Below, one piece after another: positions 1-64,000 of a stretch of DNA of 64,000 bases. Each line of letters opens with the position of its first letter. The first letter of the stretch is position 1. The stretch comes from an uncultured Mycoplasmatota bacterium. Lineage in GTDB: Bacteria > Bacillota_I > Bacilli_A > RF39 > UBA660. The stretch is taken from positions 62,001 through 126,000 of the forward strand of contig CAMYVW010000002.1 of the NCBI GenBank assembly GCA_947302655.1, written 5' to 3'. The translations under genes were made by a program, and so were the position numbers. The notes beneath the pieces were generated by a model that saw nothing but the letters and a program-made list of their open reading frames with translations, searched no databases and had not been told where the DNA came from.

Positions 1-2307
1 CTTGAATATAATCCTAAAGGTATATTTTTAGATGAAAAAAGTGAATTTGCTATAAATAGAAATTTTTCATTACCTCAATTTAAAGTTCAACAAGATCAAC
101 AATTTTTACAAATTTCAACTAGTTACTTTGTTTTAACATATAGAAAAGAAGCTCCTTTTCAAGGTGCTAAATTTGCTCCTGATTCAAATCTAAAGGTTAC
201 TCTTGTTAACACTGATAAGTGTTGGTATTTTAATCATCCTGAAGCGAGAAATTTTGGAGGAAGTGCTATTTCTTTAGATGCTAACGGAGTTAATACTAAA
301 TTAAGTAGAGGTTTATATTCAACAGATGGTTTTGCATCTATTGATGATTCTGATTCTCTTATTTTTGATGAAGATAATTATCTTAAAAAGAATGAAAATC
401 CACATACTGATATATATTTATTTATGTACAGAAGAGATTTTGGTTTATGTTTAAAAGACTATTTTGAACTTACTGGTAAACCAGCACTAATTCCTAGATA
501 TGCTCTTGGTATATGGTGGAATCGTGAAAAAATATATAATGATCACGATATAAAAAGAATTATTTTAACTTTTAATAAGTATAAAATTCCACTTTCTGTT
601 GTACTTCTTACTGATTTTTGGCATATAAAAGATGCTAGAAATCTAGATAAGTATAAGACAGGATTTACATTTAACCCTGGATTATTTCCTGATCCATTTG
701 ATTTTACAAATTATCTTCATGATAGAGGAGTAAGAATTGGAGTATCACTAGATCCATATGAAGGAATATATCCACATGAATTTTTATATAAAGATGTTAA
801 AAATGAACTGGGTATTGAAGATGAGAAAAATAAAGTTATTCCATTTAATGTATTTGATAAAAATTTAGTAAAAGTATATTTTACAAAACTAATATCTAAA
901 TTAACTAATGATGGAGTGGATTTTTTCTGGATAGATTATAAAAAAGATTTAACTACATTAAAAGCACTAAATTATTATCATTATTCAAACTTATTTACAA
1001 AGTCAAATAATAGACCTTTAATTTTATCAAGAAATACTATGAAAGCTGCTCATAGGTATCCTGTTCATTATTCCGGTGAAACAATTGTTTCATGGGATAC
1101 ACTAAATTATTTACCAAGCTTTAATGCTAGTGCAAGTAATATAGGACTTTCTTGGTGGAGTCATGATGTTGGCGGATTTAAAGAAGGTATAGAAGATAGT
1201 GAACTATACATGAGATATGTTCAGTTCGCATGTTTTTCTCCTATATTTAGATTTGCTGCTAAAAGAGGTCCATATTATAAAAGAGAACCATGGCTTTGGG
1301 ATGTAAAGACATTTAATATTGTTAAAGATTATTGTTCTTTAAGACAAAGGCTTATTCCATATTTATATGCTGAAGGTTATAAATATTCATCAACTGGTCT
1401 TCCTTTAATTCAACCACTATATTATACATATCCAGAAATATATGATGAACCTTTATATAAAAATGAATATTATTTTGGAACCGAACTTTTTGTTGCTCCA
1501 ATTACACGAAAAAAAGATGAAATCATGAACCGTGTTGTTCAAAGAATATATTTACCAAAAGGTATTTGGTATGATTTTGGAACCGGAAAGAAATTCCCTG
1601 GTAATAAAAGATATATAGCTTTTTATAAAGATGAGGATTACCCAGTATTTGCAAAAGCAGGGTCAATTATTCCGCTTGCTTTCTTTGATAAAAATATAAA
1701 TGTATCTAATATTCCATCAAAGATGGAAATACATATTTTTCCAGGAGAAAGTAATACATATAAACTTTATGAAGATGATGGTGTAACTAAACTTTATGAA
1801 AAAGGTTATTATACAGTTACAACTATAGATTATAATTACATGCAAAATAACTATACTGTAATTATAAGACCTACTGAAGGTAAAAATGGTATTTTACCTG
1901 AAACAAGAGATTATCTAATAAGATTTAGAAATACAAGAACAGCTGATGATGTTGTTGTATATCTTGATAATAAAGTAGCTGATTTTAAATATGAAACTTA
2001 TCAAGATGATACTGATTTTATTGTTCATTTAAAGGATGCTCCAACAACAAAACAAATAACAGTTAACTGTAAAGGAAAAGATATTGAAATAGATGCTGTA
2101 CGTATCATAAATGAAGATATTAATTCCATTATTAGTGATTTAATGATAGAAACATCATTAAAAGAAAGAATTGCTGCTATTGTCTTTAGTAAAGATTTAT
2201 CTATTAGAAAGAAACGTATTATGATACGTAAACTTAAGAGTAATGGATTATCTCCAATGTTCGTTAGAATGTTTTTAAATCTTTTAGAATATATATCACA
2301 GCTATAA
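1..2307 (+). CDS. Glycoside hydrolase family 31 (alpha-glucosidase/xylosidase type), 5' truncated
   Basis: The frame is open from base 1, so the gene begins outside the window; the internal ATG at 424 is not its start. Family GH31 enzymes are retaining exo-alpha-glycosidases with a TIM barrel followed by beta domains. The N-terminal beta domain ends with a GLYSTDGFASIDDS-type GH31 motif. The catalytic aspartates are probably those in FFWIDYKKD (nucleophile) and SWWSHDVGGF (acid/base). The C-terminal part is a beta domain typical of the family, ending in a short helical tail. No signal peptide can be judged because the start is missing. Substrate specificity is not readable; the lack of the canonical DMNE nucleophile context argues against a classic maltase. 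Confidence 0.9.
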   Translation, partial: LEYNPKGIFLDEKSEFAINRNFSLPQFKVQQDQQFLQISTSYFVLTYRKEAPFQGAKFAPDSNLKVTLVNTDKCWYFNHPEARNFGGSAISLDANGVNTKLSRGLYSTDGFASIDDSDSLIFDEDNYLKKNENPHTDIYLFMYRRDFGLCLKDYFELTGKPALIPRYALGIWWNREKIYNDHDIKRIILTFNKYKIPLSVVLLTDFWHIKDARNLDKYKTGFTFNPGLFPDPFDFTNYLHDRGVRIGVSLDPYEGIYPHEFLYKDVKNELGIEDEKNKVIPFNVFDKNLVKVYFTKLISKLTNDGVDFFWIDYKKDLTTLKALNYYHYSNLFTKSNNRPLILSRNTMKAAHRYPVHYSGETIVSWDTLNYLPSFNASASNIGLSWWSHDVGGFKEGIEDSELYMRYVQFACFSPIFRFAAKRGPYYKREPWLWDVKTFNIVKDYCSLRQRLIPYLYAEGYKYSSTGLPLIQPLYYTYPEIYDEPLYKNEYYFGTELFVAPITRKKDEIMNRVVQRIYLPKGIWYDFGTGKKFPGNKRYIAFYKDEDYPVFAKAGSIIPLAFFDKNINVSNIPSKMEIHIFPGESNTYKLYEDDGVTKLYEKGYYTVTTIDYNYMQNNYTVIIRPTEGKNGILPETRDYLIRFRNTRTADDVVVYLDNKVADFKYETYQDDTDFIVHLKDAPTTKQITVNCKGKDIEIDAVRIINEDINSIISDLMIETSLKERIAAIVFSKDLSIRKKRIMIRKLKSNGLSPMFVRMFLNLLEYISQL

Positions 2308-2314
2308 TTATTAC

Positions 2315-2343
2315 TTGATTATAATACTGAGATTTAATATAAT
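2315..2343 (+). promoter_or_regulatory. Sigma-A promoter of the leucine T-box/leuS operon
   Basis: TTGATT at 2315-2320 and TATAAT at 2338-2343 are separated by 17 bp, a consensus housekeeping geometry. Transcription would begin near 2350, just before T-box Stem I. Confidence 0.75.
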
Positions 2344-2349
2344 ACTTTT

Positions 2350-2540
2350 AAGCAGTTGAAAAAAGAGTAGTAATAATGATTGTTTTTTAGTAGAGAGTTA
2401 ACGTTTGGTGAGAGTTAATAAAACATAATTATGAACTTGCTTTTGGATGTGATGGGTTTATTTCCCTTATAAAATATTAAAGAAGTAATTAAGGTGGTAC
2501 CACGATATTATTCGTCCTTTGGTATCCACCTTTTTTTATT
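2350..2540 (+). promoter_or_regulatory. T-box leader, leucine specific (specifier CTT)
   Basis: This is a tRNA-sensing leader for leuS. The T-box sequence AAGGTGGTACCACG lies at 2491-2504. The upstream arm has the AGAGAG...GGTGAGAG distal Stem I elements. The candidate specifier is CTT (Leu) in ATGAACTTGCTTTTGG near 2440, matching the usual GAA-codon-GC/AC context. A competing terminator pairs AAGGTGGTACCA with TGGTATCCACCTTT near 2519-2533, followed by a T tract. Uncharged tRNA-Leu should favour read-through into the membrane-protein gene and leuS. Confidence 0.9.
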
Positions 2541-2560
2541 TATAAAAGGAAGTGTTAATA

Positions 2561-2944
2561 ATGGAGAAGATATTATTTAATATTTTATTTTTCTTTATTC
2601 TTATGTTTGTAATCTTTTTTGTAGATTACTATTTTGTTATGAGAAAAAAACTCAAAGGTAAAGGAAAAAGAAAAAAAGAAGATATCATGGAGATTAATTA
2701 TTTAGTTGGTAAGTTTAAACTTGATAAAAGTAAACTTCATTATAAACCTATAGCTTTATGGTGCGCACTTATTAATGCTTTTATTATGTCTTTTGTAGCA
2801 ACAGTTGTTTATAATATTAAACTTCATAGAGCATGGCAATTATTAATAGCTTTTGTCCTCTTATTTGCTCTCATATATTCAATATATGAAATTTATGGAA
2901 GACATTTATTAAGAAAAGAAAAGAGGAATAATAAAAATGAGTAA
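2561..2944 (+). CDS. Small three-helix membrane protein, first gene of the leuS T-box operon
   Basis: A 127-residue protein of unknown function. It has one N-terminal hydrophobic helix (about residues 3-25), a very basic loop (RKKLKGKGKRKK), then two further hydrophobic helices after a conserved-looking FKLDKSKLHYKP segment. The topology loosely recalls the DUF106/EMC3 type, but I cannot confirm membership. The ATG at 2561 is preferred over the GTG at 2552 because the latter abuts the AAAGGAAG ribosome site. It overlaps leuS by 8 bp, so translation is probably coupled, and it lies downstream of the leucine T-box. Confidence 0.75.
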   Translation: MEKILFNILFFFILMFVIFFVDYYFVMRKKLKGKGKRKKEDIMEINYLVGKFKLDKSKLHYKPIALWCALINAFIMSFVATVVYNIKLHRAWQLLIAFVLLFALIYSIYEIYGRHLLRKEKRNNKNE

Positions 2945-5351
2945 TTATACTGAAATAGAAAAGAAATGGCAAAATTATTGGGATGAACATAAAACATTTA
3001 AAACTGATGGTTATGATTTTTCTAAACCAAAGTTTTATGCCCTTGATATGTTTCCTTATCCATCTGGTGTAGGACTTCATGCAGGTCACCCAGAAGGATA
3101 TACTGCAACTGATGTTGTATGTCGTATGAAACGAATGCAAGGATTTAATGTACTTCATCCAATGGGATATGATTCATTTGGACTTCCAGCAGAGCAGTAT
3201 GCAATCTCTACAGGAAACCATCCAGCAATCTTTACAAATGAAAATATTAAAACATTTAGAGAACAGTTAAAATCTCTTGGTTTTAGTTATGACTGGGATA
3301 GGGAAATATCAACAAGTGATCCAGAGTACTATAAATGGACTCAGTGGATTTTTAAAAGATTATTTGAAGATGGCTATGCTAAATATATTGATATGCCTGT
3401 AAACTGGTGTGAAGAACTTGGTACTGTTTTATCTAATGATGAAGTAATAGATGGTAAATCAGAACGTGGTGGTTATCCTGTTATTAGAAAGAACATGAAG
3501 CAGTGGGTTATTGATATACCTAAATATGCTGAAAAATTATTATCAGGTTTAGATCAGCTTGACTGGCCAGAATCAACAAAAGAAATTCAAAGAAACTGGA
3601 TTGGTAAGTCAACTGGTGTTGAAGTTAAATTTGATATTGTTGGTGGAGGGTCATTTAAAATTTATACAACATGTATAGAAACTATATATGGTATTACATT
3701 TATGGTGCTTGCTCCTGAAAATCCTTTAGTAGATGAACTAAAGGACAGAATTAATAACTGGGATGAAGTTGTTAAATATAGAGAAGAAACTGCTAAAAAG
3801 AGCGATATTGACAGAACTGAATTAAATAAAGATAAAAATGGTGTATGTTTGGATGGTATTTTAGCTATAAATCCAGTTAATGGTAAAGAAGTTCCAGTTT
3901 ATTTAGGTGATTTTGTATTAGCAAGTTATGGAACTGGTGCTGTTATGGCTGTTCCATCACATGACCAAAGAGATTTTGAATATGCTGTTAAATATAATAT
4001 TCCTATGATTCAAGTAATTGAAGGTAAAGATGTATCTGAATCTGCATTTGAAAAAGGGGATTACTTAGGAAAAGGATGTAAATTAATTAATAGTGAAGAA
4101 TTTACTGGTTTAACAGTTGAAGAAGCTAAAAAAGCTATAACTAAAAAATTAGTTGATATGGGTTATGGTGAAGAAAAAACAAATTATAGATTAAGAGAAT
4201 GGATTTTTGCTCGTCAAAGATATTGGGGAGAACCTGTTCCTATAATTCATCTAGAAGATGGAAGAAGTATTGCTTTATCTGATGATGATTTACCTTTAAT
4301 TCTTCCAACACTAGAAGACTATAAAGGTCATGGAGGAAATGCTCCACTTGAAAATGATCCATCTTGGGTAAATGTTGAAGTTGATGGAGTAAAGGGTAGA
4401 AGAGAAACATCAACAATGCCAGGTTCTGCTGGATCAAGTTGGTATTTCTTAAGATATATTGATCCACATAATGATAAGTGTTTTGCTGATCCAGAGCTAC
4501 TTAAACACTGGATGCCAGTAGATTTATATGTTGGTGGACCAGAACATGCTGTTGGTCACTTACTATATTCAAGAATGTGGAATGAGTATTTATATGATAA
4601 GGGATTAGTATATACAAAAGAACCATTTAAAAAATTAGTTCATCAAGGAATGATACTAGGTTCTAATGGTTTAAAAATGGGTAAGAGATTCCCAGAATAT
4701 TGTGTTAATCCATCTGATGTAATAAGAGATTTTGGAGCCGATACTTTAAGACTATATGAAATGTTTATGGGACCACTTGATGCCGATAAACCATGGAATG
4801 ATGATGCTGTTGTTGGTGCTAAAAAATTTATTGATAGAGTCTTTAGACTTTATACTGAAGAAAACAAAATCAAAGAAGAAGAAAATAAAAATCTTGAAAA
4901 GATTTATCATCAAACTGTAAAAAAAGTTACTGAAGACTATGAATCACTAAATATTAATACAGCAATTTCTCAAATGATGATATTTATTAATGCAGTTCAA
5001 AAAGAAAATATTTATCCAAGAGAGTATGCTGAAGGTTTTGTTAAGTTATTAAATCCATTATGTCCACATATTACAGAAGAAATTTGGGAAAGGTTAGGGC
5101 ATAATGAATCAATAGCTTATGAACCATGGCCTATATATGATATTGAAAAAACAATTGATGATAATATTACTATTGGTGTTCAAGTAAATGGTAAATTAAG
5201 AGGAACTATAGATATTAAGAAAGATGCTCCTAAAGAAGAAGTAGAGGAGTTAGCTAAAGCTAATGAAAACGTTAAAAAGTTTACTGAAGGTTTAGAGATA
5301 GTTAAAGTAATTGTTGTTCCAAATAAAATTGTTAATATTGTTGTAAAATAA
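2937..5351 (+). CDS. leuS: Leucyl-tRNA synthetase
   Basis: Charges tRNA-Leu. At 804 residues it has the normal bacterial length. The class I HIGH element is HAGH in YPSGVGLHAGHPEGY near residue 45. The KMSKS loop reads KMGKR near residue 580, followed by VNPSDVIRDFGADTLRLYEMFMGP. The CP1 editing domain contains GTGAVMAVPSHDQRDFEYA with the editing aspartate. Its threonine-rich stretch reads TTCIETIYG rather than the common TTRPDTLFG. The C-terminal tRNA-binding domain is complete. Expression is set by the leucine T-box upstream, and the gene ends at a strong terminator. Confidence 0.97.
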   Translation: MSNYTEIEKKWQNYWDEHKTFKTDGYDFSKPKFYALDMFPYPSGVGLHAGHPEGYTATDVVCRMKRMQGFNVLHPMGYDSFGLPAEQYAISTGNHPAIFTNENIKTFREQLKSLGFSYDWDREISTSDPEYYKWTQWIFKRLFEDGYAKYIDMPVNWCEELGTVLSNDEVIDGKSERGGYPVIRKNMKQWVIDIPKYAEKLLSGLDQLDWPESTKEIQRNWIGKSTGVEVKFDIVGGGSFKIYTTCIETIYGITFMVLAPENPLVDELKDRINNWDEVVKYREETAKKSDIDRTELNKDKNGVCLDGILAINPVNGKEVPVYLGDFVLASYGTGAVMAVPSHDQRDFEYAVKYNIPMIQVIEGKDVSESAFEKGDYLGKGCKLINSEEFTGLTVEEAKKAITKKLVDMGYGEEKTNYRLREWIFARQRYWGEPVPIIHLEDGRSIALSDDDLPLILPTLEDYKGHGGNAPLENDPSWVNVEVDGVKGRRETSTMPGSAGSSWYFLRYIDPHNDKCFADPELLKHWMPVDLYVGGPEHAVGHLLYSRMWNEYLYDKGLVYTKEPFKKLVHQGMILGSNGLKMGKRFPEYCVNPSDVIRDFGADTLRLYEMFMGPLDADKPWNDDAVVGAKKFIDRVFRLYTEENKIKEEENKNLEKIYHQTVKKVTEDYESLNINTAISQMMIFINAVQKENIYPREYAEGFVKLLNPLCPHITEEIWERLGHNESIAYEPWPIYDIEKTIDDNITIGVQVNGKLRGTIDIKKDAPKEEVEELAKANENVKKFTEGLEIVKVIVVPNKIVNIVVK

Positions 5352-5353
5352 AA

Positions 5354-5378
5354 AAAGAAGCAAATTGCTTCTTTTTTT
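5354..5378. terminator. Intrinsic terminator of leuS, probably bidirectional
   Basis: AAAGAAGC and GCTTCTTT form an 8-bp stem around a 5-nt loop, followed by a T tract on the plus strand. An A tract on the left allows it to serve the convergent minus-strand gene as well. Confidence 0.85.
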
Positions 5379-5649
5379 ATTCATCTTCCCATTCATAGTA
5401 ATAGCAATATGGATATCCACTTCTAATTCCAATAGAACAAACTACTTTTCTTACTTTTAATGGAGCATTAGAACTTAGTATGCAATATAAAATAATTGTT
5501 ATTACAACAGCTATAGGGATTAACCATATTGGATTATTTCCCATTCTTTGATCTCTTGAACAGTTGGGGCATACCTTTGCATTTATATCTATTTCACTTT
5601 GACAGTATTTACATTTTTTAACACTTTTAATGCCATTTTTATTATTCAT
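5377..5649 (-). CDS. Zinc-ribbon membrane protein (90 aa)
   Basis: Function unknown. The N terminus carries a zinc ribbon with two knuckles, CKYC and CPNC, separated by 12 residues (about residues 13-31). One membrane helix follows (about residues 43-61), then a short tail with two more cysteines and a YYYEWEDE end. This places the zinc ribbon in the cytoplasm and a short tail outside. It is last of three minus-strand genes with the same layout and follows the middle one by 3 bp, so they probably form an operon. Confidence 0.75.
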   Translation of the reverse strand: MNNKNGIKSVKKCKYCQSEIDINAKVCPNCSRDQRMGNNPIWLIPIAVVITIILYCILSSNAPLKVRKVVCSIGIRSGYPYCYYYEWEDE

Positions 5650-5652
5650 ACG

Positions 5653-6321
5653 TTAATCCCATCCTAAATTTCTTTGTGTTTTCTTATACAGTTTTGCTAC
5701 ATTACTGTCAAGTTCGCTTAATTTTTCTGAGAATGATGTTAAGCTTCCTTTAGGGTTTATTGCTAGTTCCATAAATTCTATATATACATCGTAGAATTCT
5801 TCTAAATCCTCATGTATATCCTTATATTTTTTTGGCGCTTTTCTCATTTTTGAGTATAATTTGTCAACTTCCATAATGTTTTCTTCTAAATTTAGAATAT
5901 TCATATTAAAAAATGGATCGTCATATAATGCAGTGATTGAATCGTTAAAGTCATCATTAAATATACCATCTATCATAGTATATTTATCAGTTTTTTCATC
6001 TCTTTCTTTATATATTGAGTTATACCAAACTGATTTACATGTATTTAAAACATCCTCTGCATCAGTTGCGCCATCTACCATAAGTTCTGTTATTTCTTCA
6101 TAATTTTCTATATATCTAGTTTCTTTATTTTTCTCAAGTGCTATGAATAATAATGCACCTGCAGCTATTAGAATTACTCCAATTATTGATATTATTATTG
6201 GAATCTTTCTTTTTTTCTTTTTCTTTTTTTCAATTATTTCATTAGTGCATCCACACTTCGGACAAGCATCCGCTTTTTCACTAATTTTTTCTCCACATTC
6301 CTTACATTTAACTAGTGCCAT
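5653..6321 (-). CDS. Zinc-ribbon membrane protein with extracytoplasmic helical domain (222 aa)
   Basis: Function unknown. An N-terminal zinc ribbon (CKEC...CPKCGC, about residues 7-26) is followed by a lysine-rich stop-transfer segment, one membrane helix (about residues 39-61) and a roughly 150-residue, mostly helical, charged extracytoplasmic domain. The design matches its two neighbours, so a shared family of membrane-tethered sensors or scaffold proteins is likely, but no ligand is evident. Confidence 0.8.
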   Translation of the reverse strand: MALVKCKECGEKISEKADACPKCGCTNEIIEKKKKKKRKIPIIISIIGVILIAAGALLFIALEKNKETRYIENYEEITELMVDGATDAEDVLNTCKSVWYNSIYKERDEKTDKYTMIDGIFNDDFNDSITALYDDPFFNMNILNLEENIMEVDKLYSKMRKAPKKYKDIHEDLEEFYDVYIEFMELAINPKGSLTSFSEKLSELDSNVAKLYKKTQRNLGWD

Positions 6322-6334
6322 ATTTTACTCCTTA

Positions 6335-6799
6335 TTACCAACTTGTTATTTCATGGAAGTCACAGTGATCTGCTTTTGCATCAGTAAATAAACCAATAGC
6401 TTTAAACTTCCATGTTTCATTTGCTAATAGATTATTTGTATTATCTAGTGCAGTTCCTATGTTGTTTCCTGCTTTATCGTAGCACACAAATTCAATTTGT
6501 ACGTATGAATATTCTTTATCTTTTAGATTTTTAACAGTTCCTTCAACATAGTAATTATATCCGTCACTATATTGTTTTGTTATTTCGTGAGAAAAACTTT
6601 CCTTCTTTTCTTTTTCAATTTCATCTGCTGCGTCACTTAATAGTTTTGAACACCCAACAATAATAAGTATTGTTCCAATAACTAAACCTAATAATTTTAC
6701 TATTATTGGTGATCCAAGTTTACCTCCACATTTAGGACATGATTTTGCACTTTTTGCAACGTCATTACCACAGTGCTTACATTTTTTTAGTTTTGCCAT
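6335..6799 (-). CDS. Zinc-ribbon membrane protein with FxLYD-type domain (154 aa)
   Basis: First gene of the zinc-ribbon trio, with a good AAAGGAG ribosome site. It has an N-terminal zinc ribbon (CKHCG...CPKCGG, residues 7-25), one membrane helix (about residues 32-50), then a beta-rich extracytoplasmic domain. The pattern YYVEGTVKNLKDKEYSYVQI...YDKAGN...ANETWKFK is typical of the FxLYD domain, which is common in secreted or membrane-anchored Bacillota proteins. Cellular role unknown. Confidence 0.8.
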   Translation of the reverse strand: MAKLKKCKHCGNDVAKSAKSCPKCGGKLGSPIIVKLLGLVIGTILIIVGCSKLLSDAADEIEKEKKESFSHEITKQYSDGYNYYVEGTVKNLKDKEYSYVQIEFVCYDKAGNNIGTALDNTNNLLANETWKFKAIGLFTDAKADHCDFHEITSW

Positions 6800-6910
6800 T
6801 TAAGCTATACTCCTTTCTTATTTTAAAAATAGCATAAAATTATCTTGCAGTAAATAGTTCGTGTGAATATTTTGACACAATTTGTATCATACTTTTAATA
6901 GGTGATATTA

Positions 6911-7210
6911 ATGAAAATGCAGTTTGATTCATTAAAAGACTTACTTGTTTTTAATATTAAGTATTATAGATATCTAAATAACATGTCTCAAGAACTACTT
7001 GCAGAGCTTTGTTCTTTTTCTCCAAGATATATGACAGACATTGAAAGGGGACTACACTGTCCAACTATAAATAAGATAGAAGAAATAGCTAAAGTATTAA
7101 AGTTAGAAGCTTATGAATTATTTCAAAATCCATTAAGGGATAAAAAAATTATTGATTTAATGAATAAATCAAGACAATATAATCAGAAAATAAAAAAAGT
7201 AGAAATCTAA
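6911..7210 (+). CDS. XRE-family helix-turn-helix regulator
   Basis: A 99-residue Cro/CI-type DNA-binding protein. The helix-turn-helix lies in NNMSQELLAELCSFSPRYMTDIERG (about residues 25-50), followed by PTINKIEEIAKVLKLEAYELF, the usual closing helices of this family. The ATG at 6911 is chosen over the GTG at 6902 because GGTGAT at 6901-6906 serves as ribosome site. There is no ligand domain. It is divergent from the zinc-ribbon trio and may regulate it, but that is inferred only from position. Confidence 0.88.
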   Translation: MKMQFDSLKDLLVFNIKYYRYLNNMSQELLAELCSFSPRYMTDIERGLHCPTINKIEEIAKVLKLEAYELFQNPLRDKKIIDLMNKSRQYNQKIKKVEI

Positions 7211-7228
7211 ATTTCTACTTTTTTATTT
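7192..7228. terminator. Bidirectional terminator shared by two convergent genes
   Basis: The arms AAAAAGTAGAAAT and ATTTCTACTTTTT flank CTAA and include the stop codons of both converging genes. As a result both proteins end in the same five residues (KKVEI). The hairpin has a T tract on each strand. Confidence 0.8.
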
Positions 7229-8001
7229 TTTCTTTCTTTTTTTCTAATTCGTTTAGCAGCTTTTTCTTGAGCAACCTTAATTCTAAGCTCTCTTTCACTT
7301 TTTAAACGAACATAAATGCTTTCAACTGTATCAACAGCATTAGATTTAATAAGTGCTCCAGTGATATTTCCTTGAAGTTTTGAATATGGTTTTAAATTAT
7401 CTACTGAATCAAATTCAAACATTATTCTGTCCTCATAATCAATGTTTAATTTTTCTAAACCAGCTTCATATTCATGTTGTTGATTAATGTATTTTCCATA
7501 TGCAAAAAAATATGGTTCATTTTTTTGATCAAATTTTGCATATTTATAATCCCATACATTATTTTTATCATCATCTTTATAGTATATATCTTTTCTAACC
7601 ATGTCATTATATATAACTATTTGTGACTTTGCATTATATTCATTATCATAGTTGTCTGTAGTACTTATGTATGGTCTAATCATTTCAAGTAAAGTTTGAT
7701 TTTTTTTAATAACTATCTTAGCAAAAGTAAATTCTTTTTCTTCAAATAGTGATGTTCCAATAAAACTTATAACAACATTTCCTTCATTATCTCTAACATA
7801 TGTTTTATAAATACTTTCATCATCTATTTCACATGTTAGTAAGTTCGTATAATCTAGATTAACAAAGTATTCAACAACATCAGAAATCATCGGATGATTT
7901 GTTAATGCATCTTTATTTTCAAGTTCATCACGTCTTTTACATCTAGGATCAAATTTTCCTAGCTCTTTTAATATACATTCAGTTACATTAGTTCTTTCCA
8001 T
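7207..8001 (-). CDS. Hypothetical cytoplasmic protein (264 aa)
   Basis: Function not recognised. It is a soluble, charged protein without signal peptide or membrane helix, ending in a strongly basic helix (KSERELRIKVAQEKAAKRIRK-like) that could bind nucleic acid or ribosomes. An N-terminal CxRR-type stretch (DPRCKRRDE) is present. The ATG at 8001 is preferred because AAGGAG precedes it; the longer reading frame would start inside the leader. It has its own promoter about 80 bp upstream and overlaps the convergent regulator gene by 4 bp. Confidence 0.65.
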   Translation of the reverse strand: MERTNVTECILKELGKFDPRCKRRDELENKDALTNHPMISDVVEYFVNLDYTNLLTCEIDDESIYKTYVRDNEGNVVISFIGTSLFEEKEFTFAKIVIKKNQTLLEMIRPYISTTDNYDNEYNAKSQIVIYNDMVRKDIYYKDDDKNNVWDYKYAKFDQKNEPYFFAYGKYINQQHEYEAGLEKLNIDYEDRIMFEFDSVDNLKPYSKLQGNITGALIKSNAVDTVESIYVRLKSERELRIKVAQEKAAKRIRKKERKNKKVEI

Positions 8002-8019
8002 TTTATCATACTCCTTATG

Positions 8020-8033
8020 TGTTTCATGAAACA
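8020..8033. repeat. 14-bp perfect palindrome in the leader of the 264-aa hypothetical gene
   Basis: TGTTTCATGAAACA is a perfect inverted repeat in the transcribed leader, just upstream of the ribosome site. It equals a parS centromere site lacking its two central bases. It may instead be an operator. Confidence 0.5.
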
Positions 8034-8083
8034 TTTTATTGTTACGGAAACTGAATTATTACATTATTTGATGTGGTTGAATT

Positions 8084-8111
8084 ATTATATCATTTTTAAT
8101 GTTATTGTAAA
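8084..8111 (-). promoter_or_regulatory. Promoter of the 264-aa hypothetical gene
   Basis: On the minus strand, TTTACA (8106-8111) and TATAAT (8084-8089) are separated by 16 bp. Confidence 0.6.
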
Positions 8112-8183
8112 GTACTATTTTAATTTATTTTCGACATTTTTTAAAATAATAATGATGTATATATATAAAGGGTGAAATTAAAT

Positions 8184-8354
8184 ATGAAAGTAAAACTTTT
8201 TGATGAAGTGCATGAAAAAGATTTAGAAGAACAAATAAATAATTTTTTATATGATAACGATATTAATGTTATTGATATAAAATTTCAAGTATCTGTATCG
8301 GTATCTGGAGAAGATCAAATATATTGTTTTTCAGCAATGATCATATATACATAA
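8184..8354 (+). CDS. cse60: Cse60-like small sporulation-associated protein
   Basis: A 56-residue protein beginning MKVKLFDEVHEKDLEEQINNFL and ending EDQIYCFSAMIIYT. The opening KVK.FDE.HEKDLE and the closing EEQIYCFSAMI are hallmarks, as I recall them, of B. subtilis Cse60, a sigma-E-controlled protein of unknown biochemical role. The ATG at 8184 is used because AAAGGGTGA lies just upstream; the GTG at 8172 sits inside that site. A terminator hairpin begins at its stop codon, so it is monocistronic. Confidence 0.8.
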   Translation: MKVKLFDEVHEKDLEEQINNFLYDNDINVIDIKFQVSVSVSGEDQIYCFSAMIIYT

Positions 8355-8381
8355 AGTATGACTAGTAAGTCATACTTTTTT
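8354..8381 (+). terminator. Terminator of the cse60-like gene
   Basis: A 10-bp perfect stem (AAGTATGACT with AGTCATACTT) and a 4-nt loop, followed by a run of T. Confidence 0.85.
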
Positions 8382-8410
8382 GCTATATAATAGTGATATT
8401 GATTTTTGTA

Positions 8411-8707
8411 TTAAATCATATACATATTTGTTGTGTTATCTATTTCTTCATTTGGAAGTTTAACACTATTATTTTCTAACTTACTTATTCTAGATTCAAG
8501 ACGATTTACTTGTCTTTCTAATCTAGATAATCTGGTTTGAAAATCATTATATTCATAACTTCCTTGATTCATATTTTGATTCATGTAAAATGAAGAAGAT
8601 GCTTCCATTTGAGGCATTTGAGGTATAGGTGGCATTTGGTTGTTGTTATAGAAGTATCCTTGGTTATAACCTGATTCTTGAAAAAAATTATTTCTTTCTT
8701 TTCTCAT
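8411..8707 (-). CDS. Hypothetical low-complexity protein with C-terminal coiled coil (98 aa)
   Basis: Unrecognised. The first half is rich in Asn, Gln, Tyr, Pro and Met, including a short PPIPQMPQM stretch. The second half is a heptad-patterned coiled coil (TRLSRLERQVNRLESRISKL), which suggests oligomerisation. There is no signal peptide or membrane helix. AAGGAG lies 7 nt before the ATG. CATATAAT upstream could be a sigma-A or a sporulation-type -10. A surface or coat-assembly role is possible but is only a guess. Confidence 0.65.
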   Translation of the reverse strand: MRKERNNFFQESGYNQGYFYNNNQMPPIPQMPQMEASSSFYMNQNMNQGSYEYNDFQTRLSRLERQVNRLESRISKLENNSVKLPNEEIDNTTNMYMI

Positions 8708-8759
8708 GATATTTCTCCTTACAACCTATTATATGTAATAATTTATAAAGAGGTGTTTT

Positions 8760-9395
8760 ATGAGACTTCGTAATTTAAAAAATAAAGATGAACTTTTAAA
8801 TAATTGTTCTTATATTGTAAATAATCCAGAAGAGTATATAGGTAAGTGGAAAAGTGATGTATTTAAAAATAATAATCCTCTTCATATAGAAATAGGAATG
8901 GGTAAAGGAACATTTATAAAAAATATGGCTCTTAATTTTCCAAATATAAACTTTATTGGAATAGAAAAGTTTGATGGAGTTGTTGCAAGAGCCATTAATA
9001 ATATTAATGACAACATTCCATCTAATTTAAGAATTATTAAAGTAGATGCTTGTAAATTAAATGATATATTTAAAAATGAAATTGATACAATATACTTAAA
9101 TTTTTCTGATCCATGGCCTAAAAAAAGACAAGCTAAAAGAAGACTTACATCTTCCTTGTTTTTAGATGTTTATGAAACTTTATTTACTAATAATAAAACC
9201 ATTATTATGAAAACAGATAATATAGGTTTATATGCATATTCACTAGTTTCACTTAGCGAATATGGATACACTATAAAAGAAGCTTCGCTTGATTTACATA
9301 GTGAAGAAGATATGTTTAATATTGAAACAGAATATGAAAAGAAGTTCTCGTCAATGGGAGTAAAAATAAATTATTTTAAAGCAATAAAAAAATAA
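8760..9395 (+). CDS. trmB: tRNA (guanine-N7-)-methyltransferase
   Basis: Makes m7G46 in tRNA using S-adenosylmethionine. The protein has 211 residues, the normal size. The SAM-binding motif is HIEIGMGKGTFI near residue 42, and GIEKFDGVVARA follows. The TrmB signature is SDPWPKKRQAKRRLT near residue 118. The C-terminal TEYEKKFSSMGVKI segment is also characteristic. GAGGTG precedes the ATG. Cytoplasmic. Confidence 0.95.
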   Translation: MRLRNLKNKDELLNNCSYIVNNPEEYIGKWKSDVFKNNNPLHIEIGMGKGTFIKNMALNFPNINFIGIEKFDGVVARAINNINDNIPSNLRIIKVDACKLNDIFKNEIDTIYLNFSDPWPKKRQAKRRLTSSLFLDVYETLFTNNKTIIMKTDNIGLYAYSLVSLSEYGYTIKEASLDLHSEEDMFNIETEYEKKFSSMGVKINYFKAIKK

Positions 9396-9401
9396 TTTTT
9401 A

Positions 9402-9430
9402 TTGGTTTTTAACTTTGATTTTGATATAAT
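9402..9430 (+). promoter_or_regulatory. Promoter of the envelope operon
   Basis: TTGGTT (9402-9407) and TATAAT (9425-9430) are separated by 17 bp, with an extended -10 TG dinucleotide. Confidence 0.75.
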
Positions 9431-9448
9431 TTTTTATAGGAGGCTAAT

Positions 9449-10087
9449 ATGAAGAAACTTATCATTTTTGCAGTTATGATATTTTTTTTATGTGGCTGCA
9501 CTAACATAAATAAAAGTAGTATTGATAAAATTACAAATGATGCTATAAAATCTAAACGTACATATGCAAATATGATTAGAGTTGGTTATAAATATTATAA
9601 GCCTTTACAAATGAGCACTATCGAAACTACAGATTATAATGAAACTTTAAGAAGTGATGGTGTTTTATATTACTTATATATCGATGTAGTTAGTTATTAT
9701 AATAAGACTAATACTGATTATATAGAAAATGATATATCTTATTATTCTAAAGCTATAAAATATAAAGATAAGTCAGGTTTTATAGAGATTAATGAGCTTG
9801 AAGATAATCAATATTTAATTGAAATTATGTATAATTATGCTAAAATAGAGGTAATGGTAGATAAAAGAAGAATTAATGAAGCAATAGCGTTTTCTTTAAG
9901 TATATTATCTTCTATTAAATATAATGATGTTGTAATAAATAATAAACTTGGTCAAGACGTTTTTAACACTCATGAAGAAAGTTTTAATTTATTTAAAAGT
10001 GAAGTTAAAGATAATGCAACACTTAAATATGTTGAAGATTCAAGATATGACAAAGATGTTATTCCAGATATGGATTTGATCAATTAG
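9449..10087 (+). CDS. Lipoprotein of unknown function (212 aa)
   Basis: The N terminus MKKLIIFAVMIFFLCGC is a lipoprotein signal with lipobox LCGC, so the mature protein should be lipid-anchored on the outer face of the membrane. The mature part has alternating strand and helix character, but I recognise no domain. Its ribosome site is AGGAGG. It is first in a run of five tightly spaced genes (gaps of 13, 3, -8 and 21 bp) that also contains YtxG- and YtxH-like proteins, so a role in envelope maintenance is a reasonable inference. Confidence 0.8.
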   Translation: MKKLIIFAVMIFFLCGCTNINKSSIDKITNDAIKSKRTYANMIRVGYKYYKPLQMSTIETTDYNETLRSDGVLYYLYIDVVSYYNKTNTDYIENDISYYSKAIKYKDKSGFIEINELEDNQYLIEIMYNYAKIEVMVDKRRINEAIAFSLSILSSIKYNDVVINNKLGQDVFNTHEESFNLFKSEVKDNATLKYVEDSRYDKDVIPDMDLIN

Positions 10088-10100
10088 AAAGGTGATTTAG

Positions 10101-11147
10101 ATGGGTTTATTTAATAAGCTTAAAAATGTATTATTTGAAGAGGAAGAAATTGAAGAAGAAGTAGAAAATTCTTCTGAAGAATTACCTATAGAAAAAGAAG
10201 TTTATGAAGAGGTTAGTGAATACAAACCTATTCCTGAACATAAAGAAGTTGTTAAACCAAAAGAAGCTATATTTGAAAAAGTTAAAACTGAAGATAAAGA
10301 TTATAGCGAAAGAGAATTATTTAAAAGTGAAACCACTTTTAAATTTCCAGCTTTTGATGAAGAAGAGTTTAATACTTCAGTTCCACATAATGATGTTGAA
10401 GAACATAAATCAAATAATGTTTTTGATATTGAACGTAAGAAAAGAGAGGAAAGAAGAAATGAATACTCTCGTTTTGATAGTGGAAGAATAAAAGAAGAAG
10501 ATAAAAAAGAAGAAAAGAAAAGATTTAAACCTAGTCCTGTTATTTCACCAGTTTATGGTATTTTAGATAAAGACTATAAAGCTGATGATATTGTTGAGGC
10601 AACACCTACAGGAGTAGTTCTTACTAATAAAGATTTAGATGTTGATAAGGTGAGAGCTAAAGCTTTTGGTAAACTTAAAAATATTACTGAAGAGAAAAAA
10701 GCTAAACAAGAAAAACCTGTAATTGTTCAAGAAACATATGAAATAAAAAAAGAGGATAATAAAGCAGACAAAAAAGAAGAAGTTAGAGTTGATGATGTTA
10801 TCATTTCTGATGAACCAATTATTGATGATGCATCTAAACTTATGGAAGAAAGAACTAAAACTATTGATGAACTTTTAAAAGATGCATCTGATGAAGTTAT
10901 TGAGGTTCCTGATAAAAATGAAGATATTGATAATCTTGATTTAACTGAGGAATATCGTAAGATTGAAGATGAACTTGATAGCGTTTTAGATTTAACTAGT
11001 GATATTAAACCAGTTGAAGAAGAAGATGAAGTTATAACTAAAGATGAGAAAAAGGGTAAACATGCATCACTTGAAAGTGATACACTTGAAAATGATTTGT
11101 ATGATTTAATTGATTCGATGTATGATAATACTGAGGATGGTGAATAA
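10101..11147 (+). CDS. Large acidic, probably disordered cytoplasmic protein (348 aa)
   Basis: Unrecognised. It starts with an amphipathic helix, MGLFNKLKNVLF, that could contact the membrane. A long acidic, Glu/Lys-rich low-complexity region follows, with one more ordered-looking island around residues 145-200 (SPVYGILDKDYKADDIVEATPTG). No catalytic motif or membrane helix is visible. The charge pattern and position next to membrane-anchored coiled-coil proteins suggest a scaffold at the cell envelope or division site; this is inference. Confidence 0.7.
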   Translation: MGLFNKLKNVLFEEEEIEEEVENSSEELPIEKEVYEEVSEYKPIPEHKEVVKPKEAIFEKVKTEDKDYSERELFKSETTFKFPAFDEEEFNTSVPHNDVEEHKSNNVFDIERKKREERRNEYSRFDSGRIKEEDKKEEKKRFKPSPVISPVYGILDKDYKADDIVEATPTGVVLTNKDLDVDKVRAKAFGKLKNITEEKKAKQEKPVIVQETYEIKKEDNKADKKEEVRVDDVIISDEPIIDDASKLMEERTKTIDELLKDASDEVIEVPDKNEDIDNLDLTEEYRKIEDELDSVLDLTSDIKPVEEEDEVITKDEKKGKHASLESDTLENDLYDLIDSMYDNTEDGE

Positions 11148-11150
11148 TAC

Positions 11151-11444
11151 ATGGAATTCTGGCTATCGTTTTTACCAATAATAATATATGGACTTATTAT
11201 TATAATTTTAGTTGTTGGCATAATATTAGTTATAAGATCAATTAGAACTGTTAAAAAAGTGGAAAAAGTGGTTGATAACGTTAATGATAAAGTTGAATCA
11301 CTTGATGAAGTATTTAACGTAATTGATTTTACAACTGATAAGATAGCTTCCCTTACTGATAAAATTGTTGATGGTGTTTCTAGTTTTTTTGGAAAGATAT
11401 TCTTATCAAAGAAAAACGATCATAAGGAGGATATCGATGAGTAG
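11151..11444 (+). CDS. YtxG-like (DUF948-type) membrane coiled-coil protein
   Basis: A 97-residue protein with one N-terminal membrane helix (about residues 5-27) followed by a charged coiled coil (TVKKVEKVVDNVNDKVESLDEVF). DUF948 proteins such as B. subtilis YtxG have this layout and are encoded directly before YtxH, as here. Their biochemical role is unknown; they are linked to general stress. It overlaps the next gene by 8 bp, so the two are probably translated together. Confidence 0.7.
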   Translation: MEFWLSFLPIIIYGLIIIILVVGIILVIRSIRTVKKVEKVVDNVNDKVESLDEVFNVIDFTTDKIASLTDKIVDGVSSFFGKIFLSKKNDHKEDIDE

Positions 11445-11817
11445 ACATAGTGGACTATCAAAGTTCGTTGTCGGAGCTGGAATAGGTTTTGGCGTTGGAC
11501 TTTTGGTTGCTGCTAAATCTGGAAAAGAAACAAGAAAAGACATTAAAGAAAAATTTGAAGAACTTGAAGAAAAAATTAAAAATTTAAGTTATGATGATTT
11601 AAAAGATGGTGCAATAGAAAAACTTGATGAGTTAAAACTTAAAATAAATGAACTTGATCAAGATAAAGCATCAGAAATAATTAAAGAAAAAATAAAAGAT
11701 ATTAAAGAAAAGTTAACTGAATTATCTAAGTATATTAAGAAAAAATCTTCACCAGTTGTTAAAAATATGATTAGTGAAATTAATACTAAACTTGATTTAC
11801 TTAGTGATGATGATTAA
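11437..11817 (+). CDS. YtxH domain protein
   Basis: A 126-residue protein. Its start region GLSKFVVGAGIGFGVGLLVAAKSG is the glycine-rich membrane helix of the YtxH family, followed by KETRKDIKEK and a long amphipathic helical tail. The ATG at 11437 is chosen because AAGGAGG lies 6 nt upstream. The family is associated with general stress in Bacilli. The tail probably forms helical bundles on the cytoplasmic side. Confidence 0.85.
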   Translation: MSRHSGLSKFVVGAGIGFGVGLLVAAKSGKETRKDIKEKFEELEEKIKNLSYDDLKDGAIEKLDELKLKINELDQDKASEIIKEKIKDIKEKLTELSKYIKKKSSPVVKNMISEINTKLDLLSDDD

Positions 11818-11838
11818 TAGTTAACGAGCGGTGGTATT

Positions 11839-12162
11839 ATGGAACAAACTAAAACTTATGGAGATTTTGATATTTTTGAATTAGCTCTAATTAGAGAATC
11901 TAATAATAATTTAAGAATGAATGCTAATCTAGCTGCGGCATCTCCTAAAGATCATATTGCTATTTATTATGACAATTCAGAGATAGATTATGTAATTACA
12001 GAAAAAATTAATGCTATGACAACTGATGAGTTAGAGGAGAACTTAAATAAAGCTAGTAATTTTGTTATGAATAATCCTGATAATAATGCTGCATATGTAT
12101 TTTTAGTTAATAAAATTCAAAGTAGGTTAAATCATAATATTAATGAAAAGTTTATTAGATAA
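11839..12162 (+). CDS. Hypothetical protein (107 aa)
   Basis: Unrecognised soluble, mainly helical protein with no signal or membrane helix. It follows the YtxH gene by 21 bp with ribosome site GGTGG, so it is probably the last gene of the envelope operon. The next unit starts at the tyrosine T-box. Confidence 0.65.
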   Translation: MEQTKTYGDFDIFELALIRESNNNLRMNANLAAASPKDHIAIYYDNSEIDYVITEKINAMTTDELEENLNKASNFVMNNPDNNAAYVFLVNKIQSRLNHNINEKFIR

Positions 12163-12206
12163 ATATTTTTTTATAGATTTATTTAATTATTTAATATATA
12201 ATTAAT

Positions 12207-12352
12207 ACGAAATCAACGAAGAAAGGACTTACAACCCTGGAGTTGAATCGCATAATTCACGTTAAGAATTAAAGAGTATGAATTAAATTCATAAATTAAG
12301 GTGGTACCGCGGGTTATTATAATTCGTCCTTTAGTTTATGAGTTTTTTTGTT
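12207..12352 (+). promoter_or_regulatory. Short tyrosine T-box leader with minimal Stem I
   Basis: The T-box core AAGGTGGTACCGCGG lies near 12298-12312. A terminator pairs CATAAATTAAGG with CCTTTAGTTTATG (12328-12341) and runs into T's. Upstream, only about 35 nt can form Stem I: CAAC...GTTG encloses AGG...CCT, with the loop ACTTACAAC carrying TAC (Tyr). A -10-like TATAAT at 12197-12202 places the RNA start near 12209, so a full-size Stem I cannot be present. Whole leader is about 140 nt. Confidence 0.85.
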
Positions 12353-12368
12353 TATTAGGAGGTATATT

Positions 12369-13604
12369 ATGACACTATATGAAGATTTAGAATATAGAGG
12401 TTTAATTAAGGATGTAGCAAGTAAAAACTTAAAAGAGGTTTTAGATGGAGAACCTATTAGCTTTTACTGGGGAACTGATCCAACAGCAGATAGTTTACAT
12501 GTTGGCCATTATTCATCACTTATTACGGCTAAAAGATTAGCTAAAGCTGGTCATCATCCAATACTATTAGTAGGTGGTGCTACTGGTTTAATAGGTGATC
12601 CAAGACCTACTGCAGAAAGAGAAATAATATCTAAAGAAGTTGTTGAAAAAAACATAGAAGGTATTAAAAAACAAGTAAATGATATTTTTGGTGGTAATGT
12701 TGAAGTAGTTAATAATTATGACTGGTTTAAAGATATTGATTTAATATCTTTTCTAAGAGATACTGGTAAATATATAAATATTAATTATATGCTTGATAAA
12801 GATATTATTAGAAGAAGACTTGAAACAGGTATTACATTTGCTGAGTTTACTTATACCTTAATGCAAGGTTATGACTACTTATATTTAAATGAAACTAAGA
12901 ATGTAACTTTAGAGTGCGCTGGATCAGATCAGTGGGGTAATATAACTACTGGTGTAGATTTAATTAATAAGAAGTTAGGTAAAGAAGTTAATGCATTTAC
13001 AATGCCATTAATTCTAGATGCGGCTGGTAATAAGTTTGGTAAGAGTGAAGGTAATGCTTTATGGCTTGATAAGAATAAAACGTCAAGTTATAAATTATTC
13101 CAATATTTAATAAACACTGATGATACTAAAGTTGAAGAATATTTAAAAGTATTTACTTTCTTAACTAAAGAAGAGATAGATTCTGTTATGAAAAAACACA
13201 ACGAAAAACCAGAAGACAGAATTGCTCAAAGAACTTTAGCTAAAGAATTTATTACCGATCTTCATGGAAAAGAAGAATATGAAAAAGCTGAGAAAATATC
13301 TAAAGCTTTATTTACAGATGAAATATATTCTTTATCTAAAGAAGATATTTTAAGTGCTTTAGAAGGAGTTCCAACATTTAGTTTAAATAATAGTGAATTA
13401 ATTCTTGATATACTTGTAAACAATAATATTTGTCAATCAAGAAGAGAAGCTAGAGAGTTTTTAGCTGCTGGTGCTATAAAAGTAAATAATGTTCAAATAA
13501 AAGATGAAAATGAATTAATTGATAATTCTAAGTTTATTGATAACTCTATATTAATAATTAAAAAAGGTAAAAAGAATTATTATATAGGCATCTATAATAA
13601 TTAA
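12369..13604 (+). CDS. tyrS: Tyrosyl-tRNA synthetase
   Basis: Charges tRNA-Tyr. The HIGH element is HVGH in ADSLHVGHYSSL near residue 45, the KMSKS loop is KFGKSEGNALW near residue 230, and a C-terminal S4 RNA-binding domain (CQSRREAREFLAAGAIKVNN) is present. Length of 411 residues is typical of the bacterial TyrS type. The ATG at 12369 follows TAGGAGG; the longer in-frame start would lie inside the T-box terminator. Confidence 0.96.
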   Translation: MTLYEDLEYRGLIKDVASKNLKEVLDGEPISFYWGTDPTADSLHVGHYSSLITAKRLAKAGHHPILLVGGATGLIGDPRPTAEREIISKEVVEKNIEGIKKQVNDIFGGNVEVVNNYDWFKDIDLISFLRDTGKYININYMLDKDIIRRRLETGITFAEFTYTLMQGYDYLYLNETKNVTLECAGSDQWGNITTGVDLINKKLGKEVNAFTMPLILDAAGNKFGKSEGNALWLDKNKTSSYKLFQYLINTDDTKVEEYLKVFTFLTKEEIDSVMKKHNEKPEDRIAQRTLAKEFITDLHGKEEYEKAEKISKALFTDEIYSLSKEDILSALEGVPTFSLNNSELILDILVNNNICQSRREAREFLAAGAIKVNNVQIKDENELIDNSKFIDNSILIIKKGKKNYYIGIYNN

Positions 13605-13606
13605 AA

Positions 13607-13644
13607 AAACCTCCTTTTACTACTATGTAGTAGGAGGTTTTTTT
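13607..13644 (+). terminator. tyrS terminator that also contains the next gene's ribosome site
   Basis: AAACCTCC pairs with GGAGGTTT and an inner TACTAC pairs with GTAGTA. The right arm and T tract (AGGAGGTTTTTTT) lie directly before the ATG at 13645, so the ribosome site is buried in the hairpin when it folds. Confidence 0.85.
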
Positions 13645-13836
13645 ATGAATGCTTATTCTGGTGATAGAGTTTTTTGGGTTCCTTTTTTACTAGGAGGTTT
13701 AGCTGGAGGTGCTATTGGAGCATATTCTAGACCAAGACCTGTATATGTAACTCCTAGTTATGGAAATAACTATGGATACCCATCTGGACCTTATGGTAAT
13801 TATTCTTATAGTTATTATTATCCTTATCCTCGATAG
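13645..13836 (+). CDS. Small Gly/Tyr/Pro-rich protein (63 aa)
   Basis: Unrecognised. It has a short hydrophobic Gly-rich segment (FWVPFLLGGLAGGAIGAY) followed by an Arg/Pro then Tyr/Gly/Pro/Asn-rich tail, a composition seen in small surface or coat-associated proteins. AGGAGG sits 9 nt upstream, inside the tyrS terminator stem. Its last 83 bp overlap antisense with the end of the FtsW/RodA-like gene, so one of the two C-terminal ends may be misjudged. Confidence 0.55.
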   Translation: MNAYSGDRVFWVPFLLGGLAGGAIGAYSRPRPVYVTPSYGNNYGYPSGPYGNYSYSYYYPYPR

Positions 13837-14869
13837 AGGATATTTTTTTATTTACTAAACTATAAAAAATAAAGTATGTAATTATATTTGAACCTCCGTA
13901 AGAAAAAAAGGGAAGAGGTATACCCATAATTGGCATTAAACCTATATTCATAAGAACATTATATATTTCTTGAGAAATAAATACAGTTAGAAAAGCACCT
14001 ATTAATTTTTTATGATATATATATCTTTCATTTAAATATTTTTTTATGATTTGATATGTAAATAACATATATATTAGTATTAAAAAGATACTAAATACTA
14101 TTCCAAAGTTACATATATGAAATGAAAACATAAAATCTGTTAAACCTTCAGGAATATAAATAATTAATTTATTTAAAGGAATAGGAAATAGCTTTGCATT
14201 TCCTATTCCTATTAAAGCATTATTTATTTGATAATTATTTTTAAAGTCCATTATTCTTTTAAATCGATAATATAGTTTACCATCAAATAGATTAATAATT
14301 AATGAACTTTTATATTTAAATATTAGAATAAATATAAATATACTCATTATACTAATTGCTATAAATGTATTAATTATTTTTTTATTATTTTTATTTTTTA
14401 AAAGATATATAAATATTAATAAAAGTAGTATGGCATTTCCTGTATCTGGTTCAAGCAGTATTAATGTAAAGGGAATTAAAAATAGTATTGTTGGAATTAA
14501 ATATTTATTATGTTTAAAATAATTAATTGATATTATTGGATAAGTGATTTTAATAAGTTCACTTGGTTGGAAAGAAAGGCCAAATATGTTTATCCATGCT
14601 TTAGTGTTATTTATGGATTTAGAAAAGATTAAAACATATATTAGAAGAAATATATTAAATATATAAATAATATATTTTAATTTATATATTTTTTTAAAAT
14701 TAATTTTATTAATTAAAAAATATATTATCAAACTAATCGTTATCCATATAATTTGTTTATTAAAAAAAGTAATATATCTTTTATTTAAAAGATATCCTTT
14801 TTTAATATTTAATAAACTAAATATAATAATTACTAATAAACATAGTATTTCTTTATAATTTATTTTCAT
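13754..14869 (-). CDS. FtsW/RodA/SpoVE-family peptidoglycan glycosyltransferase
   Basis: A polytopic SEDS-family protein (371 aa, about ten membrane helices) that polymerises lipid II. Family landmarks are WINIFGLSFQPSELIKI (about residue 95), LLEPDTGNAILLL (about residue 140) and the C-terminal MPIMGIPLPFFSYGGSNIITY (about residue 325). No Shine-Dalgarno sequence precedes the ATG; a CATAATAA box lies 4 nt upstream. That promoter type, with CotY/Z-, YunB- and carboxypeptidase-like genes nearby, favours a SpoVE-like sporulation role over RodA, but sequence alone does not settle it. The last 25 or so residues, which run antisense to the small Tyr-rich gene, look non-conserved. Confidence 0.85.
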   Translation of the reverse strand: MKINYKEILCLLVIIIFSLLNIKKGYLLNKRYITFFNKQIIWITISLIIYFLINKINFKKIYKLKYIIYIFNIFLLIYVLIFSKSINNTKAWINIFGLSFQPSELIKITYPIISINYFKHNKYLIPTILFLIPFTLILLEPDTGNAILLLLIFIYLLKNKNNKKIINTFIAISIMSIFIFILIFKYKSSLIINLFDGKLYYRFKRIMDFKNNYQINNALIGIGNAKLFPIPLNKLIIYIPEGLTDFMFSFHICNFGIVFSIFLILIYMLFTYQIIKKYLNERYIYHKKLIGAFLTVFISQEIYNVLMNIGLMPIMGIPLPFFSYGGSNIITYFIFYSLVNKKISSIEDKDNNNYKNNYHKVQMGIHSYFHN

Positions 14870-14873
14870 AAAT

Positions 14874-14881
14874 TTATTATG
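14874..14881 (-). promoter_or_regulatory. CATA-type -10 box directly before the SEDS gene
   Basis: CATAATAA on the minus strand, 4 nt from the ATG, resembles a sigma-E -10 (CATACAAT type). No ribosome site fits between, so a leaderless transcript is suggested. The -35 is weak, and AT-rich DNA makes chance matches likely. Confidence 0.35.
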
Positions 14882-14931
14882 TGTTAATAATTTTTATTTA
14901 TCATAATATTAAAATAAAGGAGTATATTATT

Positions 14932-15222
14932 ATGAATGATTTACCAAATGTTTATCAAAATCACATCGATCATAATATAAATAATGAACAAAATTATTTT
15001 GTATCTTTTGATAAGAATAAAAAAATTAATAAAAGTATAACAATTGATGATATTGATAATTTATTAAATGACAGACATCATATTTTTAAACCAAATGTTA
15101 AAATTACAACAAATAATGATGTGATAAATTGTAAAATAGTTAGAAGAATAAATAATGAATTATTAACAATGGATAATAAGAAAATAGATATTAATTTAAT
15201 AAGAAATATTGAAATAATATAA
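14932..15222 (+). CDS. Hypothetical protein (96 aa)
   Basis: Unrecognised. A soluble protein rich in Asn, Ile and Lys, with an N-terminal flexible part and a beta-like C-terminal half (FKPNVKITTNNDVINCKIVRRINNELLTM). AAAGGAG at about 14917 supports the ATG at 14932 rather than the upstream in-frame ATG. It ends at a hairpin shared with the convergent EIIB gene. Confidence 0.65.
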   Translation: MNDLPNVYQNHIDHNINNEQNYFVSFDKNKKINKSITIDDIDNLLNDRHHIFKPNVKITTNNDVINCKIVRRINNELLTMDNKKIDINLIRNIEII

Positions 15223-15247
15223 AAGAACATCTTTTTAGATGTTCTTT
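15222..15247. terminator. Bidirectional terminator between convergent genes
   Basis: An 11-bp perfect stem (AAAGAACATCT with AGATGTTCTTT) with a TTTT loop lies exactly between the two stop codons. Confidence 0.7.
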
Positions 15248-15563
15248 AAATTATATCATCAATATATCTCTTTAATTGATGAGCATCTTTACCAAAAATA
15301 ATTTTTAATTGATTATCAATTTCAACTATTCCCTTAGCACCAAGCTTTTGAATAGCATCTTTATTTACTATAGACATATCTTTTAAAATAACTTTAAATC
15401 TAGACATATTACATTCAGCATTAATAATGTTATCTTTACCACCAAGATATGTTATTAATTTATTAGCTGCGATGGAAAAATCTTTTCTTGTTAATTTAAC
15501 AACAACAGCTGCTATAAATAAAACAATTAAAATTATAATTAAATATTGCATTATTGCTGGCAT
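15246..15563 (-). CDS. Orphan membrane-anchored PTS EIIB domain
   Basis: A 105-residue protein: one N-terminal membrane helix (about residues 5-24), then a single glucose-family EIIB domain. It has LGGKDNI, the phosphorylatable cysteine in NAECNMSRFKVILKD (about residue 52), KLGAKGIVEI and IIFGKDAHQLK. In normal PTS permeases EIIB receives phosphate from EIIA and passes it to sugar bound by EIIC. No EIIC or EIIA is encoded nearby, so it may be a regulatory or phosphoryl-relay protein, or may serve a distant permease. Confidence 0.8.
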   Translation of the reverse strand: MPAIMQYLIIILIVLFIAAVVVKLTRKDFSIAANKLITYLGGKDNIINAECNMSRFKVILKDMSIVNKDAIQKLGAKGIVEIDNQLKIIFGKDAHQLKRYIDDII

Positions 15564-15628
15564 TATTTATCACCTACAGTTAATTATACTATAAACTTTA
15601 AAAAAAATAAATTGGTTTTTATATTGGT

Positions 15629-15655
15629 ACAATTTTAAAACTTAAGCATAGATTA
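15629..15655 (+). promoter_or_regulatory. Sigma-K-like promoter of the CotY/Z homologue
   Basis: AC at 15629-15630 and CATAGATTA at 15647-15655 are separated by 16 bp, matching the B. subtilis sigma-K pattern AC-N16-CATAnnnTA. The RNA start would be near 15662, 25 nt before the ATG. Confidence 0.5.
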
Positions 15656-15686
15656 ATAGTGAGAATACATGAAAGGGTGAATGAAT

Positions 15687-16121
15687 ATGTGTAATAACGA
15701 GAATGAACAAAAAAATTGTATAACTGATATTTTAAATGTTATTTTAGTTTTACAAGAAAATGCATGTCCAGATAATTGTTTAGATTCATGTGATAGACCT
15801 ATGCTTGGTGGTGGACCAAACTGTCTTATATGTAATACTAGACCAGTAATGCTTTATACATGCTGTGGTAATGGAACACCATGGAGTATGCCTGTTACAA
15901 AAGATGTAACAGCAGCATGTACACCAGAATCAACTGATTGTTCTAGTGTATTTAGAGTAGAGAAGGTAGAAGGAAATTGTTGTACTTTTAGAGTACTACA
16001 AGATAATCCTGATACTACTAGTTTAAATCCTTATGTTGCAACTAATTCCTTTTTTACAATTGATTGCAGCTGTTTATGTGTAATAAGATGTTTATCTGAT
16101 ACTTATATTGATTGTGTATAA
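15687..16121 (+). CDS. CotY/CotZ-family spore outer-coat/crust protein
   Basis: A 144-residue cysteine-rich protein (about 18 Cys) with no signal peptide. The order of elements, CxxNC..SCDRP, MLYTCCGNGTPW, VFRVEKVEGNCCTFRVL and SFFTIDCSCLCVIRCL, follows the CotY/CotZ family. Those proteins crosslink by disulfides to build the spore crust. ATG 15687 is chosen because AAAGGGTGA lies 7 nt upstream; the ATG at 15681 abuts it. A sigma-K-like promoter and a terminator make it a single-gene unit. Confidence 0.8.
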   Translation: MCNNENEQKNCITDILNVILVLQENACPDNCLDSCDRPMLGGGPNCLICNTRPVMLYTCCGNGTPWSMPVTKDVTAACTPESTDCSSVFRVEKVEGNCCTFRVLQDNPDTTSLNPYVATNSFFTIDCSCLCVIRCLSDTYIDCV

Positions 16122-16130
16122 ATTAAAATA

Positions 16131-16151
16131 AAAACCCTTTTAGGGTTTTTT
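16131..16151 (+). terminator. Terminator of the CotY/Z-like gene
   Basis: AAAACCCT and AGGGTTTT form a short stem with a 3-nt loop, ending in T's. Confidence 0.75.
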
Positions 16152-16246
16152 ATTTTATTTTATAAACTTAAATATCATTTACAAAAATTAAAAATTATTT
16201 TATACTAATAGATAGTGATAGAGTATAAAGATATAGGTGATTTATT

Positions 16247-19200
16247 ATGTATAAAAGTAATGATAAAAAAGGATTTACGTTAATTGAAATTTTAGCATCT
16301 ATTGCTATTTTAGCTGTAGTTATTCTTTTAGTTACTATATCTTATTCTAAAATACGAAAAAATACTTTAAATAAACAATATGATAATTTAAGAACTTTAA
16401 TTGAACAAGTTTCAATTAAATATGCTGCTAAAACAGGTTCATATAATTTCTTTGTTCAAGATTTAATTAATGAAGATTATCTTGAACCGGATGATGATGA
16501 TAAAATATATGATCCAAGAAATAAAACACCACTTAATTGTCATTTAGTTACAATAAGTGATGAAGAACCTATTAGTGCAACACTTCATGAAGAAGATCAT
16601 ACAACTAATGGACTATGTGATTCATCTGATGTAGATGGATATTCAAGTTTGCTTACTTTAAGTGCTAAGCTTGCAAATTCTAATACAGTTTATACACCTA
16701 CATCAACAGTAAATAGTTCTTCAGTATATCCACTTATCTATGATGGATGGACTAAATCTAATCTTGATATAACAGCTGATTTATCTCAAATTACTGATAG
16801 TTTAGATTATAGTCATATTGTTTGGAATAATATTCCAGAAAATATAACTTATTATCCTGATGTAACATTTACTACTGATGAATCTTTAATATATGATGAT
16901 TTTTATTATGCTGATTTATATTTAAGTAATGATCAAAGATATCAAGCTCGTATTAAATATAAAATGGATAATGAAAAACCAGTTATATATCATGATAAAA
17001 CTACTATGTCTAAATATACTAAAGCTGATGAATGGGTTAAAAGTAGAGTTATTATTATGTACGCTACTGATAAAGATGGTGTAGGATTAGATAGAGTATA
17101 TATTGGACCAAGATCATGTTCTGATTTACTTACTGATTCATCAATGGGTCAAGCTGCAGTACCTGGCTTAGTTCAAACTTATACATATACAGGTGAAGTA
17201 GGAGAAGCTGGAATTAATGCTAATGTATGTGCTGTTGATAAACTTGGTAATTTAGCTGATTCTGGAACTATCTTTGTTTCTAAAATTGATTCACTACCTC
17301 CAAATGTTGTTGCAAATACATATTTATATAATCAGACAAATAATGAAAATCCTGATTTATATACAACAGGTAGTTTAGGTCAAGTAACTAATGCTGATAT
17401 TAATGTAGCAAGTTACCATTCTTCATCAGATGGATGGACTAATGTAGGTCACTTTTATAAATTTAGTGTAACTGATGGTGGTTCTGGACTTCCTGCTGGA
17501 GATGTTGCTATTTTCTATTCTAATATTTGGGGTTCTTATTCATTAATTAATGTTCTATCATATGTATCTCCTTTAACTCCATCATCAAGTTCAACTAATA
17601 CTACTAAAATTTATGGAGCTTCTATACATGGTAAGGGACTTAGAATTGGTAAATTCTATGTTTGTGATAAACTTGATAATTGTAGAACAATAAATGTAAC
17701 CAATGAAAAAATAGATAAAGATAAACCTAGCACTCCAAGTATGAACTTTGTATATAAAAGTTGGACAGCTTATACATCTAATACGTGGACTAATCAAGAT
17801 TTATATGCTGCTAGAAAAAAAGGTACTGCTGCAGATAATGCACCTTCATCTACTGATCAAGGTAGTGGTGTATTAAAATATCAAATTAAATATCCAGATA
17901 ATCCTAATGGTACAAAAGATTATATTGATTATAGTTATAATAAAAATGATTCAATGTATTTCATGAATACTCAAGGAACCACCTCTCGTGTATTTAGAGC
18001 TATAGATAAAGCAGGTAATATAAGTGAAGAGACAACTGTTATAGGTAAAATTGATAAAACTGGTCCAACAAATGTTTCTGCTAAACTTCGAAATAGTAAC
18101 TCATCAGGTACTGAAAGAACCAATTCTACAACATGGACACAAGGGCCTGTCTTCTTTGGTAACTTTAGTGGAACTGATAATTTAAGTGGTATAAATAGGT
18201 ATGAATATAGTGACGGTTGTACTGGAAGTAAATCTGGTGACCTAAATACTAATGGGCATATATATGGTGGAGATAATGCATCATATAGTGGTTTTAAAAA
18301 TGTTGCTAATAAGGATTTTTGTATCAGAGCTGTAGATAATGTTGGTAACGCATCTGACTGGACTAGTCCATACTACATAAGAGTTGATAGAGTCAAACCG
18401 ACATTATCATACACTTTTGTAAGATTTAATGGTGAAACATATACTGGAAGCTGGGTTAATGATGGATTTAGAGTAACTATGAATTATAGTGATGCTGATT
18501 CAGGAATTAATACGTCAACTGGAGGATGGCATGATAACACTTTCTCAGATTGGAGGTCACCATCCGGAACTGTATCAACAACTAGTTTTTATGACAATTG
18601 GTCTGGCGAAGGTGATAGAACTGGTTATGAACGTATCTGTGATAATGCGGGTAACTGTTCAGAAATTAGTTTCTCTTCAAAAATTGATTTAACTCCACCA
18701 ACTGTTTATATTACTGATTATGGATATAATGCAGATAATCCTAATAAAGTTGGATCCCTTTGGTGGGAACCTGATAGTAATGGTGCAAATACATATAGTG
18801 GTCCTAATGGTCTTCATTTCTATAATGTAATATCTGGGAAAAACCCTTTAACTGATTATATAACATTTAAGATTACAGCATCTGATTCAGGATCTGGTTA
18901 TGATAACTATATTCAGTGGTATAGAGATAGACAATATGTTGATCACATATATAACGCTTGGCCAACTGTCTTAACTGGTAATGACTCTGGTGAATTTACT
19001 GGAACTTACTATAATAATTTTAATGTTCCAGGGTGTAGAATGGCGCAAGTTATCGTATGTGATAAAGTAGGTAATTGTACTTCTGTTGATATTAAAGCAA
19101 AAATTAAGAAAAATGGTGTTAATCCAACTTGTGATGTTCCAGGAATTCCTGAAGGAAGTACTAGTGGAGGTAACTCTACAGGTAATAATACTGGAGGCGG

Positions 19201-19711
19201 AGGTAATTCTAGTATATGTAATTTACCTGCCACTCTAACAACAGCTTCATTTAAACCTAATAAAAATGGTGTGTCATGTAGTAAAGGAATTGGAAATTTA
19301 AGAGATTATGGTGCTAACCGTAAGTTTGGATGTGCGAGTTCATCAAAAACTGAGCTTTGTAATGGAAATTATGTAGAAGCTGCGAAGAGGGGAACTGCGT
19401 GTACTTCTTATAATGGAAGTTATACCATTACAGGTACTAAGCCTAAAGTTCTTTATCATGATTACATAGATAATGTTGATTATTATGATAAACTTATGGC
19501 ATCCCCTCAAAACCCTAAAAGATGTTCAACATCAGGTGGAACATTGTATTACTTCTCAAATAAAGAATCATACGCATGGGGAGTACGATATATATATGAA
19601 GATGGTAAAACTAAACAAGTTAAGTGTAATGGTTATAGAACCGGTTCACAATATGCTCAGACGCTTGGAACTGCGTATGGTTCCGGAGATGCATATTTTT
19701 GTTGTGAATAG
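16247..19711 (+). CDS. Giant type IV pseudopilin-anchored surface protein with Ig-like repeats (1154 aa)
   Basis: The N terminus has a prepilin signal, KKGFTLIEILASIAILAVVILL, with cleavage expected after the Gly and the conserved Glu at +5. Instead of a normal 150-residue pilin, roughly 1000 residues follow. Several Ig-like bacterial repeats are marked by recurring motifs such as KIDKTGPTNVSA, KIDLTPPTVYI and C/ADKAGN-like endings (AIDKAGNIS, AVDNVGNAS, ICDNAGNCS, VCDKVGNCT). A Ser/Gly/Asn linker follows, then a Cys-rich C-terminal domain. AGGTGAT precedes the ATG. No type IV pilus motor or prepilin peptidase lies beside it. Likely an adhesin exposed by a pilus or pseudopilus. Confidence 0.85.
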   Translation: MYKSNDKKGFTLIEILASIAILAVVILLVTISYSKIRKNTLNKQYDNLRTLIEQVSIKYAAKTGSYNFFVQDLINEDYLEPDDDDKIYDPRNKTPLNCHLVTISDEEPISATLHEEDHTTNGLCDSSDVDGYSSLLTLSAKLANSNTVYTPTSTVNSSSVYPLIYDGWTKSNLDITADLSQITDSLDYSHIVWNNIPENITYYPDVTFTTDESLIYDDFYYADLYLSNDQRYQARIKYKMDNEKPVIYHDKTTMSKYTKADEWVKSRVIIMYATDKDGVGLDRVYIGPRSCSDLLTDSSMGQAAVPGLVQTYTYTGEVGEAGINANVCAVDKLGNLADSGTIFVSKIDSLPPNVVANTYLYNQTNNENPDLYTTGSLGQVTNADINVASYHSSSDGWTNVGHFYKFSVTDGGSGLPAGDVAIFYSNIWGSYSLINVLSYVSPLTPSSSSTNTTKIYGASIHGKGLRIGKFYVCDKLDNCRTINVTNEKIDKDKPSTPSMNFVYKSWTAYTSNTWTNQDLYAARKKGTAADNAPSSTDQGSGVLKYQIKYPDNPNGTKDYIDYSYNKNDSMYFMNTQGTTSRVFRAIDKAGNISEETTVIGKIDKTGPTNVSAKLRNSNSSGTERTNSTTWTQGPVFFGNFSGTDNLSGINRYEYSDGCTGSKSGDLNTNGHIYGGDNASYSGFKNVANKDFCIRAVDNVGNASDWTSPYYIRVDRVKPTLSYTFVRFNGETYTGSWVNDGFRVTMNYSDADSGINTSTGGWHDNTFSDWRSPSGTVSTTSFYDNWSGEGDRTGYERICDNAGNCSEISFSSKIDLTPPTVYITDYGYNADNPNKVGSLWWEPDSNGANTYSGPNGLHFYNVISGKNPLTDYITFKITASDSGSGYDNYIQWYRDRQYVDHIYNAWPTVLTGNDSGEFTGTYYNNFNVPGCRMAQVIVCDKVGNCTSVDIKAKIKKNGVNPTCDVPGIPEGSTSGGNSTGNNTGGGGNSSICNLPATLTTASFKPNKNGVSCSKGIGNLRDYGANRKFGCASSSKTELCNGNYVEAAKRGTACTSYNGSYTITGTKPKVLYHDYIDNVDYYDKLMASPQNPKRCSTSGGTLYYFSNKESYAWGVRYIYEDGKTKQVKCNGYRTGSQYAQTLGTAYGSGDAYFCCE

Positions 19712-19726
19712 AGTTAAAGGTTCAAC

Positions 19727-19755
19727 TTGATTTTTACTATCATGTTTTATATAAT
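19727..19755 (+). promoter_or_regulatory. Promoter of the 372-aa lipoprotein-like gene
   Basis: TTGATT (19727-19732) and TATAAT (19750-19755) are separated by 17 bp. Confidence 0.7.
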
Positions 19756-19803
19756 AGTTTAAATCTTATTTGAAGACTTTTTTAAAGAAAGTGTAGGTTT
19801 TTT

Positions 19804-20922
19804 ATGAGAAATTTTAATCTATATACTAAAAATAAATGCGCTATTATTGCACTTTACCAAATTGTTGCAATAAGTTTGTGTTCTTGTAGTATACCAAAGA
19901 AAGAAAAACGTGATTTAAGTCAAACTGATACTAATAGCACTATAGAGACTACTATAGCTACTACATCAAATGAAATTAGCAGTACGTCTACAACGGTATC
20001 TGAGGATACTGAAAATACAGAAGCTACCCTTAATACAACCTATATTAATGATATAGGAGAGGTCTTCGTTAAAGATCCTAAATATCTTTCTAAGAAAGAC
20101 TTTGTTGCAATATCTAATAGAATTTATGATTATGGGTATCTTCGTTTTGGTGTTGATAGTCCTGCTATTTTGGATCAAGCAAGAGCTTATTTTAAAGATG
20201 ATACATTAACACTTGAAGATGTTGGCTTCATACAATCCCAAGAAATTGGTGATAATGATACGGATATTATAAATGTTAAAGATACTATTAATTATTTACA
20301 AAATCAAGGCTTTTTTATGGACTTATCCAGGTATGTTCTTTCATTACAAGGTAATTTACCCATGAAATATAGCTTTAACAATGAGTTTTTTAAGACATAT
20401 TTTTATGATTATTGGAGTGAAACTCAGAAGGGAAATTATAGTGTTTTAGATAATAGTTTTATGTTTGATAATAAGTATTACTATGATTTGAAAACTAATT
20501 ATGATATTCATGGTATGTCAAGTTTAAGAGATTTTTTAGGAAGAAATCTCGATGATCCTGATGCTCGTGAAGCGGTTAAATTCTTTATATATAATGAATT
20601 AGGTGAATATAATCTTACATGGTACAAGTTAGCTGGAACTTATTCTTCATATATTGGATTTATGCCTATTACTGAAACGGTAGATTATGAATACGTAGCT
20701 ATTCCATCTTCTGCGACTTCTGATAAGTTACAAGACATTGTTTCAAAGGCTCCTAATTGTCAGGATTTAGATATATCGAAGCCAGAAACGTATGATGACT
20801 TACTAAATTCTGGTGTAGACGTTGATTTAATAGAAAAGGCGTTTGACTATTGTGGACTAGAAATTCCAAAATTGTCTGAGCAAAAAGATAAGTCTAATTC
20901 TCAGCAAAGAACGATTGGATAA
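19804..20922 (+). CDS. Probable secreted lipoprotein with Thr/Ser-rich linker (372 aa)
   Basis: Unrecognised. The N-terminal hydrophobic segment ends in SLCSC, a weak lipobox, followed by charged residues. Residues 40-80 are a Thr/Ser/Glu-rich linker of the kind that spans the cell wall. The remaining 290 residues look globular, without Cys pairs or recognised catalytic motifs. It has its own promoter and terminator. Its position next to the Ig-repeat protein suggests a surface role only by association. Confidence 0.7.
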   Translation: MRNFNLYTKNKCAIIALYQIVAISLCSCSIPKKEKRDLSQTDTNSTIETTIATTSNEISSTSTTVSEDTENTEATLNTTYINDIGEVFVKDPKYLSKKDFVAISNRIYDYGYLRFGVDSPAILDQARAYFKDDTLTLEDVGFIQSQEIGDNDTDIINVKDTINYLQNQGFFMDLSRYVLSLQGNLPMKYSFNNEFFKTYFYDYWSETQKGNYSVLDNSFMFDNKYYYDLKTNYDIHGMSSLRDFLGRNLDDPDAREAVKFFIYNELGEYNLTWYKLAGTYSSYIGFMPITETVDYEYVAIPSSATSDKLQDIVSKAPNCQDLDISKPETYDDLLNSGVDVDLIEKAFDYCGLEIPKLSEQKDKSNSQQRTIG

Positions 20923-20934
20923 TAATTGCATATA

Positions 20935-20972
20935 AAAACATGAAACTTGTTAGTTTCATGTTTTCTTTTTTT
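20935..20972. terminator. Terminator between convergent genes
   Basis: A 12-bp perfect stem (AAAACATGAAAC with GTTTCATGTTTT), a 6-nt loop and a T-rich tail. Confidence 0.85.
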
Positions 20973-21786
20973 AATGATTATACATTCTATAGAAGTTTAT
21001 TTTTGGTTTATTATTAATTCTCATATTGATACTTTCTGATCCAATACCATCATTTACATATAGTAATGTATCATTAATTTTATATTCACCACTAATATAT
21101 TTTTTAGCACCATTTAATTTAATTAATGGTCCATAAAATGGAAGTTTTATTTGTCCACCCATTGAGTGACCAGCAAAGACAATATTATATTTATTTTTTA
21201 AATTCTCTATTTCATCAGGTTTATGTAAAAGTAGTATATTATATAATTCATTATTATCTTCATCATTTATTATTTCTTCTTTAGTTATATCATTAAGACC
21301 AATAAACCTTATTGGTTTTCCACTTGATATATATAGTAAATTAGTTTCATTATCTAAGATAATGAAATTATCATTAAAGATTTGATAAAACAAATCTTTA
21401 AATAATAAATCATTATCACCTAAGATAGCATAGTTTTCATATTTACTATTTATAGTTAATAATAAATTTTTAATCTTTTCTTTTTCATTATCAGATACTT
21501 TAATATTTTTATTAAAGAAATCTCCAGTAAATATAACTACATCAGGATTTAGTTCATTAATTTTATTTATTACTTTTTTTAAATCATTAAGATTAGCTAA
21601 TTTACCATACTGCACATCACTAAAGTGTACTATTTTTAATCCATGAAATTCATCAGGAATATTTTTATCAACAATACCATACTCAATTACTTTAAGTGAA
21701 TGTGATGTTATTTTTTTACTATAAATAAGAACTATTGATAGTAAAACAATAACTATTATTAATGTAATAATTAATTTCTTTTTCAT
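20971..21786 (-). CDS. Membrane-anchored metallophosphoesterase (YkuE-like)
   Basis: A 271-residue calcineurin-like phosphoesterase with one N-terminal membrane helix (about residues 3-22). Metal-binding motifs are HFSDVQYG (about 56), VIFTGDFF (about 85), LGDNDL (the GNHD-type motif, with Asp in the final position, about 121), LLLHKPDE (about 189) and FAGHSMGGQI (about 209). Related proteins such as YkuE act on phosphorylated substrates outside the cytoplasm. AGAGGT precedes the ATG. It follows the CPBP protease gene by 12 bp, probably in one operon. Confidence 0.9.
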   Translation of the reverse strand: MKKKLIITLIIVIVLLSIVLIYSKKITSHSLKVIEYGIVDKNIPDEFHGLKIVHFSDVQYGKLANLNDLKKVINKINELNPDVVIFTGDFFNKNIKVSDNEKEKIKNLLLTINSKYENYAILGDNDLLFKDLFYQIFNDNFIILDNETNLLYISSGKPIRFIGLNDITKEEIINDEDNNELYNILLLHKPDEIENLKNKYNIVFAGHSMGGQIKLPFYGPLIKLNGAKKYISGEYKINDTLLYVNDGIGSESINMRINNKPKINFYRMYNH

Positions 21787-21798
21787 AATTTATACCTC

Positions 21799-22461
21799 TT
21801 ATAAAAATAGTATAAGTAATATACATATAAAGTTATGAATCATATGAGCTAGTATAGGACATATGATATTTTTTGTTTTAACATATATATAAGCGAATGC
21901 TGCTCCTAAGGCACCATATGGAATTATATATAAAAGTTCAATTCCACTTGTACCAAGTACATGAGCTCCACCAAATAATAAAGCACTTAAAATAACATAC
22001 AAATATTTATTACTAAATATTTTCTTTAGAGATAATCTAAAGATTATCTCTTCACATATAGGTCCAAAGATAACCATTGTTGGAATTGCATATAATGTAA
22101 GTTCTTCTAAAACAGTTCTATTAATTGATTCATTTGAAGCTATTCCACTTGCTGTAAATAAATTAATGATATTATTACTAATAATCATAGCAATTAAACC
22201 AATTAGCCATATTTTGATAGTTATTTTTAATTTATCCTTATAACCATTATTTAAATCATCATGATCTTTTTTAAAATCTTTCTTATAAAAGATTATTAAA
22301 AGAGTAACAACGATTATATCTGATAAAACTAAGCATGTATTTGATATATATTGATTAGTTATATTAAATCTGTCTAGTATTGATGGCATTATTAACTGTG
22401 ATGTTAAATAAAAAACTATCACACCAATCCATATAAAAAAATTCTTTATTTTTTCTTCCAT
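21799..22461 (-). CDS. CPBP-family intramembrane metalloprotease
   Basis: A 220-residue polytopic protein. Active-site motifs of the CAAX/CPBP (Abi) family are all present: GPICEEIIFR (EExxxR, about residue 135), ALLFGGAHVLG (about 165) and ILAHMIHNF (about 203). Members cleave prenylated or membrane substrates and include bacteriocin self-immunity proteins; the substrate here is unknown. AAGGAT precedes the ATG. Confidence 0.92.
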   Translation of the reverse strand: MEEKIKNFFIWIGVIVFYLTSQLIMPSILDRFNITNQYISNTCLVLSDIIVVTLLIIFYKKDFKKDHDDLNNGYKDKLKITIKIWLIGLIAMIISNNIINLFTASGIASNESINRTVLEELTLYAIPTMVIFGPICEEIIFRLSLKKIFSNKYLYVILSALLFGGAHVLGTSGIELLYIIPYGALGAAFAYIYVKTKNIICPILAHMIHNFICILLILFL

Positions 22462-22577
22462 AATTTATCAATCCTTACTTTATTAATATACCAAATGTAT
22501 TAAAAAAAATAAATAAATTAAAAATTTATTAATGTATATTGTCGTACAAGAAACATCGATTCAAGCAAAATAATAAT

Positions 22578-22607
22578 AGATTTTAATAAAAATTAAATCT
22601 TTTTTTT
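22578..22607 (+). terminator. Candidate terminator/attenuator in the divergent gap before the Tad/T4SS locus
   Basis: AGATTTTAAT and ATTAAATCT pair around AAAA with one bulge, followed by seven T's. No coding gene is upstream on this strand, so it may end an unrecognised small RNA or be chance in AT-rich DNA. The rest of the 235-bp gap (22462-22696) holds only AT-rich sequence and a weak promoter candidate near 22623-22653. Confidence 0.4.
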
Positions 22608-22696
22608 ATGATAAAAAATATATTGTTTTAACACCTAATAATCTTGATATAAAATGATTATTGTGGTATCATAAACCCAGAGGTTGGTGTAATACT

Positions 22697-23434
22697 ATGA
22701 AAAAGAAAAGGGTAGTACTTTCTATATTGCTTTCATGTTTATTTTCAATAGCAAATGTACATGCATCAAAGTGTAATGATGAGGAACTTGCTAAGATAAA
22801 TGATGAAGCATCTAAAGTTAAAGTTTCTTATGATATTTTAACTAAACAAATTCCAAATCCTAATGATCCAAATGATGCTGGTGAAAAGGATGAAACAATT
22901 GATGTTGATTATATAAAGGTATCTGTTATTAATTTAACTGATAATTTATATATCAAAATTACTAATTCAAATGATAACACAACAAAAACTTTCTATGGAA
23001 AAGATGCAACAGATGGAATTGTAAGTTATGAAATCGATGATACTTCTGCTATTGCAAATCTAAATTATGTAGTGTATACTACTATGAACACAAGTTGTGC
23101 AGAGGAAAAAATCATTGAAAATGTACGTACGCTTCCTAAGTACAATGAATATTATGGTACTGGAGCTTGCAACTTGAATCCTGATGCCCCTGAGTGTCAG
23201 AAATATGTTGTTACTGATATTACACCAGAAGATATGGAAAACTTTAATAAAAAAGAATCAGATAAAGTAATAGATGATATTAATAAAGAAGAAGATAAAA
23301 AGAAAAAGGATGAAGATAAGAATATCTTCGAAAAGAATAAAAACATAGTTATAATAGGTGGCTCTATTATTATCGTTATAGGGGTTGTTACTACAGCTGT
23401 GGTAATTAAAAAACGAAGGAGTCGATTGATATGA
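22697..23434 (+). CDS. Secreted membrane-anchored protein, first gene of the Tad/T4SS locus (245 aa)
   Basis: Function unknown. A signal peptide (MKKKRVVLSILLSCLFSIANVHA) and a C-terminal membrane helix (NIVIIGGSIIIVIGVVTTAVVI) with a basic tail predict a type I protein with an exposed domain of about 175 residues. That domain carries cysteines (SKC, TSCAEEK, CNLNPDAPEC) and ends in a charged stalk. The ATG at 22697 is preferred because it starts the signal peptide. Its stop overlaps the next start (ATGA), so both are co-translated. Confidence 0.8.
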   Translation: MKKKRVVLSILLSCLFSIANVHASKCNDEELAKINDEASKVKVSYDILTKQIPNPNDPNDAGEKDETIDVDYIKVSVINLTDNLYIKITNSNDNTTKTFYGKDATDGIVSYEIDDTSAIANLNYVVYTTMNTSCAEEKIIENVRTLPKYNEYYGTGACNLNPDAPECQKYVVTDITPEDMENFNKKESDKVIDDINKEEDKKKKDEDKNIFEKNKNIVIIGGSIIIVIGVVTTAVVIKKRRSRLI

Positions 23435-26400
23435 TGAAAAAAGGAAAAGTATTAATCAAAGTTTTAGCAATAGTTATTACATTATTTATAGGATGTAATA
23501 ATGTTTTTGCGTTAAGAACTTATAGTGTAGGTCAAAAATACACAAGAAAGCAAGGAGCTTCTGTTCAACAAGAAAATAACTTTGTATATAACTCTAATAA
23601 TAAAGGAGACAATGTTGCATCTAAATTCTATAGCCATGTAGGAACATCTAGAGCAACTGGTCAATCAGAACCAATGTACTGTCTTGATGCTGCACTTGAT
23701 GCAACTATTAATGATTTAAAAGTACAATCTGTTTTAAATCAATATAATCCTCAAGATGCTGCACTTTTATACATTATGAATATTAATGGTAGCTATAATG
23801 CTAAAGTAACTGCTATAAGAATTTTAAATCAATTTACAAATAATTATAGTAGTTTTGCCATGTATAAAGGAACAGGCCATGCTAGAGGAGATAAGATGGC
23901 TTATGGTTATGTTAATACTGCTTTAAAATGGTTACCTTCAATTGAAAGTACTAAAGATGTTCTAGGTACTGGATCTTATGATGGATTAAAATCTATTGTA
24001 TCTAAACGTATTAGTAATAGTTCTGACTGGGGTAAAGCTGTTAAGTTTAATTATGGTGAATATGTACTTAATGAAGATATTGCAACAGTTCAAACTGCTA
24101 AAACATATGTAAAAGAAGCATTAGATTATGCTGCTAACGTTAAAGATCGTTATACTACTGATGGTAAAGATACAAGAACAATGAACGTTGTTACAAATAA
24201 CGGTGGTAAGAATGGTGTTCTTGAAAATTTAGTATCTAGCAAAAAAGATGCAAGTGGTAAAAAAGTTACTGAAGAAGTCTACTTTGTAGTTCAATTTAAT
24301 AATTTTGATAATAAAGTATTTGCTAATGAATACTTAAAGATGAGTAATGAAGCTATTCCTGGATTTACAATTACTACAGAATATAAAGTAGTTACTGATC
24401 CTAAACTTAGTGCTTTAAAAGGTTCATCTGGATGGAAATCATTTAAACCTGAATCTACTAACTTCATGAATAACTTTAAAAATAATGTTACATATATAGC
24501 ATTTAAATATACTTTAAATGGTACATTAACTGGTAGTGCTGGTGTAACACTTAAGGTTCGTCCTAATAATGGTGGTTCACAATTTAAATATACTGGTGCT
24601 TATTTAGTACCTGTTAAAAATGATCATTCTCAAAGATTCTTAGTTACAGATAATACATTTGAACCTGCTAACTTTGAAATTGAAGCATCATTTAATTTAC
24701 TTGGTACTGTTTGTGAAGAACCAAAAACATTTACTAATAAAGATAAATGTGAAGAATACATTAAAGAAAATAAAGATGGTAATTCAACATTTGATGAAGC
24801 TTGGTGTAATGATAAGACTTTATATTGTTCACCAAAAAGATCATGTTCTGATTACTCTGAAATAAAATATAAAGATTATGATATAAAAACTTGTGCTGAT
24901 GCTGTTAAAGATTTAAACGGTAAAGGTTCTAGCGATGCTGCATTTGCACAATGTGTTGGAGAAAGATTGATATGTTCTGCAACATGTGATTCTCTACTTG
25001 GAGAGTTCCAATCTAAAGCTGAATATAAAGGTGATGTTGGAGCTAATACATTAAAAGCTATCTTAGCTGTATACGATAGTTTACTAAATAGAGATCCAAA
25101 AGAAGCTGAAAAAGTTAAAGTAAATAAACAAAATTCATCTGATGAACACGTAGTATGTCATGCTTGTGAAGATTATGCTGGTAAAACATTAGGTGAAGCT
25201 GGATTTACAAGTGAAGAAGATATTAAATATCAAGTTGCTGATCCAGAAGACTTATTTGTATATAATGGTATAATTTACTGTAGTAGTAACTTCTGTGAAC
25301 TTGAACCAGATACAAATAATATTGATTTATATCGTAACTGGATTAGAAGATGCTGCCGTACAGAAGCTAAGAAAACTGTAAGAGACTATAACGTTGAAGA
25401 AGAATGTCAAAAAGGTGATGAAAAAGCTTGTGAGACATATCAAAAATATTGTAGTATCTGTGATCCTAAGTTTGATATTAATAATTCATGTATAGATCTT
25501 GATCCAGGAGAAAATGCTAAGATGCTTACTCCTGAAGAGTATACAAGTGATAATAAAGGTTCAATTACTGGACCTGAAGCTGTTAAACTTTGTGTAATTG
25601 ATGAAGTTACAACAGTTGAAAATAAAAACGAATACAAACTTTCTAAAGAAAGTAATGTAAATAATAATCCATACTGTTCTGTATTCTGTAAAGAAGACAT
25701 GGACTTTAATATACCAAAAGGTAGATATACTATTAATGGTAGATACTTTAGTTTAAGTATGGATGTTACGTCAACTAAAACATGTTATTCAAATAAAATA
25801 GATTATGCTAAATTTGAAAGTGATTATAGTGCATATTATGCTGAAGCACAAAAATATGCATCTAATCCTAATTCAACAGAATTTAAAAATGCTCAAAAAG
25901 CTTTAACTGATAGTATTAATTATATTAATGCTTGTTCTGCTGGATGGAGTAATGATTATAAATATGAACCAGAAATAACATTTACTTATGATGAAAAAGA
26001 ATATATTGATATGCTTCCAAATAAATCACTTACATTTGATCTTGCAAAACCACTTGATGAAAAAATTGAATCTTGGTTCTGTAATGGCGCAGATGTAAAT
26101 AATGAATACAATCAATGTATTAGTGGTTCAACATCAACTGTTAAAAATGCTAAAACCGTAACATCATATTTAGTTGATGGTACTCAAACTCAAGTAGAAG
26201 TTCCTGAAAAAGTAACTTATGCTAAGAAAAGCATTACAAAAGGTGGTTTATATACACCTCAAGCTGTCTTCTATACTAAGGCATCAACTGGTGTTATTAA
26301 ATATAGTAAAGATGGTAAAAACTTAATCAACTATGCTTTAATTGAAGATAAGAAGTTTGTTCAAGAAAAAGGCTTAGAAATTGCTGGTACACTTCCAGTT

Positions 26401-27162
26401 AGATTAAGTGATGATAAAGGATTATATAACTATCAATTCACATTTGATAAGTTAGGTGAATATTTCGATAGAAATGAAGCTGGACGTTTAATTTCTCTTG
26501 GAAGCCAAAATAATTCTGATATAAGTAATATTAATAACGAATTTAAAGGTAAATATGTATGTTCATATGTAGTTAACTGTCCTGAATGTAAACCTACATG
26601 TATTGATGATCCTGCAAAAGGAATTGTATGTAGTTTACCTGATGAAAATAATCCAGAAGGATGTCCTCCTGAAGGATGCAACATTAAGTGTAGTGAACAA
26701 GGATGTGCATATGATTCTAGATACGGACTACTTTATACAGTTCATCAAACAAGTTTAATTGATTTAACTAATAAAGATAGAACTGTTGGTTCAAACTGGG
26801 ATCCAGATAATAACATCAAAGCTGCTGCTGCAGTTGCTGAAATAGAAGCTAAGGGAGAAGATATTTATAAAACTCCTGAATATTCATTTGAATTTACTCC
26901 TGCAGTAATTACTTACTTAAGAGGTACTGGAGATAATTATATTTCAGATGAAACACTAAGTTGTAAGAATAAAACAGTTTCTTCTGGAGAAAGCTATCTA
27001 GTATGTGAAAGTAGTGTTTTAACTGAACTAAAAAATAATTTCAGTGCTAAAACACATTTAGATGGTAGAACTAAAATTCAATCATTCTTAGAAAGTGATT
27101 TCTGTAAGAATGAAAATAATATTTGTTCTCTAGTTGGAACAATTGGACCAGCTTGGAAGTAG
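23431..27162 (+). CDS. Very large Cys-rich secreted protein (1243 aa)
   Basis: A signal peptide (MMKKGKVLIKVLAIVITLFIG...VFA) starts the protein. The N-terminal 300 residues contain YCLDAALDATI and NAKVTAIRILNQF, which resemble the Cys side of thioester adhesion domains. I do not see the partner Gln of the usual TQxA motif, so this is weak. The middle and C-terminal parts are rich in cysteine pairs (for example CEEPKTF, CSATCDSLL, CPECKPTC, CPPEGCNIKC). There is no LPxTG and no C-terminal membrane helix. It is likely a surface adhesin or tip protein of the machine encoded downstream. ATGA overlap and AAGGAG support the start. Confidence 0.8.
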   Translation: MMKKGKVLIKVLAIVITLFIGCNNVFALRTYSVGQKYTRKQGASVQQENNFVYNSNNKGDNVASKFYSHVGTSRATGQSEPMYCLDAALDATINDLKVQSVLNQYNPQDAALLYIMNINGSYNAKVTAIRILNQFTNNYSSFAMYKGTGHARGDKMAYGYVNTALKWLPSIESTKDVLGTGSYDGLKSIVSKRISNSSDWGKAVKFNYGEYVLNEDIATVQTAKTYVKEALDYAANVKDRYTTDGKDTRTMNVVTNNGGKNGVLENLVSSKKDASGKKVTEEVYFVVQFNNFDNKVFANEYLKMSNEAIPGFTITTEYKVVTDPKLSALKGSSGWKSFKPESTNFMNNFKNNVTYIAFKYTLNGTLTGSAGVTLKVRPNNGGSQFKYTGAYLVPVKNDHSQRFLVTDNTFEPANFEIEASFNLLGTVCEEPKTFTNKDKCEEYIKENKDGNSTFDEAWCNDKTLYCSPKRSCSDYSEIKYKDYDIKTCADAVKDLNGKGSSDAAFAQCVGERLICSATCDSLLGEFQSKAEYKGDVGANTLKAILAVYDSLLNRDPKEAEKVKVNKQNSSDEHVVCHACEDYAGKTLGEAGFTSEEDIKYQVADPEDLFVYNGIIYCSSNFCELEPDTNNIDLYRNWIRRCCRTEAKKTVRDYNVEEECQKGDEKACETYQKYCSICDPKFDINNSCIDLDPGENAKMLTPEEYTSDNKGSITGPEAVKLCVIDEVTTVENKNEYKLSKESNVNNNPYCSVFCKEDMDFNIPKGRYTINGRYFSLSMDVTSTKTCYSNKIDYAKFESDYSAYYAEAQKYASNPNSTEFKNAQKALTDSINYINACSAGWSNDYKYEPEITFTYDEKEYIDMLPNKSLTFDLAKPLDEKIESWFCNGADVNNEYNQCISGSTSTVKNAKTVTSYLVDGTQTQVEVPEKVTYAKKSITKGGLYTPQAVFYTKASTGVIKYSKDGKNLINYALIEDKKFVQEKGLEIAGTLPVRLSDDKGLYNYQFTFDKLGEYFDRNEAGRLISLGSQNNSDISNINNEFKGKYVCSYVVNCPECKPTCIDDPAKGIVCSLPDENNPEGCPPEGCNIKCSEQGCAYDSRYGLLYTVHQTSLIDLTNKDRTVGSNWDPDNNIKAAAAVAEIEAKGEDIYKTPEYSFEFTPAVITYLRGTGDNYISDETLSCKNKTVSSGESYLVCESSVLTELKNNFSAKTHLDGRTKIQSFLESDFCKNENNICSLVGTIGPAWK

Positions 27163-27179
27163 AAAGGAAATAGTATAGA

Positions 27180-27590
27180 ATGAAAGAATCATACTGGGGT
27201 TATTGGTTAATTCTTCTAGGTGTATTTGTTGTAATCATTATGCTTTTAATACAAAATGTTACATCTACTAATACACAAGACTATTACTTAGTAAAAGAAA
27301 TTACTGAAGCATCAATGCTTGATGCTGTAGATTATGGTTATTATCGCCAGTATGGTGAAGTTAGAATAATCAAAGAAAAGTTTGTTGAAAGCTTTCTACG
27401 TCGTTTTGCTGAGTCTGCTAATTTAAGTACTACTTATAATATTTCATTTTATGATATATATGAAGCACCACCTAAGGTATCTGTAAAGGTATCTTCTAAA
27501 TCAAATACATTTAATGTAATGGGTGATTCTTCTTCATTTGATATTGTAAACAAAATAGATGCTGTACTTGAACTTAATCCAGATATTTAA
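27180..27590 (+). CDS. Small pseudopilin-like membrane protein (136 aa; DUF5411-like?)
   Basis: An N-terminal membrane helix (WGYWLILLGVFVVIIMLLIQ) is preceded by only a few residues (MKESY), and a soluble domain of about 105 residues follows. The layout fits TadE/TadF-type minor pilins. From memory it may fall in DUF5411, which I could not check. The position just before CpaB supports a Tad-type role. AAAGG precedes the ATG. Confidence 0.65.
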   Translation: MKESYWGYWLILLGVFVVIIMLLIQNVTSTNTQDYYLVKEITEASMLDAVDYGYYRQYGEVRIIKEKFVESFLRRFAESANLSTTYNISFYDIYEAPPKVSVKVSSKSNTFNVMGDSSSFDIVNKIDAVLELNPDI

Positions 27591-27618
27591 TATGCTTATA
27601 ATATAAAGGAGAATAAAA

Positions 27619-28395
27619 ATGGGTAATTTAGGAAATACAATTAAAAAGTTTTTATCTAATAAAAATACAGTAACTATTTTAGGTGTAATAATTGGTGTTG
27701 TAGTTTTATACCTTGGTTATAACTATCGTGTTAAACAAGCTATAACACCAAAATCTATACCCGTTGCAAAACAAGCAATAGGTGCTAGAAGTGAAATAAC
27801 TGCTGATATGATTAAGTATGTTAATGTATCTTCTGATTTTGTTAAAAACACACCTAATTTGATAACTAGTTCATCAATGCTTATTGGTAGAAAAATAAAT
27901 GTTGGAACATCTATTCCTGCTAATGGTGTCTTTTATACTGAGCAGGTAGTAGACGCTGAAGATATGCCTGATGTTGCTTTTGCAAATATTCCTGATGGAT
28001 ATACCGTATTTAGTTTAAATGTTAATAACACACTTACATATGGTAACTCAATGTACCCTGGAAATTACATTGATTTATATCTTGAAGGTAGAGATGATTC
28101 AGGTAAACCAATTTATGGTAAATTTATTTCATCTATTGAAATAATGGATGCTAAAGATGCTACTGGTAACCATGTATTTGATGGAACTGAAAATACTGGA
28201 ACTGCTGATGTACTTTTATTTGCAGTACCAGATGATATGTATAATTTATTATATGATGCACAGTTAATTGGATTTAAAATTGTTCCGGTTCCAAGAAACT
28301 TATCTTATTCTGCAAACCCTGGTGAAACAGAAATAAGTAATGAATATTTTAGAACATTAATTAGATCTAAATCAGCTGTTATTCCTAATAATTAA
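27619..28395 (+). CDS. CpaB/RcpC-like Tad pilus assembly protein
   Basis: A 258-residue protein with one N-terminal membrane helix (VTILGVIIGVVVLYLGY), then a SAF-type beta-clip domain (IPVAKQAIGARSEITADMIKYVNV) and a CpaB tail domain (GNYIDLYLEGRDDSGKPIYGKF, TADVLLFAVPDDM). CpaB/RcpC proteins guide Tad pilus assembly at the envelope. AAGGAG precedes the ATG. It is followed by CpaF and TadB/C, the usual Tad order. Confidence 0.85.
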   Translation: MGNLGNTIKKFLSNKNTVTILGVIIGVVVLYLGYNYRVKQAITPKSIPVAKQAIGARSEITADMIKYVNVSSDFVKNTPNLITSSSMLIGRKINVGTSIPANGVFYTEQVVDAEDMPDVAFANIPDGYTVFSLNVNNTLTYGNSMYPGNYIDLYLEGRDDSGKPIYGKFISSIEIMDAKDATGNHVFDGTENTGTADVLLFAVPDDMYNLLYDAQLIGFKIVPVPRNLSYSANPGETEISNEYFRTLIRSKSAVIPNN

Positions 28396-28433
28396 TTAAA
28401 AAAAGAATAAAAAGGTAAATAGAGGTGGCTAGC

Positions 28434-29777
28434 ATGAATGATGCTATATTTTCCCAAATTGATTTTGGGCCATTAAAGGAATTTTTACAAGATGATAATG
28501 TAACTGATATTGAATATAATAATCAAGGTCAGATATATTTAAAAACTCTTGATAAAGGAGTATTTCGTGTAGAAAGACCTGAAATAAATAATCCTTTAGT
28601 AGAAAAGCTTGCTTTTCAATGTTCGAATGTAATGGGTAAGTCGTTTAATATGGCTCACCCTTTTCTTGATGCTGAATCTGCTGAGCTACGTCTTAATTTT
28701 ATCCATGAGTCAATAGCAACTAATGGTATTGCTCTTACAATACGTAAAACACCTGCTAAAATAAGACTTAATAGGGATAAATTATTAAATGAAAAATATG
28801 TAACAGAAAATCTTCTTGATTTTTTACTTACATGTGTTAAAGGTCACTGCAATATTATTGTTAGTGGTGAAACTGGTTCTGGTAAAACTGAACTTGTTAA
28901 ATATTTAGCTTCTCATACACAAGAAAATGAGAAAATAATAACTATTGAAGATACTTTAGAGCTTCACTTAGATAGAATATTTCCTCATAGAAGTATAGTT
29001 GCAATGAAAACTAATAATATTGCTGATTATGCTGATGTACTTGTTACATGTATGAGACAAAATCCAAGATGGATTTTACTATCTGAAGTACGTTCTGCTG
29101 AAGCTGTTATGTCAGTAAGAAACTCTATTTCTTCTGGTCACTGCATTTTATCAACAATACACTCAGATAGAGCAGCTAATATACCAATGCGTATGTACTC
29201 ACTACTTGAATCTAATCTAGATATTGATCAGTTCTTAAAATCAATTCATAGATATGTTCAACTTGGTATACACGTAAAAGGATATATGAGTCCTGAACTA
29301 CAGAGATTTCAACGTGAAATAGTTGAAGTATGTGAGTTTTATGTTGATGATAATAATGAAGCTAAAACTAATGTTATCTTTAGAAAAAATATTGATGGAA
29401 CAATGACTTATAATAATCCAACCAAATATTTAAGAGCTAACTTAGGAGCTCAAGGTATAATGATTAAAGATAACCTATTTGTTGAAAAGAATCAAAATGA
29501 TGAAGTATTCGATAATACGAAAGTATCATCAAATACTATAAATACTAGTGCTACCATTAATAGAAATATTAATAGTGAAGTATTAACACCTAATGTAGGT
29601 GTTAATACAAGTTCTCAAGTAAACCAACCAAGTGTTAATCCAAACCCTGTTAATAGAGTTAACATAGCTGATGCTATTAGAGCATCTCAAAATGCTTTAA
29701 ATAGTATTAATCAAAACAGTGTAGGTGTAAACAATGCTACACCTACTACTAATCAAAATGTTATAGAAGAGTTATAA
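28434..29777 (+). CDS. CpaF/TadA-type secretion ATPase
   Basis: A hexameric ATPase of the VirB11/CpaF/GspE superfamily that powers pilus assembly (447 aa). Walker A is SGETGSGKTELVKY (about residue 143); the Asp box is IITIEDTLELHLDRI, Walker B lies in RWILLSEVRSAEAV and the His box in GHCILSTIHSD. About 75 C-terminal residues are Asn/Ser/Val-rich and probably disordered, an unusual extension. ATG 28434 is chosen over the GTG at 28425 because AGAGGTGG spans the latter. Confidence 0.95.
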   Translation: MNDAIFSQIDFGPLKEFLQDDNVTDIEYNNQGQIYLKTLDKGVFRVERPEINNPLVEKLAFQCSNVMGKSFNMAHPFLDAESAELRLNFIHESIATNGIALTIRKTPAKIRLNRDKLLNEKYVTENLLDFLLTCVKGHCNIIVSGETGSGKTELVKYLASHTQENEKIITIEDTLELHLDRIFPHRSIVAMKTNNIADYADVLVTCMRQNPRWILLSEVRSAEAVMSVRNSISSGHCILSTIHSDRAANIPMRMYSLLESNLDIDQFLKSIHRYVQLGIHVKGYMSPELQRFQREIVEVCEFYVDDNNEAKTNVIFRKNIDGTMTYNNPTKYLRANLGAQGIMIKDNLFVEKNQNDEVFDNTKVSSNTINTSATINRNINSEVLTPNVGVNTSSQVNQPSVNPNPVNRVNIADAIRASQNALNSINQNSVGVNNATPTTNQNVIEEL

Positions 29778-29812
29778 TAAATATATAAATTAAAATAGAA
29801 AGGGGAATATTT

Positions 29813-30706
29813 ATGGAATTAATAATATTATTATTAATTACTATTTTCGTTATTTCTTACCGTAAAAATACAGGCGAAAATGTTTATAAGTTCTTTGCTA
29901 CACAAGTAGCGAATGCTTATAATAAATATGCTCCTTATAGTTTTAAAATGGTAAGAGAAAAAACGAAAGAGTTAGGTCAAGAATATACAGCCAAGCAGTA
30001 TGCTGGTCAAGTAGTTATCTTTGCAGCATTTGCTGGTGGTATTTCTTATATGTATTTTTATAGTATTTTATGGGCTATATTTTATGCTGTAGTAGCAATA
30101 CTATTTATTCCATATCTTGCATATCTAAGATGTAAAAGAATATATAGTGAATATGTATTTGAACAAATTCAGGTATATACTACTAACGTTATAATGGAAT
30201 TTAATACAACACAATCTTTTGTTAAATCTTTAGAGGGTGTTAGAGATTCAGGTATCTTAGAAGATCCTGTACTTTCTGATGTTAAAGTAATGATTGAAAT
30301 GAGTTATCAAAACGGATCTATTGATGATTCAATTAATTATTTTAATCAAAAATATCCATTTTATATGGTTAAAAATATGCATCAATTATTTTTACAAATA
30401 ACTAAGGAGGGTGCTAGAGATTCTGGAGAAGCTTTAGAAAATATGTCTATGGATATTGATGCCCTTGTTGAAGGTGTATATAGAGACCAAATGGATAGAA
30501 AAGATTTCCATAGAAGGTTTATTACATTTGGTTTAGTACTATTCTTACTTGTTATGGTTATGCAGTTTCTACTAGGTACTGAACACTATATATCACTAAT
30601 TGAAATATTTTATGTAAAAATTATTTTACATGCCATTATTATAATTAATAGTGCATTCTTACTTAATGGTGAGAAATACTATAATGATGATGTGGGGGTA
30701 GAGTAA
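29813..30706 (+). CDS. TadB-like inner-membrane platform protein
   Basis: A 297-residue protein with a type II secretion F (T2SF) fold. It has an N-terminal helix, a pair of helices at about residues 65-105 (VVIFAAFAGGISYMYFYS, FYAVVAILFIPYLAYL), a cytoplasmic helical bundle, and C-terminal helices (RFITFGLVLFLLVMVMQFLL). It anchors the CpaF motor and pilin polymerisation. AAAGGGG precedes the ATG. Its stop overlaps the next start (TAATG), so TadB and TadC are made together. Confidence 0.85.
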   Translation: MELIILLLITIFVISYRKNTGENVYKFFATQVANAYNKYAPYSFKMVREKTKELGQEYTAKQYAGQVVIFAAFAGGISYMYFYSILWAIFYAVVAILFIPYLAYLRCKRIYSEYVFEQIQVYTTNVIMEFNTTQSFVKSLEGVRDSGILEDPVLSDVKVMIEMSYQNGSIDDSINYFNQKYPFYMVKNMHQLFLQITKEGARDSGEALENMSMDIDALVEGVYRDQMDRKDFHRRFITFGLVLFLLVMVMQFLLGTEHYISLIEIFYVKIILHAIIIINSAFLLNGEKYYNDDVGVE

Positions 30707-31494
30707 TGTATATAGAAATATTTTTAATAGGTCTTATTGTTTTCTACGTCATGATTCAAAATGGTAATGTATCTTCAAGAAGATTCTTTGAAGATAATGA
30801 AATGTTATTTAGAAAACTAAAAGAAGATGATTGGGATTTCTTCGTTAAAGCTAAATATGGTGATAATGTAAATCCTAATACACTTTTTAATAAAAGAATT
30901 AGAAATGGTGTTTTAGTTACTGCTTTATTCTTATTCTTCTTTATAGCTAAATTAAACTATATTAGAATTATCTTTTCTGTTTTAGCAGGAGTAGTTGTAT
31001 TTAAGTTAGATTATTTAAATATTAAGAAGTATTATAAAGTTCATTTAGATGAAATAGATGCAATGCTTCCGCATTATTTAAAAGGTTTAGAAATATTAAT
31101 ACAACACTATACAGTACCTGTTGCAATGGGTAAATCAATGAATGATGCTCCTCCTATATTTAAAGAAGGATTACAGCAATTAGTTAATGAGATTAATGCA
31201 GGTAATGATTCAATTAATCCTTATATGGATTTTGCAAAGATGTATCCAGTTAGAGATTCCATGAGAATGATGAGACTACTTTATCGTTTATCACTAGGAA
31301 GACAAGAAAGAAAACAAGAACAACTATTAGCTTTTTCTAGATCTATTTCATCACTACAACAAAAAGCAAGAGATACAAAATATAGAAATAGACTTGAAAA
31401 GATGGAAGGTAAAACAATGCATATGCTTGTATCTACTGGTGTAGGTGTTATGATTTTACTTGTTCTTGCAGTAATTCAAATGATGAATATTTAA
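30706..31494 (+). CDS. TadC-like inner-membrane platform protein
   Basis: A 262-residue partner of TadB. It has an N-terminal helix (IEIFLIGLIVFYVMI), a helix pair near residues 65-100 (VLVTALFLFFFIAKL, IIFSVLAGVVVF), a cytoplasmic bundle (LDEIDAMLPHYLKGLEILIQ, a TadB/C-type motif) and a final membrane helix (LVSTGVGVMILLVLAVIQ). Transcription ends at a strong hairpin directly after the stop, closing the CpaB-CpaF-TadB-TadC unit. Confidence 0.85.
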   Translation: MYIEIFLIGLIVFYVMIQNGNVSSRRFFEDNEMLFRKLKEDDWDFFVKAKYGDNVNPNTLFNKRIRNGVLVTALFLFFFIAKLNYIRIIFSVLAGVVVFKLDYLNIKKYYKVHLDEIDAMLPHYLKGLEILIQHYTVPVAMGKSMNDAPPIFKEGLQQLVNEINAGNDSINPYMDFAKMYPVRDSMRMMRLLYRLSLGRQERKQEQLLAFSRSISSLQQKARDTKYRNRLEKMEGKTMHMLVSTGVGVMILLVLAVIQMMNI

Positions 31495-31526
31495 AACTTA
31501 AGATTTAATTATCTTAAGTTTTTTTA
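31494..31526 (+). terminator. Terminator after the TadC-like gene
   Basis: An 11-bp perfect stem (AAACTTAAGAT with ATCTTAAGTTT), a 6-nt loop and a T tract. Confidence 0.85.
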
Positions 31527-31565
31527 TTTTGTTTAAGTTCGACATTGTTTTTGATATTTATAGCC

Positions 31566-31571
31566 TATAAT
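31566..31571 (+). promoter_or_regulatory. -10 box of the ORF6N gene
   Basis: TATAAT lies 23 nt before the ATG, with ATTGTT about 16 bp upstream as a poor -35. Together with the preceding terminator it makes the ORF6N gene an independent unit. Confidence 0.5.
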
Positions 31572-31594
31572 AGCTCATCAAAGGAGAAGTTTAA

Positions 31595-32494
31595 ATGACA
31601 GATTTAATAACTAAAGAAAATATAAATATAGAAAATAAAATATATAATATAAGAGGAAAACAAGTAATGCTAGATAGTGATCTAGCATTACTATACCAAG
31701 TTGAAACTAAAAGAATAAATGAAGCAGTAAAAAATAATCCTTCTAAATTTCCAAACAGATTTTGCTTTTACATAAATGAAAAAGAATATAATAACTTGAG
31801 GTCGAAACTTTCGACCTCAAGTATTGAGAATAATTATGGTGGAAGACGATATAAACCTAGAGTTTTTACAGAACAAGGTGTATATATGCTTGCTACAATA
31901 CTTAAATCTAGTGTAGCCACTGAAGTAAGCATTAAAATAATGGATGCCTTTGTTTCTATGAGACACTATATTAGTGATAGTGAACTAAGACTATTAAATG
32001 TTGAATCTAAAGTATTAAGTCATGATAATGACATTGTGCTCTTAAACGAATCTTTTAACAGACTTAACAGTAATATAAAACTTACTGGTATATATTATAA
32101 AGGTCAAATATATGAAGCATACTCAGCTTTAGTAGATATACTAAAAACATCTACTAAAAAACTAATTATCATAGATAACTATGTAGATAAAACTATACTT
32201 GATATCTTAACTAAAATAGATAATAAGATTAAAATAGTAATTATCTGTAATAAAGAAACAACATATCTTAAAGATATAGATATAAATAAATATAATGAAG
32301 AATTTAATAATTTAAATTTAGTATTTAATAAAGATTTTCATGATAGATTCATTATTATAGATAATAAAGATATATATCACTGTGGATCAAGTATTAATAG
32401 AATAGGTTATAAAACTTTTGCAATAAATAAACTTAATGATAAAGTTGTAATTAGCTCATTTATTAAATATATTACTGAATTGATAAAAAAATAA
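31595..32494 (+). CDS. ORF6N-domain protein
   Basis: A 299-residue protein. The N-terminal ORF6N domain is clear: IYNIRGKQVMLDSDLALLYQVETKRINEAVKNN, PSKFPNRFCF, then RYKPRVFTEQGVYMLATILKS and VSIKIMDAFVSMRHYI. The C-terminal half resembles the DNA-damage or PLD-like end seen in this family (DFHDRFIIIDNKDIYHCGSS). ORF6N is typical of phage antirepressors and chromosomal accessory genes. It has its own ribosome site (AAAGGAG), promoter and preceding terminator, and separates the tadC gene from the pilin genes. A perfect 29-bp palindrome lies in its coding sequence. Confidence 0.85.
   Translation: MTDLITKENINIENKIYNIRGKQVMLDSDLALLYQVETKRINEAVKNNPSKFPNRFCFYINEKEYNNLRSKLSTSSIENNYGGRRYKPRVFTEQGVYMLATILKSSVATEVSIKIMDAFVSMRHYISDSELRLLNVESKVLSHDNDIVLLNESFNRLNSNIKLTGIYYKGQIYEAYSALVDILKTSTKKLIIIDNYVDKTILDILTKIDNKIKIVIICNKETTYLKDIDINKYNEEFNNLNLVFNKDFHDRFIIIDNKDIYHCGSSINRIGYKTFAINKLNDKVVISSFIKYITELIKK
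31794..31822. repeat. Perfect 29-bp palindrome inside the ORF6N coding region
   Basis: Left arm ACTTGAGGTCGAAA (31794-31807) and right arm TTTCGACCTCAAGT (31809-31822) flank a single C. It falls in the linker between the two halves of the ORF6N domain and encodes part of LRSKLSTSS. Its GC content is far above the surrounding sequence. Confidence 0.9.
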
Positions 32495-32540
32495 GTATTT
32501 AATATATTTACATTTTGCTATTAAACAAATTGTTAATATA

Positions 32541-32569
32541 TTGATATTTCAAAATAAAAAAGATATAAT
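32541..32569 (+). promoter_or_regulatory. Promoter of the pilin-like gene cluster
   Basis: TTGATA (32541-32546) and TATAAT (32564-32569) are separated by 17 bp. Confidence 0.75.
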
Positions 32570-32608
32570 ATCTTTAGTATAGATAGATATAAGGAGGATT
32601 TATTATAT

Positions 32609-32857
32609 ATGAAAGAAGCTACTGGAGAATTAAATATGACAGTTATTACTGTAGTTGCTATTGCAGCAGTTGGTGCATTTTTCTACGCTTTTATTTGGCC
32701 TAGAGTAAAATCCAATATTTCTAAATCAACTGAATGTGCAAATGCAGTATGTCAATCATGCAGTGTTCAAGGAAATAGTAGAGTTTGTACAGGATGTACT
32801 TCATCTGATGGTGAAGAAATTAAAGGAAACTGTACTTATAAGGATACTGAAAACTAA
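32609..32857 (+). CDS. Small pilin-like protein A (82 aa)
   Basis: The N terminus MKEATGELN is followed by one hydrophobic helix (MTVITVVAIAAVGAFFYAFIWP) and a short Cys-rich tail with six cysteines (CANAVCQSC...). The sequence is paralogous to the next gene. A six-residue leader ending in Gly before the helix recalls prepilins, and the position in a Tad locus fits, so it may be the Flp-like pilin. AAGGAGG precedes the ATG. Confidence 0.75.
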   Translation: MKEATGELNMTVITVVAIAAVGAFFYAFIWPRVKSNISKSTECANAVCQSCSVQGNSRVCTGCTSSDGEEIKGNCTYKDTEN

Positions 32858-32890
32858 TAAAACTTTAGCATAATAAGGGGCTGATTTAAG

Positions 32891-33148
32891 GTGAAAGAGG
32901 CGACAGGTGAACTAAATGCAACTGTAGTTGTAGTTTTAACGATAGGACTCCTGTCGACTTTTTTCTTTACTATAATTTGGCCTAGACTTAAAAATAATTT
33001 AAATGCTAATACAAAATGCTCTGATGCTATTTGTAAAGTTACTAAGGATGGTTTGCAAGAAGTATGTACAGAGTGGAAGAATAATGTATGTTTAAAAATT
33101 AAATGTACATATGATAATAAGGACATAATATGTCCTTATAAGGGTTAG
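32891..33148 (+). CDS. Small pilin-like protein B (85 aa)
   Basis: Paralogue of the previous protein: MKEATGELNATVVVVLTIGLLSTFFFTIIWPRLKNN, then a tail with six cysteines. It starts at a GTG 10 nt after AAGGGG. A 9-bp hairpin (33119-33137) forms at its 3' end. It is probably a second subunit of the same filament or an accessory pilin. Confidence 0.75.
   Translation: MKEATGELNATVVVVLTIGLLSTFFFTIIWPRLKNNLNANTKCSDAICKVTKDGLQEVCTEWKNNVCLKIKCTYDNKDIICPYKG
33119..33137 (+). repeat. Inverted repeat at the 3' end of pilin-like gene B
   Basis: AAGGACATA and TATGTCCTT are perfect arms around one A. There is no T tract, so this is more likely an mRNA-stabilising or processing hairpin than a terminator. 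Confidence 0.6.
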
Positions 33149-33164
33149 GCTGGTGCATTAGAAT

Positions 33165-33641
33165 ATGAGAGAGGCAATAGGTGGTACTTGGTTATTTCAA
33201 ATTGTTATTGTTTTTGTATTCTTATTTACTGGCTATGTATGTCTTTCAATAAATCATTCTAAGGCTTTTGCAGTTAAAGATGATATTATTGAAACTATTG
33301 AAAGATATAATGGTATTGATTTAGATAGCGTTACAAAAACAGATGATAATAACGATAATCCATGCATAAATGCAATTACTGAAAGACTTAAAACTGTTTC
33401 TTATAGAACAGGAGGTAATTGTGCTAAACTTGGTAGTGAATGGGTTGGATTTAATAGACTTGGTGGAAGAAATGATAATAATGCAACATACTGCATAAAA
33501 AAAGAAGTTGTATCTGGTGGTGGAGAATTACCTAAGATAGCTTATTATAAAATAGCAGTCTTTTATCAATTAGATCTACCAGTACTTAATAACTTTTTAT
33601 CATTTAAAGTTGTAGGAGATACTAAACTTATTTATGAATAA
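33165..33641 (+). CDS. Pseudopilin-like protein C (158 aa)
   Basis: Begins MREAIGGTWLF, then a hydrophobic helix (QIVIVFVFLFTGYVCLSI), a predicted amphipathic extension and a soluble domain of about 120 residues containing four cysteines. It is paralogous to the next gene (M-R-[EQ]-A-I-G-x-T-W start). The size and layout resemble TadE/TadF minor pseudopilins. The ribosome site is weak (GGTG). Confidence 0.75.
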   Translation: MREAIGGTWLFQIVIVFVFLFTGYVCLSINHSKAFAVKDDIIETIERYNGIDLDSVTKTDDNNDNPCINAITERLKTVSYRTGGNCAKLGSEWVGFNRLGGRNDNNATYCIKKEVVSGGGELPKIAYYKIAVFYQLDLPVLNNFLSFKVVGDTKLIYE

Positions 33642-33649
33642 ATAAGTTT
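33624..33649 (+). repeat. Perfect 12-bp inverted repeat spanning the stop of pseudopilin C
   Basis: AAACTTATTTAT and ATAAATAAGTTT flank GA, and the stop codon lies in the right arm. It lacks a T tract, so it is a candidate mRNA-processing or stabilising hairpin. Confidence 0.6.
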
Positions 33650-33683
33650 ATATATAAATATAAGAAGGGAGTAATTAAGTTTA

Positions 33684-34223
33684 ATGAGACAAGCAATTGG
33701 TACAACGTGGATTTATCAATTAGTTATAATATTTATTTTGATATTTGTTAGTTTCCTTATTTTAACACTTACTTACTCTAAATCTTATAAAACTAAAAAT
33801 GAAATAATAAATATTATTGAAAAACATGAAGGTATTAATGATACTAGTGTAGCTGTTATAAATAATTATTTATATCAATCTGGTTATAGGTATACTCATA
33901 AATGTCCTAATCCAGAAACATCACCTGAATGGTTAGGTGCTGATAGTTTAGAAACAAATAAATTAGAAGCTGTAGAAAAAGGGAAGAAATATTACTACTG
34001 CATAAGAAGACACTTAAATAGTCAAGAAATTAAAGGTAGTAGAGCTGCTTCTAATCGAGGTTTAACAAAGTATTATGAGATCCAAATATTTTTTAAATTT
34101 AATTTACCAATAATTGAAAATGTTGGTACATTTACAACTAATGGTACTACTAATGATATGTTTAGAACAAATAATGATATATTTGATAAGATATTTTACT
34201 CTAAGAAGAAGGGAAGTAATTAA
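33684..34223 (+). CDS. Pseudopilin-like protein D (179 aa)
   Basis: Paralogue of the preceding protein: MRQAIGTTWIYQLVIIFILIFVSFLILTLTYSKSYKTKNEIINIIEKHEGI. The short pre-helix leader, membrane helix and the motif SK[AS][YF]..K..II..IE are shared by both. The extracytoplasmic domain differs. AGGGAG precedes the ATG by about 12 nt. Probably a minor pilin or tip component. Confidence 0.75.
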   Translation: MRQAIGTTWIYQLVIIFILIFVSFLILTLTYSKSYKTKNEIINIIEKHEGINDTSVAVINNYLYQSGYRYTHKCPNPETSPEWLGADSLETNKLEAVEKGKKYYYCIRRHLNSQEIKGSRAASNRGLTKYYEIQIFFKFNLPIIENVGTFTTNGTTNDMFRTNNDIFDKIFYSKKKGSN

Positions 34224-34225
34224 TC

Positions 34226-35224
34226 GTGAATGTAATAGTTAGTAATAAAAATAAAGAAGTTCTTGCTAATTTAGATATAGATTTAATTAAAAGTATTGAT
34301 GGAGAGTTTACTCCAGAAGAAATTGCTGCGCAATTTCCTCCTAACTTTTACTTTAATAAAATGGTTTTAGATATAACTGCTGTTAAAGGTTATGAAAAGA
34401 TTAATATTATTCAAGAATTATCACTTTTAATGGATATGAGTAAAGTTGTACTTTTCTTAAATGATTCAACGATTGTTAATTCACCAACTTACTTATCTCA
34501 GCTTGTATCAATGGGTATATACAACTTTACTAAATCAATAGATGCTGTTAAGTTTTTAATTGATAATCCTAATACATATAAAGATGTAGCAAGTTATCAT
34601 CAACTTAATAATGTTTCTTCATCTCCAGATATTAAATCTGGTGATATATCTGGTGATGTTGAAGATACAAGACTTAGAGTTATTGGATTTAAAAATGTTA
34701 CGGCAGGAGCTGGATCATCAACACTTGTTTATATGCTTAAAAAACAACTTGAGAAACAATATGCTACAATGGCTGTTGAAGTAAATAAAAACGATTTTAT
34801 TTACTTAAATGATAGATCACTTCAATCAACAACTGATTTAGCATCATTTGTTAATAATAATCAAAAAGTTGAAGTTATTTTAGTTGATTTAAATGATTTT
34901 GATGGTGAAGAAATATGTACTGATGTAATTTATTTAATTGAACCTGGTTTAATTAAATTAAATAAATTAATCAGAAAAGATAATATGATTTTTGATAAAT
35001 TGAAAGCTAAAAAAATTGTTTTAAATCGAAGTATTTTGAATAGTAAAGATGTATCTGATTTTGAATCTGAAAGTAATAGTAAAATATTTTTCAATATTCC
35101 AAATTTAGATGATAAAAAAGATTATCAAAAAGTCTTAGAAGACTTCTTGATAGAACTTGATTTTAAGAGATTTAAACCAACAACTGGTGGAAAAGCCAAG
35201 AATATTTTTAATATATTTAAGTAA
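34226..35224 (+). CDS. TadZ/CpaE-like MinD-family protein with degenerate P-loop
   Basis: A 332-residue protein. The N-terminal 120 residues look like an atypical receiver domain (MNVIVSNKNKEVLANLD, ...KVVLFLNDSTIVNSPTYLSQLVSMGIYNFTKS), as in TadZ. The ATPase half has VIGFKNVTAGAGSSTLVYMLKKQL (about residue 150) where MinD-like proteins have KGGxGKT, so the signature Lys residues are absent. KVEVILVDLNDFDG is the switch II-like strand. TadZ directs polar assembly of Tad pili. It has a GTG start after AAGGGAAG and follows pseudopilin D by 2 bp. Confidence 0.75.
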   Translation: MNVIVSNKNKEVLANLDIDLIKSIDGEFTPEEIAAQFPPNFYFNKMVLDITAVKGYEKINIIQELSLLMDMSKVVLFLNDSTIVNSPTYLSQLVSMGIYNFTKSIDAVKFLIDNPNTYKDVASYHQLNNVSSSPDIKSGDISGDVEDTRLRVIGFKNVTAGAGSSTLVYMLKKQLEKQYATMAVEVNKNDFIYLNDRSLQSTTDLASFVNNNQKVEVILVDLNDFDGEEICTDVIYLIEPGLIKLNKLIRKDNMIFDKLKAKKIVLNRSILNSKDVSDFESESNSKIFFNIPNLDDKKDYQKVLEDFLIELDFKRFKPTTGGKAKNIFNIFK

Positions 35225-35267
35225 AATTTATAACATGTAAATTGTTTTATAGATTTACACGTTATTC

Positions 35268-35296
35268 TTGACTTTATCGACTATGTTATGTAAAAT
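35268..35296 (+). promoter_or_regulatory. Promoter of the VirB2-like pilin gene
   Basis: TTGACT (35268-35273) and TAAAAT (35291-35296) are separated by 17 bp, 29 nt before the ATG at 35325. An upstream imperfect hairpin (TAACATGTAAAT with ATTTACACGTTA, 35230-35263) may end the preceding transcript. Confidence 0.75.
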
Positions 35297-35324
35297 TATA
35301 TTTAAGAAAAGGAGATGTTTTTAT

Positions 35325-35678
35325 ATGTTTTTAGCAGAATTTTGTAATGACTCAGCTGAAGTAATGAATTTCTTACACACAGTATTAGTAATTTTTAGAA
35401 TTATTGTTCCAGTACTATTAATTATTTTTGGTATGGTAGATTTAGGAAAGGCAGTTGTTTCTTCTGATGAAAAAGCTATTAGTAAATCAACTGGTGCTTT
35501 AATTAAGAAATTAATTGCAGCTTTATTTATTTTCTTCTTACCAACAATTATAAGTGCAATTGTTAACTTAACTGACGAACAAGATGACGCTGGTCACACA
35601 ATTGGTTCATCTAAATGTATTAAATGTATTATGTCAGGTAACCAAGGTGACGAAAATAATTGTACTAAAGTAGGATAA
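35325..35678 (+). CDS. VirB2/TrbC-like pilin (117 aa)
   Basis: Two membrane helices (ILVIFRIIVPVLLIIFGMVDLGKAV-type and LIKKLIAALFIFFLPTIISAIV) are joined by a short loop (SSDEKAISKST), followed by a tail with two CxxC-type cysteines. This is the classic layout of VirB2/TrbC conjugative pilins. AAAGGAG precedes ATG 35325; an upstream in-frame ATG at 35268 lies inside the promoter. Its own promoter and terminator suggest much higher expression than its neighbours, fitting a major subunit. Confidence 0.82.
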   Translation: MFLAEFCNDSAEVMNFLHTVLVIFRIIVPVLLIIFGMVDLGKAVVSSDEKAISKSTGALIKKLIAALFIFFLPTIISAIVNLTDEQDDAGHTIGSSKCIKCIMSGNQGDENNCTKVG

Positions 35679-35700
35679 TAATTTTATAGTATAATTTGTT

Positions 35701-35731
35701 AAAACTAACAATGAAAATTGTTGGTTTTTTT
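35701..35731 (+). terminator. Terminator after the VirB2-like gene
   Basis: ACTAACAAT pairs with ATTGTTGGT (one G-T wobble) around GAAA, followed by seven T's. Confidence 0.75.
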
Positions 35732-35779
35732 CTTTTATTTTTAATGTTTATTTGTTATAATTTAATAAGGTGGGATATT

Positions 35780-37072
35780 ATGAAAAAAACTTTATTAATT
35801 CTTGTCTGTTTGTTTTCATTTTTAATGTTTAAATACAATGCTTATGCCGCATTTACTTTTGATTGTGACTATTTTTTAACCAGTTATGAATCAGTATCAA
35901 AATCTGGAGCATTAACTCCAGAAGCAAAGCAAAAACTTGAGGCTGTTAAATACGCTTGTAATAATCCTACAGTTAAAGCTTGTGCTGAAAATTCTGTTAC
36001 TAGTTCTTGTCATAATAGTTGCCTTATATCACTTGGCTCAATTGATCCGATTAGTCAAGAATGTATTTCATGTGTTGCAAATACGTGTATGACAGCTCAA
36101 GATAGTAGCGCATTTAATAGTATATTTGTTAGTGGAGCTGCTGCAGGTATTGGTTATTTAAATGGAAATATTGAACCATCAACTCAGAATGATAATCCTA
36201 ATTATGAAGTTTGTAAAAACTTTTTAAATTCATATCCTTTAGTTCAAAGCTATGATGATGGAACTGTTGTTGAGAGCATTTGCAGTGACCCAGAAACTTT
36301 TTCCTGTCTTCAAACTACAGTTACTGATAAGTGTTCTGATTCTTGCTCTTCATATATGACAGATCCTAGTTGTTTAACATGTTTATCTGATAAGTGTTTA
36401 AATCATGAACAAAGGCAAGCAATACAGGATGCTACTACACAAGCACAGACTCCCGATAATATATGTGTACCTAGTACAGGAGAGAATTGCGATAGATGTA
36501 CTGAAGCACAGCGTGGTATTTGTATAAAAATGTGTATGACTTATCATGCTGTAACATCTGCGGAATGTTACACTCAATGTGTTACTGACGGAAATGTCGA
36601 TCCTGACAAGTTGACTTTTGAATCAACAGAATGTAGGGATTGTTTACATGAATACTGTAACTATCCTGAAGTTCTTAATTCTGAATATACTTATAATGAT
36701 CCTGAAGTTGACTTAAGCACAGGATGGGATTTCTGCGAAAAACATGGCGTTCTTGTTTCAATGAGAATTTTTAGTAGAGCAATATCTGTTGCTAGGATAT
36801 TTGTTCCAATACTATTAATTATATTTGGAATAATTGAATTATCAAAAGCTGTTCTTTCGTCTGATGATAAAGCAATTAGCAATGCAACAAGCTCTTTAAT
36901 TAAAAAATTAATTATAGGATTATTGGTATTCTTTATTCCTACAATTGTTGATTCCATTTTTAATGCTGTTGATGATTACACTAATTTAAACGATAATGGA
37001 TGTTATACATGTTTCTTTGATAGAGAAAAAGAAGATTGTGACAATTTGATTAATAACTCAAATGATGATTAA
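35780..37072 (+). CDS. Cys-rich ectodomain fused to a VirB2-like module (430 aa)
   Basis: A signal peptide (MKKTLLILVCLFSFLMFKYNAYA) is followed by about 300 extracytoplasmic residues with repeated Cys-rich units (CHNSCLISLGSI, CISCVANTC, CSDSCSSYMTDPSCLTCLSDKC, CYTQC, CRDCLHEYC). The C terminus repeats the VirB2-like two-helix unit, ARIFVPILLIIFGIIELSKAVLSSDDKAISNATSSLIKKLI, nearly identical in pattern to the separate VirB2 protein. ATG 35780 follows AAGGTGG and starts the signal peptide. A pilin-base or tip adaptor is one possible role. Confidence 0.8.
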   Translation: MKKTLLILVCLFSFLMFKYNAYAAFTFDCDYFLTSYESVSKSGALTPEAKQKLEAVKYACNNPTVKACAENSVTSSCHNSCLISLGSIDPISQECISCVANTCMTAQDSSAFNSIFVSGAAAGIGYLNGNIEPSTQNDNPNYEVCKNFLNSYPLVQSYDDGTVVESICSDPETFSCLQTTVTDKCSDSCSSYMTDPSCLTCLSDKCLNHEQRQAIQDATTQAQTPDNICVPSTGENCDRCTEAQRGICIKMCMTYHAVTSAECYTQCVTDGNVDPDKLTFESTECRDCLHEYCNYPEVLNSEYTYNDPEVDLSTGWDFCEKHGVLVSMRIFSRAISVARIFVPILLIIFGIIELSKAVLSSDDKAISNATSSLIKKLIIGLLVFFIPTIVDSIFNAVDDYTNLNDNGCYTCFFDREKEDCDNLINNSNDD

Positions 37073-37102
37073 AAATAATTAACATAATGGAGGTGAGATT
37101 CA

Positions 37103-38578
37103 GTGAATAAATTGAAATATTTTGTGTTAACTTTTGCTCTTTTTACATTTTGTATGTTTAATGTAAAAGCTTTTACTGCATCTACAGATTATGATTTTAA
37201 AATAAAAGGAGTTCAATTTCCTCAAAATGTTAAGGCATCTTTAAAAAATCCTTCGGGAATTTTTAAAGTAATTGGCGATAAAATAGAACTTTATCCTTTA
37301 TGTAAATATAAGTTTATAGGTACTGTTGCTTGTGTTAATTCAAGCCTTGATGATGTTGATATATCAGATAAAGATGCTCAATGTATATATGCTCACTATT
37401 ATGATGCATATAAAAATGATAATGCTGCATATATAGTTTTAGCAGACACTGGTAATTCGTATGTTTTAGTTGACAGTGGAAATTACAGTTTAAATGAGCA
37501 ATCTGGTACTTATATTATTTCCTCAAAGGATTCATTTAATAATTTAAAAAAAGGTGTTGAGGAGTTCCAGGGTGGAGATTCTGAAGCTATAAGTAATTAT
37601 AAGAAGTATGGATGGTGTCCTGATTCTATAACTGTTAATCCTGGTAGTGATAATGACAAAGATCATGCTGATTACGATGGTTATATTTACTTTGATAATG
37701 GTGCCAAGCAAAAGTTTTATGGACGTGCTGTTTATGATACATGGCAAAGAGATATCTGTCCTAATTTGTCATGCTTTAAAAAGGAATCTGATGGAAGAAT
37801 TAGATATACTGGTGCATATTCTCATGTTAATGATATATTCCAAAGTATATATTATTTTGATAAATCTAATTCAATGGATGCCTTTTCAAAAGAAGATAAA
37901 GAATATACAGATAGTTTAATATACGATCTTGAACATTTAAGTTCAGATACAAGTTTTTGTGACTTTTCTAGCACTAATAATAAATCTTATACAAATATGA
38001 TAAAAATTCTTGACTACATAGCATATTTAAGAAAGTTAAGAAGGGAAAATCTAGATGCTGTTAGTTCAATAGATGATTTATTACAAAATAATAATTATGT
38101 TAGCAAATCTGATAATGGTGGTACATCTCTTGTAGATGCAATTGTTCAGAATTTAGCTCCTGGAACTACTTGTTATTCTTCTGAATTTGCTAGTCAAGAT
38201 AATAGTTTAAAATATGAACAATTATATGATAAGGCAAAGTCAATTAAAGATGGTTCAAAATTTGACCCAAATCAAAATACAGTTGATACTTGTGAGAAAC
38301 TTTTAGGGTCTCCAGATAATAAAGAAGATGTTGCCTATTATATTCAAACAATACTTAATTTTGTTAAAATATTAGGACCAATATTAATAATAGCTTTGTC
38401 TATATATGATTACGTTAAAGCAATACCTTCTGGTGATAGGGATGCTATTAATAAAGTTAATAAAAAAACAATAATTAGAGTGGTTGCAGGTGTATTTATA
38501 TTCTTTGCACCAATTCTTATAAAATCATTATTTACCTTATTAGGTATATATAGTGATAGTGATTGTAATATTGGATAG
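37103..38578 (+). CDS. Large ectodomain fused to a VirB2-like module (491 aa)
   Basis: Signal peptide (MNKLKYFVLTFALFTFCMFNVKA), then an extracytoplasmic region of about 370 residues, then a third VirB2-like unit: ILNFVKILGPILIIALSIYDYVKAIPSGDRDAINKVNKKTIIRVVAGVFIFFAPILIKSLF. Relative to the separate VirB2-like protein the linker reads SGDRDAINKVNKK. It has a GTG start with GGAGGTGAG upstream. It is encoded directly before the VirB6-like protein. Confidence 0.8.
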   Translation: MNKLKYFVLTFALFTFCMFNVKAFTASTDYDFKIKGVQFPQNVKASLKNPSGIFKVIGDKIELYPLCKYKFIGTVACVNSSLDDVDISDKDAQCIYAHYYDAYKNDNAAYIVLADTGNSYVLVDSGNYSLNEQSGTYIISSKDSFNNLKKGVEEFQGGDSEAISNYKKYGWCPDSITVNPGSDNDKDHADYDGYIYFDNGAKQKFYGRAVYDTWQRDICPNLSCFKKESDGRIRYTGAYSHVNDIFQSIYYFDKSNSMDAFSKEDKEYTDSLIYDLEHLSSDTSFCDFSSTNNKSYTNMIKILDYIAYLRKLRRENLDAVSSIDDLLQNNNYVSKSDNGGTSLVDAIVQNLAPGTTCYSSEFASQDNSLKYEQLYDKAKSIKDGSKFDPNQNTVDTCEKLLGSPDNKEDVAYYIQTILNFVKILGPILIIALSIYDYVKAIPSGDRDAINKVNKKTIIRVVAGVFIFFAPILIKSLFTLLGIYSDSDCNIG

Positions 38579-38595
38579 AAAGGATTGATATTTCG

Positions 38596-41427
38596 ATGTT
38601 GATAGGAATAAGCCCTAGTCAGTTAATTAATCAAGCTTGGAATAACATAGGTTTTTACCTTGATAGAGCTATATATGGTTTAATATCATTTTTGTATAAT
38701 TTATTCCATAGTATAGCTAGTGTTAGATTACTTAACTCAACAATGATGGATGATTTAAAGAATAGAATGTACCTAATAATTGGTGTAATATCACTATTTA
38801 TTATCATTTACTCTTTATTACAAGTTATTATCAATCCTGATAAAAGTTCATCAGGTGAGTACTCAACAACAAAAATTATATTTAACCTTGTAAAAGCTAC
38901 AATTTTAATTCTTATTGTTCCCACATTATTTTCATTTGCTTTTAAGTTTCAAGCATCTGTAATGAATAAAAACTTCATAGTTAGACTTGTTACAGGTAGA
39001 TATAGTGATGATGGGAATGCTGGTGCACAATTTACTGTTCCGGTGTTTGAAGGTTTCTTTTATCTAAATGAACTTGGTAAGCAAACTCCGATGGCCGAAG
39101 AAATGTATCAATTGGCTGAAGAAGGAGCTTATGTTGATAATACCATAGAAGGTTTTATTTATTTCTTTAATGATGATCACGACCTTGAAGATAAAGGTGG
39201 TTATGTTTATGATGGTGATGAAAAGACTATATCATATAAGTTTCCATTTTCATCAATTGCTGGATGTTTTGTAGCATATGTTTTATTAATTTATTGCTTT
39301 GATATTGCTGTAAGGGCTGTTAAACTTTCTTTTTTAGAAGTAGTTTCACCTTTTCCGATACTAATATCTATAATGCCAAAACAAGATAAAATATTTAACA
39401 GTTGGTTAAAGTCTACTCTTAAAACTTATTTTGAGTTGTTCTTAAGAATATTTGTTTTGAGTTTAGGTACATATTTGATTTCTAGGTTACCTGATATTTT
39501 GGATACCATGAAAATTGAAGGCAATATGTTTTTCTTAACAAAAGCATTTATTATTTTAGGTATCGTAATGTTTATTAGAAAAGCTCCTAAACTTATTAGT
39601 GAAATCTTTGGTATTGATATGAAGAATGCTAATATGAGCTTAAGAGATAGATTGAGAGATAGTGGATTAACTGCATTAGCTGGTGGTGCTGCTGCTGGTT
39701 TTGTTTATGCAAATTCAACTAGAAAGGCAATTGAAGATCGAAAAGATATTGGACGATGGGGCAAATTTTGGAGATCTTCACTTAGAGGAAATCCTTTATC
39801 TGCAATTGCACATGGATCTAAGTTAGGTTTTGTTGAAGGATGGCGTAACGGAACTTTAAAAGGTATTGGTGCTGCAAGTAATGATGCCATTTATCGTGAA
39901 AGGGCGTATGCTCGAGGAGCTAACTGGTTTACAACAACTGGTGAATTGTTGCGTGATGATCTTGGATTTATGACTTACTATAAGAGAAAGAGTATTGGAT
40001 CTGAAATTAGTGAAGGTTCACAACTTCGTGTAATTGATAAATCTCTTCGTGAAACTCAAGCTAAATATGGAGAATTTACGAGAGAACAAGAAAAAAAATA
40101 TGGATTTGATGAAAAGAAAAGAGCTAATGAACGTGCAATATCTAAGTATGATAGCATGAAGCAAAAAGCTGAAGATCAAGTTGGAAAACAAACATCAAAA
40201 ACTGTTGCATCAGTTAGAGCATTTTCTGCATCAAAGGAAAAACTTGATACATTAACATTTGATATGTCTAGAGATGCTAATGGTAATATGTCTCTTATGA
40301 AGTCAACCACTAAAAAGATGGATGCCGATGAGATGAGAAAACAACTTGTTAAGTTGGATGAAGCAAATGCTAATGGTCTTGTTAGTTCAAGTGATTATTC
40401 AAGTTTAAGAAATTATTATGAAAAACGTATAAATGCCTATGATAATCAAGGATATAAGCTTTCTGCTGGTTATGTAAATATGAATGGCGTTCAAATAGAT
40501 GCAGAAATGAAGCGATTAGACCAGGCTCTTGCAAGTAAAGCAATAACTCCAGAGCAACATAAAGAATATACAGATTATTATATTTCCAAGAAAAAAGGTC
40601 TTGCTAAACAAAATACATCTGATGCAATTCTATATGAAACTCAATTAAGAAACTTTAGTAATCAAGGTCAAGTTTTAGATTATATTGGTACTGATTATAA
40701 TTCATGTAACGAAGGATTTAAAGAATATGCTACAAAATATTGCTTTGAAGACTATAAAGAAGCTAATTTTGAAGCCTATAAAGAACAATGGATTAAAGAT
40801 CATCCAGATGAGAACCCTGAATATGCTGATGGCGATTTTGACAAACAATATCAAGATAAATTTAGATTTGTTACTCATAAAGATATGTCTGATGCAATAA
40901 CAGGAACTATGTTTGATGGTTCTAGTAGAGATGCTAAGTTTGATATTGGTAGAACTAATAATTTATCAGAACTTGCATATCAAGTTGCTTTATATAGAGA
41001 AGAAGCTCGTGATGATTCTGTTAACCTTGTTTATAACAATCCTAATCAAAATCATGATGGTTCTGCTACAAAACATGAAGTTACAGGTGTTAATAGTATG
41101 TTTGGAGAAGACATCTTTAAAGGTAAAGATCATTTAGTTAATACTAATCAAGTTATTGATCGTGTTAAAGCAAGAGTTTATTCTCAACCAGCTGAATTTA
41201 ATATTCCTAAACAACTTCAAGGGGTTTATGGTAAGGTTGAAAATATGGATGAAGCTGGACGTTATATCGAAGTTCTTAAAAATGAGAAGAAATCTATCAT
41301 TGATAATAGTAGTCTAGAACGTGACTTACTTAAAGAAATATCTGCAAATGAGGAAGCTGTTGATAATATAAAGAAGACTAGAGGTCAATATGGTCTTTTC
41401 AGAGCTAGACATGGCAATAAGAAATAA
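38596..41427 (+). CDS. VirB6/TrbL-like channel protein with long cytoplasmic tail (943 aa)
   Basis: The N-terminal 340 residues hold about six to seven membrane helices (YGLISFLYNLF, MYLIIGVISLFIIIYSLLQV, ILILIVPTLFSFAF, AGCFVAYVLLIYCFDIAVRAVKL, FELFLRIFVLSLGTYLI, AFIILGIVMFI), with VVSPFPILISIMP near residue 255, as in Gram-positive TrbL/VirB6 proteins. About 600 C-terminal residues are soluble, Lys/Glu-rich and partly coiled coil. VirB6 proteins form the inner-membrane conduit of T4SSs. AAAGGA precedes the ATG. Confidence 0.8.
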   Translation: MLIGISPSQLINQAWNNIGFYLDRAIYGLISFLYNLFHSIASVRLLNSTMMDDLKNRMYLIIGVISLFIIIYSLLQVIINPDKSSSGEYSTTKIIFNLVKATILILIVPTLFSFAFKFQASVMNKNFIVRLVTGRYSDDGNAGAQFTVPVFEGFFYLNELGKQTPMAEEMYQLAEEGAYVDNTIEGFIYFFNDDHDLEDKGGYVYDGDEKTISYKFPFSSIAGCFVAYVLLIYCFDIAVRAVKLSFLEVVSPFPILISIMPKQDKIFNSWLKSTLKTYFELFLRIFVLSLGTYLISRLPDILDTMKIEGNMFFLTKAFIILGIVMFIRKAPKLISEIFGIDMKNANMSLRDRLRDSGLTALAGGAAAGFVYANSTRKAIEDRKDIGRWGKFWRSSLRGNPLSAIAHGSKLGFVEGWRNGTLKGIGAASNDAIYRERAYARGANWFTTTGELLRDDLGFMTYYKRKSIGSEISEGSQLRVIDKSLRETQAKYGEFTREQEKKYGFDEKKRANERAISKYDSMKQKAEDQVGKQTSKTVASVRAFSASKEKLDTLTFDMSRDANGNMSLMKSTTKKMDADEMRKQLVKLDEANANGLVSSSDYSSLRNYYEKRINAYDNQGYKLSAGYVNMNGVQIDAEMKRLDQALASKAITPEQHKEYTDYYISKKKGLAKQNTSDAILYETQLRNFSNQGQVLDYIGTDYNSCNEGFKEYATKYCFEDYKEANFEAYKEQWIKDHPDENPEYADGDFDKQYQDKFRFVTHKDMSDAITGTMFDGSSRDAKFDIGRTNNLSELAYQVALYREEARDDSVNLVYNNPNQNHDGSATKHEVTGVNSMFGEDIFKGKDHLVNTNQVIDRVKARVYSQPAEFNIPKQLQGVYGKVENMDEAGRYIEVLKNEKKSIIDNSSLERDLLKEISANEEAVDNIKKTRGQYGLFRARHGNKK

Positions 41428-41442
41428 AAAGGGTGAGATGTT

Positions 41443-41769
41443 ATGAAAGAAGATAGTTATTTAATTCCGGCCAATTCAAAAAAGTCGATGTTAATATTTG
41501 GATTCTTTACTAAAATTGATTTAATCATCGCAGGAGTGGGACTTTTATTTACACTCCTGATGATGATATTAGTTCAAGGTCCTAATTTTATACAAATGGT
41601 AATGATTGTTTTACCACTACTTATAAGTGCCTTTTTGGTTATGCCGGTACCTTATTACCATAATGTTTTACAATTGATTTTAAACATTTATAATTTCATT
41701 TTTGTTAATCAAAAATCATATAGATGGAAAGGATGGTCGACTAGTGAGTATGACGAAGAAAGTAAATAA
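41443..41769 (+). CDS. PrgI/VirB3-like T4SS membrane protein (108 aa)
   Basis: Two membrane helices (LIIAGVGLLFTLLMMILVQ and MIVLPLLISAFLVMPVPYY) are preceded by a short cytoplasmic N terminus (SYLIPANSKKSMLIFGFFTKID). This is the layout of PrgI/TcpE/VirB3 proteins, which partner VirB4. It lies directly before virB4, as in conjugation systems, and overlaps it by 26 bp. GGGTGAG precedes the ATG. Confidence 0.78.
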   Translation: MKEDSYLIPANSKKSMLIFGFFTKIDLIIAGVGLLFTLLMMILVQGPNFIQMVMIVLPLLISAFLVMPVPYYHNVLQLILNIYNFIFVNQKSYRWKGWSTSEYDEESK

Positions 41770-42304
41770 ATTTACTGAAGATTGGTTACCTATTAAAAGT
41801 ATATCTAATGGATGTATTTTAACAGATAACAATGAATATGTAACAGGTGTTAAAGTTAATCCAAAAAATATATTTATTCTTGATAAAGCTGATCAAGATA
41901 GAGTTATATTTGGTTTAAATAATTTCTATAACACAATCGACTTTGAGTTTTGGCTTGTTATAGCTGATAGACCAGTAGATCTTAGTATATACTTAGCTGA
42001 ATTACAAATTCAGTATAATAATAATAAAGGTATTGATCCTCAGAATCGTAAACTTATTGTTGAAGATATTAATAAAGCTAATATGTTTATGGGTAAAGAT
42101 TATAACGTAGTTGATACTGAGTATTATATTTTATTTAAAGAAAAGAATGTTGAAGTTGTTAAAAAACGCCTTCGTAATTTAGTTATGGGATTAGCTAATG
42201 TAGGTTTATCATCACTTCAGGTAACAAATGACGATTTAAGAATGCTTTTGGATAACTTCTTAAATGGTGGTTTAAGAACTAACTTTGGAATGGTGGTGTC
42301 ATAA
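41744..42304 (+). CDS. VirB4 N-terminal domain, encoded as a separate protein (186 aa)
   Basis: Starts at GTG 41744 after AAAGGATGG (ATG 41750 is an alternative). The protein begins with the TraC/VirB4-type N terminus (EDWLPIKSISNGCILTDNNEYVTGVKVNPKNI) and contains no P-loop. It stops with TAATG, where the remaining VirB4 begins in another frame. Together the two proteins have the length of a normal VirB4 (about 780 aa). See the next entry. Confidence 0.75.
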   Translation: MSMTKKVNKFTEDWLPIKSISNGCILTDNNEYVTGVKVNPKNIFILDKADQDRVIFGLNNFYNTIDFEFWLVIADRPVDLSIYLAELQIQYNNNKGIDPQNRKLIVEDINKANMFMGKDYNVVDTEYYILFKEKNVEVVKKRLRNLVMGLANVGLSSLQVTNDDLRMLLDNFLNGGLRTNFGMVVS

Positions 42305-44088
42305 TGCTTTTTAAATCTGAAGTAGCTCCTAAAGGAATTCAATTTAAAACTAGTGAATTTATTATTAGTGGAAAATACTGCACTATTATGACAGTTATAT
42401 CTTATCCAAAGTCAATAGGTCTTGGATACTTATCAAGTATTAATGCTATACCTGGTGTTAAAGCTGTTATTAAACATATTCCAATTGCTTTTTCATCAAT
42501 GCAAAAAATGATTAATAAAGAAATTGTTGATTTAAAACAAAGATATCAAAATGAAAAAGATAAAACGATGCAAGAAAGTTATAGAATAGATATTGACTCT
42601 ATGGAAGAGTTTGTATCTATGCTTGCATCTACGCAATCTAAAACATTTGATTTCCAACTTCATTTACTTCTTTCAGCTGATTCTGAAGAAGAGTTAATGA
42701 ATTTGAAATTACAAGTTAGAAATTATTTAGATTCTCTTGGTTTAAGAGCTGTTGCTTTAATGTTTGAACAAGAGAAAGTATTAAAGTCAATTATTCCAAT
42801 ATTCCCTAAACAAGATATTGAAAACAGAATTGGTATTCCAATTCCAACACCAACACTTGCAGCGATGTATCCATTCGTATTTGACTGTGTTAAAGACCCA
42901 GGATTATCTACACTTCTTGGAGTAGATTTCTCTGGTGGTGTTGTTCTATTTAACCAATTCTTATATCAAATTAAGAAAGAAAATAATCGTAATAATGCTA
43001 ATATGATTATCTTAGGTACATCTGGTTCAGGTAAATCTACTGCAGCTAAGTTACTTGTTAGAAATCATATTAGAAATCAAAACCAAGTTATATGTATTGA
43101 CCCTGAAGGTGAACTTGAGGATATGGCAGCTAACTTTGGTGGAGACTACATAAGTTTAGGTAAAGGTGGAGATTTTGGATTAATAAATCCACTTGAAATA
43201 GTACCTGATTATGATGGTGAAGAGGAAAGTACTGAACTTTCTCACTCAATCTTAACTAAATCTTTACAAGAGATTAAAGCTTTCTTAAAGTATTTATATC
43301 CACAAATCGAGGATTCTGTACTTGCTATGTTTAGTGAAGTACTTCAAGATACTTATAAAAGATATAAAATAGATTTTGATACTGATTTTACTAAATTAAA
43401 ATCAGAAGACTATCCTACATTTGACGATGTATACGCTACTATTAAAGGAAGACTTTTATCAATGACAGAAGCTACTCAAGAACGTAGCATTATGGAAAAA
43501 CTAGAACTTAATATTAGACCTCTTACAAGAGAACTTAGATACTTCTTTACAGGTCATACTTCAATTGAAATTGATAGTGACTTTGTTGTATTTAACATTA
43601 AAGAATTAATGAACTCTGATGAAAACGTAAAGAATGCTTCATTCTTCAACATTTTAAAATATGCTTGGGGTTTATGTTTAGATAAATCTGTAAATACTGT
43701 ATTAATGGTTGATGAAGCTCACGTTCTACTTTCAAGTCGTAATGAACTAGGTGCTGAATTCTTAGCACAAGTTCAAAGAAGAAGTAGAAAGTATAATTCT
43801 GGAACTATTATTATTACTCAACAACCAACAGATTTTGCTGCTCCTAATATCATTACTCATGGTAAAGCAATATTTGATAATGCTTCATATTACTTAGTAA
43901 TGGGATTAAGAAAACAAGCAATAGAAGATTTAGCAAAACTAATTGATTTAAATGAAAGTGAACAAGAAGGTATTAAATTCTTTGATCAAGGAGAAGCTTT
44001 ATTCGTTTGCGGTAACAGACGAATGAGAATATCTGTTATTGTTACACATGAAGAACTTGAATCATTTGGTTCTGGTGGAGGACTATAA
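42304..44088 (+). CDS. VirB4-type ATPase, C-terminal portion (594 aa)
   Basis: Main T4SS ATPase. The N-terminal part continues the VirB4 CagE-like domain, with Walker A LGTSGSGKSTAAKLL (about residue 237), VICIDPEGELEDMA, Walker B TVLMVDEAHVLL (about residue 465) and TIIITQQPTDF (about residue 507). The start overlaps the stop of the preceding gene (TAATG), so translation is coupled. No obvious ribosome site of its own. Either a natural two-subunit VirB4 or an assembly or sequencing frameshift. Confidence 0.88.
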   Translation: MLFKSEVAPKGIQFKTSEFIISGKYCTIMTVISYPKSIGLGYLSSINAIPGVKAVIKHIPIAFSSMQKMINKEIVDLKQRYQNEKDKTMQESYRIDIDSMEEFVSMLASTQSKTFDFQLHLLLSADSEEELMNLKLQVRNYLDSLGLRAVALMFEQEKVLKSIIPIFPKQDIENRIGIPIPTPTLAAMYPFVFDCVKDPGLSTLLGVDFSGGVVLFNQFLYQIKKENNRNNANMIILGTSGSGKSTAAKLLVRNHIRNQNQVICIDPEGELEDMAANFGGDYISLGKGGDFGLINPLEIVPDYDGEEESTELSHSILTKSLQEIKAFLKYLYPQIEDSVLAMFSEVLQDTYKRYKIDFDTDFTKLKSEDYPTFDDVYATIKGRLLSMTEATQERSIMEKLELNIRPLTRELRYFFTGHTSIEIDSDFVVFNIKELMNSDENVKNASFFNILKYAWGLCLDKSVNTVLMVDEAHVLLSSRNELGAEFLAQVQRRSRKYNSGTIIITQQPTDFAAPNIITHGKAIFDNASYYLVMGLRKQAIEDLAKLIDLNESEQEGIKFFDQGEALFVCGNRRMRISVIVTHEELESFGSGGGL

Positions 44089-44110
44089 AGCACTTAAAAG
44101 TGCTTTTTTT
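44087..44110 (+). terminator. Terminator after the virB4-like genes
   Basis: AAAGCACTT and AAGTGCTTT form a 9-bp stem around AA, followed by T's. Confidence 0.85.
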
Positions 44111-44135
44111 CTTGTTTTATTTTACTAATTATTTA

Positions 44136-44144
44136 TGTTATAAT
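44136..44144 (+). promoter_or_regulatory. Extended -10 promoter of the hydrolase-lipoprotein-virD4 unit
   Basis: TGTTATAAT is an exact extended -10 (TGnTATAAT) 30 nt before the GTG start. No good -35 is evident. Confidence 0.6.
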
Positions 44145-44174
44145 AGTTGAGTAAAGTAAGAGTGGTGGTTAATA

Positions 44175-46142
44175 GTGAATAATGAAAATAATAAACCAAA
44201 TAACACAAATATGAATGTTCAAAATAATGCCACTAAAAGTGCAAATCCTAACCAAAATATCGCTCTTAATAAAAACTTTCGTAAACAAAATAATTCATCT
44301 TCAACTAATTCTTTAAAAAAAGATACTGGTGTTAACGCAGCTAAAACAAGCAGAATAAGAAACGCCTTTAATAATGTTAAACAAAGAAGAGCTGAAGCTA
44401 CAAAACAAAATGAAATAGATGAGACAAATCTTGAAAATGAAGAAAGAGTTAAAAAATCAAAAATTGCAGAAGTTGCTGAAAAAAAGAAAAAGAAGATTAT
44501 AGCTAAAATTGCTGCATCATTTTTTACTTCACAAGTTTTCTTAGCCGCTTTTGGTATTATTGTTGTAGCAGTTATTTTCATTATGGCTATTCCAATATTA
44601 GTATCTATATTAAGTCAGCAGATAAGTGATATTTGGGATAATATAGTTGATGGTGTTACCGAAGTATTTACTGGTTATTCTAGTGAAGTAGAAACTGATA
44701 CAATCTATCCCGTTAAAACAACTCCTTTATCTCGTGATGAATTTATTAGTAAAGTTAACTCATATAATGTTTCTAGTGGTAAAACAAAGTATTATCAAGT
44801 TTTTAAGGATAATGCAGGTACAATATATGATATTGGTGTAAGAGAAGGAGTTAACCCTGAATTTTGCGTTATAAGAGCTGTAATAGAAGGTTTTTCACCT
44901 GTTGCTAATCCAAAATTATCTGGTGACAATAATTACTGGGGTATAGGGTGTAGTAATGGTAAAACTGTTTGTAAGAGTTACGCATCTTTTGAGAAAGGTG
45001 TAGAAGGATTCTACCGAGTTATAAACAGTTATGGAACAGAAAATATTTATAATGTAATGGAAAAATATGCATATATTGGTGATAAATGGTATTATCCTGG
45101 TAGTTCTGGTTTAGGTGGATGCTATTATGCTGATGTTGTTATTGAAAAACTAAATAAACTTGGTTTTACTGATAGAGCAGTTGAGGTTAGAAAAACATGT
45201 GATGATGGAACTCAAATACCAACTGAACATGATACTGATCAAGTGGCATATTCTTATTATCAAGTTGAAAAGAATATTATTCCTCTTAGACAAAAAATAT
45301 TTGGTTTAGGTGAAGAATCTGGTAGATCTTCATATAAAAACAAAGCTAATTTAAATATTGATTCACTTGTATCAGGTTCTGTTACACTTAGTAAAATTCA
45401 ATCAGATAATGTAGCTAACATTCTAAGAAAAAATGGATCAAGTATTAACGATTTTAACAATCAATTACTTCAAATAGTTAAAAAAGATGGTGTTGGTACT
45501 CGTGATGCAGTTGTTGATATTTCTAAGTATACCGTTAATACATTTGCTATGTATGGTTTATCTATTCCATATTTATATTATGGTGGACATTATGAAACAT
45601 TTAAAAACACTTCTGGTCAAGAACATAACTACCCATCATCAAGCTATTATGGTTTAAATCCGTATTTAGGTGAAGATATTTATCATAATGGAACTAAAGG
45701 ATATACAAGAGCAAAAACTGATAAAAATGGTAAAACTACATATGTAACATATACTGGCTTAGGTCTTGATTGTTCTGGATTTGTTACTTGGGCACTTCAT
45801 AATGGTGGTATTAACATGAGCGTTAAAACCTCAAGAGAATATTTAAATCTACCTAATGCCAATAAACATGATGCTACTAATACATCTGAATATATAGGTA
45901 AACCTGGTGATGTATTTGCTTGTGATGGACACGTAGCTTTAAATATTAAATATGTTAGTGGTTCTGATCCATACTATATTGTTATAGAAGAAGCTGGTAA
46001 AGGACTTGCTGTAAATAAATATAAAGTTAATGGTAGTTATATTAAAAAGTATAAAATTGTAGATATGTCATACTATTATCAAAATGAAAAAACAAATAAT
46101 TTTGAAGCTGCATTTAAAAATGGTTTAATAAAATATCAATAG
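44175..46142 (+). CDS. Bifunctional peptidoglycan hydrolase, VirB1-like (lysozyme/glucosaminidase type plus NlpC/P60)
   Basis: A 655-residue protein. About 110 hydrophilic N-terminal residues (Asn/Lys-rich) precede one membrane helix (VFLAAFGIIVVAVIFIMAIPILVSI). A glycan-cleaving-like domain follows (residues about 200-345: EFCVIRAVIEG, NNYWGIGCSNG, SYASFEKGVEGFYRVINSYG). An NlpC/P60 domain is at the C terminus: catalytic Cys in GLDCSGFVTWALHNGG (about residue 533), His in CDGHVALNIKY. Such two-domain enzymes open the wall in Gram-positive T4SSs. GTG start after AGTGGTGG. Confidence 0.88.
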   Translation: MNNENNKPNNTNMNVQNNATKSANPNQNIALNKNFRKQNNSSSTNSLKKDTGVNAAKTSRIRNAFNNVKQRRAEATKQNEIDETNLENEERVKKSKIAEVAEKKKKKIIAKIAASFFTSQVFLAAFGIIVVAVIFIMAIPILVSILSQQISDIWDNIVDGVTEVFTGYSSEVETDTIYPVKTTPLSRDEFISKVNSYNVSSGKTKYYQVFKDNAGTIYDIGVREGVNPEFCVIRAVIEGFSPVANPKLSGDNNYWGIGCSNGKTVCKSYASFEKGVEGFYRVINSYGTENIYNVMEKYAYIGDKWYYPGSSGLGGCYYADVVIEKLNKLGFTDRAVEVRKTCDDGTQIPTEHDTDQVAYSYYQVEKNIIPLRQKIFGLGEESGRSSYKNKANLNIDSLVSGSVTLSKIQSDNVANILRKNGSSINDFNNQLLQIVKKDGVGTRDAVVDISKYTVNTFAMYGLSIPYLYYGGHYETFKNTSGQEHNYPSSSYYGLNPYLGEDIYHNGTKGYTRAKTDKNGKTTYVTYTGLGLDCSGFVTWALHNGGINMSVKTSREYLNLPNANKHDATNTSEYIGKPGDVFACDGHVALNIKYVSGSDPYYIVIEEAGKGLAVNKYKVNGSYIKKYKIVDMSYYYQNEKTNNFEAAFKNGLIKYQ

Positions 46143-46154
46143 GAAGGTGTTAAT

Positions 46155-46895
46155 ATGTTTAAAAAGTTTTTAGTTGTTACTTTATTAGTAGTATTTTTAA
46201 CTGGTTGTGAAGCAACTTATGATTTAGATGTATCTGATGGCTTTTTGGAAAGTACTACAGCCATACCTACAACTGCTGATGATTTATATATGATTTTAAA
46301 TTATTCAACTAATATACCTGCATTTACAACTGATAGTTTTGATCCAGAGGATGATGACGTATATGAAGATGTTGAATACTATAATTATTCATATATTAAT
46401 AATGAATCACTTAATTTAAATTATAAATATAATGATAAATATAAATTAAGTACAATAGCAAAACAAACACTTCCTAATCTAACAGTTTCATCTGATAAAA
46501 CTGTTAGAATTCATGCATCAGGTGATCTGAATTGTTTTAAACAATACGATGCTTTAGAGAAAGTAACAATCAATATTAAAGTTCCTTATGAGATTGTTTA
46601 TCAAAATGCTGATTATGTAAATAATGATGTATATACATGGGTTGTTACTAAAGATGATTTATCTACTACTATAGATATTGAATATAATAATCCAGATTAT
46701 AAGGGTAAAGAGAATCCTGTTGATCCAAACAAAGATGACGACCCTAACAATAAAAATGATGAACCTAAAAATGACTCAAAAAGCAAGAAAAATAAAAAAG
46801 CTGATAACACATATGTTTTATTATTATCTGGTTTGTTTTTTATAGCACTTTTTGGTATAATAATTTTTGTAAATAAGTTTAAGAAAACAAATTAA
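46155..46895 (+). CDS. Lipoprotein with a second, C-terminal membrane anchor (246 aa)
   Basis: A lipobox (LTGC in MFKKFLVVTLLVVFLTGCEATYD) gives a lipid anchor. Residues 20-195 are extracytoplasmic. A Lys/Asp-rich stalk and a C-terminal helix (TYVLLLSGLFFIALFGIIIFV) with basic end give a second anchor. Function unknown. It is encoded between the wall hydrolase and the coupling ATPase, so it is probably an accessory envelope part of the secretion channel. GGAAGGTG precedes the ATG. Confidence 0.78.
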   Translation: MFKKFLVVTLLVVFLTGCEATYDLDVSDGFLESTTAIPTTADDLYMILNYSTNIPAFTTDSFDPEDDDVYEDVEYYNYSYINNESLNLNYKYNDKYKLSTIAKQTLPNLTVSSDKTVRIHASGDLNCFKQYDALEKVTINIKVPYEIVYQNADYVNNDVYTWVVTKDDLSTTIDIEYNNPDYKGKENPVDPNKDDDPNNKNDEPKNDSKSKKNKKADNTYVLLLSGLFFIALFGIIIFVNKFKKTN

Positions 46896-46937
46896 TAAAT
46901 ATTAAAATGTTTATATAAATATTTGGAGGAGTTAGTC

Positions 46938-49364
46938 TTGAAATTTAAAATTGAAAAAAAAGATTTTATAATTTTTATATGCTATTCAATTTTACTTTTA
47001 TATCTATGTTGTGTAGCCGTTTTAAATTTTTCTTCACTTGCAAGTGAGGGGTCTTTTTATGGATTAGTTCCTTTTAAAGCTTTTGTTCCTCCTTATGTTG
47101 GAGTAACTATTGGTTTATTCATAGCTGGTGAAGTAGCTGTATTTACTAGTGTATCTTCATATATATTTAGTAAAGATAAAAAAGGTGAAAAGGTTATAAA
47201 CTTTAAGAAAAAAGAATCTGATGGTTATGCCGAGTGGGGTACTAGAAAACAAATTATTAATGAAAAAGATGTAGAAAAAGTAAATCCCAAATCTGATAAG
47301 ATTGATGCTGCAGGTATTACGCTTTTAAATAATGGTAAAGAAATATATGTTGATAATGGTGAAACCCATAATTTAATTATTGGTTCTACTGGTTCTGGTA
47401 AAACTGAAACTATTGTTAAACCAATGGTTAAACTTTTAGCAAGACATGATGAATCAATGATCATTACCGATCCTAAAGGTGAAATTTACAAGGAAACAGC
47501 AGCTTTATTAAAAGAAAAAGGATATAACGTTGTTCTTTTAAACTTCCGTGAACCTGAACATGGTAACTGCTGGAATCCACTAGAAATGCCATATAATTAT
47601 TTTCATAATGGAAATAAAGATAAAGCACTAGAGCTTCTAGATGACGTTGCTATGAATATTTTAAAAGATCCTAATAGTAAAGCTGAACCATTCTGGGAAG
47701 ATTCAGCTGCTGACTATTTCTCAGGATTAACTCTAGGTTTATTTATGGATGGTAAACCTAAAGAAGTAAATATTTCTTCTGTTAACTACATGAGTGCAAT
47801 GGGTGAAGAAAGATTTGGCCCTAAAACATATTTACAAGATTATTTTACTTCTAAAGGTGAAGACTCTAACGCATATATTTTAGCATCTAATACTATAAAT
47901 GCTCCAACTGATACTAAAGGTTCAATTTTATCTACTTTTAGGCAAAAAATTAGAGTATTCTCATCACGTGATTCTTTAAATGAAATGCTTTCTCAAAGTG
48001 ATTTCGATATGAAAAGAATAGGACGTGAAAAGACTGCAGTCTTCATGACAATTCATGATGAAAAGAAAACATATCATGGACTTTTAACAATATTTATTAA
48101 ACAGTGTTATGAAACATTAATTGATGTTGCTCAAGAAAATGGTGGAGAATTAACATATAGGACAAACTTTATTTTGGATGAGTTTGCAAATATGCCACCA
48201 CTTAAAGACGTTGATTCAATGGTTTCAGCTGCTCGTTCAAGAAAGATAAGATTTACATTTATTATTCAAAACTTCTCACAACTTACTAGTGTTTATACTA
48301 AAGAAGTTGGAGACACTATTAAAGGTAACTGTGGTAATTTAGTTTACTTAATGAGTACTGAGCTTTCTGCTTTAGAGGAAATAAGTAAACTTTGTGGTGA
48401 AGTAAAAGCAAAAGATAAAGATAAAAGTGCAACAAGACCACTTATATCAGTTACAGATTTACAAAAAATGAAGAAATTTGAAGTTCTTCTTATAAGACAA
48501 AGAGGAAATCCATTTAAAACTAAATTAGTACCTGACTTCCAAATGAACTGGGGTAAAGTATATCCTAAATCAGAATATCCAACAAGACAAAAGAATACTG
48601 TTGAATTATTTGATGTTAAGAAATTTGTTACTGATTATAAGAAAAAACAAATGGAAGAATCTGGTGAAGGTATGATGCCTTCAGGAAATCCATTTATGCC
48701 TAATTCATTTATGCGTCCAAGCCCATTTGGAGGTGGAATGCCATTTGGTGGTGGATCTAATCCATTTGCAAATAAACCTTCAGTTCCTAGTGCTTCATTC
48801 TTAGATACTGGAAAACCAGTTGATTTAGATGCTATGATGAAGGATATTGATCGAAGACTTGCAGAACTTGATGAAGAAGAGAAACGTGAAAAAGAAAAAG
48901 CTAAAGCTACTAATACAGAGATTTTAAATTTATTTGATAAAAAAGATTCATCAGATTCAGTTAAACCATCAAATGCTGATTTACCAAATAAAGTAGTTAA
49001 TAATAAAGAACCTGAAGAAGAAATATTATTTTTAGATGATGATGAAGTTCTTGATGCTCCATTAAGTGCTTATCAAACTATGGATAAACTTGAAAATAAA
49101 GAGATTATGTCTAAACCAGAACCGGTAAGTACTCCAAGATTTATTAAACAAGAAAATGTTAATGTTAGTAAGCCAGTTACTAACATTAAACCTGAATTTA
49201 AAGCTGAAGAACCTAAACCATCTAATAATACTCCAGAAGACATTGATACATTAGATGATGTTATAAATGATAAACCTAAGATTAATGTTGATGCTGATAG
49301 CATTATTGTTAATGATAATTTAATAACTGATGATGAATTCTTTGATGATTTCTTCTCTGAATAG
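46938..49364 (+). CDS. VirD4/TraG-type coupling ATPase (808 aa)
   Basis: Two N-terminal membrane helices (FIIFICYSILLLYLCCVAVL; YVGVTIGLFIAGEVAVF), then the coupling-protein ATPase domain: Walker A IIGSTGSGKTETIVKPMV (about residue 150), IITDPKGEIYKETA, and Walker B NFILDEFANMPPL (about residue 412), with FIIQNFSQL. The last 250 residues are Pro/Gly/Met-rich then acidic and probably disordered. TTG 46938 follows GGAGGAG; an earlier in-frame TTG at 46923 is at the ribosome site itself. VirD4 proteins recruit substrates to the VirB channel. Confidence 0.93.
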   Translation: MKFKIEKKDFIIFICYSILLLYLCCVAVLNFSSLASEGSFYGLVPFKAFVPPYVGVTIGLFIAGEVAVFTSVSSYIFSKDKKGEKVINFKKKESDGYAEWGTRKQIINEKDVEKVNPKSDKIDAAGITLLNNGKEIYVDNGETHNLIIGSTGSGKTETIVKPMVKLLARHDESMIITDPKGEIYKETAALLKEKGYNVVLLNFREPEHGNCWNPLEMPYNYFHNGNKDKALELLDDVAMNILKDPNSKAEPFWEDSAADYFSGLTLGLFMDGKPKEVNISSVNYMSAMGEERFGPKTYLQDYFTSKGEDSNAYILASNTINAPTDTKGSILSTFRQKIRVFSSRDSLNEMLSQSDFDMKRIGREKTAVFMTIHDEKKTYHGLLTIFIKQCYETLIDVAQENGGELTYRTNFILDEFANMPPLKDVDSMVSAARSRKIRFTFIIQNFSQLTSVYTKEVGDTIKGNCGNLVYLMSTELSALEEISKLCGEVKAKDKDKSATRPLISVTDLQKMKKFEVLLIRQRGNPFKTKLVPDFQMNWGKVYPKSEYPTRQKNTVELFDVKKFVTDYKKKQMEESGEGMMPSGNPFMPNSFMRPSPFGGGMPFGGGSNPFANKPSVPSASFLDTGKPVDLDAMMKDIDRRLAELDEEEKREKEKAKATNTEILNLFDKKDSSDSVKPSNADLPNKVVNNKEPEEEILFLDDDEVLDAPLSAYQTMDKLENKEIMSKPEPVSTPRFIKQENVNVSKPVTNIKPEFKAEEPKPSNNTPEDIDTLDDVINDKPKINVDADSIIVNDNLITDDEFFDDFFSE

Positions 49365-49374
49365 AATATAAAAA

Positions 49375-49404
49375 AACTCCATATGAAAATATGGGGCTTT
49401 TTTT
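49375..49404 (+). terminator. Terminator at the end of the Tad/T4SS locus
   Basis: ACTCCATAT and ATATGGGGC pair around GAAA, with a T tract. Confidence 0.8.
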
Positions 49405-49476
49405 ATATCATTTTATAGGTTTATATTATATTTATACTTTTTTATTTTTAATATTTTATATTAGGTGGATAAATAT

Positions 49477-49731
49477 ATGAAAAGTATAAATATAAAAGAT
49501 TATAAGTCTTATATGGGTAAATTAATAGATGTTAGACCTAAATACGAATATATTAAAAAAAATATACCAGGTTCTATTAATATACCTTATGATGATTTAA
49601 TATTTAATCATCATAAATATTTAAATAAAAATGAAAGTTATTATTTAATATGTAGCGGAGGAGTAAAAAGTAGAAAAGCTACAAATATATTAAGTGTATA
49701 TGGTTATGATGTAACAAATGTCATTAAGTAG
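49477..49731 (+). CDS. Single-domain rhodanese-like sulfurtransferase
   Basis: An 84-residue cytoplasmic rhodanese. LIDVRPKYEYIKKNIPGSINIPYDDL is the family core, and the active-site loop CSGGVKSR near residue 60 contains the persulfide cysteine. Such proteins carry sulfane sulfur. ATG 49477 follows AGGTGGAT; the GTG at 49465 overlaps that site. Confidence 0.9.
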   Translation: MKSINIKDYKSYMGKLIDVRPKYEYIKKNIPGSINIPYDDLIFNHHKYLNKNESYYLICSGGVKSRKATNILSVYGYDVTNVIK

Positions 49732-49775
49732 TATAGTATACTGTAAAATACTTATTAAATTACATACAAATGTTG

Positions 49776-49781
49776 TATAAT
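49776..49781 (+). promoter_or_regulatory. -10 box immediately before the TVP38-like gene
   Basis: TATAAT, with TATTAA 17 bp upstream as a possible -35. RNA should start near 49788, at or 9 nt before the start codon. Confidence 0.5.
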
Positions 49782-49796
49782 ATATATGTGATTATT

Positions 49797-50378
49797 ATGG
49801 CATGGATAAATAGTATAAACAATATATTAAATAATTATTTACAAGCTGCTGGTATATGGGGTGGAGTTCTTTGTTGTTTATTAATAATACTAGAACCTCT
49901 TTTTCCAGTATTACCAATGTTTTTGTTTGTAACAATTAATTTACTTGTTTTTGGTACAGTGCTTGGCTTAATAATATCTTATATATGTACTGTTTTAGGT
50001 TGTTTACTTTTTTATATTGTATTTAATAAACTTTTAAGTAAGAAAGCATATAAGTTTTATAAGGATAAAAAGAAACTTAATAGTTTAGTAAATAAATATA
50101 AAGATATTAAAATAGAGACATTAACAACCATTATATCTATGCCTTTTACACCAGCATTTATGATTAATTTACTAGCAGCTGTATCTAATATGCCACTTAA
50201 AAAATATATGACTGCTGAAATAATAGCGAAGATATTTATTACTATATTCTGGGGATTCTTTGGTTTTAGTTTAATTAAGTGTTTAACTCATCCACAATAT
50301 TTTATTGTAATTGGTTTAATGCTTTTAGGTGGTTATATTTTAAGTAAAGTAATTAGTAGAAAATATAATTTAGAATAG
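49797..50378 (+). CDS. TVP38/TMEM64-family (DedA-like) membrane protein
   Basis: A membrane protein of about 193 residues with five to six helices and a VTT-type core (EPLFPVLPMFLFVTINLLVFG; GLIISYICTVLGCLLFY; FTPAFMINLLAAVSNMPLKKY). Relatives are thought to scramble or transport lipids; the exact substrate is unknown. Start is uncertain: ATG 49797 or GTG 49788. The -10 box is only 6-15 nt upstream and there is no ribosome site, so the mRNA is probably leaderless. Confidence 0.8.
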   Translation: MAWINSINNILNNYLQAAGIWGGVLCCLLIILEPLFPVLPMFLFVTINLLVFGTVLGLIISYICTVLGCLLFYIVFNKLLSKKAYKFYKDKKKLNSLVNKYKDIKIETLTTIISMPFTPAFMINLLAAVSNMPLKKYMTAEIIAKIFITIFWGFFGFSLIKCLTHPQYFIVIGLMLLGGYILSKVISRKYNLE

Positions 50379-50387
50379 GAGCTTTTT

Positions 50388-51515
50388 ATGATTGAATATG
50401 TTATTATTGGACTTCTTGCATTAATTATACTTCTTTTATTAGGAGTACTTTTAAGAAATAATGGTTCTAATGATTTAACTGAGAGAATGGGAAGAGTAGA
50501 AACTAATATTGCAAAAGATATAGGTGATTTTACTAATGATTTTTACCGTGAACTTAGAGATGACTTTGATAAACTTAATGAAAGAATTGAAAATAAGTTA
50601 TCAAGAATTAATGATCAAGTTAATGAAAGATTAGATCAAAATTTTGAAAAAACTAATAAAACATTTAATAGTGTTATTGAAAGACTTACAAAAATAGATG
50701 AAGCACAAAAAAAGATTGATTCACTTTCTACAGAAATTGTTTCACTTCAAAGTGTTTTAACTGATAAAAAAACTAGAGGTACCTTTGGTGAAGTAAATCT
50801 TCAATATATCTTATCAAATATATTTGGAGATCATAATGATGGTATTTATGAAATGCAACATAAGCTATCTAATGGTTTTATAGCTGATGCTATTTTATAT
50901 GCTCCAGCGCCTCTTGGAACTATTGCTATTGATAGTAAATTTCCTTTAGAAAACTATGAAAGAATGACTGATAAATCACTTGGTGCTGAAGAAAGAAAAA
51001 TAGCTGAAAAACAATTTAAAATTGATTTTAAAAAGCATATAGATGCTATAGCAACTAAATATATATTACCTGGTGAAACTGCAAGTGAAGCAATTATGTT
51101 TTTACCTGCTGAAGCTATTTTTGCAGAAGTAAATGCATATCATCATGACTTACTTAAAGATGCTTATAATAAAAAAGTATGGATTACAAGTCCAACAACT
51201 TTAATGAGCACTTTAACTGTTATTTCTATGATTCTTAAAAATATGGAACGTGATAAGTATGCTAAAATTATTCATGATGAACTAAATAGATTGAGTATTG
51301 ATTTCACAAGATATAAAGAAAGATGGGATAAATTATCACGTAATATTGATACTGTTAATAAAAGTGTTAAGGAACTTCATACTACTTCAGAAAAGATTTC
51401 TAAAAGATTTGATACAATCAACAAAGTTGATGTTACTTCACTTAAAAATAGTTTTAGCGATGATTTAGAAGAAGAGGAAGACTTACTTTCTTTAGATCAA
51501 GATAATGTAGAATAA
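50388..51515 (+). CDS. rmuC: DNA recombination protein RmuC
   Basis: A 375-residue protein with an N-terminal membrane helix, a coiled coil (residues about 35-110) and the RmuC nuclease-like domain: KKTRGTFGEVNLQYILSNIFG, IAIDSKFPLENYERM and MFLPAEAIFAEV near residue 240. RmuC limits inversion and recombination at repeats. GGAG precedes the ATG. Confidence 0.93.
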   Translation: MIEYVIIGLLALIILLLLGVLLRNNGSNDLTERMGRVETNIAKDIGDFTNDFYRELRDDFDKLNERIENKLSRINDQVNERLDQNFEKTNKTFNSVIERLTKIDEAQKKIDSLSTEIVSLQSVLTDKKTRGTFGEVNLQYILSNIFGDHNDGIYEMQHKLSNGFIADAILYAPAPLGTIAIDSKFPLENYERMTDKSLGAEERKIAEKQFKIDFKKHIDAIATKYILPGETASEAIMFLPAEAIFAEVNAYHHDLLKDAYNKKVWITSPTTLMSTLTVISMILKNMERDKYAKIIHDELNRLSIDFTRYKERWDKLSRNIDTVNKSVKELHTTSEKISKRFDTINKVDVTSLKNSFSDDLEEEEDLLSLDQDNVE

Positions 51516-52126
51516 TATATTAAATAAATAATTATAAGAAATATTGAAACAATATTTCTTTTTTTATTTTTCAAATTATTTATATTAAATGAAAGCAAAC
51601 CTATTATTAAAACCCCAATAATTGTTTTTATATTGGCATCTAAAATATTGTTTATACCTAACATAAATAGTAGAGTAACAATAGATGGTATCAAAATAAT
51701 TTCAATTGGTATTTTTAAATTATAGTTATTTTTTATTAGATATATTGGTGTTATTGGTAAAAAAATATAACTAATAAATATAAATATTTTTATTAATCTA
51801 TTGTTAAAATATATTTTTTTATAACTTAAATAAATATAAATAACTGAGAGTATGGCAGCCATTATAATAAGCATAATATTATAGCTAATAATTGTTTTAA
51901 AGATATCAATTATTATAATTACAACTAGTTTTAATAATTCTTTTATATTAATCTTTTTAATTGAATTAACTATAATCTTTAATATTATTCCTAATAATAT
52001 TGCTATAAAAAATGCTTTATTATTGGTGTAAAAAAATATGTAATTAATAATTTTGTATATTGATTTTATATTTAAAAGATATAAAAAGTTTTTAATTATA
52101 AAAATATATATAATATAAAATAACAA
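51497..52126 (-). CDS. Hydrophobic membrane protein (209 aa)
   Basis: Unrecognised; about seven predicted membrane helices, very rich in Ile and Leu. TTG start 6-9 nt after AGGTGAT. Its last 20 residues read across the rmuC terminator hairpin and the end of rmuC, an unusual overlap. The helix pattern and clear ribosome site support a real gene, but low complexity reduces confidence. Confidence 0.6.
   Translation of the reverse strand: MLFYIIYIFIIKNFLYLLNIKSIYKIINYIFFYTNNKAFFIAILLGIILKIIVNSIKKINIKELLKLVVIIIIDIFKTIISYNIMLIIMAAILSVIYIYLSYKKIYFNNRLIKIFIFISYIFLPITPIYLIKNNYNLKIPIEIILIPSIVTLLFMLGINNILDANIKTIIGVLIIGLLSFNINNLKNKKRNIVSIFLIIIYLIYYSTLS
51536..51565 (+). terminator. rmuC terminator
   Basis: An 11-bp perfect stem (AAGAAATATTG with CAATATTTCTT) around AAA, then T's. 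It lies within the antisense membrane-protein gene. Confidence 0.85.
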
Positions 52127-52167
52127 TTTTTATCACCTAATTAAATATAATTATTTAAGGAGGATTT

Positions 52168-52377
52168 ATGCTTAAAATAATATATAAAATGATAGGTTTA
52201 ATTTATACAGCATTTTTACTTTTTATTTTTTTTATAAATTTTAATTTATTAAGTTTTAAGGAAAAATTTTATTTAAGAGTGTTTTATTCAATAAGAATTA
52301 ATTTTATTTATTATCTTTTTTATTTAATATATATATTTATATATATTAAATATATATATAAGAAGAATATAAAATAA
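52168..52377 (+). CDS. Small hydrophobic protein (69 aa)
   Basis: Unrecognised; two membrane helices separated by a short basic loop, very rich in Phe, Ile and Tyr. An excellent AAGGAGG 5 nt before ATG is the main evidence that it is translated. It is divergent from the 209-aa membrane protein. Confidence 0.55.
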   Translation: MLKIIYKMIGLIYTAFLLFIFFINFNLLSFKEKFYLRVFYSIRINFIYYLFYLIYIFIYIKYIYKKNIK

Positions 52378-52411
52378 TAAAGTGAGTATAATAAATCTAT
52401 AAAGGTGAACA

Positions 52412-52948
52412 ATGAAAAAAATATTTTTTTTATTTATTATGGTTTTACTTACTGGATGTAAAAATAACATATCAGCAAGCTCTGTTGTAACTAATTATTT
52501 AAATTCTTATAAAGCATTAGATAAAACAATTGATAAAGAAATTGATGAAGCACTAGATAATATAGATGATTATAATATAAAACAAAAAAACACTTATAAA
52601 AGTATATTGAAAAGACAATACAAAAGCTTAGAATATGATATCTTAAAAGAGGAATATGATGAAAACAAAGTCCTTATAACTGTTAATATTAATGTTTATG
52701 ATTTGAACAAAGCTGAAGAAGAAGCAATTGATTATTTGTCTGAAAATCTAAATTTATTTTATGATCCAAATAATAATTTTGATAACGAAAAATATCTATC
52801 TTATAAATTAGATTTAATGAAAAAGACAAACAACAGAATTGATTATGAAATAATTTTTTATTTAGAAAAAATAAAAGGGAAATGGGTATTAGAGCAACCA
52901 ACAGAAAGTGATTTAGAAAAAATAAGTGGAACATACATAAATGAATAA
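52412..52948 (+). CDS. Lipoprotein, possibly NTF2-like (178 aa)
   Basis: Lipobox LTGC in MKKIFFLFIMVLLTGC. The mature domain begins with a conserved-looking VVTNYLNSYKALD helix and has an alternating strand pattern ending WVLEQPTESDLEKISG, as in small lipoproteins with an NTF2-like or DUF4878 fold. Function unknown. AAGGTG precedes the ATG. Its terminator overlaps the start codon of the next gene. Confidence 0.78.
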   Translation: MKKIFFLFIMVLLTGCKNNISASSVVTNYLNSYKALDKTIDKEIDEALDNIDDYNIKQKNTYKSILKRQYKSLEYDILKEEYDENKVLITVNINVYDLNKAEEEAIDYLSENLNLFYDPNNNFDNEKYLSYKLDLMKKTNNRIDYEIIFYLEKIKGKWVLEQPTESDLEKISGTYINE

Positions 52949-52962
52949 TTATTTTTATTAAT

Positions 52963-52970
52963 CATATTAT
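52963..52970 (+). promoter_or_regulatory. CATA-type -10 box before the carboxypeptidase gene
   Basis: CATATTAT ends 5 nt before the ATG at 52976, the same geometry as before yunB. Resembles a sigma-E -10. No clear -35 at the expected distance. Confidence 0.4.
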
Positions 52971-52971
52971 T

Positions 52972-52999
52972 AACTATGAAAAAAATCATAGTTTTTTTA
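52972..52999 (+). terminator. Terminator overlapping the next start codon
   Basis: AACTATGA and TCATAGTT pair around AAAAAA, followed by T's. The left arm contains the ATG of the carboxypeptidase gene. It would stop read-through from the lipoprotein gene, but a transcript starting at the ATG would lack half of the left arm. Confidence 0.75.
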
Positions 53000-53995
53000 T
53001 TTGTTTTTTTAATTAATGTGCAAAGGATAAATGCTTCATATGTTGTTTTAAATCAAGATGATAATATGGTAATAGAAGGATCTAATATACATGAGAAAAG
53101 ATTAATAGCATCAATTACTAAAGTCATGACAGCTTATATAGTTATAAATAATAGTAATTTAAATGATATAGTTACTGTAGGAGAAGAGGTAAATCAAGCA
53201 CATGGAAGTTCTATTTATCTTGTTAAAGGAGAACAACTTACTGTTAATGATTTATTATATGGAATGATCTTAAGAAGTGGTAATGATGCTGCAATTGTCT
53301 TAGCTAAATACGTTAGTGGTTCTATAGATGAATTTGTTAAACTTATGAATAGTGAAGTAATTAAATTAGGACTTAAAAATACAGTTTTTATGAATCCAAC
53401 GGGTCTTGATGATGACATAAAGGGAAATATATCAACTGCTTATGATATGGGAGTTATAACTAATTTAGCTATGAAAAATAAGATATTTCGCAAAATTTTT
53501 AAAACAAAGCATTATAAATGTAAATCTAATATAAAATCTTTTGATTGGTATAATAAAAATAAAACCTTATATAATTATAAATATACTACCGGTGGAAAAA
53601 CAGGATATACTAAAAAAGCTTATAGAACTTTAATAACTACAGCAACTAAAGATAATATTGATTTAACTATTGTATCTTTAAATATGAGCGATGATTTTAA
53701 TTTTCATAAAAATAAATATATAGATATTTTTAACAAGTATAAAAAATATTTAATTATCAATAAATATGATTTAAATATAAATAATAAATTTTATAAAAAA
53801 AGAAAATGTTCTTTTTTTATGAAAAATAATTATTATTATTTAACAAAAAAAGATTTGTTAAAAAATTTAAGAGTTGAATATGTTTTAAATAAAGATGTTA
53901 GTTTAAAAAACAATATTATTGGTAGTGCTTATGTATACGACAAGAACAAAATAGTTTTTGAAGATCCAATCTATTTAAAGTGTATAGATAAATAA
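52976..53995 (+). CDS. D-alanyl-D-alanine carboxypeptidase (S11, DacB/DacF type)
   Basis: A 339-residue secreted penicillin-binding protein with signal peptide MKKIIVFLFVFLINVQRINA. The active-site motifs are SITK (in ASITKVMTAY, about residue 46), SGN (RSGNDAAI, about residue 102) and KTG (TGGKTGYTKKAY, about residue 207). It trims the terminal D-Ala of peptidoglycan stem peptides. No ribosome site precedes the ATG, and CATATTAT lies just upstream, which would fit sigma-E control as for B. subtilis dacB. Confidence 0.9.
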   Translation: MKKIIVFLFVFLINVQRINASYVVLNQDDNMVIEGSNIHEKRLIASITKVMTAYIVINNSNLNDIVTVGEEVNQAHGSSIYLVKGEQLTVNDLLYGMILRSGNDAAIVLAKYVSGSIDEFVKLMNSEVIKLGLKNTVFMNPTGLDDDIKGNISTAYDMGVITNLAMKNKIFRKIFKTKHYKCKSNIKSFDWYNKNKTLYNYKYTTGGKTGYTKKAYRTLITTATKDNIDLTIVSLNMSDDFNFHKNKYIDIFNKYKKYLIINKYDLNINNKFYKKRKCSFFMKNNYYYLTKKDLLKNLRVEYVLNKDVSLKNNIIGSAYVYDKNKIVFEDPIYLKCIDK

Positions 53996-54031
53996 AAATA
54001 TTATCATCTTTTTTTATTTTTTTCTTAATTA

Positions 54032-54040
54032 TGGTATAAT
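54032..54040 (+). promoter_or_regulatory. Extended -10 promoter of the pseudouridine synthase gene
   Basis: TGGTATAAT (TGnTATAAT) 16 nt before the ATG. Confidence 0.6.
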
Positions 54041-54056
54041 TTTTTTGGTGATACAA

Positions 54057-54767
54057 ATGGAGCGTCTACAGAAAGTAATAGCAAACTATGGGTACACATC
54101 AAGAAGAAATGCAGAAAAACTTATTACTGATGGAAGAGTAAAAGTTAATGGCATTAAAGTTACATTACTTGGGACTAAAGTAAGCGGAACTGATATTATT
54201 ACTATTGATGATGTGGTTATTAATAAAGAAGAAAAAAAGGTGTATTATTTACTTAATAAACCTAGAGAAGTTATTTGCTCAGCATCTGATGATAAGGGTA
54301 GGAAAACAGTTGTTGATATCATAAATTCTGAGTACAGAATATATCCTGTTGGAAGACTTGATTATGATACGACTGGTTTAATTATTTTAACTAATGATGG
54401 GGAACTTGCTAATTACTTAATGCATCCTAAAAATGAAGTTAAGAAAACATATCTTGCCAAAATTGAAGGACTTCTTAGTAAAGATGATATTGTTAGTTTA
54501 AAAAAAGGTATTGTTATTGATGGAAGAAAAGTTGATACTTCTAATTTTAAAATTAAAAGTAAAAATATAGAAAAAAATACATCTTTGGTTGAAATAACTA
54601 TTGTAGAAGGAAGAAATCATATTGTAAGAAATATTTTTGCTAGCTTACATCATGATGTTATAAAATTAACACGTACGCATTATGCTTTTTTAGACATTCA
54701 TAATTTAAAATCTGGGGAGTATCGACTTCTTACATTAAAAGAGATTAAAAGATTGTATAGCATTTAA
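54057..54767 (+). CDS. rluB: 16S/23S rRNA pseudouridine synthase (RsuA/RluB family)
   Basis: A 236-residue protein: N-terminal S4 domain (MERLQKVIANYGYTSRRNAEKLITDGRVKVNG), then the catalytic core with GRLDYDTTGLIILTNDGEL, in which the Asp of GRLDYDTTG is the catalytic residue (about 105). GRNHIVRNIFASLHHDVIKL closes the family core. Closest to RluB (23S) among RsuA/RluB/E/F. ATG 54057 follows GGTGAT. Confidence 0.9.
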   Translation: MERLQKVIANYGYTSRRNAEKLITDGRVKVNGIKVTLLGTKVSGTDIITIDDVVINKEEKKVYYLLNKPREVICSASDDKGRKTVVDIINSEYRIYPVGRLDYDTTGLIILTNDGELANYLMHPKNEVKKTYLAKIEGLLSKDDIVSLKKGIVIDGRKVDTSNFKIKSKNIEKNTSLVEITIVEGRNHIVRNIFASLHHDVIKLTRTHYAFLDIHNLKSGEYRLLTLKEIKRLYSI

Positions 54768-54794
54768 AAAAGCCACTTTAAAGTGGCTTTTTTT
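54766..54794. terminator. Terminator after rluB, bidirectional
   Basis: A 10-bp or longer perfect stem, AAGCCACTTT with AAAGTGGCTT, with A and T tracts on both sides, between convergent genes. Confidence 0.85.
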
Positions 54795-54796
54795 AA

Positions 54797-55078
54797 TTAT
54801 TTACAATCACAGTTTTCGCATCCACAATCGCAGTTTTCATCATTTGTGCAATCAGAGCAGCAATTACATTCATCTTTAGAGCAACTATTACCTTCACCTT
54901 TAGTAATAGCACCAGTAGGGCATGATTCTAAAGCACTAGTTAAATTTGCTGAATCTAGATTTTCATTACTAATAACGCTTGACAAACCGTTATCGTTAAA
55001 ATCAAAATGTTCTGGATCTATTGCAACGCAAGCTCCACAACCAATACATTGTTCTTCATTTACATTAATTTTTTCCAT
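54797..55078 (-). CDS. 4Fe-4S ferredoxin with Cys-rich metallothionein-like tail
   Basis: A 93-residue protein. The ferredoxin part has CIGCGAC (about residues 11-17) and the fourth ligand in ALESCPTGAI, so it holds one 4Fe-4S cluster. The last 28 residues hold ten cysteines in C-x-C and CC patterns (CSKDECNCCSDC, CDCGCENCDC). Such a tail is not part of normal ferredoxins of this size and may bind further metal. GGTGAAG precedes the ATG. Confidence 0.9.
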   Translation of the reverse strand: MEKINVNEEQCIGCGACVAIDPEHFDFNDNGLSSVISNENLDSANLTSALESCPTGAITKGEGNSCSKDECNCCSDCTNDENCDCGCENCDCK

Positions 55079-55185
55079 TTTTCTTCACCATTAATATTAT
55101 AAAAAAAATAATATATAAAATCAATTATATTATTTAAAAATAGTTAAATATATGTTATTATTTTATTAGATTGGGGTGCTATAAA

Positions 55186-56001
55186 ATGCAAACAAGGATG
55201 GAAAAGTACACTGATGCACATGAAGAACTTGGATCTAGATCTAAGAGAAATGAAGAACTTTATAAAAGCATTTCAAATGAGGAACTAGATAAATATACTA
55301 TTAAAACAAACGCGACTGTACTAAGTGATAATGGCACAAATATTGATATTGATCACATTAAAAGAATTTTAGAAACAAGATATAATGAAGCCCCTAAACG
55401 TAAGTCAATAACAATACCTGAAGAGGTAAATGATAACGATATAACTCAAGTTGAAACAAAAGAATATGATATTAATTTAATATTAGAAAAAGCTAAAGAA
55501 CAAGAAAACGTTGATTATGAGAAAAATCGTTTTAAAAAATTAAGAGATACACAATATGATATATTAAGAGATTTAAATATTGATGGAAGGTCTGCTGATA
55601 ATGAGGATGCTAAAGTAGATAAAGATGAATTACTTGAACTAATTAATACCATCACACAAAAAGAATTAGAAAATAAAAAGGGGTCTGATGATCCACTTGA
55701 TTTATTTCCTGATTTAAAAGGTGATGATAATACAGTAGTACTTGATGGAATGCAAGAAGAAATAACTGATAAACTTGCTAATGCTCCAATTGAAGAAGAT
55801 GAAACATTAGATAAATCTTTTTATACTACTACAACATCATTTACTCAAAGTGATTTTGATGATTTTGATGATTTAAAGAAGGAAGTTAAAGGTCATAAAC
55901 TTATTTTAATTATTCTTACGATAGTTATTATTGGTGGTTTATTATTTGCAATATTCTTTCTACTAAACAATTTTTTAGGTATTAATTTCTTTAAAAAATG
56001 A
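55186..56001 (+). CDS. Tail-anchored acidic cytoplasmic protein (271 aa)
   Basis: Unrecognised. A long hydrophilic part (residues 1-235, Asp/Glu/Lys-rich, helical) is followed by one C-terminal membrane helix (KLILIILTIVIIGGLLFAIFFLL). An N-terminal stretch MEKYTDAHEELGSRSKRNEELYK recurs in charged scaffold-like proteins. ATG 55186 follows TTGGGGTG. Possibly a division or envelope scaffold; no direct evidence. It ends at a hairpin immediately before yunB. Confidence 0.7.
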   Translation: MQTRMEKYTDAHEELGSRSKRNEELYKSISNEELDKYTIKTNATVLSDNGTNIDIDHIKRILETRYNEAPKRKSITIPEEVNDNDITQVETKEYDINLILEKAKEQENVDYEKNRFKKLRDTQYDILRDLNIDGRSADNEDAKVDKDELLELINTITQKELENKKGSDDPLDLFPDLKGDDNTVVLDGMQEEITDKLANAPIEEDETLDKSFYTTTTSFTQSDFDDFDDLKKEVKGHKLILIILTIVIIGGLLFAIFFLLNNFLGINFFKK

Positions 56002-56021
56002 TAATTTATTATCATTTTTTT
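55997..56021 (+). terminator. Terminator before yunB
   Basis: AAATGATAAT and ATTATCATTT pair across the T-rich centre, then T's that run directly into the CATATTAT box. Confidence 0.75.
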
Positions 56022-56029
56022 CATATTAT
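56022..56029 (+). promoter_or_regulatory. CATA-type -10 box before yunB
   Basis: CATATTAT ends 5 nt before the ATG at 56035. A possible -35 core ATA is at 56001-56003, one base longer than ideal for sigma-E spacing. Confidence 0.45.
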
Positions 56030-56034
56030 TAAAT

Positions 56035-56715
56035 ATGTTAAGAAGAAAATATATAATACTTATAAATTTTATAATTATTTTTATCCTTTTCTTATTTTAT
56101 ATTTTATATTTTGGTAGTAAATATATTAAAAGACTAGATGCTTTTATATATGAAAATAATAAAATTATAATAAAAAATGAATTAAATACTTTTATTAATA
56201 GTATAAGTAATCTTGATTATAATAAAGTATATAATTTTCAATATAATGATAAAAAAGAAATTATTGGAGCAAATTATAATATAAATTATATTAATAAATA
56301 TATTGTTAAATATACAAGTGAATTTAAAAATAATATTAAACATATTTTATATAGTAAATATGTAAACAACTATTTTAAAAAATTAAATATAAATAATAAT
56401 ACATATCTTGTAGTACCAATTGGTATTGTATCTAATAATCCTTTTCTATATAATTTTGGACCTAATATATTTTTATCTTATGACTTTTTAACAACATATA
56501 ATTTCTACTTAGATTTTGATGCAAAAAATTATGGCCTTAATAACACACTTGTAAACTTGTACCTAACTGTTGAAGTTGAACAAAGTATTTTTAAGCCTAC
56601 ACTTGAAACAAAAAATAAAACTAAATATCGTTTTTTAATTTCATCTCAAATAGTATATGGAAGATTTGCTGATTTTTTAAGTGCAGGAATTAATATGAAA
56701 AGCAGTAATTTATGA
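56035..56715 (+). CDS. yunB: YunB-family sporulation protein
   Basis: A 226-residue protein with one N-terminal membrane helix and an extracytoplasmic domain. The pattern VVPIGIVSNNPFLYNFGPNIFLSYDFL followed by NTLVNLYLTVEVEQSI and YRFLISSQIVYGRFADFL matches YunB as I know it. YunB is a sigma-E-dependent membrane protein in B. subtilis of unclear activity. Neither a ribosome site nor a leader is present; CATATTAT sits just upstream. Confidence 0.85.
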   Translation: MLRRKYIILINFIIIFILFLFYILYFGSKYIKRLDAFIYENNKIIIKNELNTFINSISNLDYNKVYNFQYNDKKEIIGANYNINYINKYIVKYTSEFKNNIKHILYSKYVNNYFKKLNINNNTYLVVPIGIVSNNPFLYNFGPNIFLSYDFLTTYNFYLDFDAKNYGLNNTLVNLYLTVEVEQSIFKPTLETKNKTKYRFLISSQIVYGRFADFLSAGINMKSSNL

Positions 56716-56737
56716 TATAATTAAAGAGGTGATATAT

Positions 56738-57025
56738 ATGAAAACTATTAAGATTAATAATAAAAAATATGAAATAATTAATGATGATAATGACGTAATA
56801 GATATTGAATTACTTAATGAAAAAATAACAGATTATTTTGATGAGTTTGATTATATTGTTGGTGATTATGCCTATAATAAATTAAGATTAAAAGGATTTA
56901 ATGATAAAGGCAATAAGCATTATAAACCAATAAATGATATAGCAAATTTAGATAAATATATAAGTGATTATTGTGCTTATGGTTGTAAGTGGTTTTGCAT
57001 AAAAAAAACCAGTAATAATGATTGA
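56738..57025 (+). CDS. yutD: YutD-like protein (DUF1027)
   Basis: A 95-residue cytoplasmic protein. FDYIVGDYAYNKLRLKGFND and ISDYCAYGCKWFCIKK match YutD (YDYIVGDW.YGQLRLKGF..., EYCNFGC.YFVL). Function unknown. ATG 56738 follows GAGGTGAT; an extended -10 TGATATAAT lies at 56713-56721. Confidence 0.88.
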   Translation: MKTIKINNKKYEIINDDNDVIDIELLNEKITDYFDEFDYIVGDYAYNKLRLKGFNDKGNKHYKPINDIANLDKYISDYCAYGCKWFCIKKTSNND

Positions 57026-57049
57026 TTTAAAATTGTACTTTTGATATAA
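57021..57049 (+). promoter_or_regulatory. Promoter of the 235-aa gene
   Basis: TTGATT (57021-57026) and TATAAT (57044-57049) are separated by 17 bp with an extended -10 TG. Confidence 0.75.
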
Positions 57050-57076
57050 TGCTAATGAGAATAGGAAGGGATAAAT

Positions 57077-57784
57077 ATGACAAAGGTAAAACTAAACCTA
57101 GTATCTGGAAATATTCAAGAAAGAGAAGTTGTTACAGCTTTTAAATATAATGATGTTAAATACATTATTTTTGATGGTGAAAGTACTGGATCAATGGGAC
57201 TTCCAATTATCTTAGTATGTAAGGAAGTTTTAGGTAAAGTAGTTGGTATAACTGATGCTGAAGAGTGGAAGAATACAAAAGAATGTTTAAAGAAAATAAT
57301 CTCTGGTGAAAAAATTGAATATGCTAGTGTTAATTCAGAATTAAAAGCAGATGATATATATTATCGTCAGTTAACTCTTCCAGTTGCATCATTTGATGCT
57401 CTTAAGAATTCATATGTTATTCCAGATACAAGTGAAGTTGGTAGTGATGCTTCTAATGCTACACCAGTATTTGAACAAATTGTACCTGAAGACATTACAA
57501 AAACTGATATATCTTCAATTAATCCTGTTCCAGCTGATACATTTAATAATCCTCAATTAAATAATGAACCAGCTGTAACTAGTGAACCAGTTCCTTCAAG
57601 TATTCCTGCAGTTGAACAAGCAGTACCTGTTGTAGAAAAACCAGTAGAGGAATATAATTTAAATGAAGCATCTTCAAATGTTGCTCCTGCAATTAATAAT
57701 TATGACGAATTAAAAAATGAGTTTTTAAAATCAGCTGAAAAATTATTTGATGAAATATATAATAAGATTAATCATAATGATTAA
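57077..57784 (+). CDS. Hypothetical protein with Pro/Val-rich linker (235 aa)
   Basis: Unrecognised. The N-terminal 110 residues look like a compact alpha/beta domain (FKYNDVKYIIFDGESTGSMGLPIILVCKEV). A Pro/Val/Asn linker (residues about 115-205) and a C-terminal amphipathic helix (DELKNEFLKSAEKLFDEIY) follow. Cytoplasmic. It is between yutD and the YutH-like gene and ends at a terminator. Confidence 0.7.
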   Translation: MTKVKLNLVSGNIQEREVVTAFKYNDVKYIIFDGESTGSMGLPIILVCKEVLGKVVGITDAEEWKNTKECLKKIISGEKIEYASVNSELKADDIYYRQLTLPVASFDALKNSYVIPDTSEVGSDASNATPVFEQIVPEDITKTDISSINPVPADTFNNPQLNNEPAVTSEPVPSSIPAVEQAVPVVEKPVEEYNLNEASSNVAPAINNYDELKNEFLKSAEKLFDEIYNKINHND

Positions 57785-57793
57785 TCTTTTTTT
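57764..57793 (+). terminator. Terminator of the 235-aa gene
   Basis: AAGATTAATC and GATTAATCTT form a 10-bp stem around ATAAT, followed by T's. Confidence 0.8.
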
Positions 57794-57815
57794 ATATAAT
57801 TAATTAAGTGATTAT

Positions 57816-58712
57816 ATGAAAAACCTAATTGATTATTTATATAGCATTGATATAACTAATATAGATAAGCATGATTATTATTATTTATTAAAGGATAATC
57901 ATACTACTTATCTTTTTTCAAAATATAATCATTATCGAGATTTTGATTTTATTTACAATATATGTGATGAACTTAATAAACACTATTTTTATGTATATAA
58001 ATTAAAGAAAAATATATATAACAATATTCTTTCAACTATTGATAATGAGAAATACTATTTACTTGATATTGGTTTAAACTATGATAATGAATTGGATTTT
58101 TATGAGATGGTTAACTTTTATAAACGGTCTAGTGTTTTTTTAAATAGAAATTTTAATTTTAAGTGTAACTGGGATATTTTATGGGAAAATAAAATTGATT
58201 ATTTGCATTTACATGCAAATAATTATCTTGTTTCTAATAAAAATATCGCACCATTATTTTTTTATTATTTAGGATTAGCAGAAAATGCACTTATATATGT
58301 TAAAACAATTGAAAAGAATATTGGGTTTTCCATAAATGATCGAATATCTTTTACTCATAGGAGGATGCCTGCGCACATAAAGAATCTTTTCTTTTATAAT
58401 CCCTTTAATTTGATGATTGATCTTGAGGTTAGGGATATAGCAGAGTATATTAAAAGCATGTATTATAGTGATTTGGATTATATAAATGATCTTGAGTATT
58501 ATTTAAAAACTAATTTATTAACAAAGTATTCGGCATCGATGCTTTATGCAAGGATTGTTTATCCAAGTAATTTTTTTGATTATTATGAAAATAAAAGTGA
58601 AGAATATTTTTCTGGTAAGTTTAGTGATACGAACAGTTATGAAAGTTTTATAAAAAAAACATATGAATTAATTAATTCACATGTTAATATTGATAAAATT
58701 TCTTGGTTATAA
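57816..58712 (+). CDS. YutH-like protein (CotS/aminoglycoside kinase fold), tentative
   Basis: A 298-residue, Tyr/Asn-rich cytoplasmic protein. The segment SFTHRRMPAHIKNLFFYNPFNLMIDLEVRDIAEYIKSMYY resembles, from memory, the C-terminal lobe of YutH/CotS proteins, a kinase-like family associated with spore coat. The usual kinase HGD motif is not visible, so any catalytic activity is doubtful. Neighbours yunB, yutD and nfu support the assignment. AAGTGAT is a poor ribosome site and the -10 TATAAT is only about 20 nt upstream. Confidence 0.5.
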   Translation: MKNLIDYLYSIDITNIDKHDYYYLLKDNHTTYLFSKYNHYRDFDFIYNICDELNKHYFYVYKLKKNIYNNILSTIDNEKYYLLDIGLNYDNELDFYEMVNFYKRSSVFLNRNFNFKCNWDILWENKIDYLHLHANNYLVSNKNIAPLFFYYLGLAENALIYVKTIEKNIGFSINDRISFTHRRMPAHIKNLFFYNPFNLMIDLEVRDIAEYIKSMYYSDLDYINDLEYYLKTNLLTKYSASMLYARIVYPSNFFDYYENKSEEYFSGKFSDTNSYESFIKKTYELINSHVNIDKISWL

Positions 58713-58931
58713 TGTTACGTTTATTACACCTTTAATTTCAGGAACTTCTTGTTTAATCATTTCTTCAATTCCTTCGTTTATTGTCATGTCTTGATGCATG
58801 CAATCTTGGCATGCTCCTGTAAGCTTAACATAAACGTATCCATCTTCATATTTTATATATTCAATATCGCCACCATCCATATTTAGATATGGTCTTATAT
58901 TTTCGATTAATTCTTTAATTTTATCTTCCAT
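58707..58931 (-). CDS. nfu: NifU C-terminal domain protein (Nfu/YutI)
   Basis: A 74-residue Fe-S cluster carrier. KIKELIENIRPYLNMDGGDIEYIKYEDGYVYVKLTGAC is the family core, and the cluster ligands are C-x2-C in GACQDCMHQDMT. ATG 58931 follows TTGGAGGAA; longer frames start inside the leader. It converges with the YutH-like gene, overlapping by 6 bp. Confidence 0.92.
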   Translation of the reverse strand: MEDKIKELIENIRPYLNMDGGDIEYIKYEDGYVYVKLTGACQDCMHQDMTINEGIEEMIKQEVPEIKGVINVTL

Positions 58932-59012
58932 ATTTCCTCCAATATAATTATATATCTTTAGCTTGTTTATGTAAACTTTATATGCTAATATAACTTTGAA
59001 GGTGTTATTAAA

Positions 59013-59363
59013 ATGTATAAAGTAGACGATGTTATTAACTGTACTGTTTGTGGAATTGAAAAGTATGGCATATTTATTAGAACAGAAGATGATTATACTG
59101 GATTGATTCATATCTCTGAAATTTCAAGTGATTTTGTTAGAAACGTAAGTGATTATGCTAAAGTAGGGGAAAAGATTAAATGCCAAGTTCTTGAAGTAAA
59201 CGACGAATTGAAGCAGTTAAAATTAACAATAAAACATTTAAATTTTAAAGAAGGTTATTCACGTGAAGAAATATCAAAACTTGATTCTGGATTTGATACA
59301 CTAAAGAATAATCTTCCAAAATGGATAGAGGAGAAAAAGCAAGAATTCTCTGATAAAAAATAA
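59013..59363 (+). CDS. S1-domain RNA-binding protein (YugI/CvfD, general stress protein 13-like)
   Basis: A 116-residue protein with one S1 domain in the first 75 residues: YKVDDVINCTVCGIEKYGIFIRTEDDYTGLIHISEIS, then VGEKIKCQVLEVNDELKQLKLTIK. The C-terminal tail (FDTLKNNLPKWIEEK) is shared by YugI/CvfD proteins, which bind ribosomes or RNA. GAAGGTG precedes the ATG. Confidence 0.85.
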   Translation: MYKVDDVINCTVCGIEKYGIFIRTEDDYTGLIHISEISSDFVRNVSDYAKVGEKIKCQVLEVNDELKQLKLTIKHLNFKEGYSREEISKLDSGFDTLKNNLPKWIEEKKQEFSDKK

Positions 59364-59391
59364 AAAAATCACCATGTTGGTGATATTTTTT
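59362..59391 (+). terminator. Terminator after the S1-domain gene
   Basis: ATCACCA and TGGTGAT form a 7-bp stem around TGT, followed by T's. Confidence 0.8.
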
Positions 59392-59395
59392 ATAT

Positions 59396-59484
59396 TGGTG
59401 CCCAAGGCCGGACTTGAACCGGCACGAGCTTTAACACCCGCAGGATTTTAAGTCCTGTGCGTCTACCTATTCCGCCACTTGGGC
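59396..59484 (-). tRNA. tRNA-Leu (anticodon TAA)
   Basis: An 89-nt class II tRNA on the minus strand with a long variable arm. Anticodon loop CTTAAAA, acceptor GCCCAAG/CTTGGGC, and an encoded CCA end. Confidence 0.97.
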
Positions 59485-59515
59485 AAGGCACTGTCTTATT
59501 AATTAAGACTATTTA

Positions 59516-59544
59516 AGTATAATATGTATTTTAGTTTTTTTCAA
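59516..59544 (-). promoter_or_regulatory. Promoter of tRNA-Leu
   Basis: On the minus strand TTGAAA (59539-59544) and TATACT (59516-59521) are separated by 17 bp. A hairpin-forming GTCTTA...TAAGAC follows in the leader. Confidence 0.7.
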
Positions 59545-59597
59545 GTGTTTTTTAATAAAATTGGTCTAAATTTCTGAGGTTTATTCATAAAATATAA

Positions 59598-59627
59598 TTG
59601 ACATGGTTTTTAAACTTATGTTATAAT
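59598..59627 (+). promoter_or_regulatory. Strong promoter of the tRNA-Ser/fMet/Asp/Phe operon
   Basis: TTGACA (59598-59603) and TATAAT (59622-59627) are separated by 18 bp, with an extended -10 TG. Both hexamers are consensus. Confidence 0.85.
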
Positions 59628-59639
59628 CTTTTTGTGTCT

Positions 59640-59732
59640 GGAGGAATACCCAAGTCCGGTTGAAGGGACTGGTCTTGAAAACCAGGAGGTCGCGTAATCG
59701 GCGCAGGGGTTCGAATCCCTTTTCCTCCGCCA
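59640..59732 (+). tRNA. tRNA-Ser (anticodon TGA)
   Basis: A class II tRNA of about 93 nt; anticodon stem CTGGT/ACCAG with loop CTTGAAA, long variable arm, acceptor GGAGGAA/TTCCTCC and encoded CCA. Confidence 0.96.
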
Positions 59733-59741
59733 CTTAAATAT

Positions 59742-59818
<77 letters not shown>

Positions 59819-59822
59819 ATTT

Positions 59823-59898
59823 GGTTCCGTAGTGTAGCGGTTATCACGTCTGCCTGTCACGCAGAAGATCGCGGGTTCAATTCCCGTCGGAACCGCCA
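59823..59898 (+). tRNA. tRNA-Asp (anticodon GTC)
   Basis: Acceptor GGTTCCG/CGGAACC, anticodon loop CTGTCAC in CTGC-CTGTCAC-GCAG, encoded CCA. Confidence 0.96.
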
Positions 59899-59902
59899 TG
59901 TT

Positions 59903-59978
<76 letters not shown>

Positions 59979-59987
59979 TTTTATAAA

Positions 59988-60010
59988 TTAAGCCATCATG
60001 GCTTTTTTTT
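59988..60010 (+). terminator. Terminator of the first tRNA operon
   Basis: AAGCCA and TGGCTT around TCA, followed by T's. It also lies at the 3' end of the convergent helicase gene. Confidence 0.8.
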
Positions 60011-61409
60011 ATGTTTCATTTACGAAAATGGAACTATTTTTTTTATTAATTATCATATATAAATCAGATTTTGTCCTTGTTAGTGCAACATAAAATAACC
60101 GACGTTCTTCTGCGTGCCGTATTGGTTCGTTACAATTAATAAGTTTTTCCTCAATTTTTAAAACTTTACTTGAAGGAAATCCATTATTTCCTGATGTTAG
60201 ATTTATGATAATTACAACATCAGCTTCAAGACCTTTGGCACTATGAATTGTCATGAAACGAATATTTTCTTTTGTTATACCATCTATTATAAATTTATTA
60301 TTAACATAATTTATTCTTTTTGATGTGTAATTGTTGATATCATAATTATTTCTTGATAATATCAACACTTCTTTATTCTCGGGAATCTTTGTAAAAATCT
60401 TATATAAACATTTAGAATTATTCATTGTGTATATTTTTTTGTATATTCCTTTATTATTATTGTTTGAAATAATTGTTTTTTTAATTTGCATTTTATTTTT
60501 TAAAATAAACTTAGTTGATATATTAATTATTTTTTGTGGACATCTATATGTATTTTGAATAAAGTATTTTTTTGCATTTTTATATCTTTTTTCAAAATCT
60601 AAAAATAAAGAAATATTTGATCCACTAAAGCGATATATAGATTGCCAGTCATCACCGACAACAGTTAAAATCGCATGATTTTTATTTACTAAGGCTTCTA
60701 GAAATTTTTCCCTTATAAATGATATATCTTGATATTCATCAACTAGAATATGCTTGTATTGTGGATAGATTCGAGTACTTTTAATGATACGGGTAGCTTT
60801 AATTATAATATCGTCAAAATCAAGTAAATTATTTTCTTCCAGATCTATTTGATAAATGTTAAGAATTTTAGTCGCGCAGTATATTAATATTTTTTCTGTT
60901 TTACTAAATTTTTTCGATTGTAGATTTTTAATTTCTACATTATTTGTTTTTATAATTTTACAGATGTTTTTAAGTGTGTTTGATAGACTTGTTGAACTAT
61001 CTGATAATAATATTTTTTCATATCTCTTATCACTATATTTGCTTGTTTTATCACTGAATCTATAATATAGGTATTTTTTAAGTTTATCAGGAATATTTTC
61101 TAAAAATTTTCTTATAACATCATAAATTATATACTCATCAGCTATATCATAATCTTCTTTAATATATTCTAGGGCTAGCTTATGAAATGTTAATATTTTA
61201 ATATTATATTTACATTTTTCTTTTAAATTATTTACAGTTTCATTTGTAAACGATATAGCAAGTATTTCTTTTTCATTTACACCTGATGTTATTATTTTTT
61301 TTATCTTTTTTAGAAGTGTAGTCGTCTTTCCACAGCCGGCTCCAGCAATGATTATTGAATGATTTTTTAAACAATCAGATGCTTTTTCTTGATCGATATC
61401 ATTTTTCAT
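60009..61409 (-). CDS. Short UvrD/Rep-like DNA helicase (466 aa)
   Basis: Superfamily 1 helicase with all core motifs: I IIAGAGCGKTTTLLKKI (about residue 20), Ia AISFTNETV, II LVDEYQDI (about 225), III VGDDWQSIYRFSGS (about 250), IV NTYRCPQKI, V IHSAKGLEADVVI (about 380) and VI EERRLFYVALTRTKSDL. It is about 200 residues shorter than UvrD/PcrA; the 2B-type insertion appears reduced, as in HelD or UvrD-like small helicases. ATG 61409 follows AAAGGA; the longer frame overlaps alr's leader. Confidence 0.88.
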   Translation of the reverse strand: MKNDIDQEKASDCLKNHSIIIAGAGCGKTTTLLKKIKKIITSGVNEKEILAISFTNETVNNLKEKCKYNIKILTFHKLALEYIKEDYDIADEYIIYDVIRKFLENIPDKLKKYLYYRFSDKTSKYSDKRYEKILLSDSSTSLSNTLKNICKIIKTNNVEIKNLQSKKFSKTEKILIYCATKILNIYQIDLEENNLLDFDDIIIKATRIIKSTRIYPQYKHILVDEYQDISFIREKFLEALVNKNHAILTVVGDDWQSIYRFSGSNISLFLDFEKRYKNAKKYFIQNTYRCPQKIINISTKFILKNKMQIKKTIISNNNNKGIYKKIYTMNNSKCLYKIFTKIPENKEVLILSRNNYDINNYTSKRINYVNNKFIIDGITKENIRFMTIHSAKGLEADVVIIINLTSGNNGFPSSKVLKIEEKLINCNEPIRHAEERRLFYVALTRTKSDLYMIINKKNSSIFVNET

Positions 61410-61488
61410 TTTACTTTTTCCTTTCGTCTTTAAATACAAAAATGTAATGTTTATGATAAAATTAAATATAATGAATAGAGGTGTCATC

Positions 61489-62607
61489 ATGTATAGGCAA
61501 ACATATTTAGAAGTTGATTGCTCAAAGTATAGAAGTAATCTTAAAAAGATTATGCAATTTAATAAAAACTATAAATATTATTTTGGAGTTGTTAAGAATA
61601 ATTGTTATCATCATGGGCTTTATCTTGTCAGAATTATGAAAGAATTAGGAATAAACTATTTTGCTGTTTCTTCCATTGAGGAAGCTTTAGATGTTCGTAA
61701 GTATGATGACTCTACGCCAATTCTTTGTTTGGAGCCAGTAGACTTAGATTATGTTTATGATGCTATTAACAATAATATAACGTTAACAATTTCTTCACTT
61801 GATGAAGCTAAAAAATTATCAAGTTTAAAGTTTTCAGATAAATTAAATATTCATTTTAAAATTGATTCTGGAATGAATAGATTAGGTTTTAAATCAAAAT
61901 ATGAACTTAAAAACGCTTTTGATGAATTATCAAATCATAATAATATTTTCATTGAAGGAATTTATACTCATTTTGCAACAGAAGGTTTAAACGATAAATT
62001 CTATGATATTCAAGTTAAAAACTTTTTAGATATTACATCACTAATAGATTTAGGTAATATACCTATTGTTCATGTTGATAGGTCATATACATCACTTATT
62101 CATGAAAAACACAACTTTGCTAATGGATTTAGAATTGGTTTAAGTATGTACGGTTATTTACCAGCTGTAAGTAGAAAATATAACAAAAGAAATATTTTTT
62201 CTCTTGAATTAAAACCAGTATTATCATTATTTTCTAGTGTTATTGCTTTAAGAAATGTATCTAAAGGTGAATTTGTTGGATATGGAGCTAGGTATAAAGC
62301 TAAATATGACACTATTATTGCAACAATTCCTTGCGGCTATGCTGATGGTGTTTCTTTAGATTTTAAATATGTATATATTAAAAACTATAAATACAAAATT
62401 GTTGCAGAATGTATGGACATGGTAATGATTGAGGTAGATGATCAAGTAAAAATAGGGGATAGAGTTGAATTTTTTGGTATAAATCAATCAGCAAGTGAAG
62501 TTGCTAAACGTATAAAGATCATAGACCATAAGTTCCTTAATTTATTTTCTAATCGCGTTCCTGTTGTATATATCGACGGAAAAAGTTCTTTTGAGGTTAA
62601 ATATTAG
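61489..62607 (+). CDS. alr: Alanine racemase
   Basis: A 372-residue PLP enzyme that makes D-Ala for peptidoglycan. The PLP lysine is in YFGVVKNNCYHHG (about residue 36), the barrel motifs HFKIDSGMNRLGF and IYTHFA follow, and the second catalytic Tyr is in VGYGARYKAKYDT (about residue 265), with CGYADG and MDMVMIEV. The family more often has KANAYGHG, so other amino-acid racemases are possible. ATG 61489 follows AGAGGTG. Divergent from the helicase gene. Confidence 0.9.
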   Translation: MYRQTYLEVDCSKYRSNLKKIMQFNKNYKYYFGVVKNNCYHHGLYLVRIMKELGINYFAVSSIEEALDVRKYDDSTPILCLEPVDLDYVYDAINNNITLTISSLDEAKKLSSLKFSDKLNIHFKIDSGMNRLGFKSKYELKNAFDELSNHNNIFIEGIYTHFATEGLNDKFYDIQVKNFLDITSLIDLGNIPIVHVDRSYTSLIHEKHNFANGFRIGLSMYGYLPAVSRKYNKRNIFSLELKPVLSLFSSVIALRNVSKGEFVGYGARYKAKYDTIIATIPCGYADGVSLDFKYVYIKNYKYKIVAECMDMVMIEVDDQVKIGDRVEFFGINQSASEVAKRIKIIDHKFLNLFSNRVPVVYIDGKSSFEVKY

Positions 62608-62637
62608 TTAATATTTGTACTTTTTTTGAAAACACTA

Positions 62638-62666
62638 TTGACTTATTTTCATTAAAATGATATATT
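62638..62666 (+). promoter_or_regulatory. Promoter of the second tRNA operon
   Basis: TTGACT (62638-62643) and TATATT (62661-62666) are separated by 17 bp. Confidence 0.8.
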
Positions 62667-62694
62667 TATTTACGTCCAGAGAACGGGCGATGTC

Positions 62695-62771
62695 GGGCGT
62701 TTAGCTCAGTTGGTTAGAGCACTTGCCTTACAAGCAAGGGGTCATAGGTTCGAGTCCTATATCGCCCACCA
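62695..62771 (+). tRNA. tRNA-Val (anticodon TAC)
   Basis: Acceptor GGGCGTT/ATCGCCC with a U6-U67 mismatch, anticodon stem CTTGC/GCAAG with loop CTTACAA, encoded CCA. A GGGCGAT copy lies 10 nt upstream (62685-62691). Confidence 0.95.
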
Positions 62772-62778
62772 TTTTTTT

Positions 62779-62854
<76 letters not shown>

Positions 62855-62864
62855 TCTTTTTTTT

Positions 62865-62948
62865 GGAGGGATAGCGAAGTGGTCAAACGCGGCAGACTGT
62901 AAATCTGTTCCTTCGGGTTCCATGGTTCAAATCCATGACCCTCCACCA
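62865..62948 (+). tRNA. tRNA-Tyr (anticodon GTA)
   Basis: Class II tRNA, 84 nt, acceptor GGAGGGA/ACCCTCC, anticodon loop CTGTAAA, long variable arm, encoded CCA. Its charged state should control tyrS through the T-box. Confidence 0.95.
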
Positions 62949-62956
62949 CTTTTTAA

Positions 62957-63032
62957 TGCCTCGTAGCCAAGTGGTAAGGCATCAGACTTTGACTCTGACA
63001 TTCCGCAGGTTCGAATCCTGCCGAGGCAACCA
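62957..63032 (+). tRNA. tRNA-Gln (anticodon TTG)
   Basis: Acceptor TGCCTCG/CGAGGCA, anticodon loop CTTTGAC, encoded CCA. Confidence 0.95.
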
Positions 63033-63038
63033 TATAAT

Positions 63039-63114
63039 GTCCCGTTAGCTCAGCTGGTAGAGCATTTGACTTTTAATCAAAGGGTCCCGAGTTCGAATCT
63101 CGGGCGGGACACCA
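63039..63114 (+). tRNA. tRNA-Lys (anticodon TTT)
   Basis: Acceptor GTCCCGT/GCGGGAC, anticodon loop CTTTTAA, encoded CCA. Confidence 0.96.
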
Positions 63115-63124
63115 TTTTATTAGT

Positions 63125-63146
63125 AAAGCTGTAAAGCTTTTTTTAT
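63125..63146 (+). terminator. Terminator of the second tRNA operon
   Basis: AAAGCT and AGCTTT around GTAA, followed by T's. Confidence 0.7.
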
Positions 63147-63157
63147 TTGATTAAATC

Positions 63158-63186
63158 TTGCATTTTCAAATATTATATAATATAAT
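63158..63186 (+). promoter_or_regulatory. Promoter of tRNA-Arg/tRNA-Pro
   Basis: TTGCAT (63158-63163) and TATAAT (63181-63186) are separated by 17 bp. Confidence 0.75.
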
Positions 63187-63210
63187 GAATATGCGTGAAA
63201 AAAGTGTTTT

Positions 63211-63287
63211 GCGCTCTTAGCTCAATTGGATAGAGCGTTAGACTACGGATCTAAAGGTTAGGGGTTCGACTCCCTTAGGGCGCACCA
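63211..63287 (+). tRNA. tRNA-Arg (anticodon ACG)
   Basis: Acceptor GCGCTCT/AGGGCGC, anticodon stem TTAGA/TCTAA with loop CTACGGA; encoded CCA. A34 is expected to be deaminated to inosine by TadA. Confidence 0.95.
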
Positions 63288-63295
63288 TTTATTTT

Positions 63296-63372
63296 CGAGA
63301 AGTAGCACAGCTTGGTAGTGCACTTGGTTTGGGACCAAGGGGTCGCAGGTTCGAATCCTGTCTTCTCGACCA
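63296..63372 (+). tRNA. tRNA-Pro (anticodon TGG)
   Basis: Acceptor CGAGAAG/CTTCTCG, anticodon stem CTTGG/CCAAG with loop TTTGGGA; encoded CCA. Confidence 0.95.
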
Positions 63373-63384
63373 TTTTAGTTTTAT

Positions 63385-63408
63385 AAGAACCGTTATGGTT
63401 CTTTTTTT
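63385..63408 (+). terminator. Terminator after tRNA-Pro
   Basis: AAGAACC and GGTTCTT around GTTAT, followed by T's. Confidence 0.8.
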
Positions 63409-63491
63409 GATTCCTTCAATAATATATATATTCTATTAATTCATGATTTCCTTTTTTTGATAACTATGATATTCTTTTTTTGGTGATAGAT

Positions 63492-64000
63492 ATGAATCCC
63501 GATTTAAAATTAGTTCTTGATTCTATAAATAGTAAAGGTTATAAAGCGTTTGTTGTAGGTGGATATGTTCGTGATTATTTAAAATATAATAAAACAAGTA
63601 CTGATATTGATATTGCAACAGATATTCCTTCAAAAGATGTTCTAGATTTATTTTCACAATTTAATCCTAAAGAATTTAAATATGGAACAGTAAAGTTTAA
63701 TATAAACAACTTTAATTTTGATATTGCACATTTTCGAAATGAAAAATTAATTAATAATTCATTATCTGTTGATTTTACAGATTCAATGCATGAAGATTCA
63801 TTCAGAAGAGATTTTACTATCAATGCTATTTATATGGATACTAATTTAGAATTGACTGATTTTCATAATGGATTGGAAGATTTACAAAATAATCTTTTAA
63901 AGTTTATTGGTGATGTAGATATTCGTCTTCAGGAAGATCCAACTAGAATATTAAGATATATTTATTTTCTTACTAAATATGATTTTAAATATGATGAAAT
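63492..64000 (+). CDS. cca: CCA-adding enzyme/poly(A) polymerase family, 3' truncated by window edge
   Basis: Class II tRNA nucleotidyltransferase head domain. Motifs: KAFVVGGYVRDYLL-like start (VVGGYVRDYLK), catalytic DIDIAT (the DxD metal-binding pair), EDSFRRDFTINAIYMD and RLQEDPTRILRYI. All tRNA genes in the window encode CCA, so the enzyme would serve end repair here. GGTGAT precedes the ATG at 63492. The gene continues beyond the window. Confidence 0.93.
   Translation, partial: MNPDLKLVLDSINSKGYKAFVVGGYVRDYLKYNKTSTDIDIATDIPSKDVLDLFSQFNPKEFKYGTVKFNINNFNFDIAHFRNEKLINNSLSVDFTDSMHEDSFRRDFTINAIYMDTNLELTDFHNGLEDLQNNLLKFIGDVDIRLQEDPTRILRYIYFLTKYDFKYDE

Follow-up and report, generated by a model that had tools for sequence, protein, structure and literature searches.

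VirB2-like pilin modules fused to secreted ectodomains in a chromosomal T4SS–Tad locus of an RF39 bacterium suggest a machine for pilus assembly and secretion that has specialised subunits of its own

Three consecutive, co-directional genes of an uncultured Mycoplasmatota bacterium, here called A, B and C, end in one and the same VirB2-like two-helix module, which in B and C is fused to an ectodomain preceded by a signal peptide. The trio lies inside a chromosomal locus in which no relaxase of the two families sought was found and which combines Tad-like motor genes with the genes of a monoderm type IV secretion system (T4SS). The reading we favour, and consider probable, is that of a non-conjugative T4SS with a Tad-like motor, in which A is the main pilin and B and C are minor subunits that bear ectodomains. 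The analysis was made on a stretch of 64,000 nucleotides (the window), in which the sizes and coordinates of the three genes, and the richness of B in cysteine, are as an earlier, sequence-only reading of this DNA had given them:

35325–35678, forward strand: A, a plain VirB2-like pilin of 117 aa (start ATG) with an N-terminal Cys, a two-helix hairpin and a CxxC...C tail
35780–37072, forward strand: B, 430 aa with 31 Cys (start ATG); signal peptide, Cys-rich ectodomain and C-terminal pilin module with a CxxC tail
37103–38578, forward strand: C, 491 aa (start GTG); signal peptide, ectodomain of ~395 aa; the pilin module at its C terminus is of the VirB6-adjacent class and ends in the short tail DSDCNIG

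The C-terminal modules of A, B and C align over a gap-free core, with local BLOSUM62 scores of 211 (A–B), 128 (A–C) and 107 (B–C); in 2000 shuffles per pair, which kept the hydrophobic/polar pattern, the observed score was never reached (z = 10.7, 9.2 and 5.1, respectively), and under a stricter four-class shuffle it was reached in 0, 0 and 1 of 2000. The common unit at the end of all three proteins is thereby borne out, and a chance likeness through hydrophobicity, the objection raised when the unit was proposed, is ruled out by the pattern-preserving shuffles. A profile of 84 module sequences, among whose rows are the modules of A, B and C themselves, finds all three in the organism's own genome (E 2e-27, 4e-27 and 5e-24), and by protein search these are just the three copies in the 1.04-Mb assembly, which is 94% complete. 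The loop of the hairpin, for which an SSDxKAIS-type motif had been claimed throughout, reads SSDEKAIS in A and SSDDKAIS in B; the claim fails for C, where it is SGDRDAIN, and the C module is of a different subclass from those of A and B.

AF2 predicts two long helices for A (2–46 and 49–88; mean pLDDT 79, core 87–91) and a confident module for C (pLDDT ~90, the ectodomain mostly <50); both models contain a two-helix hairpin with a short charged loop, as in VirB2/T4SS_pilin. The Pfam family T4SS_pilin (PF18895) is matched by 40 of the 84 family modules at E ≤ 0.01 (best 6.9e-8), A and C of the window scoring 19 and 16.3 bits, which is below the cut-off of 26.6 bits. These matches, together with the neighbourhood of virB6, virB3 and virB4, support the earlier description of the module as VirB2-like. 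A Foldseek comparison of A with solved VirB2 pilins returned no significant match (best E 1.7, a plain generic helical hairpin, a shape that is uninformative), and no PDB sequence was matched by the module profile.

The genes around the trio, all on the forward strand, were assigned as follows:

27180–27590, forward strand: DUF5411 protein (PF17424, 1.8e-60)
27619–28395, forward strand: CpaB/RcpC-like protein (RcpC 0.011, below cut-off)
28425–29777, forward strand: TadA/CpaF secretion ATPase (T2SSE 2.3e-28)
29813–30706, forward strand: TadB-like membrane protein, from its place after TadA and its conservation; no informative Pfam match
30706–31494, forward strand: TadC-like membrane protein, from position and conservation; no Pfam match
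32609–32857 and 32891–33148, forward strand: two small Flp-like prepilins
33165–33641 and 33684–34223, forward strand: two TadE/F-like minor prepilins
34226–35224, forward strand: TadZ-like protein directly before pilin A, with homologues in 32 loci; named by position, no Pfam match
38596–41427, forward strand: VirB6-like polytopic protein of 943 aa, by family profile; homologues in 75 loci
41443–41769, forward strand: VirB3-like protein of 108 aa; weak TcpE match, homologues directly before virB4N in 94 loci
41702–42304, forward strand: N-terminal part of VirB4 as a gene of its own
42304–44088, forward strand: ATPase part of VirB4 (P-loop_TraG 5.8e-15, AAA_10 1.3e-13, CagE_TrbE_VirB 0.013)
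44175–46142, forward strand: CwlT/VirB1-like wall hydrolase with a membrane helix and an NlpC/P60 domain (NLPC_P60 1.9e-4, 21.8 bits, just below the 23-bit cut-off)
46155–46895, forward strand: conserved membrane-anchored, lipoprotein-like T4SS accessory protein; homologues in 34 loci
46923–49364, forward strand: VirD4/TraG coupling ATPase (T4SS-DNA_transf 3.8e-54)

The MPF-FATA gene set VirB4, VirB3, VirB6, VirB1-like and VirD4 is thus wholly contained in the window, VirB3 and VirB6 being recognised by family profile (a strict one for the VirB6 homologues) and position, with weak Pfam matches. In the Tad set TadA is clear, CpaB is weak, and TadB, TadC and TadZ are assigned by position and conservation only. 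The DUF5411 protein occurs in 24 of 25 family genomes and in none above cut-off outside the family; a prepilin peptidase (PF01478, E 1.1e-12) is encoded elsewhere in the genome (G000:C1:480912). A frameshift error behind the split of VirB4 was considered and rejected, because the N-terminal part is a separate gene, split identically, in 95 of 95 loci. The relaxase families PF03432 and PF02486 are absent from the organism's own genome (a MAG, 94% complete) and from nearly all family genomes, and the locus is flanked by leuS, tyrS, tRNAs and other housekeeping genes.

Relatives were sampled as 20 loci from family genomes and 80 that a VirB4 query located in named MAGs; the latter include Candidatus Coprovivens, a genus placed in the order RF39 (PMC8035907). 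One locus, L054, matches a region of a same-genus genome. At E ≤ 1e-5 the module profile detects its target in 50 of 54 family genomes and in 0 of 341 others of the class, and a phylum-wide draw yielded only two weak matches outside the family; a look for the trio in related genomes had been proposed, and the architecture is family-wide. Gene order is likewise kept across the family (TadZ, pilin(s), VirB6, VirB3, VirB4N, VirB4C, VirD4), and in 35 of 49 loci a rhodanese-like gene is found in the 6 kb after VirD4 (DedA in 19, RmuC in 19), from which we take the locus to be an inherited part of the chromosome. Neither viral contigs, queried with VirB4, nor plasmids, queried with pilin A, contained relatives. 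In some genomes the Tad genes are separated from the T4SS genes (L038/L039, L040/L041), and the two halves are, for that reason, possibly two machines. The TadA labels in L063 and L073 proved wrong, the gene in question encoding a GspE/PilT-like ATPase beside an orphan VirB3–VirB4 cassette in the mur/fts cluster; L056, L057 and L062 bear TadA labels of the same kind. The hybrid with a Tad-like motor, the lineage-wide fusions and the two module classes described below go beyond what had been noticed in the sequence-only reading.

The 77 loci sampled for this count contain 223 complete module genes, of which 91 encode the module by itself, 125 add an N-terminal ectodomain of >120 aa and 8 a C-terminal one; up to eight module genes occur per locus, and some sampled loci are without any fused copy. 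Both ends of the hairpin accept domains, as in L074 with its C-terminal M23 domain, which is as expected if both ends face outside. In 217 of the 223 modules the hairpin is closely preceded by one Cys and followed by another. A module gene stands directly before virB6 in 70 of 75 cases, and the modules in this position end in a short, single-Cys tail (CxxC in 2/69); the CxxC...C tail is found in 124 of the 154 modules that do not adjoin virB6. A tree of 154 modules, built from few columns and with many weak forks, splits by position, with 14 changes where shuffles need 43: A and B lie next to each other within a supported set of 74 rows, all but two of them (72) from modules that do not adjoin virB6, and C groups by path with the virB6-adjacent modules. 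As far as tails, positions and phylogeny tell, there are two ancient classes of module, one CxxC-tailed (A, B) and one VirB6-adjacent with a short Cys tail (C).

In relatives the domains fused to the module are in part recognisable. Pfam identifies Amidase_3, NlpC/P60, Peptidase_C39_2, Peptidase_M15_4 (3.8e-24), a VgrG3-like lysozyme domain and Peptidase_M23 (1.2e-24), and the catalytic motifs are present in the hydrolase-fused module proteins that were checked. When wall hydrolases are grouped by iterated profiles, which makes the group labels approximate (the "M15" of L120 is C39 by Pfam), none of 30 N-fused proteins is CxxC-tailed versus 58 of 97 others (Fisher p 3e-10, a value inflated by near relatives), and all 30 fall into the VirB6-adjacent class to which C belongs; a recognised hydrolase fusion is present in only 16 sampled loci. 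In the ectodomains of B and C in the window no enzyme or fold was recognised (that of B has no Pfam match), and neither has a homologue in any fetched locus; for C, a fold search was empty and AF2 with 34 VirB6-adjacent homologues gave no confident ectodomain fold. That of B consists in part of three repeats of a seven-Cys pattern. VirB6-adjacent ectodomains are 11–65% identical even where VirB4C is 95–98% identical; at the level of sequence the ectodomains are hypervariable.

Expression signals are found on either side of A:

35268–35296, forward strand: sigma70-type promoter (TTGACT-17-TAAAAT) dedicated to pilin A, 28 nt upstream of the start codon
35701–35732, forward strand: terminator-like hairpin with T-run between A and B (−11.5 kcal/mol, z −4.2, 0/200 shuffles as stable)

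Of 27 pilin genes next to TadZ, 22 have an equivalent near-consensus promoter, where base-shuffled regions lead one to expect 0.16, and the remaining genes of the locus seldom have one; similar hairpin signals follow 12 of 26 TadZ-adjacent pilins versus 5 of 69 virB6-adjacent genes. A separate scan for G+C-rich terminators did not list the A–B hairpin. Because of the promoter, owned by the pilin in so many loci, and of the hairpin before B in the window, the major pilin would seem to be A, with B and C as minor subunits. The suggestion that the fused proteins are specialised base, tip or adhesin subunits fares well to this extent, and for the C class the base suits better than the tip, since this class goes together with VirB6 and some relatives have wall hydrolases as its ectodomains.

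For topology, stoichiometry, docking at VirB6, incorporation into a filament, the role of C in the window and cooperation between Tad and T4SS parts, we infer the following arrangement. The locus would encode one chromosomal, non-conjugative envelope machine, a monoderm T4SS with a VirB2-like pilus or channel that is assembled next to a Tad-like pilus motor and probably with its help. A would be the abundant pilin; B and C would be subunits of low abundance, and in them the two-helix pilin unit, both ends of which would lie outside the cell, brings a secreted ectodomain into the assembly. CxxC-tailed modules such as that of B may present fast-changing, Cys-rich domains, likely surface binders; VirB6-adjacent modules such as that of C may sit at the VirB6 base, with domains acting in or through the peptidoglycan, a role that appears overt in relatives that have an enzyme of the amidase, NlpC/P60, M15, lysozyme-like or C39 kind as ectodomain.

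The proposed copolymerisation of B and C with the pilin has a rival reading. The module of B and C might be a membrane and T4SS docking anchor and nothing else, the two proteins staying at the channel, as adhesins or for wall remodelling of VirB1 type, and never joining a filament, of which an extended form may not exist. Known Gram-positive VirB1 homologues are anchored in the membrane and have their enzymes outside the cell (PMC12857230); the C class adjoins VirB6, hydrolases belong in the wall, and as many modules as some loci encode would crowd a helical filament. Still, the fusions are accompanied by a plain pilin that has a strong promoter to itself, B stands next to A in the tree, and it is always the pilin module that is used where any helix could anchor, so that we regard an anchor without further function as somewhat unlikely. 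Very unlikely, in our estimate, is that B and C are pilus-tip adhesins in a VirB5-like role, their association with VirB6 being incidental: the divergence of ectodomains beside near-identical VirB4C is as expected of target-binding tips, and B is Cys-rich and repetitive, but the C class is bound to VirB6 by position and phylogeny alike and bears wall hydrolases in a subset of relatives.

A different origin altogether, a degraded conjugative element (ICE) lodged in the chromosome with fused reading frames of no special role, could be argued from VirB4 and VirD4, which are of the conjugative kind, from the remote similarity (<30% identity) to plasmid VirB4 and from the related plan that occurs on a plasmid (see below). 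It is disfavoured to the point of being hardly credible, as the module is present almost throughout the family, reading frames are intact across it, the same rhodanese-like, DedA and RmuC genes recur nearby, the flanks are housekeeping genes and both relaxase families are absent.

Among known systems, the T4SS of Patescibacteria (Saccharimonadia) with its pilin arrays is the nearest case in the descriptions drawn on here (PMC12102498; PMC12857230). These, too, are small-genome monoderms with chromosomal VirB4, VirB3, VirB6 and VirD4, mostly without relaxase, with tandem arrays of 2–11 divergent VirB2-like pilin genes and with type IV pili as well; in one species the T4SS is essential for epibiotic growth. 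The same descriptions mention no fusion to ectodomains or wall hydrolases, whereas the modules of the RF39-type family are mostly fused; further, the VirB4 of the family is split and its T4SS genes adjoin Tad genes. Systems of MPF-FATA/MPF-FA (pCF10, pIP501, Tn916 type) share VirB4, VirB3, VirB6, VirD4 and a membrane-anchored VirB1-like hydrolase, but are said to lack a VirB2 major pilin (PMC12102498), while the locus studied here has several VirB2-like pilins and neither of the two relaxase families, and the wall enzymes of relatives are anchored by the pilin module. The Tad side resembles Tad loci including the CpaF-PilC-DUF5411 operon predicted in Roseburia, Ruminococcus and Eubacterium (TadA/CpaF ATPase, TadB/C-like, CpaB-like and TadZ-like proteins, Flp-like prepilins, DUF5411); that operon as described reports no T4SS genes (PMC9523054), whereas in the window the Tad-like genes run straight into VirB2-VirB6-VirB3-VirB4. 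A distant parallel is found on the 98-kb plasmid CP074574.1 of Mycoplasmatota bacterium zrk4 from a cold seep, which encodes a plain T4SS_pilin-like protein, a module-ended protein of 781 aa, VirB6, VirB3, a split VirB4, CpaB, TadZ, CpaF, TadB, TadC and Flp; the end of the 781-aa protein matches the plain pilin-like protein of the same plasmid (blastp 2e-8) and T4SS_pilin (1.2e-3). It differs in being on a plasmid, in having one fusion only, in its remote sequence and in the reversed order of the Tad and T4SS blocks. This parallel implies that the plan is older than the RF39-type family or has spread between lineages. We judge the machine to be a VirB2-type T4SS in a new variant form.

That T4SSs of Gram-positive (monoderm) bacteria build pili is called an "intriguing possibility", prompted by Patescibacteria, in the review PMC12857230. 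In the Bacilli lineage considered here, a VirB2-like pilin has a promoter to itself and the pilin unit serves as a carrier of ectodomains, whose cargo in relatives includes domains of six kinds, wall-acting or of C39 type; one modular scheme would join the assembly of a pilus to passage through the wall and the recognition of surfaces. De novo synthesis of nucleotides is, according to PMC13155120, missing in RF39 bacteria, and a lifestyle that depends on contact would therefore be plausible. The furthest extension, unlikely when taken as a whole, is a mixed VirB2-type filament of minor pilins with peptidoglycan hydrolases and variable binders, driven jointly by Tad and T4SS motors, with which nucleotide-auxotrophic gut Bacilli breach neighbours or hosts and take up molecules. 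At the least, the pilin module may be regarded as a natural anchor for the display of domains at a T4SS, and the locus gives a tangible starting point for asking how gut bacteria that are uncultured and have small genomes may make contact with their neighbours or their host.

In the window, VirB4 is encoded by two overlapping genes, one for the N-terminal part (41702-42304) and one for the ATPase part (42304-44088), a division found in all 95 of the 95 loci examined; VirB4 of plasmid CP074574.1 is likewise split in two genes. On this cold-seep Mycoplasmatota plasmid (sampled as loci L142 and L149) T4SS and Tad genes are linked, and it encodes a 781-aa fusion of the VirB2-like two-helix pilin module. 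Elsewhere, VirB3 and the N-terminal and ATPase genes of VirB4, in that order, form an orphan cassette without pilin or VirB6; in two related loci (L063, L073) it adjoins a GspE/PilT-like ATPase and murG/murB/ftsQ-type genes, and it is also reported for L056, L057 and L062.

Module fusions occur in a further related locus (L129:1778-3148 and L129:632-1756), with ectodomains that are esterase-like and lytic-enzyme-like by eye and match no Pfam family. Three further features of the window are:

16247-19711 (+), 1154-aa protein with an N-terminal type IV prepilin signal, KKGFTLIEILASIAILAVVILL, then a very large ectodomain
22661-27162 (+), two secreted proteins of 257 and 1243 aa, with the DUF5411 gene directly downstream
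31595-32494 (+), phage antirepressor-type protein by appearance, between the TadC-like and Flp-like genes

The 1154-aa protein is a second pilin-type fusion, of a pilin family different from the VirB2-like module. The 1243-aa protein is Cys-rich and resembles surface proteins; a homologue is absent from the sampled loci. The antirepressor-like frame is rare among relatives (3 loci).

The pilin-module profile weakly matched the N-terminal region of VirB6 (38596-41427; hhalign probability 62%, E 7e-5), as against probabilities below 2% for the other membrane proteins of the locus. This match hints at a VirB2-like hairpin that VirB6 may itself contain.
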